A stretch of 64,000 nucleotides of DNA, taken from Streptomyces drozdowiczii (GTDB taxonomy: Bacteria > Actinomycetota > Actinomycetes > Streptomycetales > Streptomycetaceae). Location: the NCBI RefSeq assembly GCF_026167665.1, contig NZ_CP098740.1, positions 7,006,001 through 7,070,000 of the forward strand, read 5' to 3'. Every line of letters starts with the position of its first letter. Position 1 is the first letter of the stretch. The notes under the pieces are model-generated. The model had not been told where the DNA came from, did no database searches, and saw only the letters and a program-made list of their open reading frames with translations. A program made the position numbers and the translations under genes. Shown here piece after piece: positions 1 through 64,000 of this stretch.

Positions 1-2982
1 GGGTCGGGGGGTTCGACGGTGACCTGGAGGCGGGTGGGGGTGTGGGGGTGAGGGTGAGGGGGGCGGCGAGGACCAGGTCTTCGATGGTGGTCAGGCCGGT
101 GAGTTGGGCGGCGTGGAGGGCGAGGTCGACGAACGCGGTGCCGGGCAGGAGGGTGGTGCCGGCGATGGTGTGGTCGGTGAGCCAGGGCAGTCGCTGGTCG
201 CTCAGGAGTCCGGTCAGGACGAGGTGTCCGGTCTCGGCGATCTCGACGGCGGCGCCGAGCAGGGGGTGCCCGCCGGTGTCGAGTCCGGCCGCGGCGACAT
301 CGGTCTGGTCGACCGGGTGGAGCCAGAACTCCTCGTGCTGGAAGGCGTAGGTCGGCAGATCCACGCGGGTCCCGCCGGGCAGGAGAGCGGTCCAGTCGAT
401 GTCCGTGCCGCTGGTGTAGGCGGTGGCCAGGGCTTGGAGCAGGGCGCGGGGCTCTTCGCTGCGGGCGTTGAGTACGGAGGCAGCGGCGGTCGGGGTGTCG
501 AGGGTGCTTTGGACGAGGGATGTCAGGACCGGGTCGGGGCCGAGTTCGAGGTAGGTGGTGATGCCCTGGGTGTCCAGGGTGCGGATGCCATCAGCGAAGC
601 GGACCGCCGCACGGATCTGGCGGGCCCAGTACGCGGGGCTGGTCAGCTCGTCCGCGACCTGGCCGGTCACGTTCGATATGACCGTGATCCGGGGTTCGTT
701 GAACGTGAGTGAGCGGATCGTCTCCTCGAACTCGGCCAGGGCGGTGTCCATGTGCGCGGAGTGGAAGGCGTGCGAGACCGTGAGCCGCTTGACCTTGACC
801 CCACGGCCACGGAACAGCTCCTCCAGCACCTCAACCGCGTCCGCGTCACCGGACACCACGACCGCTGCGGGACCGTTCACCGCCGCGAGGGACACGCCCT
901 CAACCAGTTCGGGCAGAACATCGGCTTCCGGGGCGGCGATCGCGAGCATCGCTCCGCCCGCACGGGCGGCCTGCATCAGCCTGCCTCGTACCGCGACCAG
1001 CGCACACGCGTCCTCCAGCGAGAACACCCCCGCCGCATACGCGGCGCTCACCTCACCGATCGAGTGACCGATCAGCGCATCAGGACGCACCCCGAACGAC
1101 GACACCAGCCTGAACAGGGCGGACTCCAGCGCGAACAGCGCGGCTTGGGTGAACCGGGTCTGATCCAGCACCGGATCACCCCCGAACACCACATCCTTCA
1201 GCGACCGGCCCAGATGTCCATCCAGGTATGAGCACGCCTCATCGAACGCTTCCGCGAACACCGGGAACGCCTCATACAGCTCCCGCCCCATCCCCGCCTG
1301 CTGGCACCCCTGCCCCGTGAACAAGAACGCCGTCCGCGCCGGCCCGGCAGGGCCCGTAACGCGAACGTTTTCCAGTGCGGCGACCAGCTCGTCCCGGGCC
1401 GCGCCCACCACCACCGCGCGGTGCTCGAAAGCAGTGCGGGCGGACGCCAGCGAGTACCCGACATCGAGCAGCGACGCGTCAGAAATACGTACGAACTCGG
1501 CGAGCTTGCCCGCCTGCGCACGCAGCGCCTCCGCACTCCGCCCGGACACCACCCACGGCACCAGTCCCGGTCCCGCTTCCTGTACGGCAGGTTCCTGCTC
1601 GGGGCCTGTTCCAGGATGACGTGGGAGTTCGTCCCGGAGATCCCGAACGACGACACCGCCGCACGGCGCGGCCGATCGACCTCGGGCCAGGGACGCTGTT
1701 CGGTCAGCAGCTCGACCGCGCCCGCGGACCAGTCGACATGGGAACTCGGCTCCTCCACATGCAGGGTCCGGGGCAGGATCCCGTGCCGCATGGCCATGAC
1801 CATCTTGATGACCGCCGCGACACCCGCCGCGGCCTGCGTGTGACCGATGTTCGACTTCAACGAACCCAGCCACAACGGCCGCTCCGCCGAGTGCTCCTGC
1901 CCATACGTCGCGATCAGCGCCTGCGCCTCGATCGGGTCACCCAGCCTCGTCCCCGTACCATGCGCCTCGACCACATCCACATCCGCGGCCGACACCCGAG
2001 CATTCGCCAACGCCTGCCGGATCACCCGCTGCTGCGAAGGACCATTCGGCGCCGTCAGACCATTGCTCGCACCGTCCTGATTGACCGCCGAACCCCTGAT
2101 CACCGCGAGCACCGGATGACCGTTGCGCCGCGCGTCCGACAGACGCTCCAGCACCAGCCACCCCACACCCTCGGAGAACCCGGTGCCATCCGTGTCGTCC
2201 GCGAATGCCTTGCAGCGGCCGTCCGGGGAGAGCCCTCGCTGACGGCTGAACTCCACGAAGATGCGCGGCGTGGACATCACGGTGACGCCGCCGGCCAGGG
2301 CCAGTGAGCTCTCGCCGCGCCGCAGGGACTCAGCCGCCAGGTGCAGGGCCACCAGGGAGGCGGAGCAGGCGGTGTCCACGGAGACGGCCGGGCCTTCGAG
2401 ACCGAAGGTGTACGCGATCCTGCCGGAGGCGACACTGGTGAGGACGCCGGAGCCGACGTAGCCCTCGACATCGGCGGGGACCCTGTCGACCTCGGGCGCG
2501 TAGTCCTGCGGGATGGCGCCGGCGAAGACTCCGGTGTTGCTGCCCTTCAACGCCTCGGGCACGATCCCGGCCCGCTCGAACGCCTCCCACGCCGTCTCCA
2601 GCAACAAACGCTGCTGCGGATCCATCGCCAACGCCTCACGCGGCGAGATACCGAAGAACTCCGCGTCAAAACCCGAAGCCTCGTACAGGAACCCGCCCCG
2701 ACGCGTCATCGACTTACCCGCCACGGCCGGATCCGGATCGAACAGACCCTCCACATCCCAGCCACGGTCCGACGGGAACTCACCGACCGCGTCCCCACCC
2801 CGCTCGACCAGATCCCACAAGCCCTCCGGAGACGTCACACCCCCGGGGAACCGGCACGCCATACCCACGATCGCCAACGGCTCATTCGCCCGCTCCTCCA
2901 CATCGGAGAGGCGGCGGCGTGTCTGCTGAAGATCAGCCGTCACACGCTTGAGGTAGTCGCGAAGCTTGTCTTCATTCGGCAT
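1..2982 (-). CDS. Modular type I PKS, N-terminal part (KS-AT-DH..., runs off window; one apparent frameshift)
   Basis: This is the start of an extension-module PKS protein whose C-terminus lies left of the window. The ATG at 2982 gives a charged N-terminal docking helix ([13 protein letters not shown]). KS follows (DTACSASL active site, then EAHGTGT and NIGHT), then AT with GHSIG and HAFH, the malonyl-CoA signature, then the beginning of DH with its HxxxGxxxxP motif near 125-185. The frame breaks at a four-base C run (GGGG on the plus strand at 1601-1604). The near-identical gene at 4637 has five C at this point (6018-6022), and adding one base restores the KS-AT linker. The gene is divergent from the P450 at 3150. 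Domain calls are secure; whether the frameshift is real is not. Confidence 0.9.
1..2982. repeat. Left arm of a large imperfect inverted repeat (PKS copy)
   Basis: Read on the minus strand, this stretch matches 4637-7630 on the plus strand in mosaic fashion. The start of KS (about 2515-2905 against 4720-5105), the end of KS (about 1605-2165 against 5455-6020) and most of AT are almost the same base for base. The central KS block around the active-site cysteine is clearly different. The arms enclose the P450/ferredoxin pair. Confidence 0.8.
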
Positions 2983-3052
2983 GCAGAGCCATCCCCTTGG
3001 GCTACCGGGCCACCCGTTCGGCTCGCCACCCTCCTCCGCGTTGCTTGCCTTG

Positions 3053-3099
3053 GCCTTAATCAGACCTAAAGCGCTGCCGCGTTTAGCAGCAATTAAGCC
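3053..3099. promoter_or_regulatory. Nested palindrome in the divergent PKS/P450 promoter region
   Basis: The 167-bp gap between the divergent starts at 2982 and 3150 contains an AT-rich nested dyad centred on 3076. Outer half-sites are GG-n-CTTAAT (3052-3060) and ATTAAG-n-CC (3092-3100). Inner half-sites are CTAAA (3066-3070) and TTTAG (3082-3086). Inner and outer elements are offset by 11 bp on each side, about one helical turn. This looks like an operator controlling both genes. The LAL regulator at 31849 is a candidate binder, but that is inference. Confidence 0.5.
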
Positions 3100-3149
3100 C
3101 CTGCGCATACCTTGCGGCGCGAAGCGCTCTGTCTCGAGAGGTCACCACC

Positions 3150-4361
3150 ATGTCCGATTCCGATAGCTCCGACATACCGCCCTTTCCCTTTGCCCGGACC
3201 TGCCCGTTCAGTCCGCCCGCCGAGTACGCGCCGCTGCGCGCCGAAGGGCCCATGTCCCAGGTGGTGCTCCAGAACGGAAAGTCGGCCTGGCTGGCCACCC
3301 GCCACGAGCACGTACGCACTCTTCTCAGCCATCCGGCCACCTCGGCCAGCAGAGCCCATCCCGCCTTTCCCGCGACCGTCGCCAATGTGGGGGCTTTCGC
3401 GCAGAAGGGATTTCTGCTGTCGATGGACTCCCCGGATCACTCGCTGCACCGGCGCATGGTCACCAGTGAATTCACGCTCAATCGCGTCCGCCGCCTGCGT
3501 CCACGTATTCAGGAAATCGTGGATGAATGCGTGGACCGCGTTCTGGAGGCCGGCGCGGGTGGCGGGCCGGTGGATCTGGTCCAGGAACTCTCGCTGCCGG
3601 TCCCCTCACTCGTCATCTGCGAGCTGCTCGGGGTTCCGTACGAGACCCGCGGCACGTTCCAGAAGTACACCGAGGTGCTGCTGGAGCGGTCCAGTACGCC
3701 CGAGGAACGCGGGGCCGCCTTCGGCGCTCTGCGCGCGTTCCTCGGCGACCTGGTGTCCAGCAAGGACGACGCGCCCGATGACGCGCTGCTCAGCCGCCTC
3801 GCCGTGAAGTACCGGGAAGCGGGCATCTACGACCACGAGTTGCTCACCGGCTTCGCGATGCTCCTGCTCCTGGCCGGTCACGAGACGACGGCGAACATGA
3901 TCTCGCTCGGGGTGGCGGCCCTGTTGCGGGAGCCGGAGAAGCTCGCCACGCTCACCGCCGACCCGTCCACGACCCCGGGCGCGGTCGAGGAACTGCTGCG
4001 CTGGTTCAGCATCGTGGACTACCCGACCGCCCGCGTGGCCCTGGAGGACATCGAGGTCGGTGACGTCGTCGTACGCGCCGGCGAGGGCTTCATCGCGTCG
4101 GCTGCCGCCGCCAATCACGACGAGCGGGTCTTCCCCGACGCGGCCACTCTCGACCTGGGGCGCCAGACGTCCGGCCACGTCGCGTTCGGCTTCGGCGTGC
4201 ACGCCTGCCTCGGCCAGAACCTGGCCCGGGCCGAGCTCGAGATCGTCTACGACACCCTTTTCCGGCGCATCCCCGGACTGCGCCTGGTCGGTCCCCCGGA
4301 AGACCTTCCGTTCAAGGACGCGACCGTATTCGGAATCCACCGACTGGAGGTGACCTGGTGA
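3150..4361 (+). CDS. Cytochrome P450
   Basis: A 403-residue class I bacterial P450 (CYP105/107-like size). The I-helix oxygen-binding motif AGHETTAN and the heme-ligand loop FGFGVHACLG with Cys353 are intact. It presumably hydroxylates or epoxidises the polyketide, using electrons from the ferredoxin encoded immediately downstream. The two genes overlap by 4 bp, so they are translationally coupled. The ATG at 3150 follows the purine-rich GAGAGG. The pair lies between two inverted PKS copies and diverges from the left PKS. Substrate cannot be deduced. Confidence 0.95.
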   Translation: MSDSDSSDIPPFPFARTCPFSPPAEYAPLRAEGPMSQVVLQNGKSAWLATRHEHVRTLLSHPATSASRAHPAFPATVANVGAFAQKGFLLSMDSPDHSLHRRMVTSEFTLNRVRRLRPRIQEIVDECVDRVLEAGAGGGPVDLVQELSLPVPSLVICELLGVPYETRGTFQKYTEVLLERSSTPEERGAAFGALRAFLGDLVSSKDDAPDDALLSRLAVKYREAGIYDHELLTGFAMLLLLAGHETTANMISLGVAALLREPEKLATLTADPSTTPGAVEELLRWFSIVDYPTARVALEDIEVGDVVVRAGEGFIASAAAANHDERVFPDAATLDLGRQTSGHVAFGFGVHACLGQNLARAELEIVYDTLFRRIPGLRLVGPPEDLPFKDATVFGIHRLEVTW

Positions 4362-4576
4362 GCCAGGCACGACTGCTGATCACCATCAAGGAAGAGGAGT
4401 GCTGCTCCTCCGGTATCTGCGCGCTGACCGCGCCGGACGTGTTCGACCAGCGTGAGGAGGACGGCGTCGTCTTCCTGCTCGACAAGGACCCCGAGCCGTC
4501 GCTGCACGCCGAGGTGAAGGACGCGGCGCGGCGCTGCCCGTCGCTCGCCATCGAAGTCGAGGAAATCCCGGCCTGA
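4358..4576 (+). CDS. [3Fe-4S] ferredoxin, partner of the P450
   Basis: A 72-residue single-cluster ferredoxin of the kind that feeds actinobacterial P450s. The cysteine pattern CCSSGIC near the N-terminus and RCP near the C-terminus fits a 3Fe-4S cluster, with the usual second cysteine of a 4Fe-4S site replaced by Ser/Gly. The GTG start at 4358 overlaps the P450 stop (GTGA). It is the only ferredoxin in the window, so it may also serve the P450s at 14878 and 36259. No ferredoxin reductase is visible, so a housekeeping reductase is probably used. Confidence 0.93.
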   Translation: MSQARLLITIKEEECCSSGICALTAPDVFDQREEDGVVFLLDKDPEPSLHAEVKDAARRCPSLAIEVEEIPA

Positions 4577-4636
4577 CGGCCCGTTCGCTTGCCCGCTTGC
4601 CCGCTTGCCCGCTCCCCAGAAAAGGGTCTTTCTCCA

Positions 4637-7630
4637 GTGGCTGACAACGAAGACAAGTTCCGCGAATACCTCAAGCGGGCCACCGCCGATCTGCGACAGG
4701 CCCGGCGGGAGCTCTCCGATGTGGAGGAGCGGGCGAATGAGCCGTTGGCGATCGTGGGTATGGCGTGCCGGTTCCCCGGGGGTGTGACGTCTCCGGAGGG
4801 CTTGTGGGATCTGGTGGAGCGGGGTGGGGACGCGGTCGGTGAGTTCCCGTCGGACCGTGGCTGGGATGTGGAGGGTCTGTTCGATCCGGATCCGGCCGTG
4901 GCGGGTAAGTCGATGACGCGGCGGGGTGGGTTCCTGTACGAGGCTTCGGGTTTTGACGCGGAGTTCTTCGGTATCTCGCCGCGTGAGGCGTTGGCGATGG
5001 ATCCGCAGCAGTGTTTGTTGCTGGAGACGGCGTGGGAGGCGTTCGAGCGGGCCGGGATCGTGCCCGAGGCGTTGAAGGGCAGCAACACCGGAGTCTTCGC
5101 CGGCGTCATGTACAACGACTACGCCTCCCGGCTGCGGCCCGCGCCCGAGAACTTCGAGGGCTACCTGGTCAACGGCAGCCTGGGCAGCATCGCCTCGGGA
5201 CGGATCGCGTACACCTTCGGCCTCGAAGGCCCGGCCGTCTCCGTGGACACCGCCTGCTCCTCGTCCCTCGTCGCCCTGCACCAGGCCGGGCAGGCGCTGC
5301 GCAAGGACGAGTGCTCACTCGCGCTCGCGGGAGGGGTGGCCATCATGGCGACCCCCACCACGTTCGTCGAGTTCAGCCGTCAGCGGGGGCTCTCCCCGGA
5401 CGGCCGCTGCAAGGCATTCTCCGACTCCGCCGACGGAACGGGCTGGGCCGAGGGTGTGGGGTGGCTGGTGCTGGAGCGTCTGTCGGACGCGCGGCGCAAC
5501 GGTCATCCGGTGCTGGCGGTGATCAGGGGTTCGGCGGTCAATCAGGACGGTGCGAGCAATGGTCTGACGGCGCCGAATGGTCCTTCGCAGCAGCGGGTGA
5601 TCCGGCAGGCGCTGGCGAACGCCCGGGTGTCGGCCGCGGACGTGGATGTGGTCGAGGCGCATGGCACGGGGACGAGGCTGGGTGACCCGATCGAGGCGCA
5701 GGCCCTGATCGCGACGTACGGGCAGGAGCACTCGGCGGAGCGGCCGTTGTGGCTGGGCTCGCTGAAGTCGAACATCGGTCACACGCAGGCCGCGGCGGGT
5801 GTCGCGGCGGTCATCAAGATGGTCATGGCCATGCAGCACGGGATCCTGCCCCGGACCCTGCATGTGGACGAGCCGAGTTCCCATGTCGACTGGTCCGCGG
5901 GCGCGGTCGAGTTGCTGACCGAACAGCGTCCCTGGCCCGAGGTCGAGCGGCCCCGCCGTGCGGCGGTGTCCTCGTTCGGGATCTCCGGGACGAACTCCCA
6001 CGTCATCCTGGAACAGGCCCCCGAGCAGGAACCTGCCGTACAGGAAGCGGGACCGGGACTGGTGCCGTGGGTGGTCTCGGCGCGGAGTGCGGAGGCGCTG
6101 CGTGCGCAGGCGGCGAACTTGGCTGCCTTTGAGGGCGGTTCGCTGCTGGATGTCGGCTACTCGCTGGCGTCGGCGCGAACCGTGTTCGAGCACCGTGCGG
6201 TGGTGATCGGTGCGGACCGTACGGAGCTGGTGGCGGGCCTGAAGGCGGTGAGTGGCGGCCGGCCGGTGGCGGGGGCTGCGCGGACGGCGTTCTTGTTCAC
6301 GGGGCAGGGGTGCCAGCGGGCGGGGATGGGCCGCGAGCTGTACGAGGCGTTCCCGGTGTTCGCGGAGGCGTTCGACGAGGCGTGCTCATACCTGGATGGA
6401 CATCTGGGCCGGTCGCTGAAGGATGTGGTGTTCGGGGGTGATCCGGTGCTGGATCAGACCCGGTTCACCCAAGCCGCGCTGTTCGCGCTGGAGTCCGCGT
6501 TGTTCACGCTGGTCTCGTCGTTCGGGGTGCGTCCTGATGCGCTGATCGGTCACTCGATCGGTGAGGTGACCGCCGCATGGGCAGCAGGGGTGTTCTCGAT
6601 GGAGGACGCGTGCGCTTTGGTCGCGGTACGAGGCAGGCTGATGCAGACCGCCCGTGCGGGCGGAGCGATGCTCGCGATCGCCGCCCCGGAGACGGAGGTG
6701 GTCCCGGAACTGGTCGAGGGCGTTTCGCTCGCGGCGGTGAACGGCCCGGCAGCGGTCGTCGTCTCCGGTGACGCGGACGCGGTCAGCGTCCTGGAGGAGC
6801 TGTTCCGTGGCCGTGGGGTCAAGGTCAAGCGGCTCACGGTCTCGCACGCGTTCCACTCCGCGCACATGGACACCGCCCTGACGGAGTTCGAGCAGGAGAT
6901 CGGCTCCCTGACCTTCAACGAGCCGCAGATCACCGTCATATCGAACGTCACCGGCCAGGTCGCGGACGAGCTGACCAGCCCCGCGTACTGGGCCCGCCAG
7001 ATTCGTGCGGCGGTCCGCTTCCACGACGGCATCCGCACCCTGGACGCCCAGGGCATCACCACCTACCTCGAACTCGGCCCCGACCCCGTCCTGACGTCCC
7101 TGGTCCAAAGCACCCTGGACACCCCCACCGCCGCATCCACACTCAACGCCCGCAGCGAAGAGCCCCGCGCCCTGCTCCAAGCCCTGGCCACCGCCTACAC
7201 CAGCGGCACGGACATCGACTGGACCGCTCTCCTGCCCGGCGGGAACCGCGTGGATCTGCCGACCTACGCCTTCCAGCACGAGGAGTTCTGGCTCCACCCG
7301 GTCGACCAGACCGATGTCGCCGCGGCCGGACTCGACTCCGGCGGGCACCCCCTGCTCGGCGCCGCTGTCGAGATCGCCGAGACCGGACACCTCGTCCTGA
7401 CCGGACTCCTGAGCGAGCAGCGGCTGCCCTGGCTCACCGACCACACCATCGCCGGCACCACCCTCCTGCCCGGCACCGCGTTCGTCGACCTCGCCCTCCA
7501 CGCCGCCCAGCTCACCGGCCTCGAAACCATCGAAGACCTGGTCCTGGCCGCACCCCTCACCCTCACCCCCCACACCCCCACCCGCATCCAGGTCACCGTC
7601 GAACCCCCGACCCCACCGGCCGACGCGCCC
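4637..7630. repeat. Right arm of the large imperfect inverted repeat (PKS copy)
   Basis: Counterpart of 1-2982 in opposite orientation. The first ~130 residues differ by only a few changes (for example DPQQC here against DPQQR there). KS residues around the active site diverge strongly ([10 protein letters not shown] here, [10 protein letters not shown] there). Identity then resumes through the end of KS and AT. Confidence 0.8.
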
Positions 7631-10600
7631 TGACCATCCACTCCCGCACCGACACCACCGACACCTGGACCCCCCACGCCTCAGGCACCCTCACTCCCGA
7701 CACCCAACCCGCACCCCCCGCACCCACCACCTGGCCCCCCACCGGCGCCACCCCCCACGACCTCACCGACATCTACGACCACCTCGCCACTCAGGGCTAC
7801 ACCTACGGACCCGCCTTCCAAGGACTCACCCACCTCTGGCACCACGGCACCGACCTCTACGCCGAAATCCACCTCCCCACCCCCACCCAACCCACCGACC
7901 ACACCCTCCACCCCGCCCTCCTCGACGCCGCCCTCCACCCCCTCATCCTCAACACCACCAACACCGACAACACCACCCAGCGCATCCCCTTCGCCTGGAA
8001 CAACATCACCCTCCACGCCACCCACCCCACCACCCTCCACGTCCACCTCACCCCCACCACCCCCGACACCGTCCAACTGACCCTGTTCGACGGCAGCGGC
8101 GGCCCGGTCGCCCGAATCGGCGGGCTCACCACCCGGCCCGTCAGCCGACAGCAGCTCGGCGCGGCGGCCGGCGCCACGGACGAATCGGGTGTCCATCTGC
8201 TCGACTGGTCTCCGCTGCCCCCGGCCGAGGACGTGCCGGCGCCGGAGTCGGTGGCCCTGCTCGGGACGGCCGACCCGCTGGGGCTGGCCCCCGTGCTCGG
8301 GGGCTGCACCCGCTACGAGGATCTGGCGGCGCTGGGCGCCACCGTGGACGCGGGCGCCGAGGCACCCGGCCTGGTCCTGGTGAGCGTGGCCGGGGAAGGC
8401 GCGGACACCACCGACGTCCTGACGGCGACCCGGGCCGTGCTGTACGGGGCCACCGGCCTGGTGCAGGAGTGGCTGGCCGACGAACGGTTCGCGCGGTCCC
8501 GGCTGGTCGTCGTGACGCGTAGCGCCGTCGCCACTCGGCCGGGACCGGAGATCCGGGACCTCGCGGCGGCTCCGGTCTGGGGTCTGGTGCGTTCGGCGAG
8601 GACGGAGAACCCGGAGCGCTTCGCGCTCCTGGACCTGGACGCCATGCCGGACGTCGCCTCGGCGGCGGCGGACGCGGTGCTACAGGTGCTGAGGGAGGAG
8701 CTGCCCGAGGCCGCGGTCCGGGACGGGAGCGCCCACGTACCCCGGCTGGTGCGGCCGGCGGACGCCGCAGGGGTGCTGACCCCGCCCGTCGGCGTGGACT
8801 CCTGGCGCGTCGATGTCACCAGCAAGGGCACGCTCGGCAATGTGGCGCTCGTACCGCACCCCGAGGGGGAGCGTCCGCTCGCCGCCCACGAGATCCGGGT
8901 GGCGATGCGCGCGGGTGGTCTCAACTTCCGTGACGTGATGATCGGCCTCGGCATGTACCCGGGCGACGACGCCATGATCGGCGGCGAGGGCGCGGGTGTC
9001 GTCCTGGAGACCGGCTCCGAGGTGACCGGGCTCTCCGTCGGTGACCGGGTGTTCGGCATGTTCCCCTCGGGCGGGCTGGGGCCGGTCGGGGTCACCGACC
9101 ACCGGCTGACCGCCCGGATCCCGCGAGGGCTCTCCTTCGGCCAGGCGTCCGTCATCCCGGTCGTGTACCTGACGGCGTATTACGGTCTGACGGATCTGGC
9201 GGGGCTGCGGGCGGGTGAGCGGCTGCTGATCCATTCGGCGGCGGGCGGGGTCGGGATGGCCGCCACCCAGATCGCCCGGCACCTGGGCGCCGAGGTGTTC
9301 GGCACGGCCAGCCCCGGCAAGTGGGACACCCTGCGCGCGCTCGGCTTCGACGACACCCACCTGGCCAACTCCCGCACCCTCGACTTCGAGCAGCAGTTCA
9401 CCACCGCCACCGAAGGACACGGCTTCGACGTCGTACTCGACTCCCTCGCCAAGGAGTTCGTCGACGCCACCCTGCGCCTCCAACCCCACGGCGGCCGCTT
9501 CCTGGAAATCGGCAAGACGGACATCCGGGATGCCGAGGAGGTGGCCGCCGCGCACCCGGGTGTCGTCTACCGGGCCTTCGACCTCATGGACGCGGGCCCG
9601 GAGCGGACCAAGGAGATGCTGAGGGTCCTGGTGGAGCTGTTCGAGGCCGGGGTGCTGAGCCCGCCGCCGCTGACCGCGTGGGACGTGAGCCACGCACCGG
9701 CCGCTCTGCGCCACCTCAGCCAGGCGCAGCATGTGGGCAAGACGCTGCTGACGCTGCCGCGTGAGCTGGATCCGGCGGGAACGGTCCTGATCACCGGGGC
9801 CACCGGCACCCTGGGCACCCTCCTCGCCCACCACCTCGTCACCCACCACGACATCCGCCACCTCCTCCTCACCAGCCGACGCGGCCCCGACGCCCCCGGG
9901 GCCGACACCCTGCGCGCGGAACTCGAAGCCCTCGGCGCAACCGTCACCCTCACCGCCTGCGACACCGCCGACCGCCACGCCCTCGCAGCACTCCTCAACA
10001 CCATCCCCACCGACCACCCCCTCACCGCCGTCATCCACACCGCGGGCGTCCTCGACGACGGCACCATCGACACCCTCACCCCCGAACGCCTCGACACCGT
10101 CCTGCGCCCCAAGGCCGACACCGCCTGGCACCTGCACCAACTCACCCGCGACACCGACCTCGCCGCCTTCGTCCTCTACTCCTCCGCCGCCGGCATCCTC
10201 GGCAACGCCGGACAAGCCAACTACGCCGCCGCCAACACCTTCCTCGACGCCCTCGCCGCCCACCGCCACACCCAAGGACTCCCCGCCACCTCCCTCGCCT
10301 GGGGACTCTGGGACCAGGCGAGCACGATGACGGGGCAGCTGGACGAGACGGCGCTGGCCCGGCTGGCCCGTACCGGTGTGACCGCGCTGTCCTCCGCCGA
10401 CGGCCTGGCCCGCTTCGACGCGGCGCTGGGGCTGCGCCAGCCCGTGTCCGTAGCGATGGGGCTCGATCCGGCGACGCTCGCCGAGCGGGCGCGGGCGGGC
10501 CTGCTGGATCCGCTGTTCAGCGCCCTGGTGCGACAGGCGCGCCCGCGTCCGGTGGCGCGTGCCGCCGGGCGTTCGGCGGGCGGGGGTGCGGGTGAGGTCC

Positions 10601-11127
10601 CGCTGGCCGAGAGGCTCGCTCCCCTGTCGGCCCAGGAGCGGCGCAAGCGGCTGGCGGAGCTGGTCGGTGAGCATGTCGCGGCCGTGCTCGGTCACTCCTC
10701 GGCAGACAGTGTGGGAGCGGACCGGCTGTTCCAGTCGCTCGGCTTCGACTCGCTGTCCGCCGTCGAGCTGCGCAACCGGCTCGGCGCCGCCACCGGCCAA
10801 CGCCTCACCCCGACCCTGATCTTCGACCACCCCACCCCCGGCGCGCTGACCGCGCACCTGGACGAACTGCTCGCTCCCCCGGAGCGGGATGTCTTCGCCG
10901 GCATTGTCGGCGAACTCGACCTGGTGCAGGGCGCGTTGGGTTCGACCGAGCCGTCTCCGGCGGCCGTGGCCCGGCTGACGGCCCGGCTGCAGGACTTCCT
11001 GCTGCGGCTGGAGGAGCACGGCGGGACGGGACCCGCGAGCGAGGACGAGGGGTCCGCCGAGCGGATCTCCGTGGCGACGGACGACGAGATCTTCGACCTC
11101 ATCGACAACGAGCTCGGCATCGCCTGA
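4637..11127 (+). CDS. Type I PKS, single fully reducing module KS-AT-DH-ER-KR-ACP (one apparent frameshift)
   Basis: About 2163 residues after correcting one frame break. GTG at 4637 gives the docking helix [16 protein letters not shown] spans roughly residues 33-455 (Cys207 in DTACSSSL). AT has GHSIG (Ser640) and HAFH (about 737), so malonyl-CoA. DH has [12 protein letters not shown] and LLDAALH. ER has GGLNFRDVM and [14 protein letters not shown] has TGATGTLG, an LDD motif (B-type) and YSSAAG/NYAAAN. ACP has GFDSL (Ser about 2039), followed by a short acidic C-terminal docking tail. The frame is lost in the C run 7604-7608 (five C; the inverted paralogue has six at 6-11), inside DH. Without correction the protein would stop at 7633 and lose DH-ER-KR-ACP. 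It should add one saturated C2 unit. Confidence 0.92.
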
Positions 11128-11135
11128 GGCCGCAC

Positions 11136-11164
11136 GGCCCCGGACCCGTGACGGGCCCGGGGCC
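11136..11164. terminator. Strong hairpin between PKS and FAD hydroxylase
   Basis: GGCCCCGG (11136-11143) pairs with CCGGGGCC (11157-11164), and inside it CCCG pairs with CGGG around a TGA loop. It lies nine bases after the PKS stop and 46 bases before the next ATG. No T-run follows, as is usual in high-GC actinobacteria. It may terminate or attenuate transcription into the next gene. Confidence 0.5.
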
Positions 11165-11210
11165 GCGCGCCAGGCACCACGTACCACACCAGAAACCGGA
11201 GGAACAGGAT

Positions 11211-12677
11211 ATGTCCGATCCCGTTATCATCGCGGGTGGCGGGCCCGCAGGGCTGATGCTCGCCCACGAGCTCGGACTGTGGGGCATCGACAGCATCGTG
11301 CTGGAGCGGCTGCCGTCCCGCAGCGGCCGGTCCGTGGGCCAGGCCGTCAACACCACCGTCGTGGAACTGCTGGACCAGCGGGGGCTGTTGGAGGGTCTGC
11401 AGGAGCACACCACTCCGGTCCAGGGGACCCATTTCTCCCTGCTGTGGCTCGACATGACCCCGCTCGAAGGGCGCCACCAGCCGGCCCTGCTGCTCGCTCA
11501 GGAGTACCTGGAGAAGGAGTTGGAGCGGCACGCGCTCAAGCGTGGCGCCGAGGTCCGCTACGGGCACGAGCTGGCGGGCTGTACCCAGGACGAGTTCGGG
11601 GTCGGCGTCACGGTCCGCGCCGACGGCGGGACGTACGAGCTGCGGGGCAGCTACCTGGTGGGCGCCGACGGCGAGAACAGCGTGGTCCGCGAACTGGCCG
11701 GGATCGCCTTCCACGGTACGGGTCCGGCCAGTTGCGGTCTGGTCGCGGACGTGGAGATCGACATCCAGGACCTGCCGGAGATCCACCGGGGCGCCCGGTT
11801 CTGCCCGGTGGGCGGGCTGTACTCGTCGGTGCCCGTGGAGCCGGGGGTCACCCGGGTGATCACCGCGGAGTTCGACAAGGACCTGCCGGGTGCGTCGGTG
11901 GAGCCGACGGCGGGCGAGCTGCGCCGGGCCATCGAGCGGCTCAACGACACGCCGTTCCCGGATGTTCCGGTGCGCTGGATCCGCCGCTACGGCGGCCCGT
12001 CGCGCGTCGCCGAGACGTACCAGGCCGAGAGGGTCTTCCTCGTGGGCGACGCGGCGCACACGTTCTACCCGCTGGCCGGGCTGCGCATGAACCTGGTGCT
12101 CCAGGACGCGGTCAACCTGGGCTGGAAGCTGGCGGCGGACCTGCTCGGCTGGGCCCCGCCCAACCTGCTCGACACCTACACGGCGGAGCGGCGCCCGCAG
12201 GGCCTGCGCGCGGCTGCCGCGACCGACACCCAGCTGGCCCTGATCCACCCGGTGGAGAAGGTGGCGCCGGTGCGGGCGCTGATGGCGGAGCTGCTGAAGT
12301 TCCCGGACGCGAACCGCTACCTGCTGGAGCTGTCCACGGGCCTGGACGTCAGCTATGCCCCGGAGGGCGCGGCCGCCCCCGTGGGGCGCCGGCTGCCGCA
12401 CGTACCGCTCGTGACGGCGGCCGGCGCCGGCAGTGTGGCGTCGGCGCTGCATGCCGGGCGGGGCGTGTTCCTGGACCTGACGGGCTCCGGGAGCGCGGCG
12501 AACCCGGTGGCGGCGTGGGCGGACCGCGTCGACCTGGTGGCGGCCGAGCCGGTGGCGGAGATCGGAGCGTCCGCTGTGCTCGTACGGCCGGACGGGCATG
12601 TGGCGTGGGCCGGTGAGCCGGGCGATGCCACCCTGCGGCCGGTGCTGGAGCAGTGGTTCGGGACGCCGGGGGCCTGA
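11211..12677 (+). CDS. FAD-dependent monooxygenase (PHBH / aromatic-polyketide hydroxylase family)
   Basis: 488 residues. The N-terminal FAD-binding motif is IIAGGGPAGLMLAHEL. The middle motif LVGADGENSVVREL corresponds to the family's DG motif and LVGDAAHTFYPLAG to its GD motif. A C-terminal thioredoxin-like domain ends in RPDGHVAWAG, the family's usual NAD(P)H-oxidase-type tail. A strong GGAGGAACAGG precedes the ATG. The segment after the GD motif reads LRMNLVLQDA instead of the common GxGxNxGxxDA, so flavin contacts may be altered. Likely role: oxygenation of an aromatic or enolic intermediate; the substrate is unknown. Confidence 0.9.
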   Translation: MSDPVIIAGGGPAGLMLAHELGLWGIDSIVLERLPSRSGRSVGQAVNTTVVELLDQRGLLEGLQEHTTPVQGTHFSLLWLDMTPLEGRHQPALLLAQEYLEKELERHALKRGAEVRYGHELAGCTQDEFGVGVTVRADGGTYELRGSYLVGADGENSVVRELAGIAFHGTGPASCGLVADVEIDIQDLPEIHRGARFCPVGGLYSSVPVEPGVTRVITAEFDKDLPGASVEPTAGELRRAIERLNDTPFPDVPVRWIRRYGGPSRVAETYQAERVFLVGDAAHTFYPLAGLRMNLVLQDAVNLGWKLAADLLGWAPPNLLDTYTAERRPQGLRAAAATDTQLALIHPVEKVAPVRALMAELLKFPDANRYLLELSTGLDVSYAPEGAAAPVGRRLPHVPLVTAAGAGSVASALHAGRGVFLDLTGSGSAANPVAAWADRVDLVAAEPVAEIGASAVLVRPDGHVAWAGEPGDATLRPVLEQWFGTPGA

Positions 12678-12702
12678 GGGGCGGTTTCCCCCTCCGGGAG
12701 AC

Positions 12703-12751
12703 GTGCATGGTGAAGGGCCGAGGCGGTCTGCCCCGGCCCTTCACCGTGCAC
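12703..12751. terminator. Bidirectional terminator hairpin
   Basis: An 18-bp stem (12703-12720 with 12734-12751, one G-T wobble) with a 13-base loop lies between the convergent FAD hydroxylase and carrier-protein genes. Confidence 0.8.
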
Positions 12752-12759
12752 CCGTCGCG

Positions 12760-12993
12760 TCAGGAGAATGTGCGTGCCCAGGCGGCCACGGTGGGCTCGC
12801 CCGCGAGTTCCTTGAAGGAGACGGTCAGGCCGGCGCGCCGCCAGACGTTGATGAGCTGCATGATGTGCAGCGATTTGAGGCCGAGGGCGATGAGGTTGGC
12901 GTCGTCCGCGATGTCCCGGGCGTGGAAGCCGACGAGTTCGGCGACGGCCTCGCGGATCTCGTCGGCGGTGGGTGCGGTGGTGGTCTGGCTCAT
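12760..12993 (-). CDS. Free-standing carrier protein (aryl/peptidyl carrier type)
   Basis: 77 residues with the phosphopantetheine attachment motif LGLKSLHIM (Ser41). The continuation LINVWRRAGLTVSFKELA resembles aryl carrier domains of siderophore isochorismatases more than PKS ACPs; that is a family impression, not a search result. The ATG at 12993 follows AAAGGGG. It lies 34 bp downstream of the KASIII-like gene on the same strand, so the two are probably cotranscribed and act together, with the KASIII-like enzyme loading or unloading this carrier. Confidence 0.88.
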   Translation of the reverse strand: MSQTTTAPTADEIREAVAELVGFHARDIADDANLIALGLKSLHIMQLINVWRRAGLTVSFKELAGEPTVAAWARTFS

Positions 12994-13027
12994 GGTGGGC
13001 CCCTTTCTTCTCTGGTCCTGTCCGGGA

Positions 13028-14053
13028 CTACGGGATGTCGACGATCTCCAGAACGGCGCAGCCCACTTCCATGCCGACGGCGGCCGCGAGCAGCAGGACG
13101 TGGTCGCCGGGGCGCAGTTCGCCGGAGGCGAGGAGGTGTTCGAGGCCGACGATCTGGTCGGTGCCGCCGGAGTGGCCGACGCGGCGGTTGAACTCCCAGG
13201 TCCCGCGCGACTCCTCGATGCCGAGCGGTTCGAGGAAGCCGTTCCGGATCTGGTCGAAGGCGACGGCGCTGTGCGCGACGCGCGTGATGTCGTCGAGGGT
13301 GCGGCCGGCGTCCTCGAGGGCGGCCGTGACGGCTTCGACGACGATGTCACCGAGGTGGAAGACGGGCGGGGCCACGCCCTGCATCCACTGGGCGCGGATG
13401 TGGTCGGTGCGGGCCTCCAGGTCGAGGGGGCGGCCCAGGGTGATGCTCGGCGGGAAGAGCGGGTCGCCGCCGCGGTGCAGGACCTCGGCCTCCGGAATGG
13501 AGATCGAGGTGACGGACAGCAGCTTGGCGAAGCCCTCTCGCCGGGAGAGCACGGCGGCGGAGCCCGCGTCGCCGAGTACGTAGTTCGAGCTGACCCGCCA
13601 GCGGTCCAGGCCCGGGGTGGAGAAGTTGTCGCCGGCGGTGATCAGGACGGCGCCGGCGGCCGGGTCGGCGGTCAGCATGGTGGCGGCGAACCGCAGCGAG
13701 GTGATCATGCCGAGGCAGCCCTGGCGGAGTTCCAGGGCGGGCACGGGCCGGTCCACCGTGCGGTGCAGGATGTAGTGGGGGGCCGACCAGATGTCGGGGC
13801 CCTGGTGGAAGACGGGCGTGTGGATGAGCGCCGCGATCTCCTCCGGCTCGTGCCCGGAGCGTTTGAGGGCCTCCTCGGCCGCGGCGATCGCCATGTCGGG
13901 GGCGGGCACGTCCCCGGCGACCGCGACCGAGATCATGCCGCTGGACGCCCGCAGGGTCTCGTCGTACCAGCCCTTTTCGATGGCCTCGTCGACGCTGACC
14001 CGGTCAGGTATCCAGCTGCCGATCCCGGCCAGGTACACGTTGTCCACTTTCAT
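13028..14053 (-). CDS. KASIII-like (FabH-family) acyltransferase / ketosynthase
   Basis: 341 residues with the thiolase fold of FabH. The nucleophile is Cys113 (RQGCLGM), and His261 (RVAHSAVA) aligns with the catalytic histidine. The position of the catalytic Asn of decarboxylating FabH (GN in GNTSAA) is occupied by His294 in RVGHSGGTDQ. Loss of that Asn is typical of KASIII relatives that move an acyl group to an oxygen, nitrogen or carrier instead of condensing (CerJ/ChlB-type enzymes). With the adjacent carrier protein, an acyl-transfer step or unusual starter loading is the likeliest role. Non-decarboxylating activity is inference. Confidence 0.88.
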   Translation of the reverse strand: MKVDNVYLAGIGSWIPDRVSVDEAIEKGWYDETLRASSGMISVAVAGDVPAPDMAIAAAEEALKRSGHEPEEIAALIHTPVFHQGPDIWSAPHYILHRTVDRPVPALELRQGCLGMITSLRFAATMLTADPAAGAVLITAGDNFSTPGLDRWRVSSNYVLGDAGSAAVLSRREGFAKLLSVTSISIPEAEVLHRGGDPLFPPSITLGRPLDLEARTDHIRAQWMQGVAPPVFHLGDIVVEAVTAALEDAGRTLDDITRVAHSAVAFDQIRNGFLEPLGIEESRGTWEFNRRVGHSGGTDQIVGLEHLLASGELRPGDHVLLLAAAVGMEVGCAVLEIVDIP

Positions 14054-14152
14054 CCTGTGCGCCCGCTTTCAGAAGAGCCTCGGAGGGTACGGGGCACCTT
14101 CCCAGGCGGCCCTTGTGCGGCTCTTTCGTGGCGCTTGCAGCATGATGTGGGC

Positions 14153-14785
14153 GTGGGGCTGCGGGAGATGAAGAAACTCAAGGTCAGACAGGCGATCCAG
14201 CGGGAGACGCTGCGCCTGTTCGAGGAACGCGGATACCGGGCGACGACGGTCGAGGAGATCGCCGCCGCGGCGGAGGTGTCCACGACGACCTTCTACCGCT
14301 ACTACTCCTCCAAGGAGGACGTGATCCTGTCCGGGGTCTACGACCGCGGGCCGGAGGCGGCGGCGTCCCCCGACGCGCACCCGCTCCACTTCGCGGACGG
14401 CGGTCTGCCCGAGGGCGGTTCCCTGCTGGCCGGGCTGCGGGTCATGCTGGCCGGTGTTCGCGAGAGCGGGGCCTTCGACGAGGGCCGTGCGGAGCTGCTG
14501 ACCCGGTTGCGCATGATCAACCGGGTGCCGGAGCTGCGGGCCCTCAACGCCCAGCGCACCCAGGAGGGGCTGCGGGAGCTGGCCCGGTTGCTGGCGGCCC
14601 GGGACGGGACGGACCCCGACGCGCCGGAGGGGTACCGGACGCGGGTGCTGGCGGCGGCGATCGGGGGCGCGGTGGCCGAGACCCTGCGCTTCTGGGTGGA
14701 CCAGGACGGGGAGCCGGATCTGGACGACCTCTTCGCCCGGACCCTGGACCTGTTGGCTCCCGCGGTGGAGCAGGCATCGCGCTGA
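14153..14785 (+). CDS. TetR-family transcriptional regulator
   Basis: About 210 residues. The N-terminal helix-turn-helix is clear (TTVEEIAAAAEVSTTTFYRYYSSKEDV), and the C-terminal ligand domain is of the MftR-like/TetR_C class. I prefer the in-frame GTG at 14153, giving VGLREMKKLKVRQAIQ, because family members usually begin GLRERKK; the ATG at 14168 is the alternative. It is divergent from the KASIII/carrier pair (99 bp between starts) and lies just upstream of a P450. It probably represses one of these, perhaps in response to a pathway intermediate. Confidence 0.9.
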   Translation: MGLREMKKLKVRQAIQRETLRLFEERGYRATTVEEIAAAAEVSTTTFYRYYSSKEDVILSGVYDRGPEAAASPDAHPLHFADGGLPEGGSLLAGLRVMLAGVRESGAFDEGRAELLTRLRMINRVPELRALNAQRTQEGLRELARLLAARDGTDPDAPEGYRTRVLAAAIGGAVAETLRFWVDQDGEPDLDDLFARTLDLLAPAVEQASR

Positions 14786-14877
14786 GGCGGCCACCCGGCG
14801 GTTTAAGGCTGCTTTAGAAGCTCCTCCTAGCCTTCGGCGACGACGGGCGTATCGCCACACCACCGAGGAGCACGATC
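14786..14877 (+). promoter_or_regulatory. Promoter region of the second P450 with 11-bp phased AT pentamers
   Basis: TTTAAG (14802-14807) and TTTAG (14813-14817) are offset by 11 bp. This resembles the spacing of the TTTAG/ATTAAG elements at 3082-3097, although the order is reversed. A shared pathway activator is possible but not shown. Confidence 0.35.
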
Positions 14878-16083
14878 GTGACCCAGATCCAGGACCTGCC
14901 GCGTCTTCCCTTCGACCGTGATCCCGACGATGTCAACGGCATCGCGCCGAAGTTCCGCTCGCTGCGCACCGAGTCGCCGGTGGTCCGCGTGACCACCTCG
15001 GCCGGCGACGAGGCCTGGCTCGTCACCCGTTACGGCGAGGTCAAGCAGCTCCTCAACGACTCCCGGCTGGGCCGCTCCCACCACGCGCCGGAGACGGCCT
15101 CCCGGGTGGCCAACGCCGCCGTGCTGACCGGCCCGCTGGGCAAGCCCGAGGACGAGGTGCCCACCCGTACGAAGCTGCGCCGGCTGCTGGCCCCGGCCTT
15201 CTCGGCGCGCCGGGTGCAGAAGCTCCAGGGCGGCGTCCAGCAGCTCATCGACCAGCTGCTGGACAACCTGGAGAAGGGCCCGAACCCCGGGGACTTCCAC
15301 GAGGCGCTGTCCTTCCCGCTGCCCGTGCTGGTCATCTGCCAGCTGCTGGGCGTGCCCGGCGAGGACCGGGAGGAGTTCCGCCGGATGTCGGCGGGTGCCA
15401 CCAGCCTGACGGACGTGGAGAAGGCCAAGGCGTCCTGGGGCGAGCTGCACGGCTACATGCGCAGCCTCATCGAGGTGAAGCGCAGGACCCCGGGCGAGGA
15501 CGTGTTCTCGGACCTCGTCGCCGTACAGGAGAAGGAGGGCCTGGCGGACGACGAGATCGCGCGGATGGCCGCCGGTCTGCTGTTCGCCGGGCACGAGACC
15601 ACGGTGACCCGGCTGGACCTCGGGACGCTGCTGCTGCTCACCCACCCCGAGGAGCGCAAGAAGCTCCAGGCGGACCCGAAGGGCCTCGTGCAGGGCGCGG
15701 TCGAGGAGATCCTGCGGATGGCGGCGCCGTCCACGCAGGACGTGCTGCCCCGCTACACGCACGACGACATCGAGATCGCCGGTACCACCATTCCCAAGGG
15801 CGACCTGGTGATGCTGGCGTTCACGGCCACCAACCGCGACCCGGACATCTTCTCCGACCCGAACGTCTTCGACATCACCCGGGACAGCACGCAGCACCTG
15901 GCCTTCGGTCACGGTCCGCGCTTCTGCCTCGGTTCGGGTCTGGCCCGGCTGGAGCTCCAGGCGCTGTTCTCCACGCTGTTCGTCCGGTTCCCGGACCTGC
16001 GGCTGGCGGTGGACCCGGCGGAGCTGCAGTTCCGTGACGACACCCTGACGGGTGGTCTGGCCTCGCTGCCGGTCACCTGGTAG
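14878..16083 (+). CDS. Cytochrome P450
   Basis: 401 residues. GTG start at 14878 after CGAGGAG. I-helix FAGHETTV and heme loop FGHGPRFCLGSG with Cys350 are intact; the EILR of the ExxR motif is present in VEEILRM. The heme loop (PRFCLGSGLA) differs from that of the neighbouring P450s, so this is not a recent duplicate. It is monocistronic, ending in strong hairpins shared with the convergent MFS gene. It presumably performs a late hydroxylation or epoxidation. Confidence 0.95.
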   Translation: MTQIQDLPRLPFDRDPDDVNGIAPKFRSLRTESPVVRVTTSAGDEAWLVTRYGEVKQLLNDSRLGRSHHAPETASRVANAAVLTGPLGKPEDEVPTRTKLRRLLAPAFSARRVQKLQGGVQQLIDQLLDNLEKGPNPGDFHEALSFPLPVLVICQLLGVPGEDREEFRRMSAGATSLTDVEKAKASWGELHGYMRSLIEVKRRTPGEDVFSDLVAVQEKEGLADDEIARMAAGLLFAGHETTVTRLDLGTLLLLTHPEERKKLQADPKGLVQGAVEEILRMAAPSTQDVLPRYTHDDIEIAGTTIPKGDLVMLAFTATNRDPDIFSDPNVFDITRDSTQHLAFGHGPRFCLGSGLARLELQALFSTLFVRFPDLRLAVDPAELQFRDDTLTGGLASLPVTW

Positions 16084-16088
16084 TCCGC

Positions 16089-16137
16089 ACACGCGAAGAG
16101 GCGGCGCGTCCCGTGGGGGCGCGCCGCCTCTTCGTGT
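16089..16137. terminator. Bidirectional terminator, first hairpin
   Basis: A 14-bp perfect stem (16095-16108 with 16120-16133) is extended by ACACG/CGTGT after a one-base bulge, with an 11-base loop. It begins six bases after the P450 stop. Confidence 0.85.
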
Positions 16138-16161
16138 CCCGGCGTCCTGTGCCAGGACATG

Positions 16162-16199
16162 ATCCGGCCCCGCGGCGGGGGATGACGCGGGGGCCGGAT
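16162..16199. terminator. Second terminator hairpin, serving the MFS gene
   Basis: ATCCGGCCCCGCG (16162-16174) pairs with CGCGGGGGCCGGAT (16186-16199) with one extra G. It lies just beyond the MFS stop on the minus strand. Confidence 0.7.
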
Positions 16200-16226
16200 G
16201 TCGGGGGATCCGCCGGAAGCGGCGGA

Positions 16227-17831
16227 TCAGCGGGAGGGCTCGGGCTGCGGCGGAGTCACCGGCTCGGCCGCGGCGGCCTTCTGGGCCGAGCGGTGGTTCT
16301 TGGCCGCCAGGCAGAGCAGCACGGAGCCGACGATGGCGCCGAGCGGCAGGATCAGCGTGCTGTGCATGGTGGTGACGAACCCGTGGTCGTAGACGGCCTC
16401 GGCCGCGGCGGCGAGTTGCCGGGCGGCGGCCGTCGGCAGGCCCTGGGCGAGTTCCTTGATCGTGCCGGCGTCGGGGCTCGCGCCGGAGGAGAAGGCGTCG
16501 ACGAAGCCTTCGCGGCTCTGGGCGGGCAGCCCGGAGGAGCGGGTGGCGGCCTCCTCGTGGAGGGTGGTGGCGAGCCGGCTCTGCAGGACGGCGCCGACGA
16601 CGGAAGCGCCGAGGACCGAGCCGATCTGACGGATGGTGTTGTTGACGCCGGAGGCGGCGCCCGCCAGGCGCGGCGGTACGTTGCGCATGGCCTCGGTGGC
16701 CATCGGCGCGAGCAGGCAGCCGGTGCCCAGGCCCACCACGGCCATCGGCAGCGTGAAGGTGTACCAGTGGCTGTCCACCGCGGCGACGGCGAGGACCAGC
16801 GAGATGCCGGTGCCGTAGACGACGAGGCCGAACAGCAGCACGTTCTTGCCGCCGATCTTGTCGGACATGCGGCCCGCGAACGGGGCGGTCATCATCGACA
16901 GCAGCGGCGAGGGGGCGAGGGTCAGACCTGCCTGCACGGCGGACATGCCGAGCACGGACTGAAGGTAGATGTTCACCGGCAGCACCAGACCGAGCAGGGC
17001 CATCGAGATGAGCGCGACGATCACGGTCATCACGGTGAAGTTCCGGTCCTTGAAGAGCGCGAACGGTACGAGCGGCTCGTCGTCCTGCTTGCGGCGCTGG
17101 TAGAGCACGAACACGCCGAGCAGGGCCACTCCGCCGACGATCAGGGCCACGATGCCCGCGTTCCAGTCGTAGCGTTCGCCCTCCTGAAGACCGAAGCTCA
17201 GGCAGAACAGCGCGACGGTGGCGATGAGAACGCCCACGATGTCGAACTTGTGGCTGCGGGCCGGGCGGATGTCGGGCACGAGCAGGAAGGTCAGCACGAG
17301 CACGGCGATGCCGACGGGCACGTTGATGAAGAAGATCCAGCGCCAGCCGACGGTGCTGACGATCAGCCCGCCGAGCGTCGGCCCGGAGATGGTGGCGACG
17401 CCGGCGATGGAACCCCAGACGCCCATGGCCGCACCGCGCCGGTCCGCCGGGAACACCGCGATGATCATCACCATGGTCTGAGGCACCATCATGGCCGCGC
17501 CCAGGCCCTGCACCGCACGGGTGGCGATGAGCATGCCGGGGTCGACGGCGAGACCGCAGGCGACGCTGGCCAGGGTGAACAGCACGACGCCCGAGGCGAA
17601 CAGGGTACGGGGGCCGCGGAGGTCACCGAGGCGGCCGAAGGTGATCAGGGTGACAGCGAGGACGAGCGCATAGGCACTGACCACCCACAGGGCCTCGTCA
17701 AGGGAGGAACCGAGTCTCTCCATCATGTCGGGGATCGCGATGTTCACGATCGTCAGGTCCAGCAGTGTCATGAAGAACCCGAGACCGAGCGTCATCAAGA
17801 CCGCCCACGGGTTCCCGCGCAACTTACTCAC
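16227..17831 (-). CDS. MFS drug exporter, DHA2 family (14 TM, EmrB/QacA type)
   Basis: 534 residues, the usual length for 14-helix DHA2 exporters. Long hydrophobic helices run throughout. The motif LDLTIVNIAIPDM in TM1 is characteristic, as are GRLGDLRGPR (motif A) and the family loop WRWIFFINVPVG. The likely start is GTG at 17831 (VSKLRGNPWAV), preceded by GAGGACGAGGAG; an upstream ATG would add an implausible 35-residue extension. It follows the initiating PKS on the same strand, 108 bp downstream. Probable role: proton-driven export of the product, giving self-resistance. Confidence 0.93.
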   Translation of the reverse strand: MSKLRGNPWAVLMTLGLGFFMTLLDLTIVNIAIPDMMERLGSSLDEALWVVSAYALVLAVTLITFGRLGDLRGPRTLFASGVVLFTLASVACGLAVDPGMLIATRAVQGLGAAMMVPQTMVMIIAVFPADRRGAAMGVWGSIAGVATISGPTLGGLIVSTVGWRWIFFINVPVGIAVLVLTFLLVPDIRPARSHKFDIVGVLIATVALFCLSFGLQEGERYDWNAGIVALIVGGVALLGVFVLYQRRKQDDEPLVPFALFKDRNFTVMTVIVALISMALLGLVLPVNIYLQSVLGMSAVQAGLTLAPSPLLSMMTAPFAGRMSDKIGGKNVLLFGLVVYGTGISLVLAVAAVDSHWYTFTLPMAVVGLGTGCLLAPMATEAMRNVPPRLAGAASGVNNTIRQIGSVLGASVVGAVLQSRLATTLHEEAATRSSGLPAQSREGFVDAFSSGASPDAGTIKELAQGLPTAAARQLAAAAEAVYDHGFVTTMHSTLILPLGAIVGSVLLCLAAKNHRSAQKAAAAEPVTPPQPEPSR

Positions 17832-17939
17832 GGATGCTCCTCGTCCTCCACCGAAGTGGCTCGCCTCTAAAATCTGGGACAGTGACCCGAAAATGTCAAT
17901 GCCCCACTTACCAGGGCCCGTTGGAGCCGGGCCCACGTC

Positions 17940-31762
<13,823 letters not shown>

Positions 31763-31848
31763 GATGCCTGTCTCCACTTCGTCACCAGGTCGCACCGCAG
31801 GGGTCCAAGCCGATCGTCACAACGCCGGCTAAAGCCCGTCTTGCGTGC
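31763..31848 (-). promoter_or_regulatory. Upstream region of the initiating PKS
   Basis: The 86-bp gap after the LAL regulator gene contains, on the minus strand, GGCTTTAGCC (a short palindrome with a CTTTAG core) and the PKS ribosome binding site GGAGACAGG. The TTTAG element recalls those at 3082 and 14813. Confidence 0.35.
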
Positions 31849-34461
31849 TCACTGGACTCCGACGTGCTCGAGAATGTCGAGCTGCAAGTCGATCGGCAGG
31901 TCCTGCCGACGGGAAATGTTGAGCTTGCGGTAGATCCGCGTGAGGTGCTGCTCGACCGTGCTCGTCGTGACGAACAGCTTGGCCCCTATCTCCCGGTTCG
32001 TGTACCCGGCGGAAGCCAGAGCGGCGACGCGCCGTTCGGACTGGCTGAGGAGGTCGATGTCGGGATCGGCGGCCGTCGGGGCGCAGCGTCGCACCTCGGC
32101 GCCGGCGTCTCCGCGCGGCCGGTCCGGCAGGATCTCCTCGCAGAGCGGTGTCGCGTCGCACTCGTCGGCCAGTCTCCAGGCACGCCTGATGACGGAGCCC
32201 GCGCGCGGCCCCTCGCCCAGGGTCTGGAGGCTGCGGCCGAAGTCGGCCACGGCCTTGGCGAGTTCCAGGCGGTCGCCGCAGCCGCGCAGGTCGGCGATGG
32301 CCCGGGTGAGGAGGGCGGGCCGGCCGTGGGTCTCCTCGGTCGCGGCGTGCAGGCGCAGCGCCATGCCGCGGGTTCGCGGGCCGATCCCCGGTACGGCGAG
32401 CTGCGCCGTGGTCAGCACGCGTGCCTCGCCGGGGCGGCGCAGCCGCAGCAGGGCGTCCGCCGCGTCGATGCGCCAGGGCAGACCGCCGCAGTGGTCCAGG
32501 CCCCAGCGTTCGGCCAGGCGGCCCACGTCGAGGAATTCGCTCAGGGCGGCCTGGGCGCGGTGCGTGGCCAGGTAGTACCTGCCCCGTGCCCGCAGGTACG
32601 GCAGGGCGTGCACGGTGCCGGGCAGTTGGTCGGGAAGCTGGTCGGGCAGGGGCAGCGGAAGGTGCCGGGCGGCGTCGTCGTAGCGGCCCATGGCGGTGAG
32701 CGCGGTGACGAGGACCGCGACGGGGCGGTACATGAACGTTCCGCCGCGTCCCGCGACCGCCGCCACGGCAGCGCTCGCCGCGCGCTCGGCACCGGCGAGG
32801 TCACCGAGGTGGACGAGTGCCTCGCCGCGCAGCGAGGCGAACATGGCCTGCCAGCCGCGGGCCCGGCGGTGCTCGGCGTCGGCGTGCAGTTCCCCGCACC
32901 GGGCGGCGGCCCGGCGCGGGTGGCCGGTGTGCAGCAGGATCCGTACGGCCTGGACCAGCGGTTCGAAGGTGTCGTGGGCCAGCGGGGTTCCTTCGAGCAG
33001 CCGTTCGGCGGTGGACGCTCCCCGGGGGTCGCCGGGGTGGGTCCAGAGCGCGGCGCAGAGGAGGGTTTCGTCGCTCTCGGAGGCGGGTGGGACCGCGAAG
33101 AGGTCGCGCAGGGCGCCGGCGCCGGAGGGCGCGAGCCGCAGTACCTCCGCCGCCTCCGCCGCCCGCCCCTGGGAGACGAGCAGCCGGGCCAGCGAGCCCG
33201 TGGGGGCGCCGGGGCGTCCGGCACGCAGTGCGGCGAGCGGAGCGTCGAGGTGCTGTTCGGCGGCGGCGGGGGTGAGGCGCCAGGTGAGAGCGGCGAGCTG
33301 GAGGCCGATCCGCCACCGGGTCGGTTCGTCGTCGGTGCCGGCGTGGGCGAGTTGCAGGCAGGCGGCGGCGCGTTCGGCCTCGTCGGCGGCAAGGGCCTGC
33401 TGTCCGGCCTCGCAGAGCGTACGCACGGCCCAGTCGCCGGGAGCGCTGCCGTGGACGCGCAGGTACGAGGCGACGGTCTCGGCTTCGGCCCGGTCGGCGT
33501 ACAGGACCTCGGCGGTACGGCCGTACAGGCGGGTGCGCTCGGCCGCTCCGAGGGTGTCCAGTGCGGCGGCGGCGATGTCGGGATGGCGCAGTTCGGGCCC
33601 GTCGGTGAGTCCGGTCTCCTCCAGCGCGGCGAGGGCCCGGGCGGCGTCCGCGGGCGCTGCCCCGGCGATGGCGGCGGCGCGCTGGAGGGTGGCGTGGGTC
33701 CCGAGGACGGCCAGGGCGCGGGCGAGGTCGCGGGCGGGGCGCCCGCAGCGCTGGAGGCAGGCCCGCACCGCGTCGGCGAACGGCCCCGCCGGTTCGGGGC
33801 GGGCGGTGTCGTACTCGGACAGCAGGGCCTTGAGCAGCAGCGGATTGCCTCCGGTGCGCGCGTACAGGCGGTCGGCCGTTTCGCCGCGCGCGGCGCCCCG
33901 GAGGCGGTCGCGCAGGAGGGCGGCGGTGGCGGCGCGGTCGAGCCGGCCGAGCCGGATGCGGTCGAAGCCCGGGTGGCGCAGCAGTTCGGTGACGGCGTCG
34001 CGGGCGTCCGCGCCCGGGCCGCCGAGCGGGCCGGTGAGCACGAGGAGCAGGCCGGTGCCGCGCGGGGCCCGGGTCGCCCCGGTCAGGCAGGCGAGGGAGG
34101 CCGTGTCGGCGTACTGAAGGTCGTCGAGGCAGATGACGAGCGGTGCGGGGCCGTCCAGCCCTCGGACGGCCGCGGTGAAGGCGGTGGCCGTGAAGGGGGC
34201 GGAGTCGGCCACGGGAGTGGGCAGTGCCTCGGCCCACTCGTCCAGCGCGCGGTGGCCGGTGGCGGGCCCTTCGGGGGTGGCGGCGGCCCACAGGACGGTC
34301 GCGCCGCGTTCGCGGGCGGTGTCGGCGACGGTCCTGAGCGTTTCGGACTTCCCGCAGCCGGCGGCTCCTTCGATGAGCACGATGGCGGTGGCACCGGCCT
34401 CCGCCGCGGCGAGGGCGGTGTTCAGCCGGGCGAGTTCGGTGTCCCGGGACAAGAGCGTCAT
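31849..34461 (-). CDS. LAL-type (large LuxR family) pathway regulator
   Basis: 870 residues. The N-terminal Walker A motif EGAAGCGKSET marks a STAND/AAA-like ATPase module, and ICLDDLQYAD is its Walker B. A long TPR-like helical middle follows. The C-terminal LuxR helix-turn-helix (SERRVAALASAGYTNREIG, then STVEQHLTRIYRKLNI) is intact. Proteins of this kind (PikD, RapH and similar) are cluster-situated activators of macrolide-type PKS operons. It lies directly upstream of, and codirectional with, the initiating PKS. It is the best candidate for the main positive regulator. Confidence 0.93.
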   Translation of the reverse strand: MTLLSRDTELARLNTALAAAEAGATAIVLIEGAAGCGKSETLRTVADTARERGATVLWAAATPEGPATGHRALDEWAEALPTPVADSAPFTATAFTAAVRGLDGPAPLVICLDDLQYADTASLACLTGATRAPRGTGLLLVLTGPLGGPGADARDAVTELLRHPGFDRIRLGRLDRAATAALLRDRLRGAARGETADRLYARTGGNPLLLKALLSEYDTARPEPAGPFADAVRACLQRCGRPARDLARALAVLGTHATLQRAAAIAGAAPADAARALAALEETGLTDGPELRHPDIAAAALDTLGAAERTRLYGRTAEVLYADRAEAETVASYLRVHGSAPGDWAVRTLCEAGQQALAADEAERAAACLQLAHAGTDDEPTRWRIGLQLAALTWRLTPAAAEQHLDAPLAALRAGRPGAPTGSLARLLVSQGRAAEAAEVLRLAPSGAGALRDLFAVPPASESDETLLCAALWTHPGDPRGASTAERLLEGTPLAHDTFEPLVQAVRILLHTGHPRRAAARCGELHADAEHRRARGWQAMFASLRGEALVHLGDLAGAERAASAAVAAVAGRGGTFMYRPVAVLVTALTAMGRYDDAARHLPLPLPDQLPDQLPGTVHALPYLRARGRYYLATHRAQAALSEFLDVGRLAERWGLDHCGGLPWRIDAADALLRLRRPGEARVLTTAQLAVPGIGPRTRGMALRLHAATEETHGRPALLTRAIADLRGCGDRLELAKAVADFGRSLQTLGEGPRAGSVIRRAWRLADECDATPLCEEILPDRPRGDAGAEVRRCAPTAADPDIDLLSQSERRVAALASAGYTNREIGAKLFVTTSTVEQHLTRIYRKLNISRRQDLPIDLQLDILEHVGVQ

Positions 34462-34539
34462 CAGCCATTTCCCCCGTTGCGCGGCGTCACTTGTCCGCCC
34501 AGCGTAGGGACCGGCCGAGGGGCTGACCCGTGCTCCGCA

Positions 34540-34562
34540 GTGGCCAGTTATTGCCTGGCCAC
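34540..34562. promoter_or_regulatory. Perfect inverted repeat between thioesterase and LAL genes
   Basis: GTGGCCAG (34540-34547) and CTGGCCAC (34555-34562) are separated by 7 bp. The site lies about 80 bp upstream of the LAL start and just after the thioesterase stop. It could be an operator for the LAL gene or a short terminator for the thioesterase. Confidence 0.45.
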
Positions 34563-34579
34563 AACTCCGCGCGCGCCGG

Positions 34580-35372
34580 TCAGCCGACGGCGGTGCCGAG
34601 CCGCTTCTGGCCCAGGGCCGCCAGGTCGTCGGCGATGGCGCGGGTCACCGCGTCCTGCTGGGGAGTGAGGTAGAAGTGGCCGCCGGGGAAGCTGCGGAAG
34701 GTGAAGTCTCCGGAGGTGTGCTCCCGCCACTCCATCGCCTCGTGCAGGCTCACCCGGGGGTCGGACTCCCCCGTGAGCACGCTGAGCGGGCAGCTCAGTG
34801 CCGTGTCCCGGCCGGGGTCGGGGCGGTAGCGGTACGTCTCGATGGCCTTGAAGTCGGCGCGGATGGCGGGCAGCACCATGCGGACGATCTCCTCGTCGGC
34901 GAGCACTCCCGGGTCGGTACCGGCCAGTTGCTGGATCTCCGCGATGAGGGCGTCGTCGCCCTTGGTGTGCACGCTGTCGGGGCGCGGCAGGTGGGGGGCG
35001 CGGCGGCCGGAGACGATCAGGCCGAGCGGCGGTCGGTTCTCCGCCTCCATGCGGCGGGCGAGTTCGAAGCCCAGGACGGCGCCCATGCTGTGTCCGAAGA
35101 GGACCAGCGGGCGGTCGGCCCAGGGCCGCAGCGCCTGGTGGATGGCGGCGACAAGGTCCTCGGTGACGGTGATCGGGGGCTCGTGGCGGCGGTCCTGGCG
35201 GCCCGGGTACTGGATGGCCAGGACGTCGGCATGGGCGGCCAGGGCCTGGGAGAAGGAGAAGAAGGCGGAGGCCGTGCCCCCGCGTGCGGGAGGCAGACGA
35301 GGCGGTACGGCTGCTCGGGGCCGGGTTGAAGCGGCGGACCCACAGCTCCGTGTCGGTGTCGGTGGTGGTCAT
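34580..35372 (-). CDS. Type II (editing) thioesterase with two apparent frameshifts
   Basis: After restoring two bases the protein is about 264 residues, normal for a TEII. ATG at 35372 follows GGAACGGGA. It begins MTTTDTDTELWVRRFNPAP, continues in a second frame as EQPYRLVCLPHAG, then in a third as the rest of the alpha/beta-hydrolase. Breaks fall in G/C runs at 35317-35320 and 35277-35281. GHSMG carries the catalytic Ser and GGHFYL the catalytic His. TEIIs remove stalled acyl groups from PKS carrier domains. If the breaks are real this is a pseudogene and the TEII at 57421 would have to substitute. Confidence 0.85.
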
Positions 35373-35442
35373 TCCCGTTCCTGCTCCCTGCTCGTTGCCC
35401 GGTACTCGTCGAGTGCGCGGAGGGCAAGGTAGCGGTGGGTGG

Positions 35443-36135
35443 TTAAGCCGTACTTGTGCGGGTGAACGGGTCTCCGCGGGAGCCTGCCGCGAAGGGCTGC
35501 GGACCGGATCGGATCGGGTACGTACGCGCCGAGGCGTCGGCGTGGGCGAGTGCGCGCAGGGTGCTGAACATCGCCTCGCCCATCACCGCGCCCACGGCCG
35601 CCCGCTCCGCCGGTTCCGCGCGTCCGGCCGGCCGTCCGAGGTGGCCGAGTTCGGCGCGGGCGACCTGCTCGGCGGCCGCCGCGTAGTCGTCCAGGAGTAC
35701 GGCGAGGTCTCCGTGGCCCGCGGCGCGCAGGGCGACGAGCACACCGGCCAGTGCCTCGCCCGCCGGTCCGTCCGGCTCCGCCCGCCAGCCCAGGCGGCGC
35801 AGCAGCCGGGCCACCTCGGCGCGGGCCTCGTCCAGCTCCGGGCCGGGTGCGGCCTCCCGGGGCGGGGTCAGGCGGTCCGTGGCGGTGCGGAGCACGTCGG
35901 CCGGCGAGCGGTCCGGGTCGTCCACGGCGCGTAGCACGTCCCCGATGGCCGCCAGGGACAGCCTGCCGACGTCGAGCAGGGCCCGGACCAGGCGCAGCCG
36001 GTGCTCGTGGGTGCTGTCGTAACTGGCCCGGGTGGGGCTGGTGAGCCGGCCCGCGGGCAGCAGGCCCTGGCGGATGTAGAACTTGATCGTCGCCACGGGC
36101 ACTCCGGACCTGCGGCACAGCTCGCCCATGCGCAC
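35443..36135 (-). CDS. MerR-family transcriptional regulator
   Basis: 230 residues. The N-terminal winged helix [29 protein letters not shown] is typical MerR. It is followed by the arm [19 protein letters not shown] and a long Ala/Arg-rich C-terminal region with no visible cysteine pair for metal binding. It is therefore more likely a drug- or metabolite-sensing member. It lies between a P450 (upstream) and the thioesterase and LAL genes (downstream), all on the minus strand. The target is probably its own promoter or an adjacent export gene, but no site is evident. Confidence 0.9.
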
Positions 36136-36170
36136 CGGCGGATGTCCTTCCTGACGTGGACGGCAGTGCG

Positions 36171-36204
36171 AAGGCGGGCCGGTACGGGGGTGCCGGCCCG
36201 CCTT
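36171..36204. terminator. Hairpin after the third P450 gene
   Basis: A 12-bp stem, 36171-36182 with 36193-36204, with a 10-base loop. It lies between the P450 stop (36259) and the MerR start (36135). Confidence 0.65.
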
Positions 36205-36258
36205 CCGGTGGCCGTCGTCGCGGGGGGACGTCGGCGGCCACGGCTCGGAGGGGTACGC

Positions 36259-37482
36259 CTACTGGCGCTTGAGGTGGACCGGGAGGGTGTCGACGCCGTT
36301 GAGGAGGAAGGTGCCGGCGGGCCTGACCTGGTCGGCGGGGACGGCGAGGGAGAGGTCGGGGAAGCGTTCGAAGAGGGCCGGCAGGGCGACGAGGGCCTCG
36401 ATCCGGGCCAGCGGGGCGCCCAGGCAGTGGTGGACGCCGTAGCCGAAGGAGAGGTGGCGCTTGTCGGCGCGGGTGATGTCGAAGCGGTCGGCGTCGTCCC
36501 CGTGCCGGGTGGCGTCCCGGCCGGAGGCGGCGAAGCCGGTCAGGACGGGGTCGCCCTTGGGAATGGTGACGCCCGCTATGTCGATGTCCTCGGTGGCGAA
36601 CCGGAACGGGAGCTGGGCGATCGGGGACTCCACGCGCAGGGTCTCCTCGATGACCTCCGCCCACGGCACCTCGCCGGCGAGGACGAGTGCGAGCTGGTCG
36701 GGGTGGGTGAGCAGGGCGACCACGGCCTTGCTGATCAGGTTGGTGGTGGTCTCCGAGCCGGCGCCGAGCATGAGGTGCAGGGTGCCGGCCAGCTCCGAGT
36801 CGTTGAGCCGGGAGCCGTCCTCCTGCTGGGCCTCGATGAGCTTGCTCAGCAGGTCGTCGTCGGGCTCGCGGCGCTTGAACGCGACCAGGTCGTACATGGC
36901 CTGGTGCCACTGCTCGACGTTGGCGACGGCCTCCTCGTGGGAGATCGTGGTCTCGGTGTTGACCTCGCCGCCGCGCATGACGTCCCGGCGGCGGTCCTCC
37001 GGGACGCCGAAGAGTTCGCAGATCACCCGGGTCGGCAGCGGGTAGGCGAAGCGGTCCTTGAGGTCCACGACCTCGTCGGGGCCGCTCGTAGCCAGGTCGT
37101 CCAGGAGTTCGGCGGTGATCCGCTCGACGCGGGGCCGCATCTCCTCGGAGCGGCGCAGCGTGAACGCCTTGGCGGTGAGCTGGCGGAGCCGGGCGTGGTC
37201 GGCGCCGTCCGCCGTCGTCATGTTGTCCATCATCACCCAGCCGATCAGCGGGAAGTCCTCGCCGATCTCGCCGTTGATGAAGGCGGGCCAGTGCTTGTGG
37301 GCGTCCTTGGCGAACCGCTCGTCGTTCAGCACCTCCTTCAGCGCGTCGTGACCGACGACCGACCAGGCGCGTACCCCGCCGGGCAGCTCGACCTGGGCGA
37401 TGGGGCCGCTCCGGCGCAGGCGCGCGCCTTCCGCGTGCACGTCCCGACCTGTCGGGTCGAGAACGATCGACTCCGGTTCCAC
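36259..37482 (-). CDS. Cytochrome P450
   Basis: 407 residues. GTG at 37482 ([10 protein letters not shown]) follows AAGGAG by 8 bp. The heme loop [17 protein letters not shown] is intact. The I-helix motif reads [10 protein letters not shown], with Ser in place of the usual His of AGHETT. The [17 protein letters not shown] segment matches CYP107-like enzymes of macrolide pathways. It diverges from the epoxide hydrolase operon across a 319-bp region. Probable role: hydroxylation or epoxidation of the polyketide backbone, though the substrate cannot be read from sequence. Confidence 0.94.
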
Positions 37483-37801
37483 GCAGACCACTCCTTGTTC
37501 CGTCACATGCGAAGCGTTGGCGGCGGCAGGCCGGAAGCGCGGCGGATGCTGGTTCCGCGCCGGATTCCTGACGGCTCTCGCCGGTGCGCAGACGCTAACG
37601 AGCGGGCGGCGAGCGGCACCACTTCCAGCGTGCGCACTCGTGCGGACCGGGACGGCGGCGGTGGTCGGGCGGTCGGGCGACCACTTCCGGATTGCTCTCT
37701 TCCGGCTGTTCGCTGCCGTAGCGTGCGCAACTTCCCTACTCTGGCTTTCATTTGACCCACCGGTGAACCCAAAATGCCCGGTTCTGCAAAGGAGTTCAGG
37801 G
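37483..37801. promoter_or_regulatory. Gene-free divergent promoter region (319 bp)
   Basis: No credible ORF. It contains two ACCACTTCC copies (37618-37626 and 37680-37688) and two AGCGTGCGCA copies (near 37627 and 37720), so a regulator may bind direct repeats about 62 and 93 bp apart. The right end is relatively AT-rich (37735-37775) and carries the ribosome binding site AAAGGAG for the epoxide hydrolase. It presumably drives both the P450 (minus) and the epoxide hydrolase/GT/ABC operon (plus). Confidence 0.45.
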
Positions 37802-39003
37802 ATGCGCCCCTTCCGTGTCGCGATTCCCCAGGAGGCGCTGGACGATCTCCACGACCGCCTCTCCCGTACGAGATGGCCCAGTGAGCTGCCCGGTACGGGG
37901 CACTCGCGGGGCTGCCGGTCGGGCAGGTGCGCGCGCTCGCCGACTACTGGCGGGACGGCTTCGACTGGCGGGCCGCCGAGGCGCGGATCAACGCGTTCCC
38001 CCAGTTCGTGGACGAGATCGACGGTGCGCGGGTGCACTTCATCCATGTGCGCTCGCCCGAGCCGGACGCGACACCGCTGCTCATGACGCACGGCTGGCCG
38101 GGGTCGATCGCCGAGTTCCTGGACGTGATCGGGCCGCTGAGCGATCCCCGCGCGCACGGCGGGGACCCCGGGCAGGCGTTCCACCTGGTGATCCCGACCC
38201 CGCCCGGCTTCGGGTTCTCGGGTCCGGCGCCGGAGGCCGGCTGGACCGTGGGGCGGATCGCCGGTGCCTGGGCCACCCTGATGGAGCGGCTGGGGTACGA
38301 GCGGTACGCGCTGCACGGCACCGACCTGGGGGTGTGGATCTCGCTGACGCTGGCCGGGACGCACCCGGAGCGGGTGATCGGGGCGCACGTCAACTTCCTG
38401 CTGACGCCGCCGTCCGGCGAACCCGGCGAGATCGAGGCCCTGAACGCCTCGGACCGGGAGCGGGTCGCGGCGCTCGGGGCGATGGAGCAGGGCAGCGGCT
38501 ACATGCGCATCCAGAGCACCCGGCCGCAGACGCTGGGGTACGGGCTCACCGATTCGCCGGCCGGACAGCTGGCCTGGGTGGCGGAGAAGTTCCACGAGTG
38601 GACGGACTCCTCGGTGCCGGGCGGCTCGGTCGACCGGGACCGGCTCCTGACCAATGTCTCCCTCTACTGGTTCACGGCCACCGGCGGCTCGTCGGCCCAG
38701 CTGTATTACGAGATGGCCGACCAGCTGCCCGGCTCGTCCAAGCCGCAGGAGGTGCCGCCGCCGCTCCCCGTACCGCTGGCGGTGACCGTGCATCCGTACG
38801 ACAGCGCGCTGCCCGTACGCAGTCTGGCGGCGCCCCGCTTCCCGGAGATCGTGCAGTGGAGCGAGTTCGACCGGGGCGGGCACTTTCCCGCGATGGAGGT
38901 CCCCGAGCTCTTCGTGGCGGACGTGCGCTCGTTCATCGAGGCGGCACGGGCCCGCGACATCGCACGGCAGTCCGAGGTTCCCACCCTGGCGGAGGCGTCA
39001 TGA
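37802..39003 (+). CDS. Epoxide hydrolase (EHN + alpha/beta hydrolase) with one apparent frameshift
   Basis: About 400 residues when one base is restored. ATG at 37802 (MRPFRVAIPQEALDDL) follows AAAGGAG. The EHN domain comes first, then the alpha/beta-hydrolase. HGWPGS is the oxyanion-hole motif, HGTDLGVW carries the nucleophilic Asp and GGHFPAMEVPE the catalytic His. The frame is lost in the G run 37908-37911; one extra G gives SRGLPVGQVRALADYW. The intact paralogue at 54676 reads SRGVPVGYLREL here. It would open an epoxide made by one of the oxygenases. It overlaps the glycosyltransferase by 4 bp. Confidence 0.88.
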
Positions 39004-39917
39004 GCGAGCAGTTGCAGTGCAGCGTCGTCATTCCCACGTACAACCGGAAGGCGCACCTGGCGCACACCCTGGACTCACTGGTCCGGCAGACCCTGCCGCG
39101 CGAGCGGTTCGAGGTCCTGGTCGTGGACGACGGTTCCAGTGACGGCACGGAGGAGCTGGTCGGCGGTTACGCGGACCGGCTGGACGTGCGGTACTTCTTC
39201 CAGCCGGACGACGGCTGGCAGGTGGCCAGGGCCCGCAATGTCGGCATCGCGGCGGCCCGCGCCGACGTCACCGTCATGATCGACTCGGGTGTGGTGCTGC
39301 ACAGCGGGGCGTTGGCCGCCCATCTGACGGCCCACCGGAAGGCGCCCGGTCCGGTCGCGCTCGTCGGCTACCTCTACGGCTTCACCGTCGACAACGCGGA
39401 CGCCGAGGCGCTGGAGCGGGAGATCGACACGGACGACCCGGACGCCACCATGGCCGCCTTCGCGGGGAGCGGCACCCGGTTCGACATCCGGGAGTACTTC
39501 TACGAGAAGTACACCGACGACTTCAACGGCCTGCCCGCCCCGTGGGTGGTCTTCTGGACCGGCCACGTCTCGGCCCCGACCGCGGCGATCCGGGCGGCGG
39601 GCGGCTTCGACGAGAACTTCCGGTCCTGGGGCGGCGAGGACCTCGACCTGGGCTACCGGCTGCACCGGGACGGTGTGCGGTTCGAGCTGTGCCGGGACGC
39701 CTCGGCCATCCACCTGCCGCACTACAAGGACTTCGAGGAGAACGAGGACGCGGCCGCGCCCAACTACCAGTACATGGCGCGGAAGTACGGCACGCCCATC
39801 ACCGGGCTGCTGACCGAGCTGCGTACGGTGACACCGTTCGACTTCAACGACGTCATCGTCGAGCGCAAGCTGCCGGCCTGCGCGGACCACCTCGCACAGC
39901 ACGGGGTCGCCGGATGA
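39000..39917 (+). CDS. Family 2 glycosyltransferase
   Basis: 305 residues. The GT-A fold begins CSVVIPTYNRKAHLAHTL, with VVDDGSSDGT for nucleotide binding. The C-terminal motif FRSWGGEDLDLGYRLH is the GT2/GT27-type acceptor/metal segment. No signal peptide or membrane helix, so cytoplasmic. ATGA overlap with the epoxide hydrolase upstream and with the ABC exporter downstream. No deoxysugar biosynthesis genes are visible in the window, so it probably uses a common sugar nucleotide. Acceptor unknown; the product or a peptide/amide intermediate is possible. Confidence 0.9.
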   Translation: MSEQLQCSVVIPTYNRKAHLAHTLDSLVRQTLPRERFEVLVVDDGSSDGTEELVGGYADRLDVRYFFQPDDGWQVARARNVGIAAARADVTVMIDSGVVLHSGALAAHLTAHRKAPGPVALVGYLYGFTVDNADAEALEREIDTDDPDATMAAFAGSGTRFDIREYFYEKYTDDFNGLPAPWVVFWTGHVSAPTAAIRAAGGFDENFRSWGGEDLDLGYRLHRDGVRFELCRDASAIHLPHYKDFEENEDAAAPNYQYMARKYGTPITGLLTELRTVTPFDFNDVIVERKLPACADHLAQHGVAG

Positions 39918-41818
39918 AGTGGCTCCTGCCGGACGGTGTGGCCCGGCTGCTCGCAGCCCGCCGGGACATCGCCCGCCTGCTGCCCCGGGCCGGGGCGGCC
40001 CTGGTCGCCGCGAGCGCGGTGGTCAACGTCCTCCTCGGCCTCCTGCCGGTGCTGTTCGTGGTGGCCGGCGCCCTGGTGCTCGGCCGGGTCCCGGCGGCGG
40101 TGGAGGGCGGGACCGGCTCCCCCGCCTTCGACGCGCTGATCCGGGCCTTCGTGCTGGCCGCCGCCTCATTCGTGGGGCAGCAGATCCTCGCGCCCGCGCA
40201 GCAGGCGCTCGGCGAGTCGGTGGCCCGCCGCATCGACGGCCGGGTGCTGGACGAGCTGATGGACGCGGCGATGTCGCAGCCCGGGATCGCCGCGCTGGAG
40301 GACGCCCGGGTTGTCGAGGACCTGCGCGCCGCCGCCCGTGAGCTGGAGTCCGGGGTGCAGAGCCCGGGCCAGGCCGGGGCCGGGCTGCTCGCGCTGGGCG
40401 CACGGCAGATCCAGCTCCTCGGGTATGTCGCGGTCGTCGGCTTCGCCTTCTCCTGGCTCGCGGCCGCCGGGCTGCTGACCGCCGTGCTGCTCTTCCGGCA
40501 CGGCCACGTCGGCGGGCTCCGGAAGTACGCCGGGGCCCGGTTCGACCTGGGCTCGCAGGAGATGGGGAACGACTATCTGCGCAACCTCGCCACCTCGGCC
40601 GAGGCGGCGAAGGAGATCCGCGTCTTCGGTCTCATGCGGTGGCTCCAGGACCGGCTGCACTCCTCGTACACCGCCTGGCTGGAGCCGTTGTGGAAGATCC
40701 GCCGGGCGATCTACCTGGGGCCGTTCCTCTGGTACACGCTGTGGATGGTGCTGGTGAGCGGCGCCGCCCTCGCGGCCATCGGCACCGGCGCGGCCGACGG
40801 GAACGCGGGGCAGACCCTGACCGTGTTCGCGATGGTCCTCCAGGCCGCCCTGGGAGCGCTGCGGCTCGCCGAGTTCTACCCGGAGAGCGATCTGCAGACC
40901 GCCATCGGCATGCACGCGTACGAGGCGGTGCGCCGGTTCACCGACCATCTGGACGCCACCCCCGCGGACGCCGCCGGGGAGATGCGCGGTGACGAGGTGC
41001 CGGAGCCGGCCGGGGTCATCCACTTCGACCACGTCACCTTCCGCTACCCCGGCGAGGACCGCGCGGTCTTCGAGGACCTGGACCTGGAGATCCCCGTCGG
41101 CAGCTGCACGGCCCTGGTCGGGCTGAACGGCGCCGGCAAGACGACCCTGGTCAAGCTGCTCACCCGGCTCTACGAACCCAGCGCCGGCGTCATCCGCCTC
41201 GACGGGGTGGACATCGCCTCCTACCCGCTGGAGGCATGGCGCGCCAAGACCGCGGTGATCTTCCAGGACTTCGCCCGGTACGAGGTCTCGGCCGCCGACA
41301 ACGTGGCCTTCGGCGCCGTCCACCGCGCCGACGACACCGAGGGCGTCCGCCGGGCGATCGAGGCCGTGGGCCTCACCGGCGCCCTCGACGCGCTCCCCCG
41401 GGGCACGGCGACGCCGCTGGCCCGCCATCTGGAGGGCGGGGCGGAGCTGTCGGGCGGCCAGTGGCAGCGGCTCGCCCTGGCGCGGGCCCTGTTCGCCCTG
41501 GAACACGGCTCGTCCGTGCTGGTCATGGACGAGCCGACGGCCAGCCTCGACGTCCGCGCGGAGGCCGGGTTCTTCGAGGAGTTCACCTCGCTCACCCGGG
41601 GCGCCACCACGATGCTGATCTCGCACCGCTTCTCCACCGTGCGGCGCGCGGACGTCATCGTCGTGCTCGACGGCGGCCGGGTCATCGAGCGGGGCAGCCA
41701 TGAGCAGCTGCTCGAACGGGACGGCCGGTACGCGGAGTTGTTCCGGCTCCAGGCCGACCGCTTCACCGATGACGACGACGGAGCCGGCCACGGCGTGCCG
41801 GCGGAGGTGCTGTCATGA
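39914..41818 (+). CDS. ABC exporter half-transporter (TMD-NBD fusion)
   Basis: 634 residues. An N-terminal membrane domain of about six helices is followed by a nucleotide-binding domain. Walker A is GLNGAGKTT, the signature LSGGQWQRLALAR, Walker B VLVMDEPTASLD and the switch His is in ISHRF. Start ATG at 39914 overlaps the GT stop and the 3' end overlaps the next exporter by 4 bp. The two half-transporters probably form a heterodimer exporting the product or a glycosylated precursor. Confidence 0.94.
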   Translation: MKWLLPDGVARLLAARRDIARLLPRAGAALVAASAVVNVLLGLLPVLFVVAGALVLGRVPAAVEGGTGSPAFDALIRAFVLAAASFVGQQILAPAQQALGESVARRIDGRVLDELMDAAMSQPGIAALEDARVVEDLRAAARELESGVQSPGQAGAGLLALGARQIQLLGYVAVVGFAFSWLAAAGLLTAVLLFRHGHVGGLRKYAGARFDLGSQEMGNDYLRNLATSAEAAKEIRVFGLMRWLQDRLHSSYTAWLEPLWKIRRAIYLGPFLWYTLWMVLVSGAALAAIGTGAADGNAGQTLTVFAMVLQAALGALRLAEFYPESDLQTAIGMHAYEAVRRFTDHLDATPADAAGEMRGDEVPEPAGVIHFDHVTFRYPGEDRAVFEDLDLEIPVGSCTALVGLNGAGKTTLVKLLTRLYEPSAGVIRLDGVDIASYPLEAWRAKTAVIFQDFARYEVSAADNVAFGAVHRADDTEGVRRAIEAVGLTGALDALPRGTATPLARHLEGGAELSGGQWQRLALARALFALEHGSSVLVMDEPTASLDVRAEAGFFEEFTSLTRGATTMLISHRFSTVRRADVIVVLDGGRVIERGSHEQLLERDGRYAELFRLQADRFTDDDDGAGHGVPAEVLS

Positions 41819-43605
41819 AGGAAACCCTCGACGGCTCGTGGGGCCTGTTCCGCATGGCGTGGCGCATCCACCCCCGCAAGACGCTCCTCGCCCTCGCCCT
41901 GATGGTGGCGGGCGCGGTCTCGGCCCCGCTGCTCGCGGTGTTCCTGGGGCTCATGACCGACGCGGTGGTCGCGGGCCGGGGCACGGCGGCCGCCCTGCAC
42001 GGCGTGGCGACCGCGGTGCTCGCCGCGCTCACCCTCACCGGGGCGCACTTCGCGCACATCGCCTACTTCGAGCTGTCGGAGCTGGCCGAGCTGGACATGG
42101 TCCAGCAACTGGCGGAGCTGTCCAACGGCTCCGAGGGGATCGAGCACCACGACCGGGCCGAGTTCGCCGACGAGCTGTCCGTGCTGGACCGCGAGGTGCG
42201 GCAGTTCAGCAATGCCCTGTCCGCGCTGTTCAGCAGCGTCGGCCTGGCCCTGGCCATGGTCCTCACCGCGGTCCTGCTGGCCCGGCTCCACCCGGTGCTG
42301 CTCCTGCTGCCGCTCGCCGCCGCTCCCCCGCTGCTGGCCGGGCGGGCCGCCGAACGCCGACTCGACGGCTCCCGGACGGCCGCCGCCGAACCGACCCGGC
42401 TGGCCCTCAACCTCTTCCGGCTCTCCACCTCCGCCCGGCACGCCGGGGAGCTGCGCGTCTTCCGGCTGCGCCAGGAGATGCGGCGCCGGCACGCCGGGCT
42501 GCGCGCGGACGCGGACCGGGTCCTGTGGCGCGGGCAGGCCGGGGCCGCCGCGCTGCGGGCCGGCGGCCAGGTCGTCTTCGCCCTGGCCTACGTGGGCACC
42601 GTGCTGCTCGTGCTGCGGGACGCGGTGTCCGGCCGGCACGGCATCGGGGAGGTCACCGTCGTCATCGCGCTGGCCGTCCAGGTGAACCAGCAGGTCACGG
42701 AGGCGGTCAATCTGACGGGCACCCTTCAGCGGATGGGCAGCACCCTGCGCAGGGTGGCGGCGGTGCGCACCATGGTGGCGGAGCCGGACGGCCCCGCCGA
42801 CGAGGGCGGCCTCAGCCCCGCGGACCGGATGCGCGAGGGCATCGAGCTGGACGGGGTCGGCTTCGGCTACCCGGGTGCGGAGGCGCCGGTGCTCACGGAC
42901 CTGCGGGTGCGCATCCCGGCCGGCACCACGGTCGCCGTGGTCGGCGAGAACGGGGCCGGGAAGTCCACGCTGGTCAAGCTGTTGTGCGGGCTGTACCGCC
43001 CGACGAGCGGCCGGGTCCTGGTGGACGGCGTCGACCTGCGCCGGCTGTCGGCCGAGGAGTGGCGGGCCCGTATCTCCGTCGGCCTCCAGGACTTCGTACG
43101 GTACGAGTTCCGGGCCGGGACCACCGTCGGGCTGGGCGACCTGCCCCGGGTGGACGACGACCGCGCGGTGCTCGACGCCCTGGAGTCGGCGCACGCCGGT
43201 GACGTGGTCGAGCGGCTGCCGGAGGGGCTGGACAGCCAGCTGGGCAAGAGCTGGACGGAGGGCGCCGAACTCTCGGGCGGGCAGTGGCAGAAGCTGGCGC
43301 TCGGCCGGGCCATGATGCGGCGGGCCCCGGTCCTGCTGGTCCTGGACGAGCCGTCGTCCGCGCTCGACGCGGAGACCGAGCACCAGCTCTTCGAGCGGTT
43401 CTCGGAGCAGGCCCGGCAGGTGCGCGAGGCGGCCGGCGCGATCACGGTCCTGGTCTCGCACCGGTTCTCCACCGCGCGCATGGCCGACCTCATCCTCGTC
43501 GTACGGGACGGGCACATCGCGGAGTCCGGCAGCCATCAGGAGCTGATGGCGGGCGGCGGGCTCTACGCCGAACTCTTCGGCCTCCAGGCGGCGAGCTACC
43601 GGTGA
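41815..43605 (+). CDS. ABC exporter half-transporter, second subunit
   Basis: 596 residues with the same layout. The membrane domain opens FRMAWRIHPRKTLLALALMVAG. The NBD has GENGAGKST, LSGGQWQKLALGRAMM, LLVLDEPSSALD and SHRFS. It is coupled to the upstream exporter by an ATGA overlap. Both NBDs have complete catalytic motifs, so no degenerate site is evident in the presumed heterodimer. Confidence 0.94.
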   Translation: MKETLDGSWGLFRMAWRIHPRKTLLALALMVAGAVSAPLLAVFLGLMTDAVVAGRGTAAALHGVATAVLAALTLTGAHFAHIAYFELSELAELDMVQQLAELSNGSEGIEHHDRAEFADELSVLDREVRQFSNALSALFSSVGLALAMVLTAVLLARLHPVLLLLPLAAAPPLLAGRAAERRLDGSRTAAAEPTRLALNLFRLSTSARHAGELRVFRLRQEMRRRHAGLRADADRVLWRGQAGAAALRAGGQVVFALAYVGTVLLVLRDAVSGRHGIGEVTVVIALAVQVNQQVTEAVNLTGTLQRMGSTLRRVAAVRTMVAEPDGPADEGGLSPADRMREGIELDGVGFGYPGAEAPVLTDLRVRIPAGTTVAVVGENGAGKSTLVKLLCGLYRPTSGRVLVDGVDLRRLSAEEWRARISVGLQDFVRYEFRAGTTVGLGDLPRVDDDRAVLDALESAHAGDVVERLPEGLDSQLGKSWTEGAELSGGQWQKLALGRAMMRRAPVLLVLDEPSSALDAETEHQLFERFSEQARQVREAAGAITVLVSHRFSTARMADLILVVRDGHIAESGSHQELMAGGGLYAELFGLQAASYR

Positions 43606-43615
43606 CGGGCGGAGC

Positions 43616-43663
43616 GGCACATTCCACCGGTTTCGCCGGGCCCGCGCGACTTTGGAATGTGCC
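43616..43663. promoter_or_regulatory. Perfect 11-bp inverted repeat upstream of the VOC gene
   Basis: GGCACATTCCA (43616-43626) and TGGAATGTGCC (43653-43663) are separated by 26 bp, giving 37 bp between half-site centres. The arms are much more AT-rich than the surroundings. Lack of a compact loop or T-run argues against a terminator; an operator for the VOC gene, 74 bp downstream, is more likely. Confidence 0.5.
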
Positions 43664-43736
43664 CCTCCTGCCGGATGTCCGCCGGACGCTACGGTCGGCG
43701 GACCCGGATGGTGCCGCACGGAATACGGAGTAAGAA

Positions 43737-44135
43737 ATGATCAAGGGACTCGACCGGCTTGAGGTCATCACCCTCTTCGTCGAGGACGTCGTCGAGGCGA
43801 AGCGGTTCTACACGGACGTCTTCGGCCTCGAAGTGGTCTTCGAGAATGAGGACTCCGCGGTGGTCAAGCTCAACAACACGATGATCAACCTGCTGGTGAC
43901 CGGCAACGCCCCGACGCTGGTCGAGCCGCGCCCGGTCGCCGCCCCCGAGGCGGGCGCGCGGCTGCTGCTCACCATCGAGGTCGAGGACGCCGAGGCGGTG
44001 TGCGCGGAACTCGTGGAGCACGGGGTGACCCTGCTCAACGGTCCGATCGACCGCCCCTGGGGGCGCCGTACCGCCGCCTTCGCCGACCCGTCCGGCAACG
44101 TCTGGGAGATCGCCCAGGTCCTGCCGGACGCGTAA
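43737..44135 (+). CDS. VOC-superfamily protein (glyoxalase/bleomycin-resistance type)
   Basis: 132 residues. Paired beta-alpha-beta-beta-beta units are visible: FVEDVVEAKRFYTDVFGLEVV in the first half and VEDAEAVCAELVEHGVTLLNG with FADPSGNVWEIAQVL in the second. Such proteins act as metal-dependent isomerases or lyases or as drug-sequestering resistance proteins. Standing alone between the exporters and the converging iron-oxygenase operon, self-resistance by binding is plausible. Catalysis cannot be excluded. Confidence 0.88.
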   Translation: MIKGLDRLEVITLFVEDVVEAKRFYTDVFGLEVVFENEDSAVVKLNNTMINLLVTGNAPTLVEPRPVAAPEAGARLLLTIEVEDAEAVCAELVEHGVTLLNGPIDRPWGRRTAAFADPSGNVWEIAQVLPDA

Positions 44136-44149
44136 CCGGAACGGCACAC

Positions 44150-44186
44150 GAGCGGGGCGCGGCCACCGGGTGGCCGCGCCCCGCTC
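44150..44186. terminator. Bidirectional terminator hairpin
   Basis: A 17-bp perfect stem, 44150-44166 with 44170-44186, and a 3-base loop. It lies between the convergent VOC and TauD genes. Confidence 0.88.
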
Positions 44187-44212
44187 CGTCGTGTCCGGCG
44201 CGTCGTGTCCGG

Positions 44213-45082
44213 TCAGTCCCACAGCACGGTGGTGCGGTACAGCAGGCGCGGGCTGACGAGGCGGTCGCAGGGCGTACGGGTGTGCATGGTGGCCTCGTTG
44301 TCCCACATCACCACGTCGCCCTCGCGCCACTGGTGGCGGTACACATAGCGGTCGGCCGTCGCGTGGTCGTGCAGCTCGCGCAGCAGCGCGTCGCTCTCGG
44401 CCCGGCCGAGGCCGACGATCCCGCTGATGATCATGCTGCCGAGGAGCAGCGACCGGCGGCCGGTCGCGGGGTGCTCCCGGACGAGGGGGTGCGCCATGTC
44501 GGGCATCCGCTCGCGTTCCTCGGCGGTGAGCGGCGCCTTGTGCGGGTTGGTCAGCCGCTCGGTCTCCACCAGGTGGTGCATCGAGTGCACGCCCTGGAGC
44601 CCGGCGATCCGCTGCTTGACGGCCTCCGGGAGTTCGTCGTACGCGGCGGTGGAGTCGGCGAACAGCGTGTCGCCGCCGGTCTCCGACGCGACGACGGAGT
44701 ACAGCAGCGACGCCCTGCTGGTGCGCGCCTTCCAGCTGTAGTCGGTGTGCCACTCGATCTGCTCGTCGCCGTCGTACAGGCCGATCGGCTGCCCGTCCTT
44801 GAAGATGTTGCTGATGGTCAGCACTTCGGGGTGGTCGGGGACCACGTACTTCGAGACGGGGTAGACGTCCAGCGGCCCGAACCTGCGGCTGACCCGGACG
44901 TGCTGTTCGTGGCTGAGCCGCTGACCGGGGATCACCAGCACCCGGTGCTCGGCGAGATCGCGGGTCAGCGCGCCGACGGTCTCCTCGGTCAGCGGTTCGC
45001 TCAGGTCGAGTCCGTGGACCGTGGCGGCGAAGGTCTGGCCGGCCCGTTCGAGCCGGTAGGGCGCTGCGGTGGTGGTGAGCAT
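44213..45082 (-). CDS. TauD/TfdA-family Fe(II)/2-oxoglutarate dioxygenase
   Basis: 289 residues, the family norm. The metal motif HxD is in EWHTDYSW, and the distal His is in ATMHTRTP, followed by the oxoglutarate-binding Arg in RLLYRTTVLWD. Members hydroxylate, desaturate or cleave C-H bonds next to carboxylates, sulfonates or carrier-bound amino acids. It is the last gene of a six-gene minus-strand operon (45-bp gap from the cyclase-like gene). The substrate is unknown. Confidence 0.93.
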   Translation of the reverse strand: MLTTTAAPYRLERAGQTFAATVHGLDLSEPLTEETVGALTRDLAEHRVLVIPGQRLSHEQHVRVSRRFGPLDVYPVSKYVVPDHPEVLTISNIFKDGQPIGLYDGDEQIEWHTDYSWKARTSRASLLYSVVASETGGDTLFADSTAAYDELPEAVKQRIAGLQGVHSMHHLVETERLTNPHKAPLTAEERERMPDMAHPLVREHPATGRRSLLLGSMIISGIVGLGRAESDALLRELHDHATADRYVYRHQWREGDVVMWDNEATMHTRTPCDRLVSPRLLYRTTVLWD

Positions 45083-45127
45083 GGCGGCTCCTCACTGTGG
45101 TGGGTGGTGTGGGTGGTCCCGCGCGCC

Positions 45128-45805
45128 TCAGCTCACGACGGCGTACGCCCGTACGGGGAAGCTGCCGAGGCCCGCGACGGGCGCCGGCACCGCGTGGAAG
45201 CGGAATCCGTCCTCGGGCAGCAGCTCCAGGCCGCGCAGGTGCTCGATGACGCAGACCCCCGCCGCGAGGAGTCCGGTGTGGGCGGGGCGCGTCATGTCCG
45301 CCATGTCGTCGATGTTCACCGAGTCGATGCCCACCGCGGCCGGCTTCAGCGCGACGAGCCGTTCCACCGCGCTCGCGCTGAGGAAGGGGTGTCCGGCGTC
45401 CGCGTACCGGGGGGTGCGCCAGTGGCGGTCCCAGCCGGTGCGGATCAGGACCGCGCGGCCGGTGACCTCGACGCCGTCGAAGAGCTCGGGGCCGACGGAC
45501 CGGCCGTCGATGCCCGTGGCGTCGATGACGACGCCCTCCACGTCCGCCAGCCGGGACAGGTCGAGCGCGGACAGGTCGGGGCCGTCCGGGTAGCGGTGGA
45601 AGGGGGTGTCCAGGTAGGTCCCGGTGTTGGCGACCATGGTGATGGAACCGATGTGGAACTCGGTGCCGGCCGGGTACCTGCCGCGCGACTCCTCGCGGGA
45701 GAGGTGGTCGCTCAACTCCGGCCCGGGAAGGCCCGGGTAGGTGTCCATGCCGTGCTCGATGGTGTGGGAGAGATCGATGATCCTGGTCCGGACGGGGTGC
45801 CCCAC
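45128..45805 (-). CDS. Cyclase-family metal-dependent hydrolase (kynurenine formamidase-like)
   Basis: 225 residues. GTG at 45805 (VGHPVRTRIIDLSHTIEHG) follows GAGAGGA. The signature ANTGTYLDTPFHRYPDG carries the family's TxxDxPxH metal-binding pattern. Relatives include bacterial KynB and enzymes called polyketide or isatin hydrolases, which open or close amide/ester bonds. Here it could hydrolyse a formamide or isatin-like group, or cyclise an intermediate from the neighbouring ligase. The exact reaction is not inferable. Confidence 0.88.
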   Translation of the reverse strand: MGHPVRTRIIDLSHTIEHGMDTYPGLPGPELSDHLSREESRGRYPAGTEFHIGSITMVANTGTYLDTPFHRYPDGPDLSALDLSRLADVEGVVIDATGIDGRSVGPELFDGVEVTGRAVLIRTGWDRHWRTPRYADAGHPFLSASAVERLVALKPAAVGIDSVNIDDMADMTRPAHTGLLAAGVCVIEHLRGLELLPEDGFRFHAVPAPVAGLGSFPVRAYAVVS

Positions 45806-45835
45806 GGTGGTTCCTCTCGGTCGGTGTTCCACGCT

Positions 45836-46438
45836 TCAGCCGGGGTGGCCGGGGCCGCGCAGCGGCAGCAGCCCCTCGTACTCCGGTTTCTTCTTCCACT
45901 CCGGTTCGGGCGGCAGGTGGCCGGGGCGGGGGCAGTGCGCCGAGTGGGCGCCCGTGGCCCGGTCGTGCAGATATCGCGGGCAGTTCTCGAAGACCTGGTC
46001 CACCGTGATCCGCAGGACGGCCTCCGCCCCCTCGTGCGCGGCGACCGCCTCCGGGTCGGTGAGCAGCCGGGCCCGCCCGCCGACGCGGAGCTTCCCGGGG
46101 ACGTCGGCGGGCAGGAAGAGCAGGGCGACGTGCGCGGCGGCCACGGCGTTGCCGAGCGTGCGGTACATGCCGTTCCCGTCGTAGCTGGGGAGTTCCAGCG
46201 TGCGCGCGTCGAGCACCCGGACGAAGCCGGGCAGTCCGCCCTTGTACGAGCAGTCCGGCCGCCCGTCGGGGCCGACGGTCGCCACGAACACCTCGTCGGC
46301 GGCGGCGATCCACTCCTGGTGCTCGGGCTCCAGGCGGTCGAGGACGTACTTCTCGGCGAGGTGGCCGGCCAGGCCGGTCGTGCCGAACCGGTGCTGAAGT
46401 CCTCGGCTGTGCTCGTGGTAGAAGGCGTCGGGCTTCAT
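45836..46438 (-). CDS. Pyridoxamine-5'-phosphate-oxidase-like FMN/F420 split-barrel protein
   Basis: 200 residues. The split-barrel core is seen in AADEVFVATVGPDGRPDCSYKGGLPGFV and in ARTLELPSYDGNGMYRTLGN, with the C-terminal CPRYLHD. It is a putative flavin or F420 oxidoreductase with no membrane segments. It sits 30 bp from each neighbour in the operon, so coexpression with the iron oxygenases is likely. It may reduce an unsaturated intermediate or supply reducing equivalents. Confidence 0.87.
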   Translation of the reverse strand: MKPDAFYHEHSRGLQHRFGTTGLAGHLAEKYVLDRLEPEHQEWIAAADEVFVATVGPDGRPDCSYKGGLPGFVRVLDARTLELPSYDGNGMYRTLGNAVAAAHVALLFLPADVPGKLRVGGRARLLTDPEAVAAHEGAEAVLRITVDQVFENCPRYLHDRATGAHSAHCPRPGHLPPEPEWKKKPEYEGLLPLRGPGHPG

Positions 46439-46469
46439 GGGGCCGCTCCCTGCGGTCGGGGTCGGCAGG

Positions 46470-47432
46470 TCAGCGGCGCAGGTCCTTCATCTGCTGCCAG
46501 ATGCGCCGGTAGTAGGCGTTCGCGACGCGCTCCCGGGTGAGCACGCCCATGCACACCTCGCGGAGCGCGGCGGGCGAGGAGTGGACGAGCGGCAGCAGGA
46601 CGTGGTCCAGCCAGTCGGCGCCGTGGCCCTCGTCGACGTGGACGTGGATGCTCTGGTACGTGATGACGTCGGCGGGCACACCGAGGCGGGTGCAGGCGTC
46701 GACCATCGCCTGGAAGCGCGGCGGCGCGCTGTGCTCCATCAGGCCGAGGGCGCCCAGGGCGCGCGGGACCAGGCCGCGGTGGAGCGCGTACATGAGGGTG
46801 AGGCAGGCGTTCTCGAAGACCTCCGTGCCGTTGATCTCGGAGGTGTCGATGTCGCGCTCGGCCAGGCGGTCGCGCATGTAGACGGCGGAGTGCTCGAAGA
46901 GCACGGTGTGCATCCGTTCGAGCGCGCCCTCGCCCATCTCGTCCCAGTAGTTCTCGGCCATGACCAGCTTGCTGGCGCCGGCGGAGCCGAGCTGGACCAG
47001 GGCGACCAGGTCGTCGAAGCGGCTGTCGACCAGCTCCTCGGCGAGGAAGAAGAGCGCCACCTCGTCGAGCGTGGCCTCGTTCTCGATGTACCGGCAGAAG
47101 TCGGGCTGCACATGGGCGGCGCTGACCGCCTCGAACCAGTCGCGGAACTCGTCGGCGGACCGGGGCAGCCGGGCGGTGTCGACCTGCTCGTCCTCCCAGC
47201 GCAGCCACTCGCTCTCGATGCGGCCGATCTGCTGCGAGGCGTTGAGCCGGGGGATCTGCTCGAAGGTCTCGGGGCCGCCCAGGTAGGCCGCGTAGTGGCG
47301 GTGCAGACGGGTCATCAGTTGGAGGCGTGCGGCCAGGTCCGGCGCGGACGCGTCCTGCGGGAAGGCAGCGGAGATCGCGCTGCCGTGGGGACGGGGGCGT
47401 TCCAGAACGCTGCCCGGGAGTGCTCCAGCCAC
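46470..47432 (-). CDS. Heme-oxygenase-like diiron oxidase (iron-containing redox enzyme family)
   Basis: 320 residues, all-helical by composition. GTG at 47432 follows AGGAGG. Acid/His-rich helices are visible (ENEATLDEVALFFLAEEL, NYWDEMGEGALERMH, HVHVDEGHGADWLDHV), as in the HDO superfamily that includes UndA, SznF, BesC and CADD. Those enzymes perform radical C-C or C-N cleavage, N-oxygenation or alkene formation. It lies directly after an amide ligase gene, as expected if it acts on an amino-acid-derived unit. The family assignment is fairly secure; the reaction is open. Confidence 0.82.
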   Translation of the reverse strand: MAGALPGSVLERPRPHGSAISAAFPQDASAPDLAARLQLMTRLHRHYAAYLGGPETFEQIPRLNASQQIGRIESEWLRWEDEQVDTARLPRSADEFRDWFEAVSAAHVQPDFCRYIENEATLDEVALFFLAEELVDSRFDDLVALVQLGSAGASKLVMAENYWDEMGEGALERMHTVLFEHSAVYMRDRLAERDIDTSEINGTEVFENACLTLMYALHRGLVPRALGALGLMEHSAPPRFQAMVDACTRLGVPADVITYQSIHVHVDEGHGADWLDHVLLPLVHSSPAALREVCMGVLTRERVANAYYRRIWQQMKDLRR

Positions 47433-47521
47433 TGCTTACCTCCTGGCCGTGACGGCCTGTGCGAGTTGTTCCGGGTGGGGGGCGGGCCCGCCGCCGAGAG
47501 GGGCGGCGGGCCGTTGGTCGC

Positions 47522-48874
47522 TCAGGCCGCCGCCATCGGGCAGCCCGCCGCCTCGGCGGCGGAGACGGCCGGGGTGGCGGCCGTCGCGGCGATCTCCTCG
47601 GCGATGCCGGCGACGATGGCCTGGGCCTCGTCGGCGGTGGGCGCGGCGGCGATGACCGCGATCATCGGCTCGTCCCAGTGGATGCCGCGCACGCTGGTCG
47701 GGTAGGCGCGGACGCCCTGGTCCCAGAGGCGCTGGAAGACGGGGCGGATGTGCTCCTGGTAGCTGAGCCCGGGCGGCACGGTCATCATGAAGTGGGCGGA
47801 GAGGGTGAGGTCGCGCTCGGCGTTCCAGAGCCGGAGCAGGCCGCCGGCGTGCAGGGAGCCGCTGCGGCGGGCGTTGATCTCCGTCACGTACAGGGTGCCG
47901 TCCGCGCCGGCGACGCAGTCGGCGCACATCCAGCCCCGGTAGCCGAGCGCGTGGGCGGCGGAGCCCACGCCGTGCGCGACCTTGGTGACCTCGGCGCCCC
48001 AGTTCTGCGGGAGCGCGCCGTCGCCGACGTCCACGCTGCGGAACTGGTAGCCGTTCTCGACGGTGAGGGCGCACAGGACGACGTCCTCGACGCCGTCCTC
48101 GCCGACCAGGATGTCGACGGCCGGGCAGCCGACGCCGGGGGCGTGCTCCACGAACTGCTGCACCAGGATGGGGAAGGCGAAGAAGGAGTCCCGCGCGGCG
48201 TTGTCGAGGAAGCTCTCGACGGTCCCGGCCGAGACGACGCCGGAGCCGTCGCCCGCGACGCCGTACGCGGTACGGGCGATGACCCGGTCGTACCGGGTGA
48301 GCAGCCGGGTGAGGGCGCCGCGCAGCTCGACCCAGTTGCTGACGACGACGCCGGGGGCGACGTGGATGTCGGGCAGTTCGCGGGCCAGATCGAGAACACT
48401 GACCTTCGAGTCGAGGTAGAGACTCGCCCAGTAGTCGGAGGTGTCGACGGAGTCGAGCTCGACGTCGAGACCCCAGCCGCGGATGATGGCGGCCAGCTGG
48501 TACGTCTCCGGGGTCGGGCCGACCATCTGCATCTTGACCAGGTCGTTGCCCTCCAGACGGGCGCGCAGGGCGCGCTGCGCGGCGCCGTCGGCGAGCAGGT
48601 CCTCGACCAGCAGGCCCGTGGTCACGGCCGGGGAGATGTACGGGGGTGCCTCGACGCCCAGCGCGTTGTGCACGTCCGCGAACCACTGCTCGTCCACTCC
48701 GGCGGGGAGCAGGAGGACGCGCGGGGCGGAGGTCCAGAACACGGAGTGCTCGCACTCGTACGTACCGCTGAACCGCACCACGCGGGCGCGTTCGTCGCCG
48801 GTGAGGTTGAGGTCCGGGTCGCGCAGGAAGTACTCGGCGGCGTTCGGGATGATGAGTTCTACGGTCTTGGTCAC
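47522..48874 (-). CDS. PGM1-like ATP-grasp peptide/amide ligase
   Basis: 450 residues. GTG at 48874 follows GGGAG and overlaps the PhyH stop by 4 bp. A central FPILVQQFVEHAPGVGCPAVD and a C-terminal YVTEINARRSGS give the ATP-grasp metal-binding E-x-N pattern. Overall layout resembles ligases related to pheganomycin PGM1, which activate a carboxylate as acyl phosphate and couple it to an amine. It is the only stand-alone amide ligase visible here, so it probably joins an amino-acid unit to another building block. Confidence 0.8.
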   Translation of the reverse strand: MTKTVELIIPNAAEYFLRDPDLNLTGDERARVVRFSGTYECEHSVFWTSAPRVLLLPAGVDEQWFADVHNALGVEAPPYISPAVTTGLLVEDLLADGAAQRALRARLEGNDLVKMQMVGPTPETYQLAAIIRGWGLDVELDSVDTSDYWASLYLDSKVSVLDLARELPDIHVAPGVVVSNWVELRGALTRLLTRYDRVIARTAYGVAGDGSGVVSAGTVESFLDNAARDSFFAFPILVQQFVEHAPGVGCPAVDILVGEDGVEDVVLCALTVENGYQFRSVDVGDGALPQNWGAEVTKVAHGVGSAAHALGYRGWMCADCVAGADGTLYVTEINARRSGSLHAGGLLRLWNAERDLTLSAHFMMTVPPGLSYQEHIRPVFQRLWDQGVRAYPTSVRGIHWDEPMIAVIAAAPTADEAQAIVAGIAEEIAATAATPAVSAAEAAGCPMAAA

Positions 48875-49731
48875 TGCGGGGTCTCCCCTGTCGCGTAGGG
48901 CATGGGTGTGAGGGCCCGCACCGTGGGCTCGCTGAGGAACGGCGGGCGGGGCTTCGAGACGTCCTGCGGTCCGTTGTCGCTGCTGTTGTAGACGAAGATC
49001 ACCATCGCCCGGCGGAACGGTGAGCTGTTCGGCGCGGAGGTGTGGAGGATGTTCGGGCTGAAGAAGAGCACGGAGCCGGCCGGGCCCTTGGGGCTGACCA
49101 TGCCGCGCTCGCGCACCAGGGCCCCGACGGTGTCGTGGCCGACCTGGAACTTCTCCTCGGCGGTGAGCGTGGCCACCCAGGACGGGGCGTCCTCGTAGCC
49201 GGCCGGCATGCCCGAGGACTCGGTGCCGGCGAGCACGCCCCGGCGGTGCGAGCCGGGGACGAAGGTGAGGGGTCCGTTGAACTCGGTGACCTCGTCCAGG
49301 AAGATCGCCACGTTGACCAGGTCGGGCCGCTGGATGCCGTCGTTCTGCAGCCAGTAGATGTAGTCCTGGTGCCATTCCCACTGGTCCCCGGAGAACGGCG
49401 CCTTGAAGTTGATCTTCGACTGGTGGACGTAGGCGGAGTGGCCCACGATCTGCTCGACCGCGCCCAGCAGCTCGGGCGCCCGGGTGACCTCGGCGATCTC
49501 CGGGTAGGTCTGGTGCAGTCCGTAGACGGAGCGGACGGTGGTGTTGTCCCGCTCCATGACGCGGCGCGGGCCGTCGTCGGCGTGGAGCCGGGGCAGCAGC
49601 GTGTCGACCACCCCCGGCACATCGGTGTTCAGATAGCCCGGGGGCAGCATCAGGTACCCGTCGCGCCGGTACCGGTCCAGCAGTTCGGTCCCCAGTGGGC
49701 CGGCCGTCAGGGTGCGAGCTACATCAGGCAT
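48871..49731 (-). CDS. Phytanoyl-CoA dioxygenase (PhyH)-family Fe(II)/2OG oxygenase
   Basis: 286 residues. ATG at 49731 (MPDVARTLTAGPLG) follows GGGAGG by 10 bp. The HxD motif is in EWHQDYIYW, a proximal FVPGSHRRG follows, and the distal His is in PNILHTSAPNSS with the oxoglutarate Arg in SPFRRAMVIF. This resembles ectoine-hydroxylase/PhyH enzymes that hydroxylate amino acids or acyl groups. It is the first gene of the operon and translationally coupled to the ligase, so it may hydroxylate the amino acid before or after ligation. Confidence 0.92.
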   Translation of the reverse strand: MPDVARTLTAGPLGTELLDRYRRDGYLMLPPGYLNTDVPGVVDTLLPRLHADDGPRRVMERDNTTVRSVYGLHQTYPEIAEVTRAPELLGAVEQIVGHSAYVHQSKINFKAPFSGDQWEWHQDYIYWLQNDGIQRPDLVNVAIFLDEVTEFNGPLTFVPGSHRRGVLAGTESSGMPAGYEDAPSWVATLTAEEKFQVGHDTVGALVRERGMVSPKGPAGSVLFFSPNILHTSAPNSSPFRRAMVIFVYNSSDNGPQDVSKPRPPFLSEPTVRALTPMPYATGETPQ

Positions 49732-49833
49732 GGGTGCTGAACCTCCCGGTACGGTACGGGTCTTGCGGGCAGCGGCGAGCTCCGGGCACCGATTCTGCGC
49801 AGTGGGACCCCAGGGGGGCATCTCCGTGGTTGC

Positions 49834-50892
49834 TCATGTGCGGCGGCCCCCGTCCGCGCGGGGAGCGGTACGCGCCTCCTGGTTGCGGCCGAGGCGGCGG
49901 CCGGTGCTCAGCGCGGAGCGCAGCGCCGCCCAGGAGGTGAGTTCGACGAGCGCCCGGTCCCCGGGGTGGCGGGCGCGGAACGCGGCGACGTCCTGGTCGG
50001 TCACCTGGTACGGGGCGTACGCCACCAGCAGCGCGAGGGCGGTGGCGGGCCGGTCGGCGGCCGGCAGGCCCGCCACCGCGTCGGAGAACCAGGCACGGCT
50101 CGGCCCCCGCGGGTGGTCCCCCGTGTCCAGGCGCCCGTTCACCAGGGCGCGGACCGGCTCGGGGAGCCAGTGCACGGCGGCGTCCGTCGCGGCGGCGGCC
50201 CTGCCGAACGCGTCGGCGGCCGCCGGCGCGTCCTCCGCCCAGGAGAAGCCCTCCGGGGCCGGGGCGGCGGGCAGCAGGGGGAGCGACCGGCCGGGCGCCG
50301 GGCTCGCGGCACCGGCGGGGCGCATGGCCCGGGCGACCGTCCGCATCATCGGGCCGCGCACCGGCCCCGGGACGGCGGCGGGCATGGGCGACTCCGCGAG
50401 GAAGAGGGTCACCATGCGGTTGAGGTAGTGGAAGACGACGGCCACCGCGAGGAATTCGGCGCGCCGGTCCGGCGGCCAGGAGGCTGGCCAGGGCGGGGTC
50501 CCGGCGCCCGGGTCGGCGGCGGCGCGGGCCCAGGCGGTCAGCTCGGGGTCCTCGTCGGCGGCGCCGTCCAGGGTCTCGTACGTGGCCCGGTGGACGTCCA
50601 CGCAGTACGGGCAGGCGTTGGCCCGGGACACCGCCGCGGCGACCCGTTCCCGCGCCGCCCGGTCGGTCGCGCCGTCCACGAGCAGGCCCTCCCGGAGCAT
50701 CGTCCAGGCCGCCGCCAGCGCGGTCGGGGACGGCGAGTGCAGGGCGAGCGGGGGTGCCAGCACCCCGAAGTCCTCCACGGCCTGGGCGTAGACGGCGGCG
50801 ACGTCGCCGCGCGCCTCGGACTGCCGTACGGCCGTGACGTACCGGATCTGTGTGCACGCGTGCCGGAGCATCGCTCCCACGATCTGTCTCAT
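49834..50892 (-). CDS. AhpD/carboxymuconolactone-decarboxylase-like protein, extended
   Basis: 352 residues, about twice the usual CMD length. ATG at 50892 follows GGAG. The N-terminal half carries the redox motif ANACPYCVDVHRATYE (CxxC plus His). The C-terminal half (from about residue 190) is Ala/Pro-rich, with a second helical block WLPEPVRALVNGRL and YAPYQVTDQDVAAFRARHPG that looks like a degenerate repeat of the first. Possible roles are peroxide or thiol redox defence, or an unusual decarboxylase. It is 102 bp from the PhyH start and could be the first cistron of that operon. Confidence 0.82.
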   Translation of the reverse strand: MRQIVGAMLRHACTQIRYVTAVRQSEARGDVAAVYAQAVEDFGVLAPPLALHSPSPTALAAAWTMLREGLLVDGATDRAARERVAAAVSRANACPYCVDVHRATYETLDGAADEDPELTAWARAAADPGAGTPPWPASWPPDRRAEFLAVAVVFHYLNRMVTLFLAESPMPAAVPGPVRGPMMRTVARAMRPAGAASPAPGRSLPLLPAAPAPEGFSWAEDAPAAADAFGRAAAATDAAVHWLPEPVRALVNGRLDTGDHPRGPSRAWFSDAVAGLPAADRPATALALLVAYAPYQVTDQDVAAFRARHPGDRALVELTSWAALRSALSTGRRLGRNQEARTAPRADGGRRT

Positions 50893-51143
50893 CTTCTCCG
50901 CGCCTCCCGCGAACCGTGCCGTGCCCGTCGCCGCCCGGCGGCCTCGTGGCCCGGCGGTCCGTTGGTCCCGGCGGTTTTCGGCGCAGGTTGTCAGCCGGCG
51001 GGCGGGGCGGGCACCTCCGCGGTTGCCGGTTCGCCCGGGGCCCGGTGGACCGGCAACCCCGAAGATGCCTGCCGGGGCGCGGGGTTGAACGCTGAGGGGG
51101 TGTCCTCGCCCCGGCCGGGCGAGGCGGAGAACGAGGAGGCGCC
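50893..51143. promoter_or_regulatory. Divergent promoter region with a perfect 10-bp inverted repeat
   Basis: GGTTGCCGGT (51021-51030) and ACCGGCAACC (51049-51058) flank an 18-bp spacer between the AhpD-like gene (minus) and the acyl-CoA-dehydrogenase-like gene (plus). The outer GGTTGC/GCAACC letters recur at 61636-61652. GAGGAGG at 51134-51140 is the ribosome binding site for the plus-strand gene. Confidence 0.5.
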
Positions 51144-52330
51144 ATGTCCCCTGTGCCTGTCGTCGAGCGGCGGCGACCGTCCCTTACGCCGGTGCTGCGG
51201 GCCCGGCTCCGAACCTCGGCGGCCCTGTCGGCGCGCAGCGGTGAGCCGGACCGGGCGGCGGTGGCCGAGCTGCGGGCTTCGGGGCTGCTGGCCCTGGCGG
51301 TGTCCGAGGCGTACGGCGGCGCGGGGGCGGGGCGGCCGAGGTGAACCGGATGGTGGAGGAGGTGGCGGTGGTCAATCCGTCGCTGGCCATCATCGCGTTC
51401 CAGCACTGCTCGGTCGCGGCGCGGATCGGTGAGTGGGGGTCGGCCGCGCAGAAGGCGCAGCTGCTGCCCCGGCTGGCGAACGGCACCTGGCTGGCCGCGT
51501 CCGCGTGGAGCGAGGGCGGCGGCCGGGGCGGGGCGGGCGGACCGCGCAGTACGGCGGTGCGCGAGGAGACGGGCGGCTGGGTGCTGCACGGGGCGAAGGC
51601 GTTCACCACGGGTGCGTGCCTGGCCGATCTGTATCTGGTGCAGGTGCGCGACGCGCGCCCGGCCGTGGAGCCGGTGCCGGGCGGGTCCCCGCGGCCGACG
51701 TTCTTCGTCGTCCCGGCGGCGGCCGAGGGCCTGGCCGCGGATCTGGGCCTGGACCTTGCCGGGATGCGCGGGTCCGCGACGGGGACGGTGTCCCTGACGG
51801 ACTGCCGGGTGCGGGACGCGAACCGGCTGGGCGCGGTGGGCGCCGGGCAGGAGATCGTGGCCGGCGCGCACCGGTCGGGCGCCAGCCTGGGCGCGGTGGC
51901 GGTGGGCATCGCGCAGGCGGCGCTGGACGAGGTGACCGGGTACGCCCATCGGCACGGGCTGATGGGGCGGCAGTCGTTCCGCTACCGGCTCGCCGAGCTG
52001 ACGACCCGTCTGGAGGCGTCCCGGGCCATGGTGGAGCGGGCGGGTGCGGGGACCGCTCCCCGCCCGGACCTGGCGACGCTGCACAGCAAGCTGTTCGCCT
52101 CGACGGCGGCGGAGGACATCTGTCTGGAGGCCGGCCGGCTCATGGGCTCGGCCGGTTACTCGTCGGAGAGCGCGATGGCGGGCCTGCTCGCGGACGCGCG
52201 CGGGGTGGCGCTGATGGGCCCGTCCAACGAGTTGTGCCACCGGCTGCTCGCCGTATCGCTCCTCGGCCGCGACCACGCTGTCGCGGAGGAGCCGGACGAG
52301 GAGCCGGAGGCGGCGGTGTTCAGAATCTGA
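51144..52330 (+). CDS. Acyl-CoA dehydrogenase-family flavoprotein with one apparent frameshift
   Basis: About 395 residues after restoring one base. ATG at 51144 follows GAGGAGG. It has the ACAD layout: helical N-terminal domain (SEAYGGAGAG), beta middle domain (LAASAWSEGG, AFTTGA) and C-terminal helical domain (LHSKLFAS, AGRLMGSAGYSSES). The frame breaks in the G run 51329-51332, and one extra G gives GAGAAEVNRMVEEVAVVNP. The conserved TEPxxGS-type flavin motif is replaced by SEGGGRGGAG, so it may be an atypical oxidase or monooxygenase. Its 3' end overlaps the convergent MDR gene by 11 bp. Confidence 0.85.
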
Positions 52331-53297
52331 GGACGACCTTGCCGGTGAAGCGGCCGGTCAGCTGGCCGACCGCCGCGTCGACGCCGTTCTCCAGGCCGTC
52401 GACCACGGTCTCCGGCACCACGATCCGGCCGGTGCGCACCCAGTGGGTGAACTCCTCCTCGAACTTGGGCATCAGCTCGGGGTGGTCGAAGGTGTAGAAG
52501 CCCTGGATGCTGAGGCGTTTGCCGACCACGGTGAGCATGTTGCGCGGGCCGGTCGGCACGCCGGACCTGACCTGTTCGGTCTGCCCGCACATCACGATGC
52601 GGCCGCGTGGCCGCAGGGCGTCGATGGCCGCTTCCAGGTGCTCTCCGCCCACGCTGTCGAAGTAGACGTCGAGTTCGCCCCCGATCTGCGGGGCGATCCC
52701 GTCGTGGTAGTCGAACGCGGCGTCGTAGCCGAGGGTCTCGACCGCGAAGCGCACCTTCTCGGGCGAGCCGACCGAGCCGATCACCCTGCCCGCGCCGCGC
52801 AGCCGGGCGATCTGCCCGGCGATGGAGCCCACCCCGCCGGCGGCGCTGGACACCAGCACGGTGTCGCCGGGTCTGATGCGGGCGAGCTCGACGCCGATGT
52901 AGGCGACGACCCCGAAGCTGAGGTGGTGGGAGAGCGACGGGTAGGCGTGCGGGTCCAGGCGGCGGAACTGCCGGCCGTCGCCGACCGCGTAGTCCCGCCA
53001 CCCGTACCGGTGCCATACGAGGTCGCCGGCCGCCAGGCCCTCGTACCGCGACTCCACGACCTCGCCGACCGCGTCGCTCCACAGGGGCTCGCCGGTCTCG
53101 AAGTGGGGGATGTCCAGGGCGGACAGGTCGCTCATCCGCAGCAGCGCGCCGGGGTCGATGGACATGTAGAGGTTGCGCACCAGGACCTCGCCGTGGGCGG
53201 GGTCCCGGACGTCCACCTCGACCAGTTCGACGTCCCCGGGGTCCGGGACGCGCTGGGCCGGGCGGGAGACGAGGCGGACGAGCCGGCCGGTCCTCAT
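52320..53297 (-). CDS. NADP-dependent medium-chain reductase (zinc-independent MDR)
   Basis: 325 residues. LVSSAAGGVGSIAGQIARL is the dinucleotide-binding loop, NLYMSIDPGALLRMSD the N-terminal signature of the prostaglandin-reductase/leukotriene-dehydrogenase-like group, and YFDSVGGEHLEAA typical of the fold. No zinc-binding cysteines are seen. It reduces C=C bonds of enones with NADPH. ATGA overlap with the FAD oxygenase upstream makes it the third gene of an epoxide hydrolase-oxygenase-reductase cassette. Confidence 0.93.
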   Translation of the reverse strand: MRTGRLVRLVSRPAQRVPDPGDVELVEVDVRDPAHGEVLVRNLYMSIDPGALLRMSDLSALDIPHFETGEPLWSDAVGEVVESRYEGLAAGDLVWHRYGWRDYAVGDGRQFRRLDPHAYPSLSHHLSFGVVAYIGVELARIRPGDTVLVSSAAGGVGSIAGQIARLRGAGRVIGSVGSPEKVRFAVETLGYDAAFDYHDGIAPQIGGELDVYFDSVGGEHLEAAIDALRPRGRIVMCGQTEQVRSGVPTGPRNMLTVVGKRLSIQGFYTFDHPELMPKFEEEFTHWVRTGRIVVPETVVDGLENGVDAAVGQLTGRFTGKVVLRF

Positions 53298-54679
53298 GAC
53301 AGGGCCCGCTCGCGGTCCGCCGCCGTGTCCGCGCTCCCACGCCTGCCGCGCGGGAGGAGCACCCGGCGCAGCACCGAGGGGCGCATCACGGCCGGCGGCG
53401 GGTCGACCAGCCCGGCCACGCGCAGGAACGCCTCGGTGACGGCCTCGTCGTGGACCGCCGCCGCGCGCAGCCTGGGCATGTAGGCGTTCACCAGCCGTAC
53501 GGGCAGGCTCCGCCTGCCCCGCGTGCCGGGGAAGGCGAGGTCGCCGCCGGCCGCCAGTGCCCAGGGGGCGTCGTTGACGCGTGCCAGGTCGCGGAAGTAG
53601 GCGCGCGGGTCCGGGTCCCGGTCGCGGCCGGTGTGCCGGGCGAGCACCCGCGCACCGAGGGCGGCGACCGTCATCCCCTGGGCGTAGATGGGGTTGAAGG
53701 AGCAGACCGCGTCGCCGAGGACGAGCAGCCCCCGGGGGAACGCGCCGAGGGATTCGTAGCGGCGGCGCACGCTGGCCGGGTAGTGGAAGGAGACCGGGTC
53801 GCCCAGCGGGGTGGCGTCGCGCACCGCCTCGTGGATCGCCGGCACCGGGAGGGACGCGGCGAAGGCGAGGAAGCCGGGCAGGTCGGCGGGCGGGCGGTCG
53901 CCGTGGATCCCGTACAGCGAAAGCGAGTAGCGGTCCGCCAGCCGGGCCAGCGTCGCGCCCCGGGGGGAGCCGGGCGTGGCGACGCAGACCTCGGCGACCC
54001 CGTCGCCGACCGGGTCGGGGTCCAGGGGGCCCCGGAAGTCGCAGGTGGTGTAGGTGAGGTCGATCTTGACCTTGTCCTCGCGCACCGGGGGCAGGCCGAG
54101 CGCGGCCAGCCAGCCGGGGGTGCGGGAGCCGCGTCCGGTGGCGTCGACTACGAGGTCGGCGGGGACCTCGTACGCGCCCTCGGTGCCGTTCCGGGCGTGC
54201 AGGCGCACCCCGGTGACCCGGCCGTGCCCCGTCGTGCCGGCGAGCCCGGTGATGTCGGTGGCCTCGGCGAACCGGACGGCGTCCAGGGCGCGGACCCGGC
54301 GGCGCAGCCGCTGTTCCAGCATGGGCCGCGAGGGCGAGATGCAGGTGAGTCCGGTGGTGGTGCGCCGCATCATGCGGCCGTCGAAGTGCCAGCCGAGACT
54401 GGTGCCGAAGTCGCCGACGGGGACGCCGTCGGCGCGCAGTTCCTCGGTCAGCCCGGGGAACAGGCCCTCGATGACCTCGTGGCCGCTGGCGAGGAGACCG
54501 TGGACGTGGTGGCCCTGGGGTGCGGCCCGCCGGGGCGCCGCCGTGTCGGCCAGCTCGTCCCGGTCCACGACCAGGACGTCGTCGTAGGAGTCGGCGAGGA
54601 CCCGGGCGGCCAGCAGGCCGGCGATGCCGCCGCCGAGGACGACGGCGCGCCGGCCGGGGGCGGTGGCTCCGGCCGTCAT
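53294..54679 (-). CDS. FAD-dependent monooxygenase/epoxidase-like protein
   Basis: 461 residues. It starts at ATG 54679, overlapping the epoxide hydrolase stop (ATGA). FAD motifs are VVLGGGIAGLLAARVLAD, VDATGRGSRTPGWLAALGLP and LLVLGDAVCSFNPIYAQGM. The segment APQGHHVHGLLASGHEVIEGLFPG and the GD motif form are shared with the flavin epoxidases of polyether pathways (Lsd18/MonCI-like) and with geranylgeranyl-reductase-like halogenase relatives. Direct coupling to an epoxide hydrolase supports epoxidation of a polyketide alkene. Assignment to epoxidation rather than hydroxylation is inference. Confidence 0.85.
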   Translation of the reverse strand: MTAGATAPGRRAVVLGGGIAGLLAARVLADSYDDVLVVDRDELADTAAPRRAAPQGHHVHGLLASGHEVIEGLFPGLTEELRADGVPVGDFGTSLGWHFDGRMMRRTTTGLTCISPSRPMLEQRLRRRVRALDAVRFAEATDITGLAGTTGHGRVTGVRLHARNGTEGAYEVPADLVVDATGRGSRTPGWLAALGLPPVREDKVKIDLTYTTCDFRGPLDPDPVGDGVAEVCVATPGSPRGATLARLADRYSLSLYGIHGDRPPADLPGFLAFAASLPVPAIHEAVRDATPLGDPVSFHYPASVRRRYESLGAFPRGLLVLGDAVCSFNPIYAQGMTVAALGARVLARHTGRDRDPDPRAYFRDLARVNDAPWALAAGGDLAFPGTRGRRSLPVRLVNAYMPRLRAAAVHDEAVTEAFLRVAGLVDPPPAVMRPSVLRRVLLPRGRRGSADTAADRERALS

Positions 54680-55866
54680 GCGCGGCCCCCCGTCGAGGCG
54701 GTGACCGGCTGCCGGGCGTCGACGGCCGCGGCGAAGTCGCGGAGGTCGGCGACGAAGTGCGCGGGCTGCTCCAGCGGGGCGAAGTGGCCGCCGCCGGGGT
54801 GCTCGCGCCACTGGACGATGTGCGGGTACTGCTGCTCGGCGAACGCCCGGACCGGGGGCGCCGGGTCGTCCGGGTAGACGGAGACGCCGAGGGGCGCGGT
54901 CATGGGCGGCGGGGCGGTCGCGGTGGGCGAGCCGGGCAGCTGGTCGGCCAGCTCGTAATAGGTCTGGGCGGACGAGCCGCCCGTGGCGGTGAGCCAGGTC
55001 AGGGTGAAGTTGGCGAGCAGGTCGTCCCGGTCGATGACCTCTTCGGGCCGCTCGGCGCAGCCGGACCACTCCTTGTACTTCTCGGCGATCCAGGCGAGCT
55101 GGCCGGCCGCGGAGTCGTCCAGGGAGTACGCCAGGGTCTGCGGCCGGGTCCCCTGGATCTTCATGTAGCCGGAGCCGTATTCGAAGAAGTCCCCGAGCCG
55201 GGCGAGGCGGCCCAGGTCCCGCTGGTCGAGCCCGGCGACGGCCTCGGGGCCCGGGGGCGGGGTCACCAGGAAGTTCACATGCACCCCGGCGACGTGCTCG
55301 GCGTCGAGGGAGCCGAGGGCGAGGCTCACCCAGGAGCCCAGGTCGCCGCCCTGGACGAGATAGCGGTCGTAGCCCAGCCTCCGCATGATCTCCGCCCACG
55401 CCCGCGCGATCCGGGGCACGCCCCAGCCGGGCTCGGCGGCCGGGCCGGACAGGCCGTGTCCGGGGAGGGTGGGCAGGACGAGGTGGAAGGCGCGGGACGG
55501 GTCGCCGCCGTGCGCCCGGGGGTCGGTGAGGGGGCCGATCACGTCCAGGTATTCCAGGACGGAACCGGGCCAGCCGTGGGTGATGAGCAGCGGGGTGGCG
55601 TCCGGCTCGGGCGAGCGGACGTGCAGGAGGTGGACGGGGGTGCCGTCGACCTCGGTGCGCAGCTGCGGGTGGGCGTTGAGCCGTTCCTCGACGGCGCGCC
55701 AGTCGAACGTGTCCAGCCAGTACTGGGTGAGCTCGCGCAGATAGCCGACGGGGACGCCGCGGCTCCAGCCGGCTCCGGGGATCTCGGCGGGCCAGCGGGT
55801 CTCCGCCAGACGCCTGCGCAGGTCGTCCAGTGCGGACGGGGGGAACTCGGTGCGGTACGGATGCAT
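54676..55866 (-). CDS. Epoxide hydrolase (EHN + alpha/beta hydrolase), intact
   Basis: 396 residues. The EHN domain (FPPSALDDLRRRLAETRWP) comes first, then HGWPGS for the oxyanion hole, QGGDLGSWVSL with the nucleophilic Asp, and GGHFAPLEQP with the catalytic His. It is a clear paralogue of the enzyme at 37802, with shared stretches such as SPEPDATPLL. It is followed by an ATGA overlap with the FAD oxygenase, so an epoxide made by that enzyme is the likely substrate, opened to a diol. The ATG at 55866 is 82 bp from the upstream flavoprotein gene. Confidence 0.94.
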   Translation of the reverse strand: MHPYRTEFPPSALDDLRRRLAETRWPAEIPGAGWSRGVPVGYLRELTQYWLDTFDWRAVEERLNAHPQLRTEVDGTPVHLLHVRSPEPDATPLLITHGWPGSVLEYLDVIGPLTDPRAHGGDPSRAFHLVLPTLPGHGLSGPAAEPGWGVPRIARAWAEIMRRLGYDRYLVQGGDLGSWVSLALGSLDAEHVAGVHVNFLVTPPPGPEAVAGLDQRDLGRLARLGDFFEYGSGYMKIQGTRPQTLAYSLDDSAAGQLAWIAEKYKEWSGCAERPEEVIDRDDLLANFTLTWLTATGGSSAQTYYELADQLPGSPTATAPPPMTAPLGVSVYPDDPAPPVRAFAEQQYPHIVQWREHPGGGHFAPLEQPAHFVADLRDFAAAVDARQPVTASTGGRA

Positions 55867-55948
55867 GTGGTCTTCCCGGTTCCTGGGGCTGTGGTGGGTT
55901 CCGTCGCGTGGAGCGGGGGCGCTGCCCCGGGCAGGGCCCAGGCAGGGC

Positions 55949-57130
55949 CTAGAGGTACGAGGTGTTGGGGTCGAGGCCGCAGAGCGCGCGTCCGTACAGT
56001 TCGGCGTTGGTGTCGGGGTGCATCAGCGCGTGCAGGTTGAGCGCCTGGACGTCGCGGCGGATGCGCTGGATGGGGTCCGTGCTGTAGAGGCCGCTGCCGC
56101 CGCTCGCCGTGGCCAGGGCCTCGACGGCGCCGGCCGCCTGACGGAACGTCCGGCCGAGCGCGGCGCGGGCGGCGATCCGCTCCGGCAGCGTCCACGGCTC
56201 GCGGGCCAGGCCCTTGCGGTCCAGGTCGCCGGCGATGCGGCGGGCGTGGAACTCGGCCTCGTCGGCCAGGTAGGCGGCCTCGGCGACGTGGAGGTGGGTC
56301 ACCGGGGCCTCGCGCCGGCTCTCGTAGGCGGTGTACGTGATCTTCCGGCCGGGGAGCCGGTCGTGGAAGGTCTCGACGGCGGCGCGGGCCAGGCCGACCG
56401 CGGCACCGGCGAAGCAGGCGGAGCCGGTCGCCATCATCGGCGCGTTCCAGACCGGGGACGCCTGGTTCAGCTCGGTGGCGTACTGGCCCTGGAGGACCAG
56501 GGGGAGGGGCAGGACGCGCTCCATCGGCACCCGGACGTTGTCGGCGATGGTGGTGATGGACCCGGTGCCGCGCAGGCCGGAGGTGAACCAGTCGTCCTCC
56601 AGCTGGAGTTCGGCCGTCGGTACGAGGGCCATGACGGGCCAGACGCCGTCGCCGCCCGGGGCCGGGGCCATGGCGAGGACGACCTGCCACTGGCTGTGCA
56701 GGGCGCCGCTGACGAAGGCCCAGCGGCCGTCGATGATCATGTCGGAGCCGTCCGGGCGGGCCTGGGCGGAGGGGCTGAGCACCCCGCAGACGCGGACGTC
56801 CGGGTCGGCGAAGACCTCGTCCTGGACCTGGTCGGGGAAGAGCCCGGCGAGCCAGGCGCACATGGACCAGACGGCGGTGTTCCAGGCGGCCGCGCCGTCG
56901 CCGCGCGCGATCTCGCCGATGACGCTCTGGAGGGTCGCGAAGTCCGTCTCCTCGCCGGAGTAGCGCGCCGGGACGCGCATCCGCAGCGCCCCGGTCCCGA
57001 CGAGCGCGTCGAGCGTGGCCTCGTGGATCCTGCGGTTGTCGTCGGTCCACCGCGCGTGCTCGCGCAGCGTCGGCAGGACCTTGCTGACGTTCTCCTGGAG
57101 GGGGTGGGCCACCGGCGCTGTCGCAGTCAT
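55949..57130 (-). CDS. Acyl-CoA-dehydrogenase-fold flavin monooxygenase (class D, HsaA/HpaB-like)
   Basis: 393 residues. It starts at ATG 57130 (MTATAPVAHPLQENV). The N-terminal helices, a middle segment (SPSAQARPDGSDMIIDGRWAFVSG) and the C-terminal RTFRQAAGAVEALATASGGSGLY match group D monooxygenases that use reduced flavin from a separate reductase. Substrates in the family are phenols, amines and carrier-bound groups. No dedicated flavin reductase gene is clear here, although the split-barrel protein at 45836 could act as one. It heads the four-gene minus-strand cassette ending at 52320. Confidence 0.88.
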   Translation of the reverse strand: MTATAPVAHPLQENVSKVLPTLREHARWTDDNRRIHEATLDALVGTGALRMRVPARYSGEETDFATLQSVIGEIARGDGAAAWNTAVWSMCAWLAGLFPDQVQDEVFADPDVRVCGVLSPSAQARPDGSDMIIDGRWAFVSGALHSQWQVVLAMAPAPGGDGVWPVMALVPTAELQLEDDWFTSGLRGTGSITTIADNVRVPMERVLPLPLVLQGQYATELNQASPVWNAPMMATGSACFAGAAVGLARAAVETFHDRLPGRKITYTAYESRREAPVTHLHVAEAAYLADEAEFHARRIAGDLDRKGLAREPWTLPERIAARAALGRTFRQAAGAVEALATASGGSGLYSTDPIQRIRRDVQALNLHALMHPDTNAELYGRALCGLDPNTSYL

Positions 57131-57420
57131 GTGTGGTGCCTCTCGTCTCGGTCTTCGCGGAGGGACCGGGCGCTGCGGGACGTCGCGGCCCGCGCGTCTC
57201 CGGCGCCTGCCCGGGCGTGGATCAAGGCTGCTGCCCGTGCGGTGGGCGGCGCATCTTCCGTCGTGCGCAACGGGCCCGGGCGGTGCCGGGCGCGTCTTCC
57301 CGCGTGCTGCGGTCGCTCTTCCGCTGTGCCTGAACACCCGTTCAAGCGCGTCGGGCCCGCCGCGCGCGGTGGAGGCTGCCTCTCCGGGTTCCGCCGTCGG
57401 CCCCGGAGAGGAGCGCGGTC
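57131..57420. promoter_or_regulatory. Divergent promoter region with a GAAC-N4-GTTC palindrome
   Basis: The 290 bp between the flavoprotein (minus) and type II thioesterase (plus) hold no credible gene. TGAACACCCGTTCA at 57331-57344 is a perfect 5-bp inverted repeat with a 4-bp spacer. It matches the Gram-positive LexA-box core GAAC-N4-GTTC, and TetR operators can also look like this. GGAGAGGAG at 57406-57414 is the ribosome binding site of the thioesterase. Confidence 0.45.
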
Positions 57421-58158
57421 ATGGCGTGGATGGAGTGCGTACGGGCCGTCCCCGGCGCCGCGTTTCGCGTGGTCTGCTTCCCGCATGCCGGGGGCACGGC
57501 CGCGTTCTTCCGGCACTGGGCCTCCCCCGGCGGACGGTTCGAGGTGTACGCGGTGCGCTACCCGGGCCGCGCGGAGCGGGCGGCCGAGCCGTGCGCCACG
57601 GAGGTCCGGGGCCTCGCGGCGGGCGTCGCGCCGGCCGTCGCGGCCCTGGCCGACCGGCCGGTGGCGCTGTTCGGGCACTCCATGGGCGCCTGGGCCGCGT
57701 TCGAGACGGCGCTGCTGCTGGAGCGGGACGGTGTTTCGCTCAGCCACCTCTTCGTCTCGGGCGCCTCGGCCCCGCCGGCGCGGCCGGCCCCCGCCGGGCT
57801 GGAGACGGCGTCCCCGGACGAGCTGGCGGCGACCCTGGTCCGGCTCGGGGGCACCGACCCCGCGCTGCTGGAGGACCCGGGGCTCCTCGACCGGTACTTC
57901 CCGTACATCCGGGCGGACCTGCTCATGGCGAGCCGGTACGCGGCAGACCCGGCGGACCGCGTCGGCTGTCCCGTCACCGGGGTCCTGGGTGACGCCGACC
58001 CGGTGACCGGCCCCGGACAGGCGGCCGGCTGGTCGCACCGCACCACCGGCGGGTTCCGCCAACTCACCTTCTCCGGCGGCCACTTCTACCTCGCGGACGA
58101 CCCGCCCCTCGCGCTGGTCGACGCGGAACTGGCCGCCTCCCCGCTGACCCCTCTGTGA
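57421..58158 (+). CDS. Type II (editing) thioesterase
   Basis: 245 residues, family length, and intact. The opening VVCFPHAGGTAAFFRHW is the TEII signature, FGHSMGAWAAFE carries the catalytic Ser, GDADPV the Asp and GGHFYLADD the His. It hydrolyses wrong or stalled acyl groups from PKS or NRPS carrier domains. It is the second TEII of the window. The one at 34580 sits with the PKS, this one beside a lone condensation domain, so it may serve the carrier protein of the amide branch. It is followed after 29 bp by an AhpD-like gene. Confidence 0.93.
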   Translation: MAWMECVRAVPGAAFRVVCFPHAGGTAAFFRHWASPGGRFEVYAVRYPGRAERAAEPCATEVRGLAAGVAPAVAALADRPVALFGHSMGAWAAFETALLLERDGVSLSHLFVSGASAPPARPAPAGLETASPDELAATLVRLGGTDPALLEDPGLLDRYFPYIRADLLMASRYAADPADRVGCPVTGVLGDADPVTGPGQAAGWSHRTTGGFRQLTFSGGHFYLADDPPLALVDAELAASPLTPL

Positions 58159-58187
58159 CGTGACACTCCTCCGCGAAAGGGCACCAC

Positions 58188-58739
58188 ATGACGCACATCG
58201 CGCTCGACAACGACCTCCCCGGCATCACCGGCCTGATGGCCAACCGGCCGGACACCGCGGCCCCGCTGAACCATCTCGCCGAGACCCTGTTGCGGGCGCC
58301 CGCCTCGCTCCCCCAGGGCGAGCGGGAGCTGATCGCCGCGTACGTCTCCCACCTCAACCGGACCCCGTTCTGCGCCGGTTCGCACGCCGCCTTCGCCGCC
58401 GCGCAGCTGGTGGAGGGCCAGGCGCTGGTCGACGCGGTCCTCGCCGACCCGGCGACCGCGCCCATCGGCGACAAGCTGCGGGCGCTGCTCGCCGTGGCGG
58501 CCGAGGTGCAGGCGGCGGCCCGGGCGGTCTCCGCCGAGGCGGTGGCCGAGGCCCGGCGGGCGGGCGCGAGCGACGCGGACCTGCACGACACCGTGCTGAT
58601 CGCGGCGTCCTTCTGCATGTTCAACCGGTACGTCAGCTGCCTGGACACCGCGCTGCCGGTGTCGGACGACTACTACCTGGAGTCCGCCCACCGGATCACG
58701 ACCGTGGGCTACGGCCGCGCCGTGAGCGTCCCGGCCTGA
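58188..58739 (+). CDS. AhpD/carboxymuconolactone-decarboxylase-family protein
   Basis: 183 residues. The core ELIAAYVSHLNRTPFCAGSHAAF matches the peroxidase-related CMD group, but only one cysteine of the usual CxxC pair is left (TPFCAGSH). Classic AhpD thiol chemistry is therefore unlikely unless a distant cysteine (FCMF or SCLD, near 145-152) helps. It is cotranscribed with the type II thioesterase and ends before a very strong terminator. Function uncertain. Confidence 0.85.
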   Translation: MTHIALDNDLPGITGLMANRPDTAAPLNHLAETLLRAPASLPQGERELIAAYVSHLNRTPFCAGSHAAFAAAQLVEGQALVDAVLADPATAPIGDKLRALLAVAAEVQAAARAVSAEAVAEARRAGASDADLHDTVLIAASFCMFNRYVSCLDTALPVSDDYYLESAHRITTVGYGRAVSVPA

Positions 58740-58769
58740 CCGGTGTGAGCGGCGGCTGAAGGAGGACCG

Positions 58770-58817
58770 CGGAGGCGGGTGGGGTACGGGAGGCTTCCCG
58801 TACCCCACCCGCCTCCG
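58770..58817. terminator. Strong bidirectional terminator
   Basis: A 22-bp perfect stem (58770-58791 with 58796-58817) and a 4-base loop lie between the convergent AhpD-like and condensation-domain genes. Confidence 0.93.
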
Positions 58818-58827
58818 CCGTTCCCGG

Positions 58828-60198
58828 TCACCCGATGCTGTTCCAGGCCCGGTCGGGCTCCCGTACGGCCGCTTCGAGCAGGGCGGCGTAGGTACGGGCC
58901 CAGCCGGCGACGGTCTCCGGGTCCAGCTCCTCGGTGTTGAACTGGATGTGCCCGCCCAGCTCCCCGGTGGCCAGGGCGTGCACGGTCCACGCGACGCCGT
59001 GCGGAATCCAGGCGCCCTCCGGGGTCAGTCCGGCCGGCTTGGGCACCTCTTCCGTGCCGTCGGCGATCCGGGTGGCGTCCGGCTCGAAGGGCGGAGCGAA
59101 GGCGCCGAAGATGAGGTTGGTCTTCCTGGGCTCGTCGTTGGGCGACATCAGCTCGGGCAGCATGTCCTCGACGTGCTGGATGGGGACCGCGTTCGCATGG
59201 CCCTCGCGGCAGGTCCGGGCGGTGGCCGCCAGGACGTCGCGGAAGGTGTCGCAGCCGGCCAGGCCGGTGCGCAGGGCGAGGAAGTCCATCAGCGGGCCGA
59301 CGATGCCCTGGTGGCGCGGGTCGGGGCGCACGGTGGTGAGCGTGTCGATGACCGGGTCGGTCGTGCCGTCGATCCGGTGGGCCAGCAGGTTGAACGCCGC
59401 CAGGTACACGGTGGAGACGGGGGTGTCCGCCTGTGCGGCCAGCTCCCGGGCGGCCGTCACGGTGGCGGCGTCGAGCAGGAAGTTGTGCGCGGAGTAGGGC
59501 GCGGAGTGGACGTGCGGGACCTCGCGGTCGGTGGGGACCGCGAAGACGCGGGCGCCGGCCAGTCGCGTACGCCAGTAGGCGCGGTCCTCCTCGGTGCGCG
59601 GCGCGTTCTCGCGGGCGTGCTCGTCGTGGGTGAAATCGGTGTACTGGACGGCCTCGGGCAGGGCGGCGGGCCGGTCCTCGGCGTGGGCGTGGATCAGCTC
59701 GGCCAGGTCCCGCAGGAGCACCTGCATCGACCACTCGTCGCCGGCGGTGTGGTGCGTGACGAGGCTCAGGACGGCGTCCTCGGCGTCGAAGCGGACCAGG
59801 CGGGCGCGGAGCAGCGGCACGGTGCGGGGGTCGAGGCTGCCGGTCTCGGCCTCGTTGCGGAGCCGTTCGGCGGCGGCGTCCCGGTCCGGTCCCGCCGCCA
59901 CGGCGAGGTGGTCGACCAGGAGGGGGACGGGCCGGGCGGGCACGACCTCCTGGGTCGGGCTGTCCTTGTCGCGTTTGACGACGGTACGCAGGATGGTGTG
60001 CCGGACCACGAGCCGGTCCAGGGCCCACTGGAGACCGGCGGTGTCCAGCGGACCGGTGATCCGCCAGCTGCCCGCCATGGTGAACCGGTGGCTGAAGAAT
60101 CCGGCCTCGTCGCCCTCGTCCCCCGAGTTCCACAGCACCTGGGGCGCGGAGAGGGCTTCGGGCTGCTGGTCGGACGCCTGCTGGGTGAGCGTGGTCAT
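58828..60198 (-). CDS. Stand-alone NRPS-type condensation domain protein
   Basis: 456 residues, one condensation domain and nothing else. The active-site motif is VTHHTAGDEWSM, that is HHxxxD with Glu instead of the usual Gly after Asp. DRLVVRHTILRT and the YTDFTHDEHA segment correspond to the flanking core motifs. No adenylation or carrier domain is attached, so it must work with free carriers such as the protein at 12760, or transfer an acyl group to a free amine or alcohol. ATG at 60198 overlaps the probable end of the dehydrogenase-like gene. Amide or ester formation is likely; partners are unknown. Confidence 0.88.
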   Translation of the reverse strand: MTTLTQQASDQQPEALSAPQVLWNSGDEGDEAGFFSHRFTMAGSWRITGPLDTAGLQWALDRLVVRHTILRTVVKRDKDSPTQEVVPARPVPLLVDHLAVAAGPDRDAAAERLRNEAETGSLDPRTVPLLRARLVRFDAEDAVLSLVTHHTAGDEWSMQVLLRDLAELIHAHAEDRPAALPEAVQYTDFTHDEHARENAPRTEEDRAYWRTRLAGARVFAVPTDREVPHVHSAPYSAHNFLLDAATVTAARELAAQADTPVSTVYLAAFNLLAHRIDGTTDPVIDTLTTVRPDPRHQGIVGPLMDFLALRTGLAGCDTFRDVLAATARTCREGHANAVPIQHVEDMLPELMSPNDEPRKTNLIFGAFAPPFEPDATRIADGTEEVPKPAGLTPEGAWIPHGVAWTVHALATGELGGHIQFNTEELDPETVAGWARTYAALLEAAVREPDRAWNSIG

Positions 60199-60745
60199 CG
60201 TCTTCCTCTTTCGGGGATCGGAGTCGAGGGCCGGGTGCCCGGGGCACGTCGTCGCGGTGGGCGCCGCAGGTGCGGACGAGGAGGTCGACGGCGTCCAGGG
60301 CGTCCGGTTCGACCAGAGGGTAGGGGCACACCGTCCACGGGCGGCCCGCGAAGAGGCCGGCGGACGGTCCGGCCGGCCGGGCGGCGAGCCGGGGGCGGCC
60401 GGGGACGTAACCCCGCAGGTCGCAGCCGCGCAGACGGGCTTCGTCCCAGATGCCGTGGTTCCCGGCGGTGAGGTCGGTGTAGGCGCGGCCGAGACCGGTG
60501 GTCTGCGCCTCGTACAGGGTGTCGATCACGGCGGCGGTCGGGGTGGCGACGACGACCAGGCCGGCCGGGGGGCTGTCGGGCGCCAGCTCGGTGCCCGCGC
60601 CCCGGAACACGGCCCGGGCGAGGGCGTGCGGGTCCCGGTCGGCGAGTGCGACGCTGCGGCCGGCCCGGGTCAGCGCCAGGGCGAGGGAGGTGCCGAGCGT
60701 CCCGCAGCCGATCACGGTGACGTCGTGCGGGGCCGGTGAGGTCAT
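60195..60745 (-). CDS. Short prephenate-dehydrogenase-like NAD(P)-binding protein (frame uncertain)
   Basis: The N-terminal Rossmann fold is clear (DVTVIGCGTLGTSLALALTRAG, VVVATPTAAVID) and continues VPGRPRLAARPAGPSAGLFAGRPW as in prephenate dehydrogenases. The helical catalytic/dimerisation domain (about 120 residues) is absent. In the raw frame the ORF would run over the whole condensation-domain gene. Adding one base in the C4 run (GGGG, 60241-60244) ends it at 60195 with an ATGA overlap, about 183 residues. It may be a truncated dehydrogenase or a reductase that needs a partner; aromatic amino-acid supply is only a guess. Confidence 0.7.
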
Positions 60746-60778
60746 GGCGGTCGCCGGGGGATCCGTCGCGGTGCCGGG

Positions 60779-61582
60779 TCAGTGGCTGTGGGCCGCGAAC
60801 TGCCCCGGCCGGCGGCCCTCACCGGCCGGGCCCCGGTACGCCTGGGCCAGGCCCAGCCACTCGGTCGCGCGGTCGCCGCTCGCGGTCAGCGCGAGGTCGT
60901 CGGGGTGGCGGCGGCGGGTGACCAGCAGGCAGAAGTCGTGGGCGGGGCCGGTGATGGTCTCCTCGGCGTCGGCCGGGCCGATGCTCCAGTGCTCCCCGGA
61001 GGGGGCGGTCAGCTCGAACCGGAACGGCTCGGCGGGCGGCGTCAGGCCGCGCGAGAGGTAGCCGAAGTCACGGGTCAGCCAGGCGAATTCGGCCAGGTGG
61101 CGGAGCCGGTCGCTGGGCTCGCGGCGCACGCCGAGGGCGTCGGCGATGTCCTGGCCGTGCCCGAAGACCTCCATGATCCCGGCGCAGGTGAGGATCCTCG
61201 GGGGCAGCGGATTGACGAGCCAGGGGACGATGGAGTCCTCCGGCACGGCGGCCAGGGCCCGCACGCACGCCTCGCTCTCGGCGGTGAAGGCGGCGAGCAG
61301 TTGGGCCGGGGTGAGGTGGTCGAAGCCGCGGAGCGCCGCGTTGACCGCGCCGTTGAAGTCACCGGCCGCGCCGGCGGCGATCTTCTCGAAGGTCTTCGGG
61401 TCGGCGGCGGCGGTCCTGGCCAGCTGGAAGATGAAGGTCAGGTGGGCGATCTGGTCGGCGATCGTCCAGCCGGTGGCGGGGGTGGGCGTCCGCCAGGCGG
61501 CGTCGTCCAGGTGCTCCACGAGGCGGATGGTCTCCTCGGCGTCGATCGAGAGGTCCTTGAGGGTGTCCTGCAGCGTGGCCAT
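60779..61582 (-). CDS. DinB/mycothiol-dependent maleylpyruvate-isomerase-like protein (TIGR03084 type)
   Basis: 267 residues. ATG at 61582 follows AGGAG. The four-helix DinB N-terminus has ATGWTIADQIAHLTF, and the second metal-binding His is in EVFGHGQDIADALG, so the metal triad of the family appears complete. The C-terminal domain resembles the small SCP-like domain of these proteins. Members use or bind mycothiol, the actinobacterial thiol. Three copies of a short repeat lie in its promoter. It may detoxify an electrophilic intermediate. Confidence 0.86.
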   Translation of the reverse strand: MATLQDTLKDLSIDAEETIRLVEHLDDAAWRTPTPATGWTIADQIAHLTFIFQLARTAAADPKTFEKIAAGAAGDFNGAVNAALRGFDHLTPAQLLAAFTAESEACVRALAAVPEDSIVPWLVNPLPPRILTCAGIMEVFGHGQDIADALGVRREPSDRLRHLAEFAWLTRDFGYLSRGLTPPAEPFRFELTAPSGEHWSIGPADAEETITGPAHDFCLLVTRRRHPDDLALTASGDRATEWLGLAQAYRGPAGEGRRPGQFAAHSH

Positions 61583-61599
61583 GGGGTGTCTCCTGGGGT

Positions 61600-61653
61600 G
61601 GGTTGTGTGATGGGTTGTGTGAAGCAACTCGGTGGGGTTGCGTGAAGCAACCC
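61600..61653. repeat. Three GGGTTGYGTGA repeats in a promoter (candidate operators)
   Basis: GGGTTGTGTGA occurs at 61600-61610 and 61612-61622, and GGGTTGCGTGA at 61635-61645. The last is half of a perfect palindrome GGGTTGC-GTGAA-GCAACCC (61635-61653), and the second is half of a weaker one ending GCAAC at 61628. The site lies between the DinB-like start (61582) and the hotdog thioesterase stop (61688). Confidence 0.6.
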
Positions 61654-61687
61654 ACTGGGCGTGCGTGGGCCGTACGGGGGCGGGGCG

Positions 61688-62131
61688 TCAGGCGGCCAGC
61701 GCGGCGCCGGCGTACGGCGCGAGGGCCTGGACCAGGGAGTCCGGGACGAGCGAGGGGACGGTCGCGGTGTTGGGGCCGCGCATGCAGGCGATCCGCTGGC
61801 GGCCGCGGGCCACCAGGGTCTCGCCGCCGTCCTCGGCGAGCCGCACGTAGTCGAAGGTGAACTCCAGCTGGGTCTGCCCGAGTTCCGCCAGGCGCATCCG
61901 GATGGACAGCTCGTCGAAGGCGGTGATCTCCGCGAAGAACTCGCAGTCGACCTTGAGGGTGAAGAGCTTCAGGTCGTCCTGGACCTCGGCCAGGACGGCC
62001 GGCGCCTCCTGCTTCAGGAACATCTCACGGCACCGTCCCTGCCAGCGCAGGTAGTTCACGTAGTACACGTTGCCGACCAGGTTGGTCTCCTCGAAGCCGA
62101 CGGTGTGCTGGTACTCGAAGTAGGCGCTCAT
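61688..62131 (-). CDS. Hotdog acyl-thioesterase resembling enediyne TEs (CalE7/SgcE10/DynE7 group)
   Basis: 147 residues. Segments such as HTVGFEETNLVGNVYYVNYL, RWQGRCREMFL and FTFDYVRL followed by VARGRQRIACMRGPN are those I associate with thioesterases that release polyenes from enediyne PKSs. No enediyne PKS or its accessory genes are visible in the window, so it may release an acyl group from a free carrier or from the modular PKS, which shows no integrated TE here. The ATG at 62131 has a copy of the GTGAAGCAAC element 50-60 bp upstream. The family resemblance is strong; the substrate is unknown. Confidence 0.88.
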   Translation of the reverse strand: MSAYFEYQHTVGFEETNLVGNVYYVNYLRWQGRCREMFLKQEAPAVLAEVQDDLKLFTLKVDCEFFAEITAFDELSIRMRLAELGQTQLEFTFDYVRLAEDGGETLVARGRQRIACMRGPNTATVPSLVPDSLVQALAPYAGAALAA

Positions 62132-62178
62132 GGTCTTCCCTCTTCCTGCTCGTGCGTGGCGTTCGGTGCGGTGGGGCC

Positions 62179-62195
62179 GGTTTCGTGAAGCAACC
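62179..62195. promoter_or_regulatory. Fourth copy of the GTGAAGCAAC element
   Basis: GGTTTC-GTGAA-GCAACC is an imperfect match to the palindrome at 61635-61653. It lies upstream of the hotdog thioesterase start, so both minus-strand genes may share a repressor. Confidence 0.5.
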
Positions 62196-62211
62196 TGCTG
62201 GCGATGAGTGG

Positions 62212-62236
62212 CCGCCCGGGCCCCTGGCCCGGGCGG
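62212..62236. terminator. Hairpin after the GMC gene
   Basis: CCGCCCGGGC (62212-62221) pairs with GCCCGGGCGG (62227-62236) around a 5-base loop, ten bases beyond the GMC stop. Confidence 0.55.
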
Positions 62237-62246
62237 GGGTGCGCGG

Positions 62247-63920
62247 CTATCCGGCGACGGGCGCGGGTACGGACGGCGACGGGATGACGGTCAGGGTCCT
62301 GGACCGGCTGTCGCGGACGGCGGCGGGGAGCGTGCCCCGGTAGGTGACGCGGACGCCCTTGTCCTGGGCGGCGCGCACGATGCCCGGGACCGCTCGTTCG
62401 GCGATGGCCGCGATGGTCATGGCGGGGTTCACCGTCAGCGCGCCGGGGACGGCCGAGCCGTCGGTGACGAAGATGCCGGGGTGGCCGCGGAGTTCGTTGC
62501 GGTCGTCGAGCGCGGAGGTGTGCGGGTCGTCCCCCATCCGGCAGGAGGCCAGGGGGTGCACCGTATAGGCGCCGACCAGGTCGTTGGTCCAGGGCATGAC
62601 CTGGGACAGGCCGTCCTTCTCAAGGATCTCCTTGACCTCGGCGTCCGACTTCGCCCACGCCTCGACGGTGCTGGTGGTGGGGGCGTAACGGAGGTTGCCG
62701 CGGCCCAGCATCTGCTGGGAGATGCGGTGGGCGTTCCCGGTGGCGGGCGGCGGACCGAAGACGCCTTCGTTGTTGTCCTCGATCATGGTGAAGATGGTCA
62801 GCCAGGACTGCCAGCGCTTGAGGATCTCCTTCTTGGCCTTTCCGAACCAGGAGGGGGCGGCCTCTCCCGGCACCTGGGCGAGGATCGTGCCGAGGCCGGG
62901 CGGGAAGTAGAGCTGTTCCAGCGAGTAGCGGGAGAACTCGGGGAGCGATCCGTCGAGCCGGTCCCAGTTGGCGACGGTGGGGCCCTTGCCGATCTGGTTG
63001 ACGGCGTACGCGGTGCCGTCGCCCCGGTCGAGCTTCAGCAGCTCGGCGGCCTTCTCCTCGTCGATGATCGCCGTGTTGAGGCGTTCCCCGTTGCCGGAGA
63101 AGTAGCGCCCCACCGCGTGCGGCATGGTGCCGAGGTCGCCCTCGCTGCGCTGGAGGATGACGGGCGTGGCTCCCGCGCCGGCGGCCAGGATGACGATCTT
63201 CGCCTCGATGACGCCGCTTCCGGTGCGGACCCGGTAGTCCTCGGCGTCGATGACGTCGTAGTGGACCCGGTAGTCGCCCTCGGGGGTCCGGGTGATGCGC
63301 TGGACCTCGTGGAGTGGCCGGATCACGGCGCCGTGGGAGACGGCGGCGGGCAGGTAGTTGAGGAGGAGGGACTGCTTCGCCTCGTAGCGGCAGCCGGCCA
63401 TCATCCAGTTGCAGTTGGTGCACCGGGAGCTGTCCACGGCGGTCGGCAGCGGGTTGGCGGTGCGGCCGGAGTGGTCGCACGCGGCCGCCCACAGTCCGCC
63501 GGCGTAGCTGACGTCGTCCCAGTCCTGCCGGGTGACGGACAGCGCCTGGGCGACGCGGTCGTACCAGGGGTCGAGGGTGTCGCGGTCGATGGCCTTCGGC
63601 CACATGCGGCGGCCGATGCTGCCCTTGCGCTCGAAGACGAAGCGGGGGGCGCGGGGCATCGCGGCGAAGTAGACGACGCTGCCGCCGCCGACGCAGTTGC
63701 CGCCGAGGACGCTCATGCCGTCGCCGACGACGAAGTCGAAGGCCCGGGTGTACGAGGAGCCGAGCTTGTAGTCGTGCTCGAAGTCCTCGCTGGTCAGCCA
63801 GGGTCCGCGTTCCAGTACGGTGACGGAGGCCCCGCCGGCCGCAAGGTGGTAGGCGGTGATGGCGCCTCCGAAGCCGCTGCCGATCACCAGGACGTCGGTG
63901 CTTTCCGCGGGGTTCGTCAT
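62247..63920 (-). CDS. GMC-family FAD oxidoreductase (cholesterol-oxidase-like)
   Basis: 557 residues. VLVIGSGFGGAITAYHLA is the FAD motif, GMSVLGGNCVGGGSVVYFA the second GMC signature, and HPLASCRMGDD carries the catalytic His. RCTNCNWMMAGCRYEAKQSL contains a Cys cluster also seen in bacterial cholesterol oxidases of the type without a signal peptide. It oxidises an alcohol to a ketone or aldehyde with O2 or another acceptor. No secretion signal, so the substrate is probably cytoplasmic pathway material rather than sterol. ATGA overlap with the partial gene at the right edge. Confidence 0.92.
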   Translation of the reverse strand: MTNPAESTDVLVIGSGFGGAITAYHLAAGGASVTVLERGPWLTSEDFEHDYKLGSSYTRAFDFVVGDGMSVLGGNCVGGGSVVYFAAMPRAPRFVFERKGSIGRRMWPKAIDRDTLDPWYDRVAQALSVTRQDWDDVSYAGGLWAAACDHSGRTANPLPTAVDSSRCTNCNWMMAGCRYEAKQSLLLNYLPAAVSHGAVIRPLHEVQRITRTPEGDYRVHYDVIDAEDYRVRTGSGVIEAKIVILAAGAGATPVILQRSEGDLGTMPHAVGRYFSGNGERLNTAIIDEEKAAELLKLDRGDGTAYAVNQIGKGPTVANWDRLDGSLPEFSRYSLEQLYFPPGLGTILAQVPGEAAPSWFGKAKKEILKRWQSWLTIFTMIEDNNEGVFGPPPATGNAHRISQQMLGRGNLRYAPTTSTVEAWAKSDAEVKEILEKDGLSQVMPWTNDLVGAYTVHPLASCRMGDDPHTSALDDRNELRGHPGIFVTDGSAVPGALTVNPAMTIAAIAERAVPGIVRAAQDKGVRVTYRGTLPAAVRDSRSRTLTVIPSPSVPAPVAG

Positions 63921-64000
63921 GCCGGGCTCCCGGAGGGTGTGGTGTCGGGGTGCAGGCGGGCCAGCGGGCGTCCGTAACCGGGCTTCGTGAAGCGCCAGAA
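63917..64000 (-). CDS. C-terminal end of an unidentified gene (runs off window)
   Basis: Only the last 27 codons are present, reading FWRFTKPGYGRPLARLHPDT and then TPSGSPA before the stop at 63917. The stop overlaps the GMC start, so the two are cotranscribed. Too short to identify. Confidence 0.6.
   Translation of the reverse strand, partial: FWRFTKPGYGRPLARLHPDTTPSGSPA

What the first reader, a model, noticed from the sequence alone, without database searches (positions are those of the whole stretch)
44213..49731. Six-gene operon uniting an amide ligase with three iron oxygenase families
PhyH, a PGM1-like ATP-grasp ligase, an HDO-type diiron oxidase, a split-barrel flavoprotein, a cyclase-like hydrolase and a TauD dioxygenase lie on one strand with gaps of at most 89 bp and one overlap. 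I do not recognise this combination from a described pathway. It may build or rearrange an amino-acid unit attached to the polyketide, and is the best candidate here for undescribed chemistry.
Basis: inference. Interest (0 to 1): 0.75.

Follow-up and report, generated by a model that had tools for sequence, protein, structure and literature searches.

The report
Iron-oxygenase operon in enediyne gene cluster
Six neighbouring Streptomyces genes, also seen in other actinomycetes, probably make and attach an unusual oxidised amino-acid piece of an uncharacterised enediyne antibiotic, a gene combination we could not match to any described pathway.

Summary
The six-gene operon is real and at the stated coordinates (PhyH, GTG-start PreATP-grasp ligase, HDO, PPOX flavoprotein, cyclase, TauD; gaps -4, 89, 31, 3, 45 bp). 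Catalytic residues checked in PhyH, TauD, HDO and ligase are conserved; the cyclase lacks two metal histidines, as does its subfamily. Of nine examined genomes with a ligase at least 60% identical, five keep all six families, all nine encode UnbV, and in five the core is physically close. HDO-PPOX also occurs, with all or a piece of the cyclase, in two Streptomyces without UnbV. Best reading: a peripheral amino-acid unit; PhyH hydroxylates an amino acid, the HrmI-like HDO N-oxygenates it, the ligase forms an amide, TauD and cyclase tailor it. The enediyne context is well supported; substrate and every reaction are inferred. No held paper contains both 'enediyne' and 'ATP-grasp'. New variant of a known kind.

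The parts
48871..49731 (-). PhyH-family Fe/2-oxoglutarate dioxygenase, 286 aa
   Evidence: PF05721 104.5 bits; PDB 7e01 E 4e-57, leucine hydroxylase 5nch 4e-54, ectoine hydroxylase 4mhr 5e-34; WHQD and distal H in 8 of 8 aligned sequences, own included
47522..48874 (-). PreATP-grasp (PGM1-like) amide ligase, 450 aa, GTG start overlapping the PhyH stop
   Evidence: family profile against PGM1 E 4.9e-15; E332, N334, R336 and R337 in 41 of 41 sequences
46470..47432 (-). heme-oxygenase-like diiron oxidase/oxygenase (HDO), 320 aa
   Evidence: PF14518 107.6 bits; HrmI E 1.2e-30; E132, E165, H175, E233, D267, H270 in 43 of 43 and H263 in 41 of 43 sequences, the other two gapped
45836..46438 (-). PPOX-type split-barrel flavoprotein, 200 aa
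   Evidence: PF01243 50.1 bits; TIGR04025 96.8 bits, below its cut-off of 170; no PDB relative at E 0.01
45128..45832 (-). cyclase-family (PF04199) hydrolase with N-T-G-T-Y-x-D in place of H-x-G-T-H-x-D
   Evidence: PF04199 78.6 bits; alignment to kynurenine formamidase 4co9; N-x-GT-Y-x-D in 118 of 120 listed homologues
44213..45082 (-). TauD-family Fe/2-oxoglutarate dioxygenase, 289 aa
   Evidence: PF02668 221.6 bits; WHTD and distal MHT in 7 of 7 aligned sequences, own included
49834..50892 (-). CMD/AhpD-like protein directly upstream on the same strand (102 bp gap); possible seventh gene, but its relatives lie near the enediyne core genes, not near PhyH
   Evidence: PF02627; 43-47% relatives in five stretches
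36259..37491 (-). cytochrome P450 at the conserved left edge of the neighbourhood
   Evidence: 59-80% identity in 6 of the 8 other ligase-bearing stretches
37927..39003 (+). epoxide hydrolase with EHN domain (enediyne-type accessory)
   Evidence: 58-68% in 7 of the 8 other ligase-bearing stretches
39000..43605 (+). family 2 glycosyltransferase (39000-39917) and a pair of ABC exporter genes (to 41818, and 41815-43605; start of the first uncertain, 39542 or 39914)
54676..55866 (-). second epoxide hydrolase (EHN)
58828..60198 (-). free-standing condensation enzyme; best PDB match 4znm, 'C-domain type II peptide synthetase' (recalled as SgcC5 of C-1027)
   Evidence: E 1.1e-70
61688..62131 (-). 4HBT thioesterase (E10-like) of the enediyne core
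   Evidence: 70-81% identity beside PksE in five relatives' stretches
62247..63920 (-). GMC oxidoreductase of the enediyne core

Best explanation
The operon is an accessory, tailoring-unit module of an uncharacterised, probably nine-membered, enediyne biosynthetic cluster. Proposed order (inferred): PhyH hydroxylates a free amino acid; the HrmI-like diiron HDO oxidises an amine nitrogen of it (N-hydroxy to nitroso or nitro), with the PPOX flavoprotein as its redox partner or as a reductase of the N-oxide; the PreATP-grasp ligase activates the carboxylate as an acyl phosphate and forms an amide to a second amine-bearing unit; the cyclase-fold protein hydrolyses or dehydrates an intermediate at an altered metal site; and TauD performs a further hydroxylation or desaturation. 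Shown here: gene anatomy, family membership, conserved catalytic residues where checked, the enediyne neighbourhood, and modular conservation. Inferred: substrate, order, each reaction, and final attachment to the enediyne.
For: Enediyne hallmarks next to the operon in the same genome: ASPIC/UnbV and two DUF1702 proteins, a PfaA-like PKS C-terminal piece, 4HBT and GMC, EHN epoxide hydrolases and a free condensation enzyme. The neighbourhood recurs with the core in Actinoplanes palleronii G002, G570, Amycolatopsis coloradensis G004 and G870. UnbV is in 9 of 9 examined genomes with a ligase of at least 60% identity. HDO best solved relative is HrmI, E 1.2e-30; [quoted passage not shown] PhyH relatives include leucine hydroxylase. 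HDO plus ATP-grasp is a reported signature of amino-acid pathways (PMC13185094, section read). In G192 the same HDO subfamily sits next to a 2OG-Fe_Oxy_2 enzyme; the belactosin cyclopropanase BelL is reported to resemble IDO (PMC10764440, passages), which I place in that Pfam family from recall.
Against: UnbV is common: 18 of 199 Streptomyces, own included, and 37 of 121 genomes of the family of G002, ligase carriers included, so genome-level co-occurrence is weak in the latter. In G001, G003, G435 and G462 no core lies within the fetched flanks of the ligase; G435 has a second, more distant ligase about 27 kb from its core. HDO-PPOX-CYC is missing from both Amycolatopsis neighbourhoods. Of 12 more distant ligase carriers looked at, 3 (G009, G010, G013) have no UnbV match. 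HDO chemistry cannot be read from sequence: the review says enzymes with similar ligand sets diverge. No amino-acid substrate is identified.
Confidence: 0.5

Rival explanations
1. The operon makes its own small peptide-like antibiotic (as in belactosin, beta-ethynylserine or mangotoxin) and only lies next to the enediyne genes.
For: HDO plus ATP-grasp ligase is typical of short oligopeptide pathways (PMC13185094, sections read). HDO-PPOX-CYC lies together in G361, and HDO-PPOX with a piece of the cyclase in G192; neither genome has a UnbV match. G435 has a compact PhyH-LIG-HDO-PPOX run with no core within the fetched flanks.
Against: PhyH, ligase and TauD are interleaved with epoxide hydrolase, P450, FAD and, in most, ABC genes in enediyne clusters of several genera; in the Amycolatopsis pair the ligase and PhyH stay in the enediyne cluster without HDO.
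Confidence: 0.22
2. The operon decorates the product of the modular PKS at 1-35 kb.
For: Physical proximity in this window only.
Against: Of the genes called at 1-36 kb, eight have a match over half their length in the fetched neighbourhoods, the best 40% identical (26.2-31.8 kb not compared), while the operon and the block from 36.3 kb recur without that PKS.
Confidence: 0.06
3. The oxygenases and flavoprotein tailor or detoxify the enediyne core itself (self-resistance or core oxidation), and the ligase installs an amide as a protecting group.
For: A glyoxalase/bleomycin-resistance-like gene and an ABC exporter pair adjoin the operon; more distant ligases also occur mostly in genomes with UnbV (9 of 12 looked at).
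Against: The closest characterised relatives of PhyH, HDO and ligase act on free amino acids or peptides (substrates partly recalled).
Confidence: 0.15

Closest known systems
Nine-membered enediyne clusters (C-1027, kedarcidin, maduropeptin and others)
   Same: PksE pieces, UnbV, two DUF1702 subfamilies, 4HBT, GMC, P450, flavin reductase, EHN epoxide hydrolases, SgcC5-like condensation enzyme (matching to E-gene names partly recalled)
   Different: A PhyH-ligase-HDO-PPOX-cyclase-TauD set; I recall none in a described enediyne cluster, and no paper in the library holds both 'enediyne' and 'ATP-grasp'
Belactosin and hormaomycin nitrocyclopropyl-amino-acid pathway (BelK/HrmI, BelL/HrmJ)
   Same: HrmI-like HDO; belactosin also uses ATP-grasp ligases (PMC10764440, passages)
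   Different: The operon's 2-oxoglutarate enzymes are PhyH and TauD, not the IDO-like type of BelL; the HDO is distant from HrmI (110 bits)
Beta-ethynylserine pathway (BesA ligase, BesC HDO; names recalled) and mangotoxin (MboA, MboC, MboD)
   Same: ATP-grasp ligase plus HDO in one pathway
   Different: Different accessory genes; the ligase is remote from the propargylglycine-glutamate ligase (E 1.8e-6 by profile); MboB is a flavin and Fe2S2 reductase, not a PPOX protein
Pheganomycin ligase PGM1
   Same: Pre-ATP-grasp plus ATP-grasp architecture and the TE-x-N-x-R motif
   Different: Low overall similarity; substrates unknown

Membership tests
Enediyne biosynthetic cluster | E3/E4/E5/E/E10 cassette, reported as common to all enediynes (PMC5181780, section read) | tested here: met
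   UnbV_ASPIC (34.3 bits, cut-off 23.4), two DUF1702, a membrane protein with only a sub-cut-off NQR2 match (20.9 against 27.7), 4HBT and PKS pieces in L015 and the window; the mapping of E-numbers to these proteins is recalled. PksE is in out-of-frame pieces in this assembly
Nine-membered enediyne | presence of E2 rather than R3 (PMC5181780, section read) | tested here: inconclusive
   two DUF1702 subfamilies about 40% identical, each with its own orthologues (52-54% and 60-64%) in relatives; that one is E2 is recalled, and R3 was not searched
HDO superfamily | conserved His/carboxylate diiron ligands in a heme-oxygenase-like helical bundle | tested here: met
HrmI/BelK lysine N-oxygenase | L-lysine to 6-nitronorleucine activity | not testable with these tools
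   sequence relative only, E 1.2e-30
HrmI/BelK pathway | paired BelL/HrmJ-type (IDO-like) cyclopropanase | tested here: not met
   the operon has TauD and PhyH; a 2OG-Fe_Oxy_2 partner was seen only in G192, among the few loci whose genes were scanned
PreATP-grasp ligase (PGM1-like) | pre-ATP-grasp plus ATP-grasp domains and catalytic E/N/R | tested here: met
   single-sequence Pfam scores are below cut-off
Kynurenine formamidase (KynB) in PF04199 | H-x-G-T-H-x-D metal motif | tested here: not met
   N-T-G-T-Y-x-D here; both motif His replaced, D kept; TIGR03035 47.4 bits against a cut-off of 223.05
TIGR04025 PPOX flavoproteins | score above the curated cut-off | tested here: not met
   96.8 against 170
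ScoE isonitrile-forming oxygenase | score above the curated cut-off | tested here: not met
   TauD protein 106.1 against 400; it also misses taurine dioxygenase, 172.7 against 313
Ectoine hydroxylase ThpD | score above the curated cut-off | tested here: not met
   PhyH protein 142.8 against 336.5

The most novel reading that the evidence does not exclude
An enediyne family whose peripheral group is an N-oxidised (nitro, nitroso, oxime or N-hydroxy) amino acid, made by a diiron HDO with a flavoprotein partner and joined by a PreATP-grasp ligase rather than by NRPS modules alone: an amino-acid tailoring route not described for enediynes as far as I could find, with HDO-PPOX-CYC as a portable N-oxidation module shared with other natural-product loci.
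Probability: 0.28. Interest if true: 0.8.

Novelty: new variant of a known kind. Interest (0 to 1): 0.58.

Why it matters
It would tie two active fields, HDO chemistry and enediyne peripheral groups, to one testable gene set found in several actinomycete genera. It marks an enediyne subgroup with chemistry outside the peripheral moieties I know of, and it offers a small portable module (HDO, PPOX, altered-site cyclase) whose reaction can be tested in vitro without making the enediyne.

Tried and rejected
Rejected: ORF 47436-48755 as the ligase (wrong frame). ScoE, taurine dioxygenase, ectoine hydroxylase and kynurenine formamidase identities (scores far below cut-offs; motif lost). PhyH as a halogenase: it has the HxD motif, not HxG/A (motif meaning recalled). 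Altered metal site of the cyclase as a peculiarity of this operon: it is general in the subfamily (118 of the 120 listed homologues; 2 did not fit the regular expression; 7994 of 8000 scored candidates were homologous but only 120 listed). Treating UnbV co-occurrence as strong statistics: the 9-of-9 versus Streptomyces test (p about 2e-9) mixes families and is weakened by 37 of 121 in the family of G002; I rely on physical linkage instead. A carrier protein close to the operon: in the own stretch from 36 kb on, the motif scan gave three hits of which one looks like a carrier protein, at about 107 kb in window-frame coordinates, within a 638-aa ORF not otherwise identified. Led nowhere: paper searches (no hits; no paper describing this set, judged from titles and starts of abstracts; PMC5181780 from 58 was read in part). 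The identity of PDB 7e01/7dzz was not established.
Full report
OBSERVATION. The six ORFs are present on the minus strand at exactly 44213-49731, with gaps of -4, 89, 31, 3 and 45 bp. The ligase uses a GTG start at 48874 that overlaps the PhyH stop. An overlapping ORF at 47436-48755 is a wrong-frame artefact. Pfam supports five of the six families above gathering scores. The ligase is below Pfam cut-offs as a single sequence, but its 41-sequence profile reaches PGM1 at E 4.9e-15 in two segments.

CATALYTIC RESIDUES. PhyH and TauD keep HxD and a distal His in 8 of 8 and 7 of 7 aligned sequences, own included; the Salinispora PhyH gene model is N-terminally short. In the HDO, E132, E165, H175, E233, D267 and H270 are in 43 of 43 sequences and H263 in 41 of 43, the other two having gaps. 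These positions match identical residues of HrmI in the alignment; assigning them as metal ligands rests partly on recalled SznF spacing. The ligase keeps E332, N334, R336 and R337 in 41 of 41. The cyclase has lost both histidines of the kynurenine-formamidase motif (N-T-G-T-Y-L-D), but so have 118 of the 120 listed homologues, so this marks a large subfamily rather than this operon. The HDO model is confident (mean pLDDT 90.1, pTM 0.89) and all helical; a fold comparison was not done.

CONTEXT. The window lies at 7006001-7070000 of a single 7.39 Mb contig. The genus is Streptomyces by inference: the cyclase is 96% identical to a protein of unclassified Streptomyces, and a genome listed as same genus (G094) has the same contig number and position of its ligase as the S. 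atriruber genome G013. Beyond the window lie UnbV_ASPIC, two DUF1702 proteins and a membrane protein with a sub-cut-off NQR2 match, read as UnbU from its place, a flavin reductase and a P450, and a PKS whose two parts are out of frame in this assembly. Inside the window are a 4HBT thioesterase and GMC oxidoreductase, EHN epoxide hydrolases and a condensation enzyme whose best solved relative is 4znm at E 1.1e-70. Together these mark an enediyne cluster. Two DUF1702 subfamilies are present; the E2 rule for nine-membered rings is from PMC5181780 (section read), and equating one DUF1702 protein with E2 is recalled.

COMPARATIVE RESULT. In the protein search 46 of 97 ligase rows are at least 60% identical (counted by hand). 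I examined the neighbourhood in nine genomes with such a ligase: own, A. litoris G001, A. palleronii G002, S. cortesiana G003, A. coloradensis G004, G435, G462, G570 and G870. By equal contig length, G570 is probably Actinoplanes ianthinogenes and G870 Amycolatopsis sp. QT-25. Within the fetched stretches (80-120 kb), PhyH is in 8 of 9, HDO in 6, PPOX in 6, cyclase in 5 and TauD in 7, with the ligase in all 9 by selection. All six families occur in 5 of 9 (own, G001, G002, G003, G570). Order PhyH-LIG-HDO-PPOX-CYC is shared by own and G001; PhyH-HDO-PPOX-CYC-TauD by G002 and G570; G435 has PhyH-LIG-HDO-PPOX. G462 has only the ligase of the six. In A. coloradensis the whole-genome best HDO match is only 22% identical; for G870 only the flanks were examined.

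LINK TO THE ENEDIYNE CORE. The core is in the same stretch in 5 of 9 (own, G002, G004, G570, G870; UnbV 10-28 kb from the ligase). In G001, G003, G435 and G462 it is elsewhere in the genome; G435 has a second, more distant ligase about 27 kb from its core. All nine genomes encode UnbV, but so do 18 of 199 Streptomyces and 37 of 121 genomes of the family of G002, so this count is supportive, not decisive. Of 12 more distant ligase carriers looked at, 9 have a UnbV match and 3 do not; in at least G438 and G483 ligase and UnbV are megabases apart.

INDEPENDENT LINKAGE AND RARITY. Of 97 ligase rows and 120 listed HDO rows of 826, 16 contig lengths are exactly shared, five of them under 10 kb, against a jitter-null mean of 0.3 and maximum of 4. 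In 392 genomes of the own genus at E 1e-60, the HDO is in 3 and the ligase in 2, own included.

A PORTABLE SUB-MODULE. In two other genomes of the genus, G361 and G192, which have no UnbV match, HDO (60-61%) and PPOX (48-51%) lie together; G361 also has the cyclase and G192 only a 41-residue piece of it. G192 has an FA_desaturase gene next to the HDO and a 2OG-Fe_Oxy_2 gene; the gene next to the G361 HDO looks like the same desaturase by eye only. The belactosin enzyme BelL is reported to resemble IDO (PMC10764440, passages); placing it in this Pfam family is my recall. So HDO-PPOX-CYC travels apart from enediynes.

NOT THE MODULAR PKS. Of the genes called at 1-36 kb, eight have a match covering half their length in the fetched stretches, the best 40% identical; the PKS stretch at 26.2-31.8 kb was missed by the gene caller and not compared. 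Genes from 36.3 kb onward reach up to 81%. The modular PKS is therefore probably a neighbouring cluster.

MECHANISM. The closest characterised relatives are an amino-acid hydroxylase for PhyH, HrmI for the HDO (lysine to nitro, PMC13108848 section read) and peptide ligases for the ligase. HDO plus ATP-grasp is a recognised combination: 1447 HDO sequences near an ATP-grasp ligase in at least 25 unique clusters (PMC13185094, section read). I therefore propose an oxidised amino-acid unit joined by an amide. Substrate, order and products are inference, and HDOs with similar ligand sets do diverge.

NOVELTY. No held paper contains both 'enediyne' and 'ATP-grasp' as words, and searches returned no paper describing this set, judged from titles and starts of abstracts. 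The library lacks most subscription papers, the gene tables of the 28 enediyne clusters in PMC5181780 are in supplements I could not open, and deposited enediyne cluster records were not searchable by name, so a known or listed cluster is not excluded. I grade it a new variant of a known kind.

Noticed in passing
L015:6921-12760 (own genome, just beyond the window): The enediyne PKS gene lies in out-of-frame pieces in this assembly; described only, not restored.
   Followed up: no
window 4589-7633 and 8233-11127: Two consecutive plus-strand modular PKS ORFs look like parts of one module (KS-AT-DH part, then ER-KR-ACP).
   Followed up: no
L068:18146-20000, L069:1-2900 (G192) and L066/L067 (G361): HDO with PPOX, and in G192 a fatty-acid-desaturase gene and a 2OG-Fe_Oxy_2 gene, in Streptomyces without a UnbV match: a possible separate natural-product pathway.
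   Followed up: partly
L086:15280-17756 (G570): An ornithine/arginine-decarboxylase-like gene next to a DUF6271 gene inside this Actinoplanes enediyne cluster; a gene with a similar start to the decarboxylase is in A. palleronii (by eye). No counterpart was called in the window.
   Followed up: partly
P0060, P0076: Proteins with both PhyH and PreATP-grasp domains (699 and 712 aa), consistent with a functional pair.
   Followed up: no
L016:6733-13307 (own genome): A second set with epoxide hydrolase, FAD enzyme, ThiS-like, FGE-sulfatase-like, condensation and glycosyltransferase genes downstream of the enediyne core.
   Followed up: partly
window 58828-60198: The SgcC5-like condensation enzyme, and its G570 and A. 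palleronii relatives, show no match to HHxxxDG in a simple pattern search, whereas the Salinispora one does.
   Followed up: partly
L109-L114 (A. litoris contigs C16 and C4): Two further enediyne-type loci: one with PksE and 4HBT, one with GMC, UnbV and UnbU but no PksE match in the fetched stretch; the cluster may be split.
   Followed up: partly
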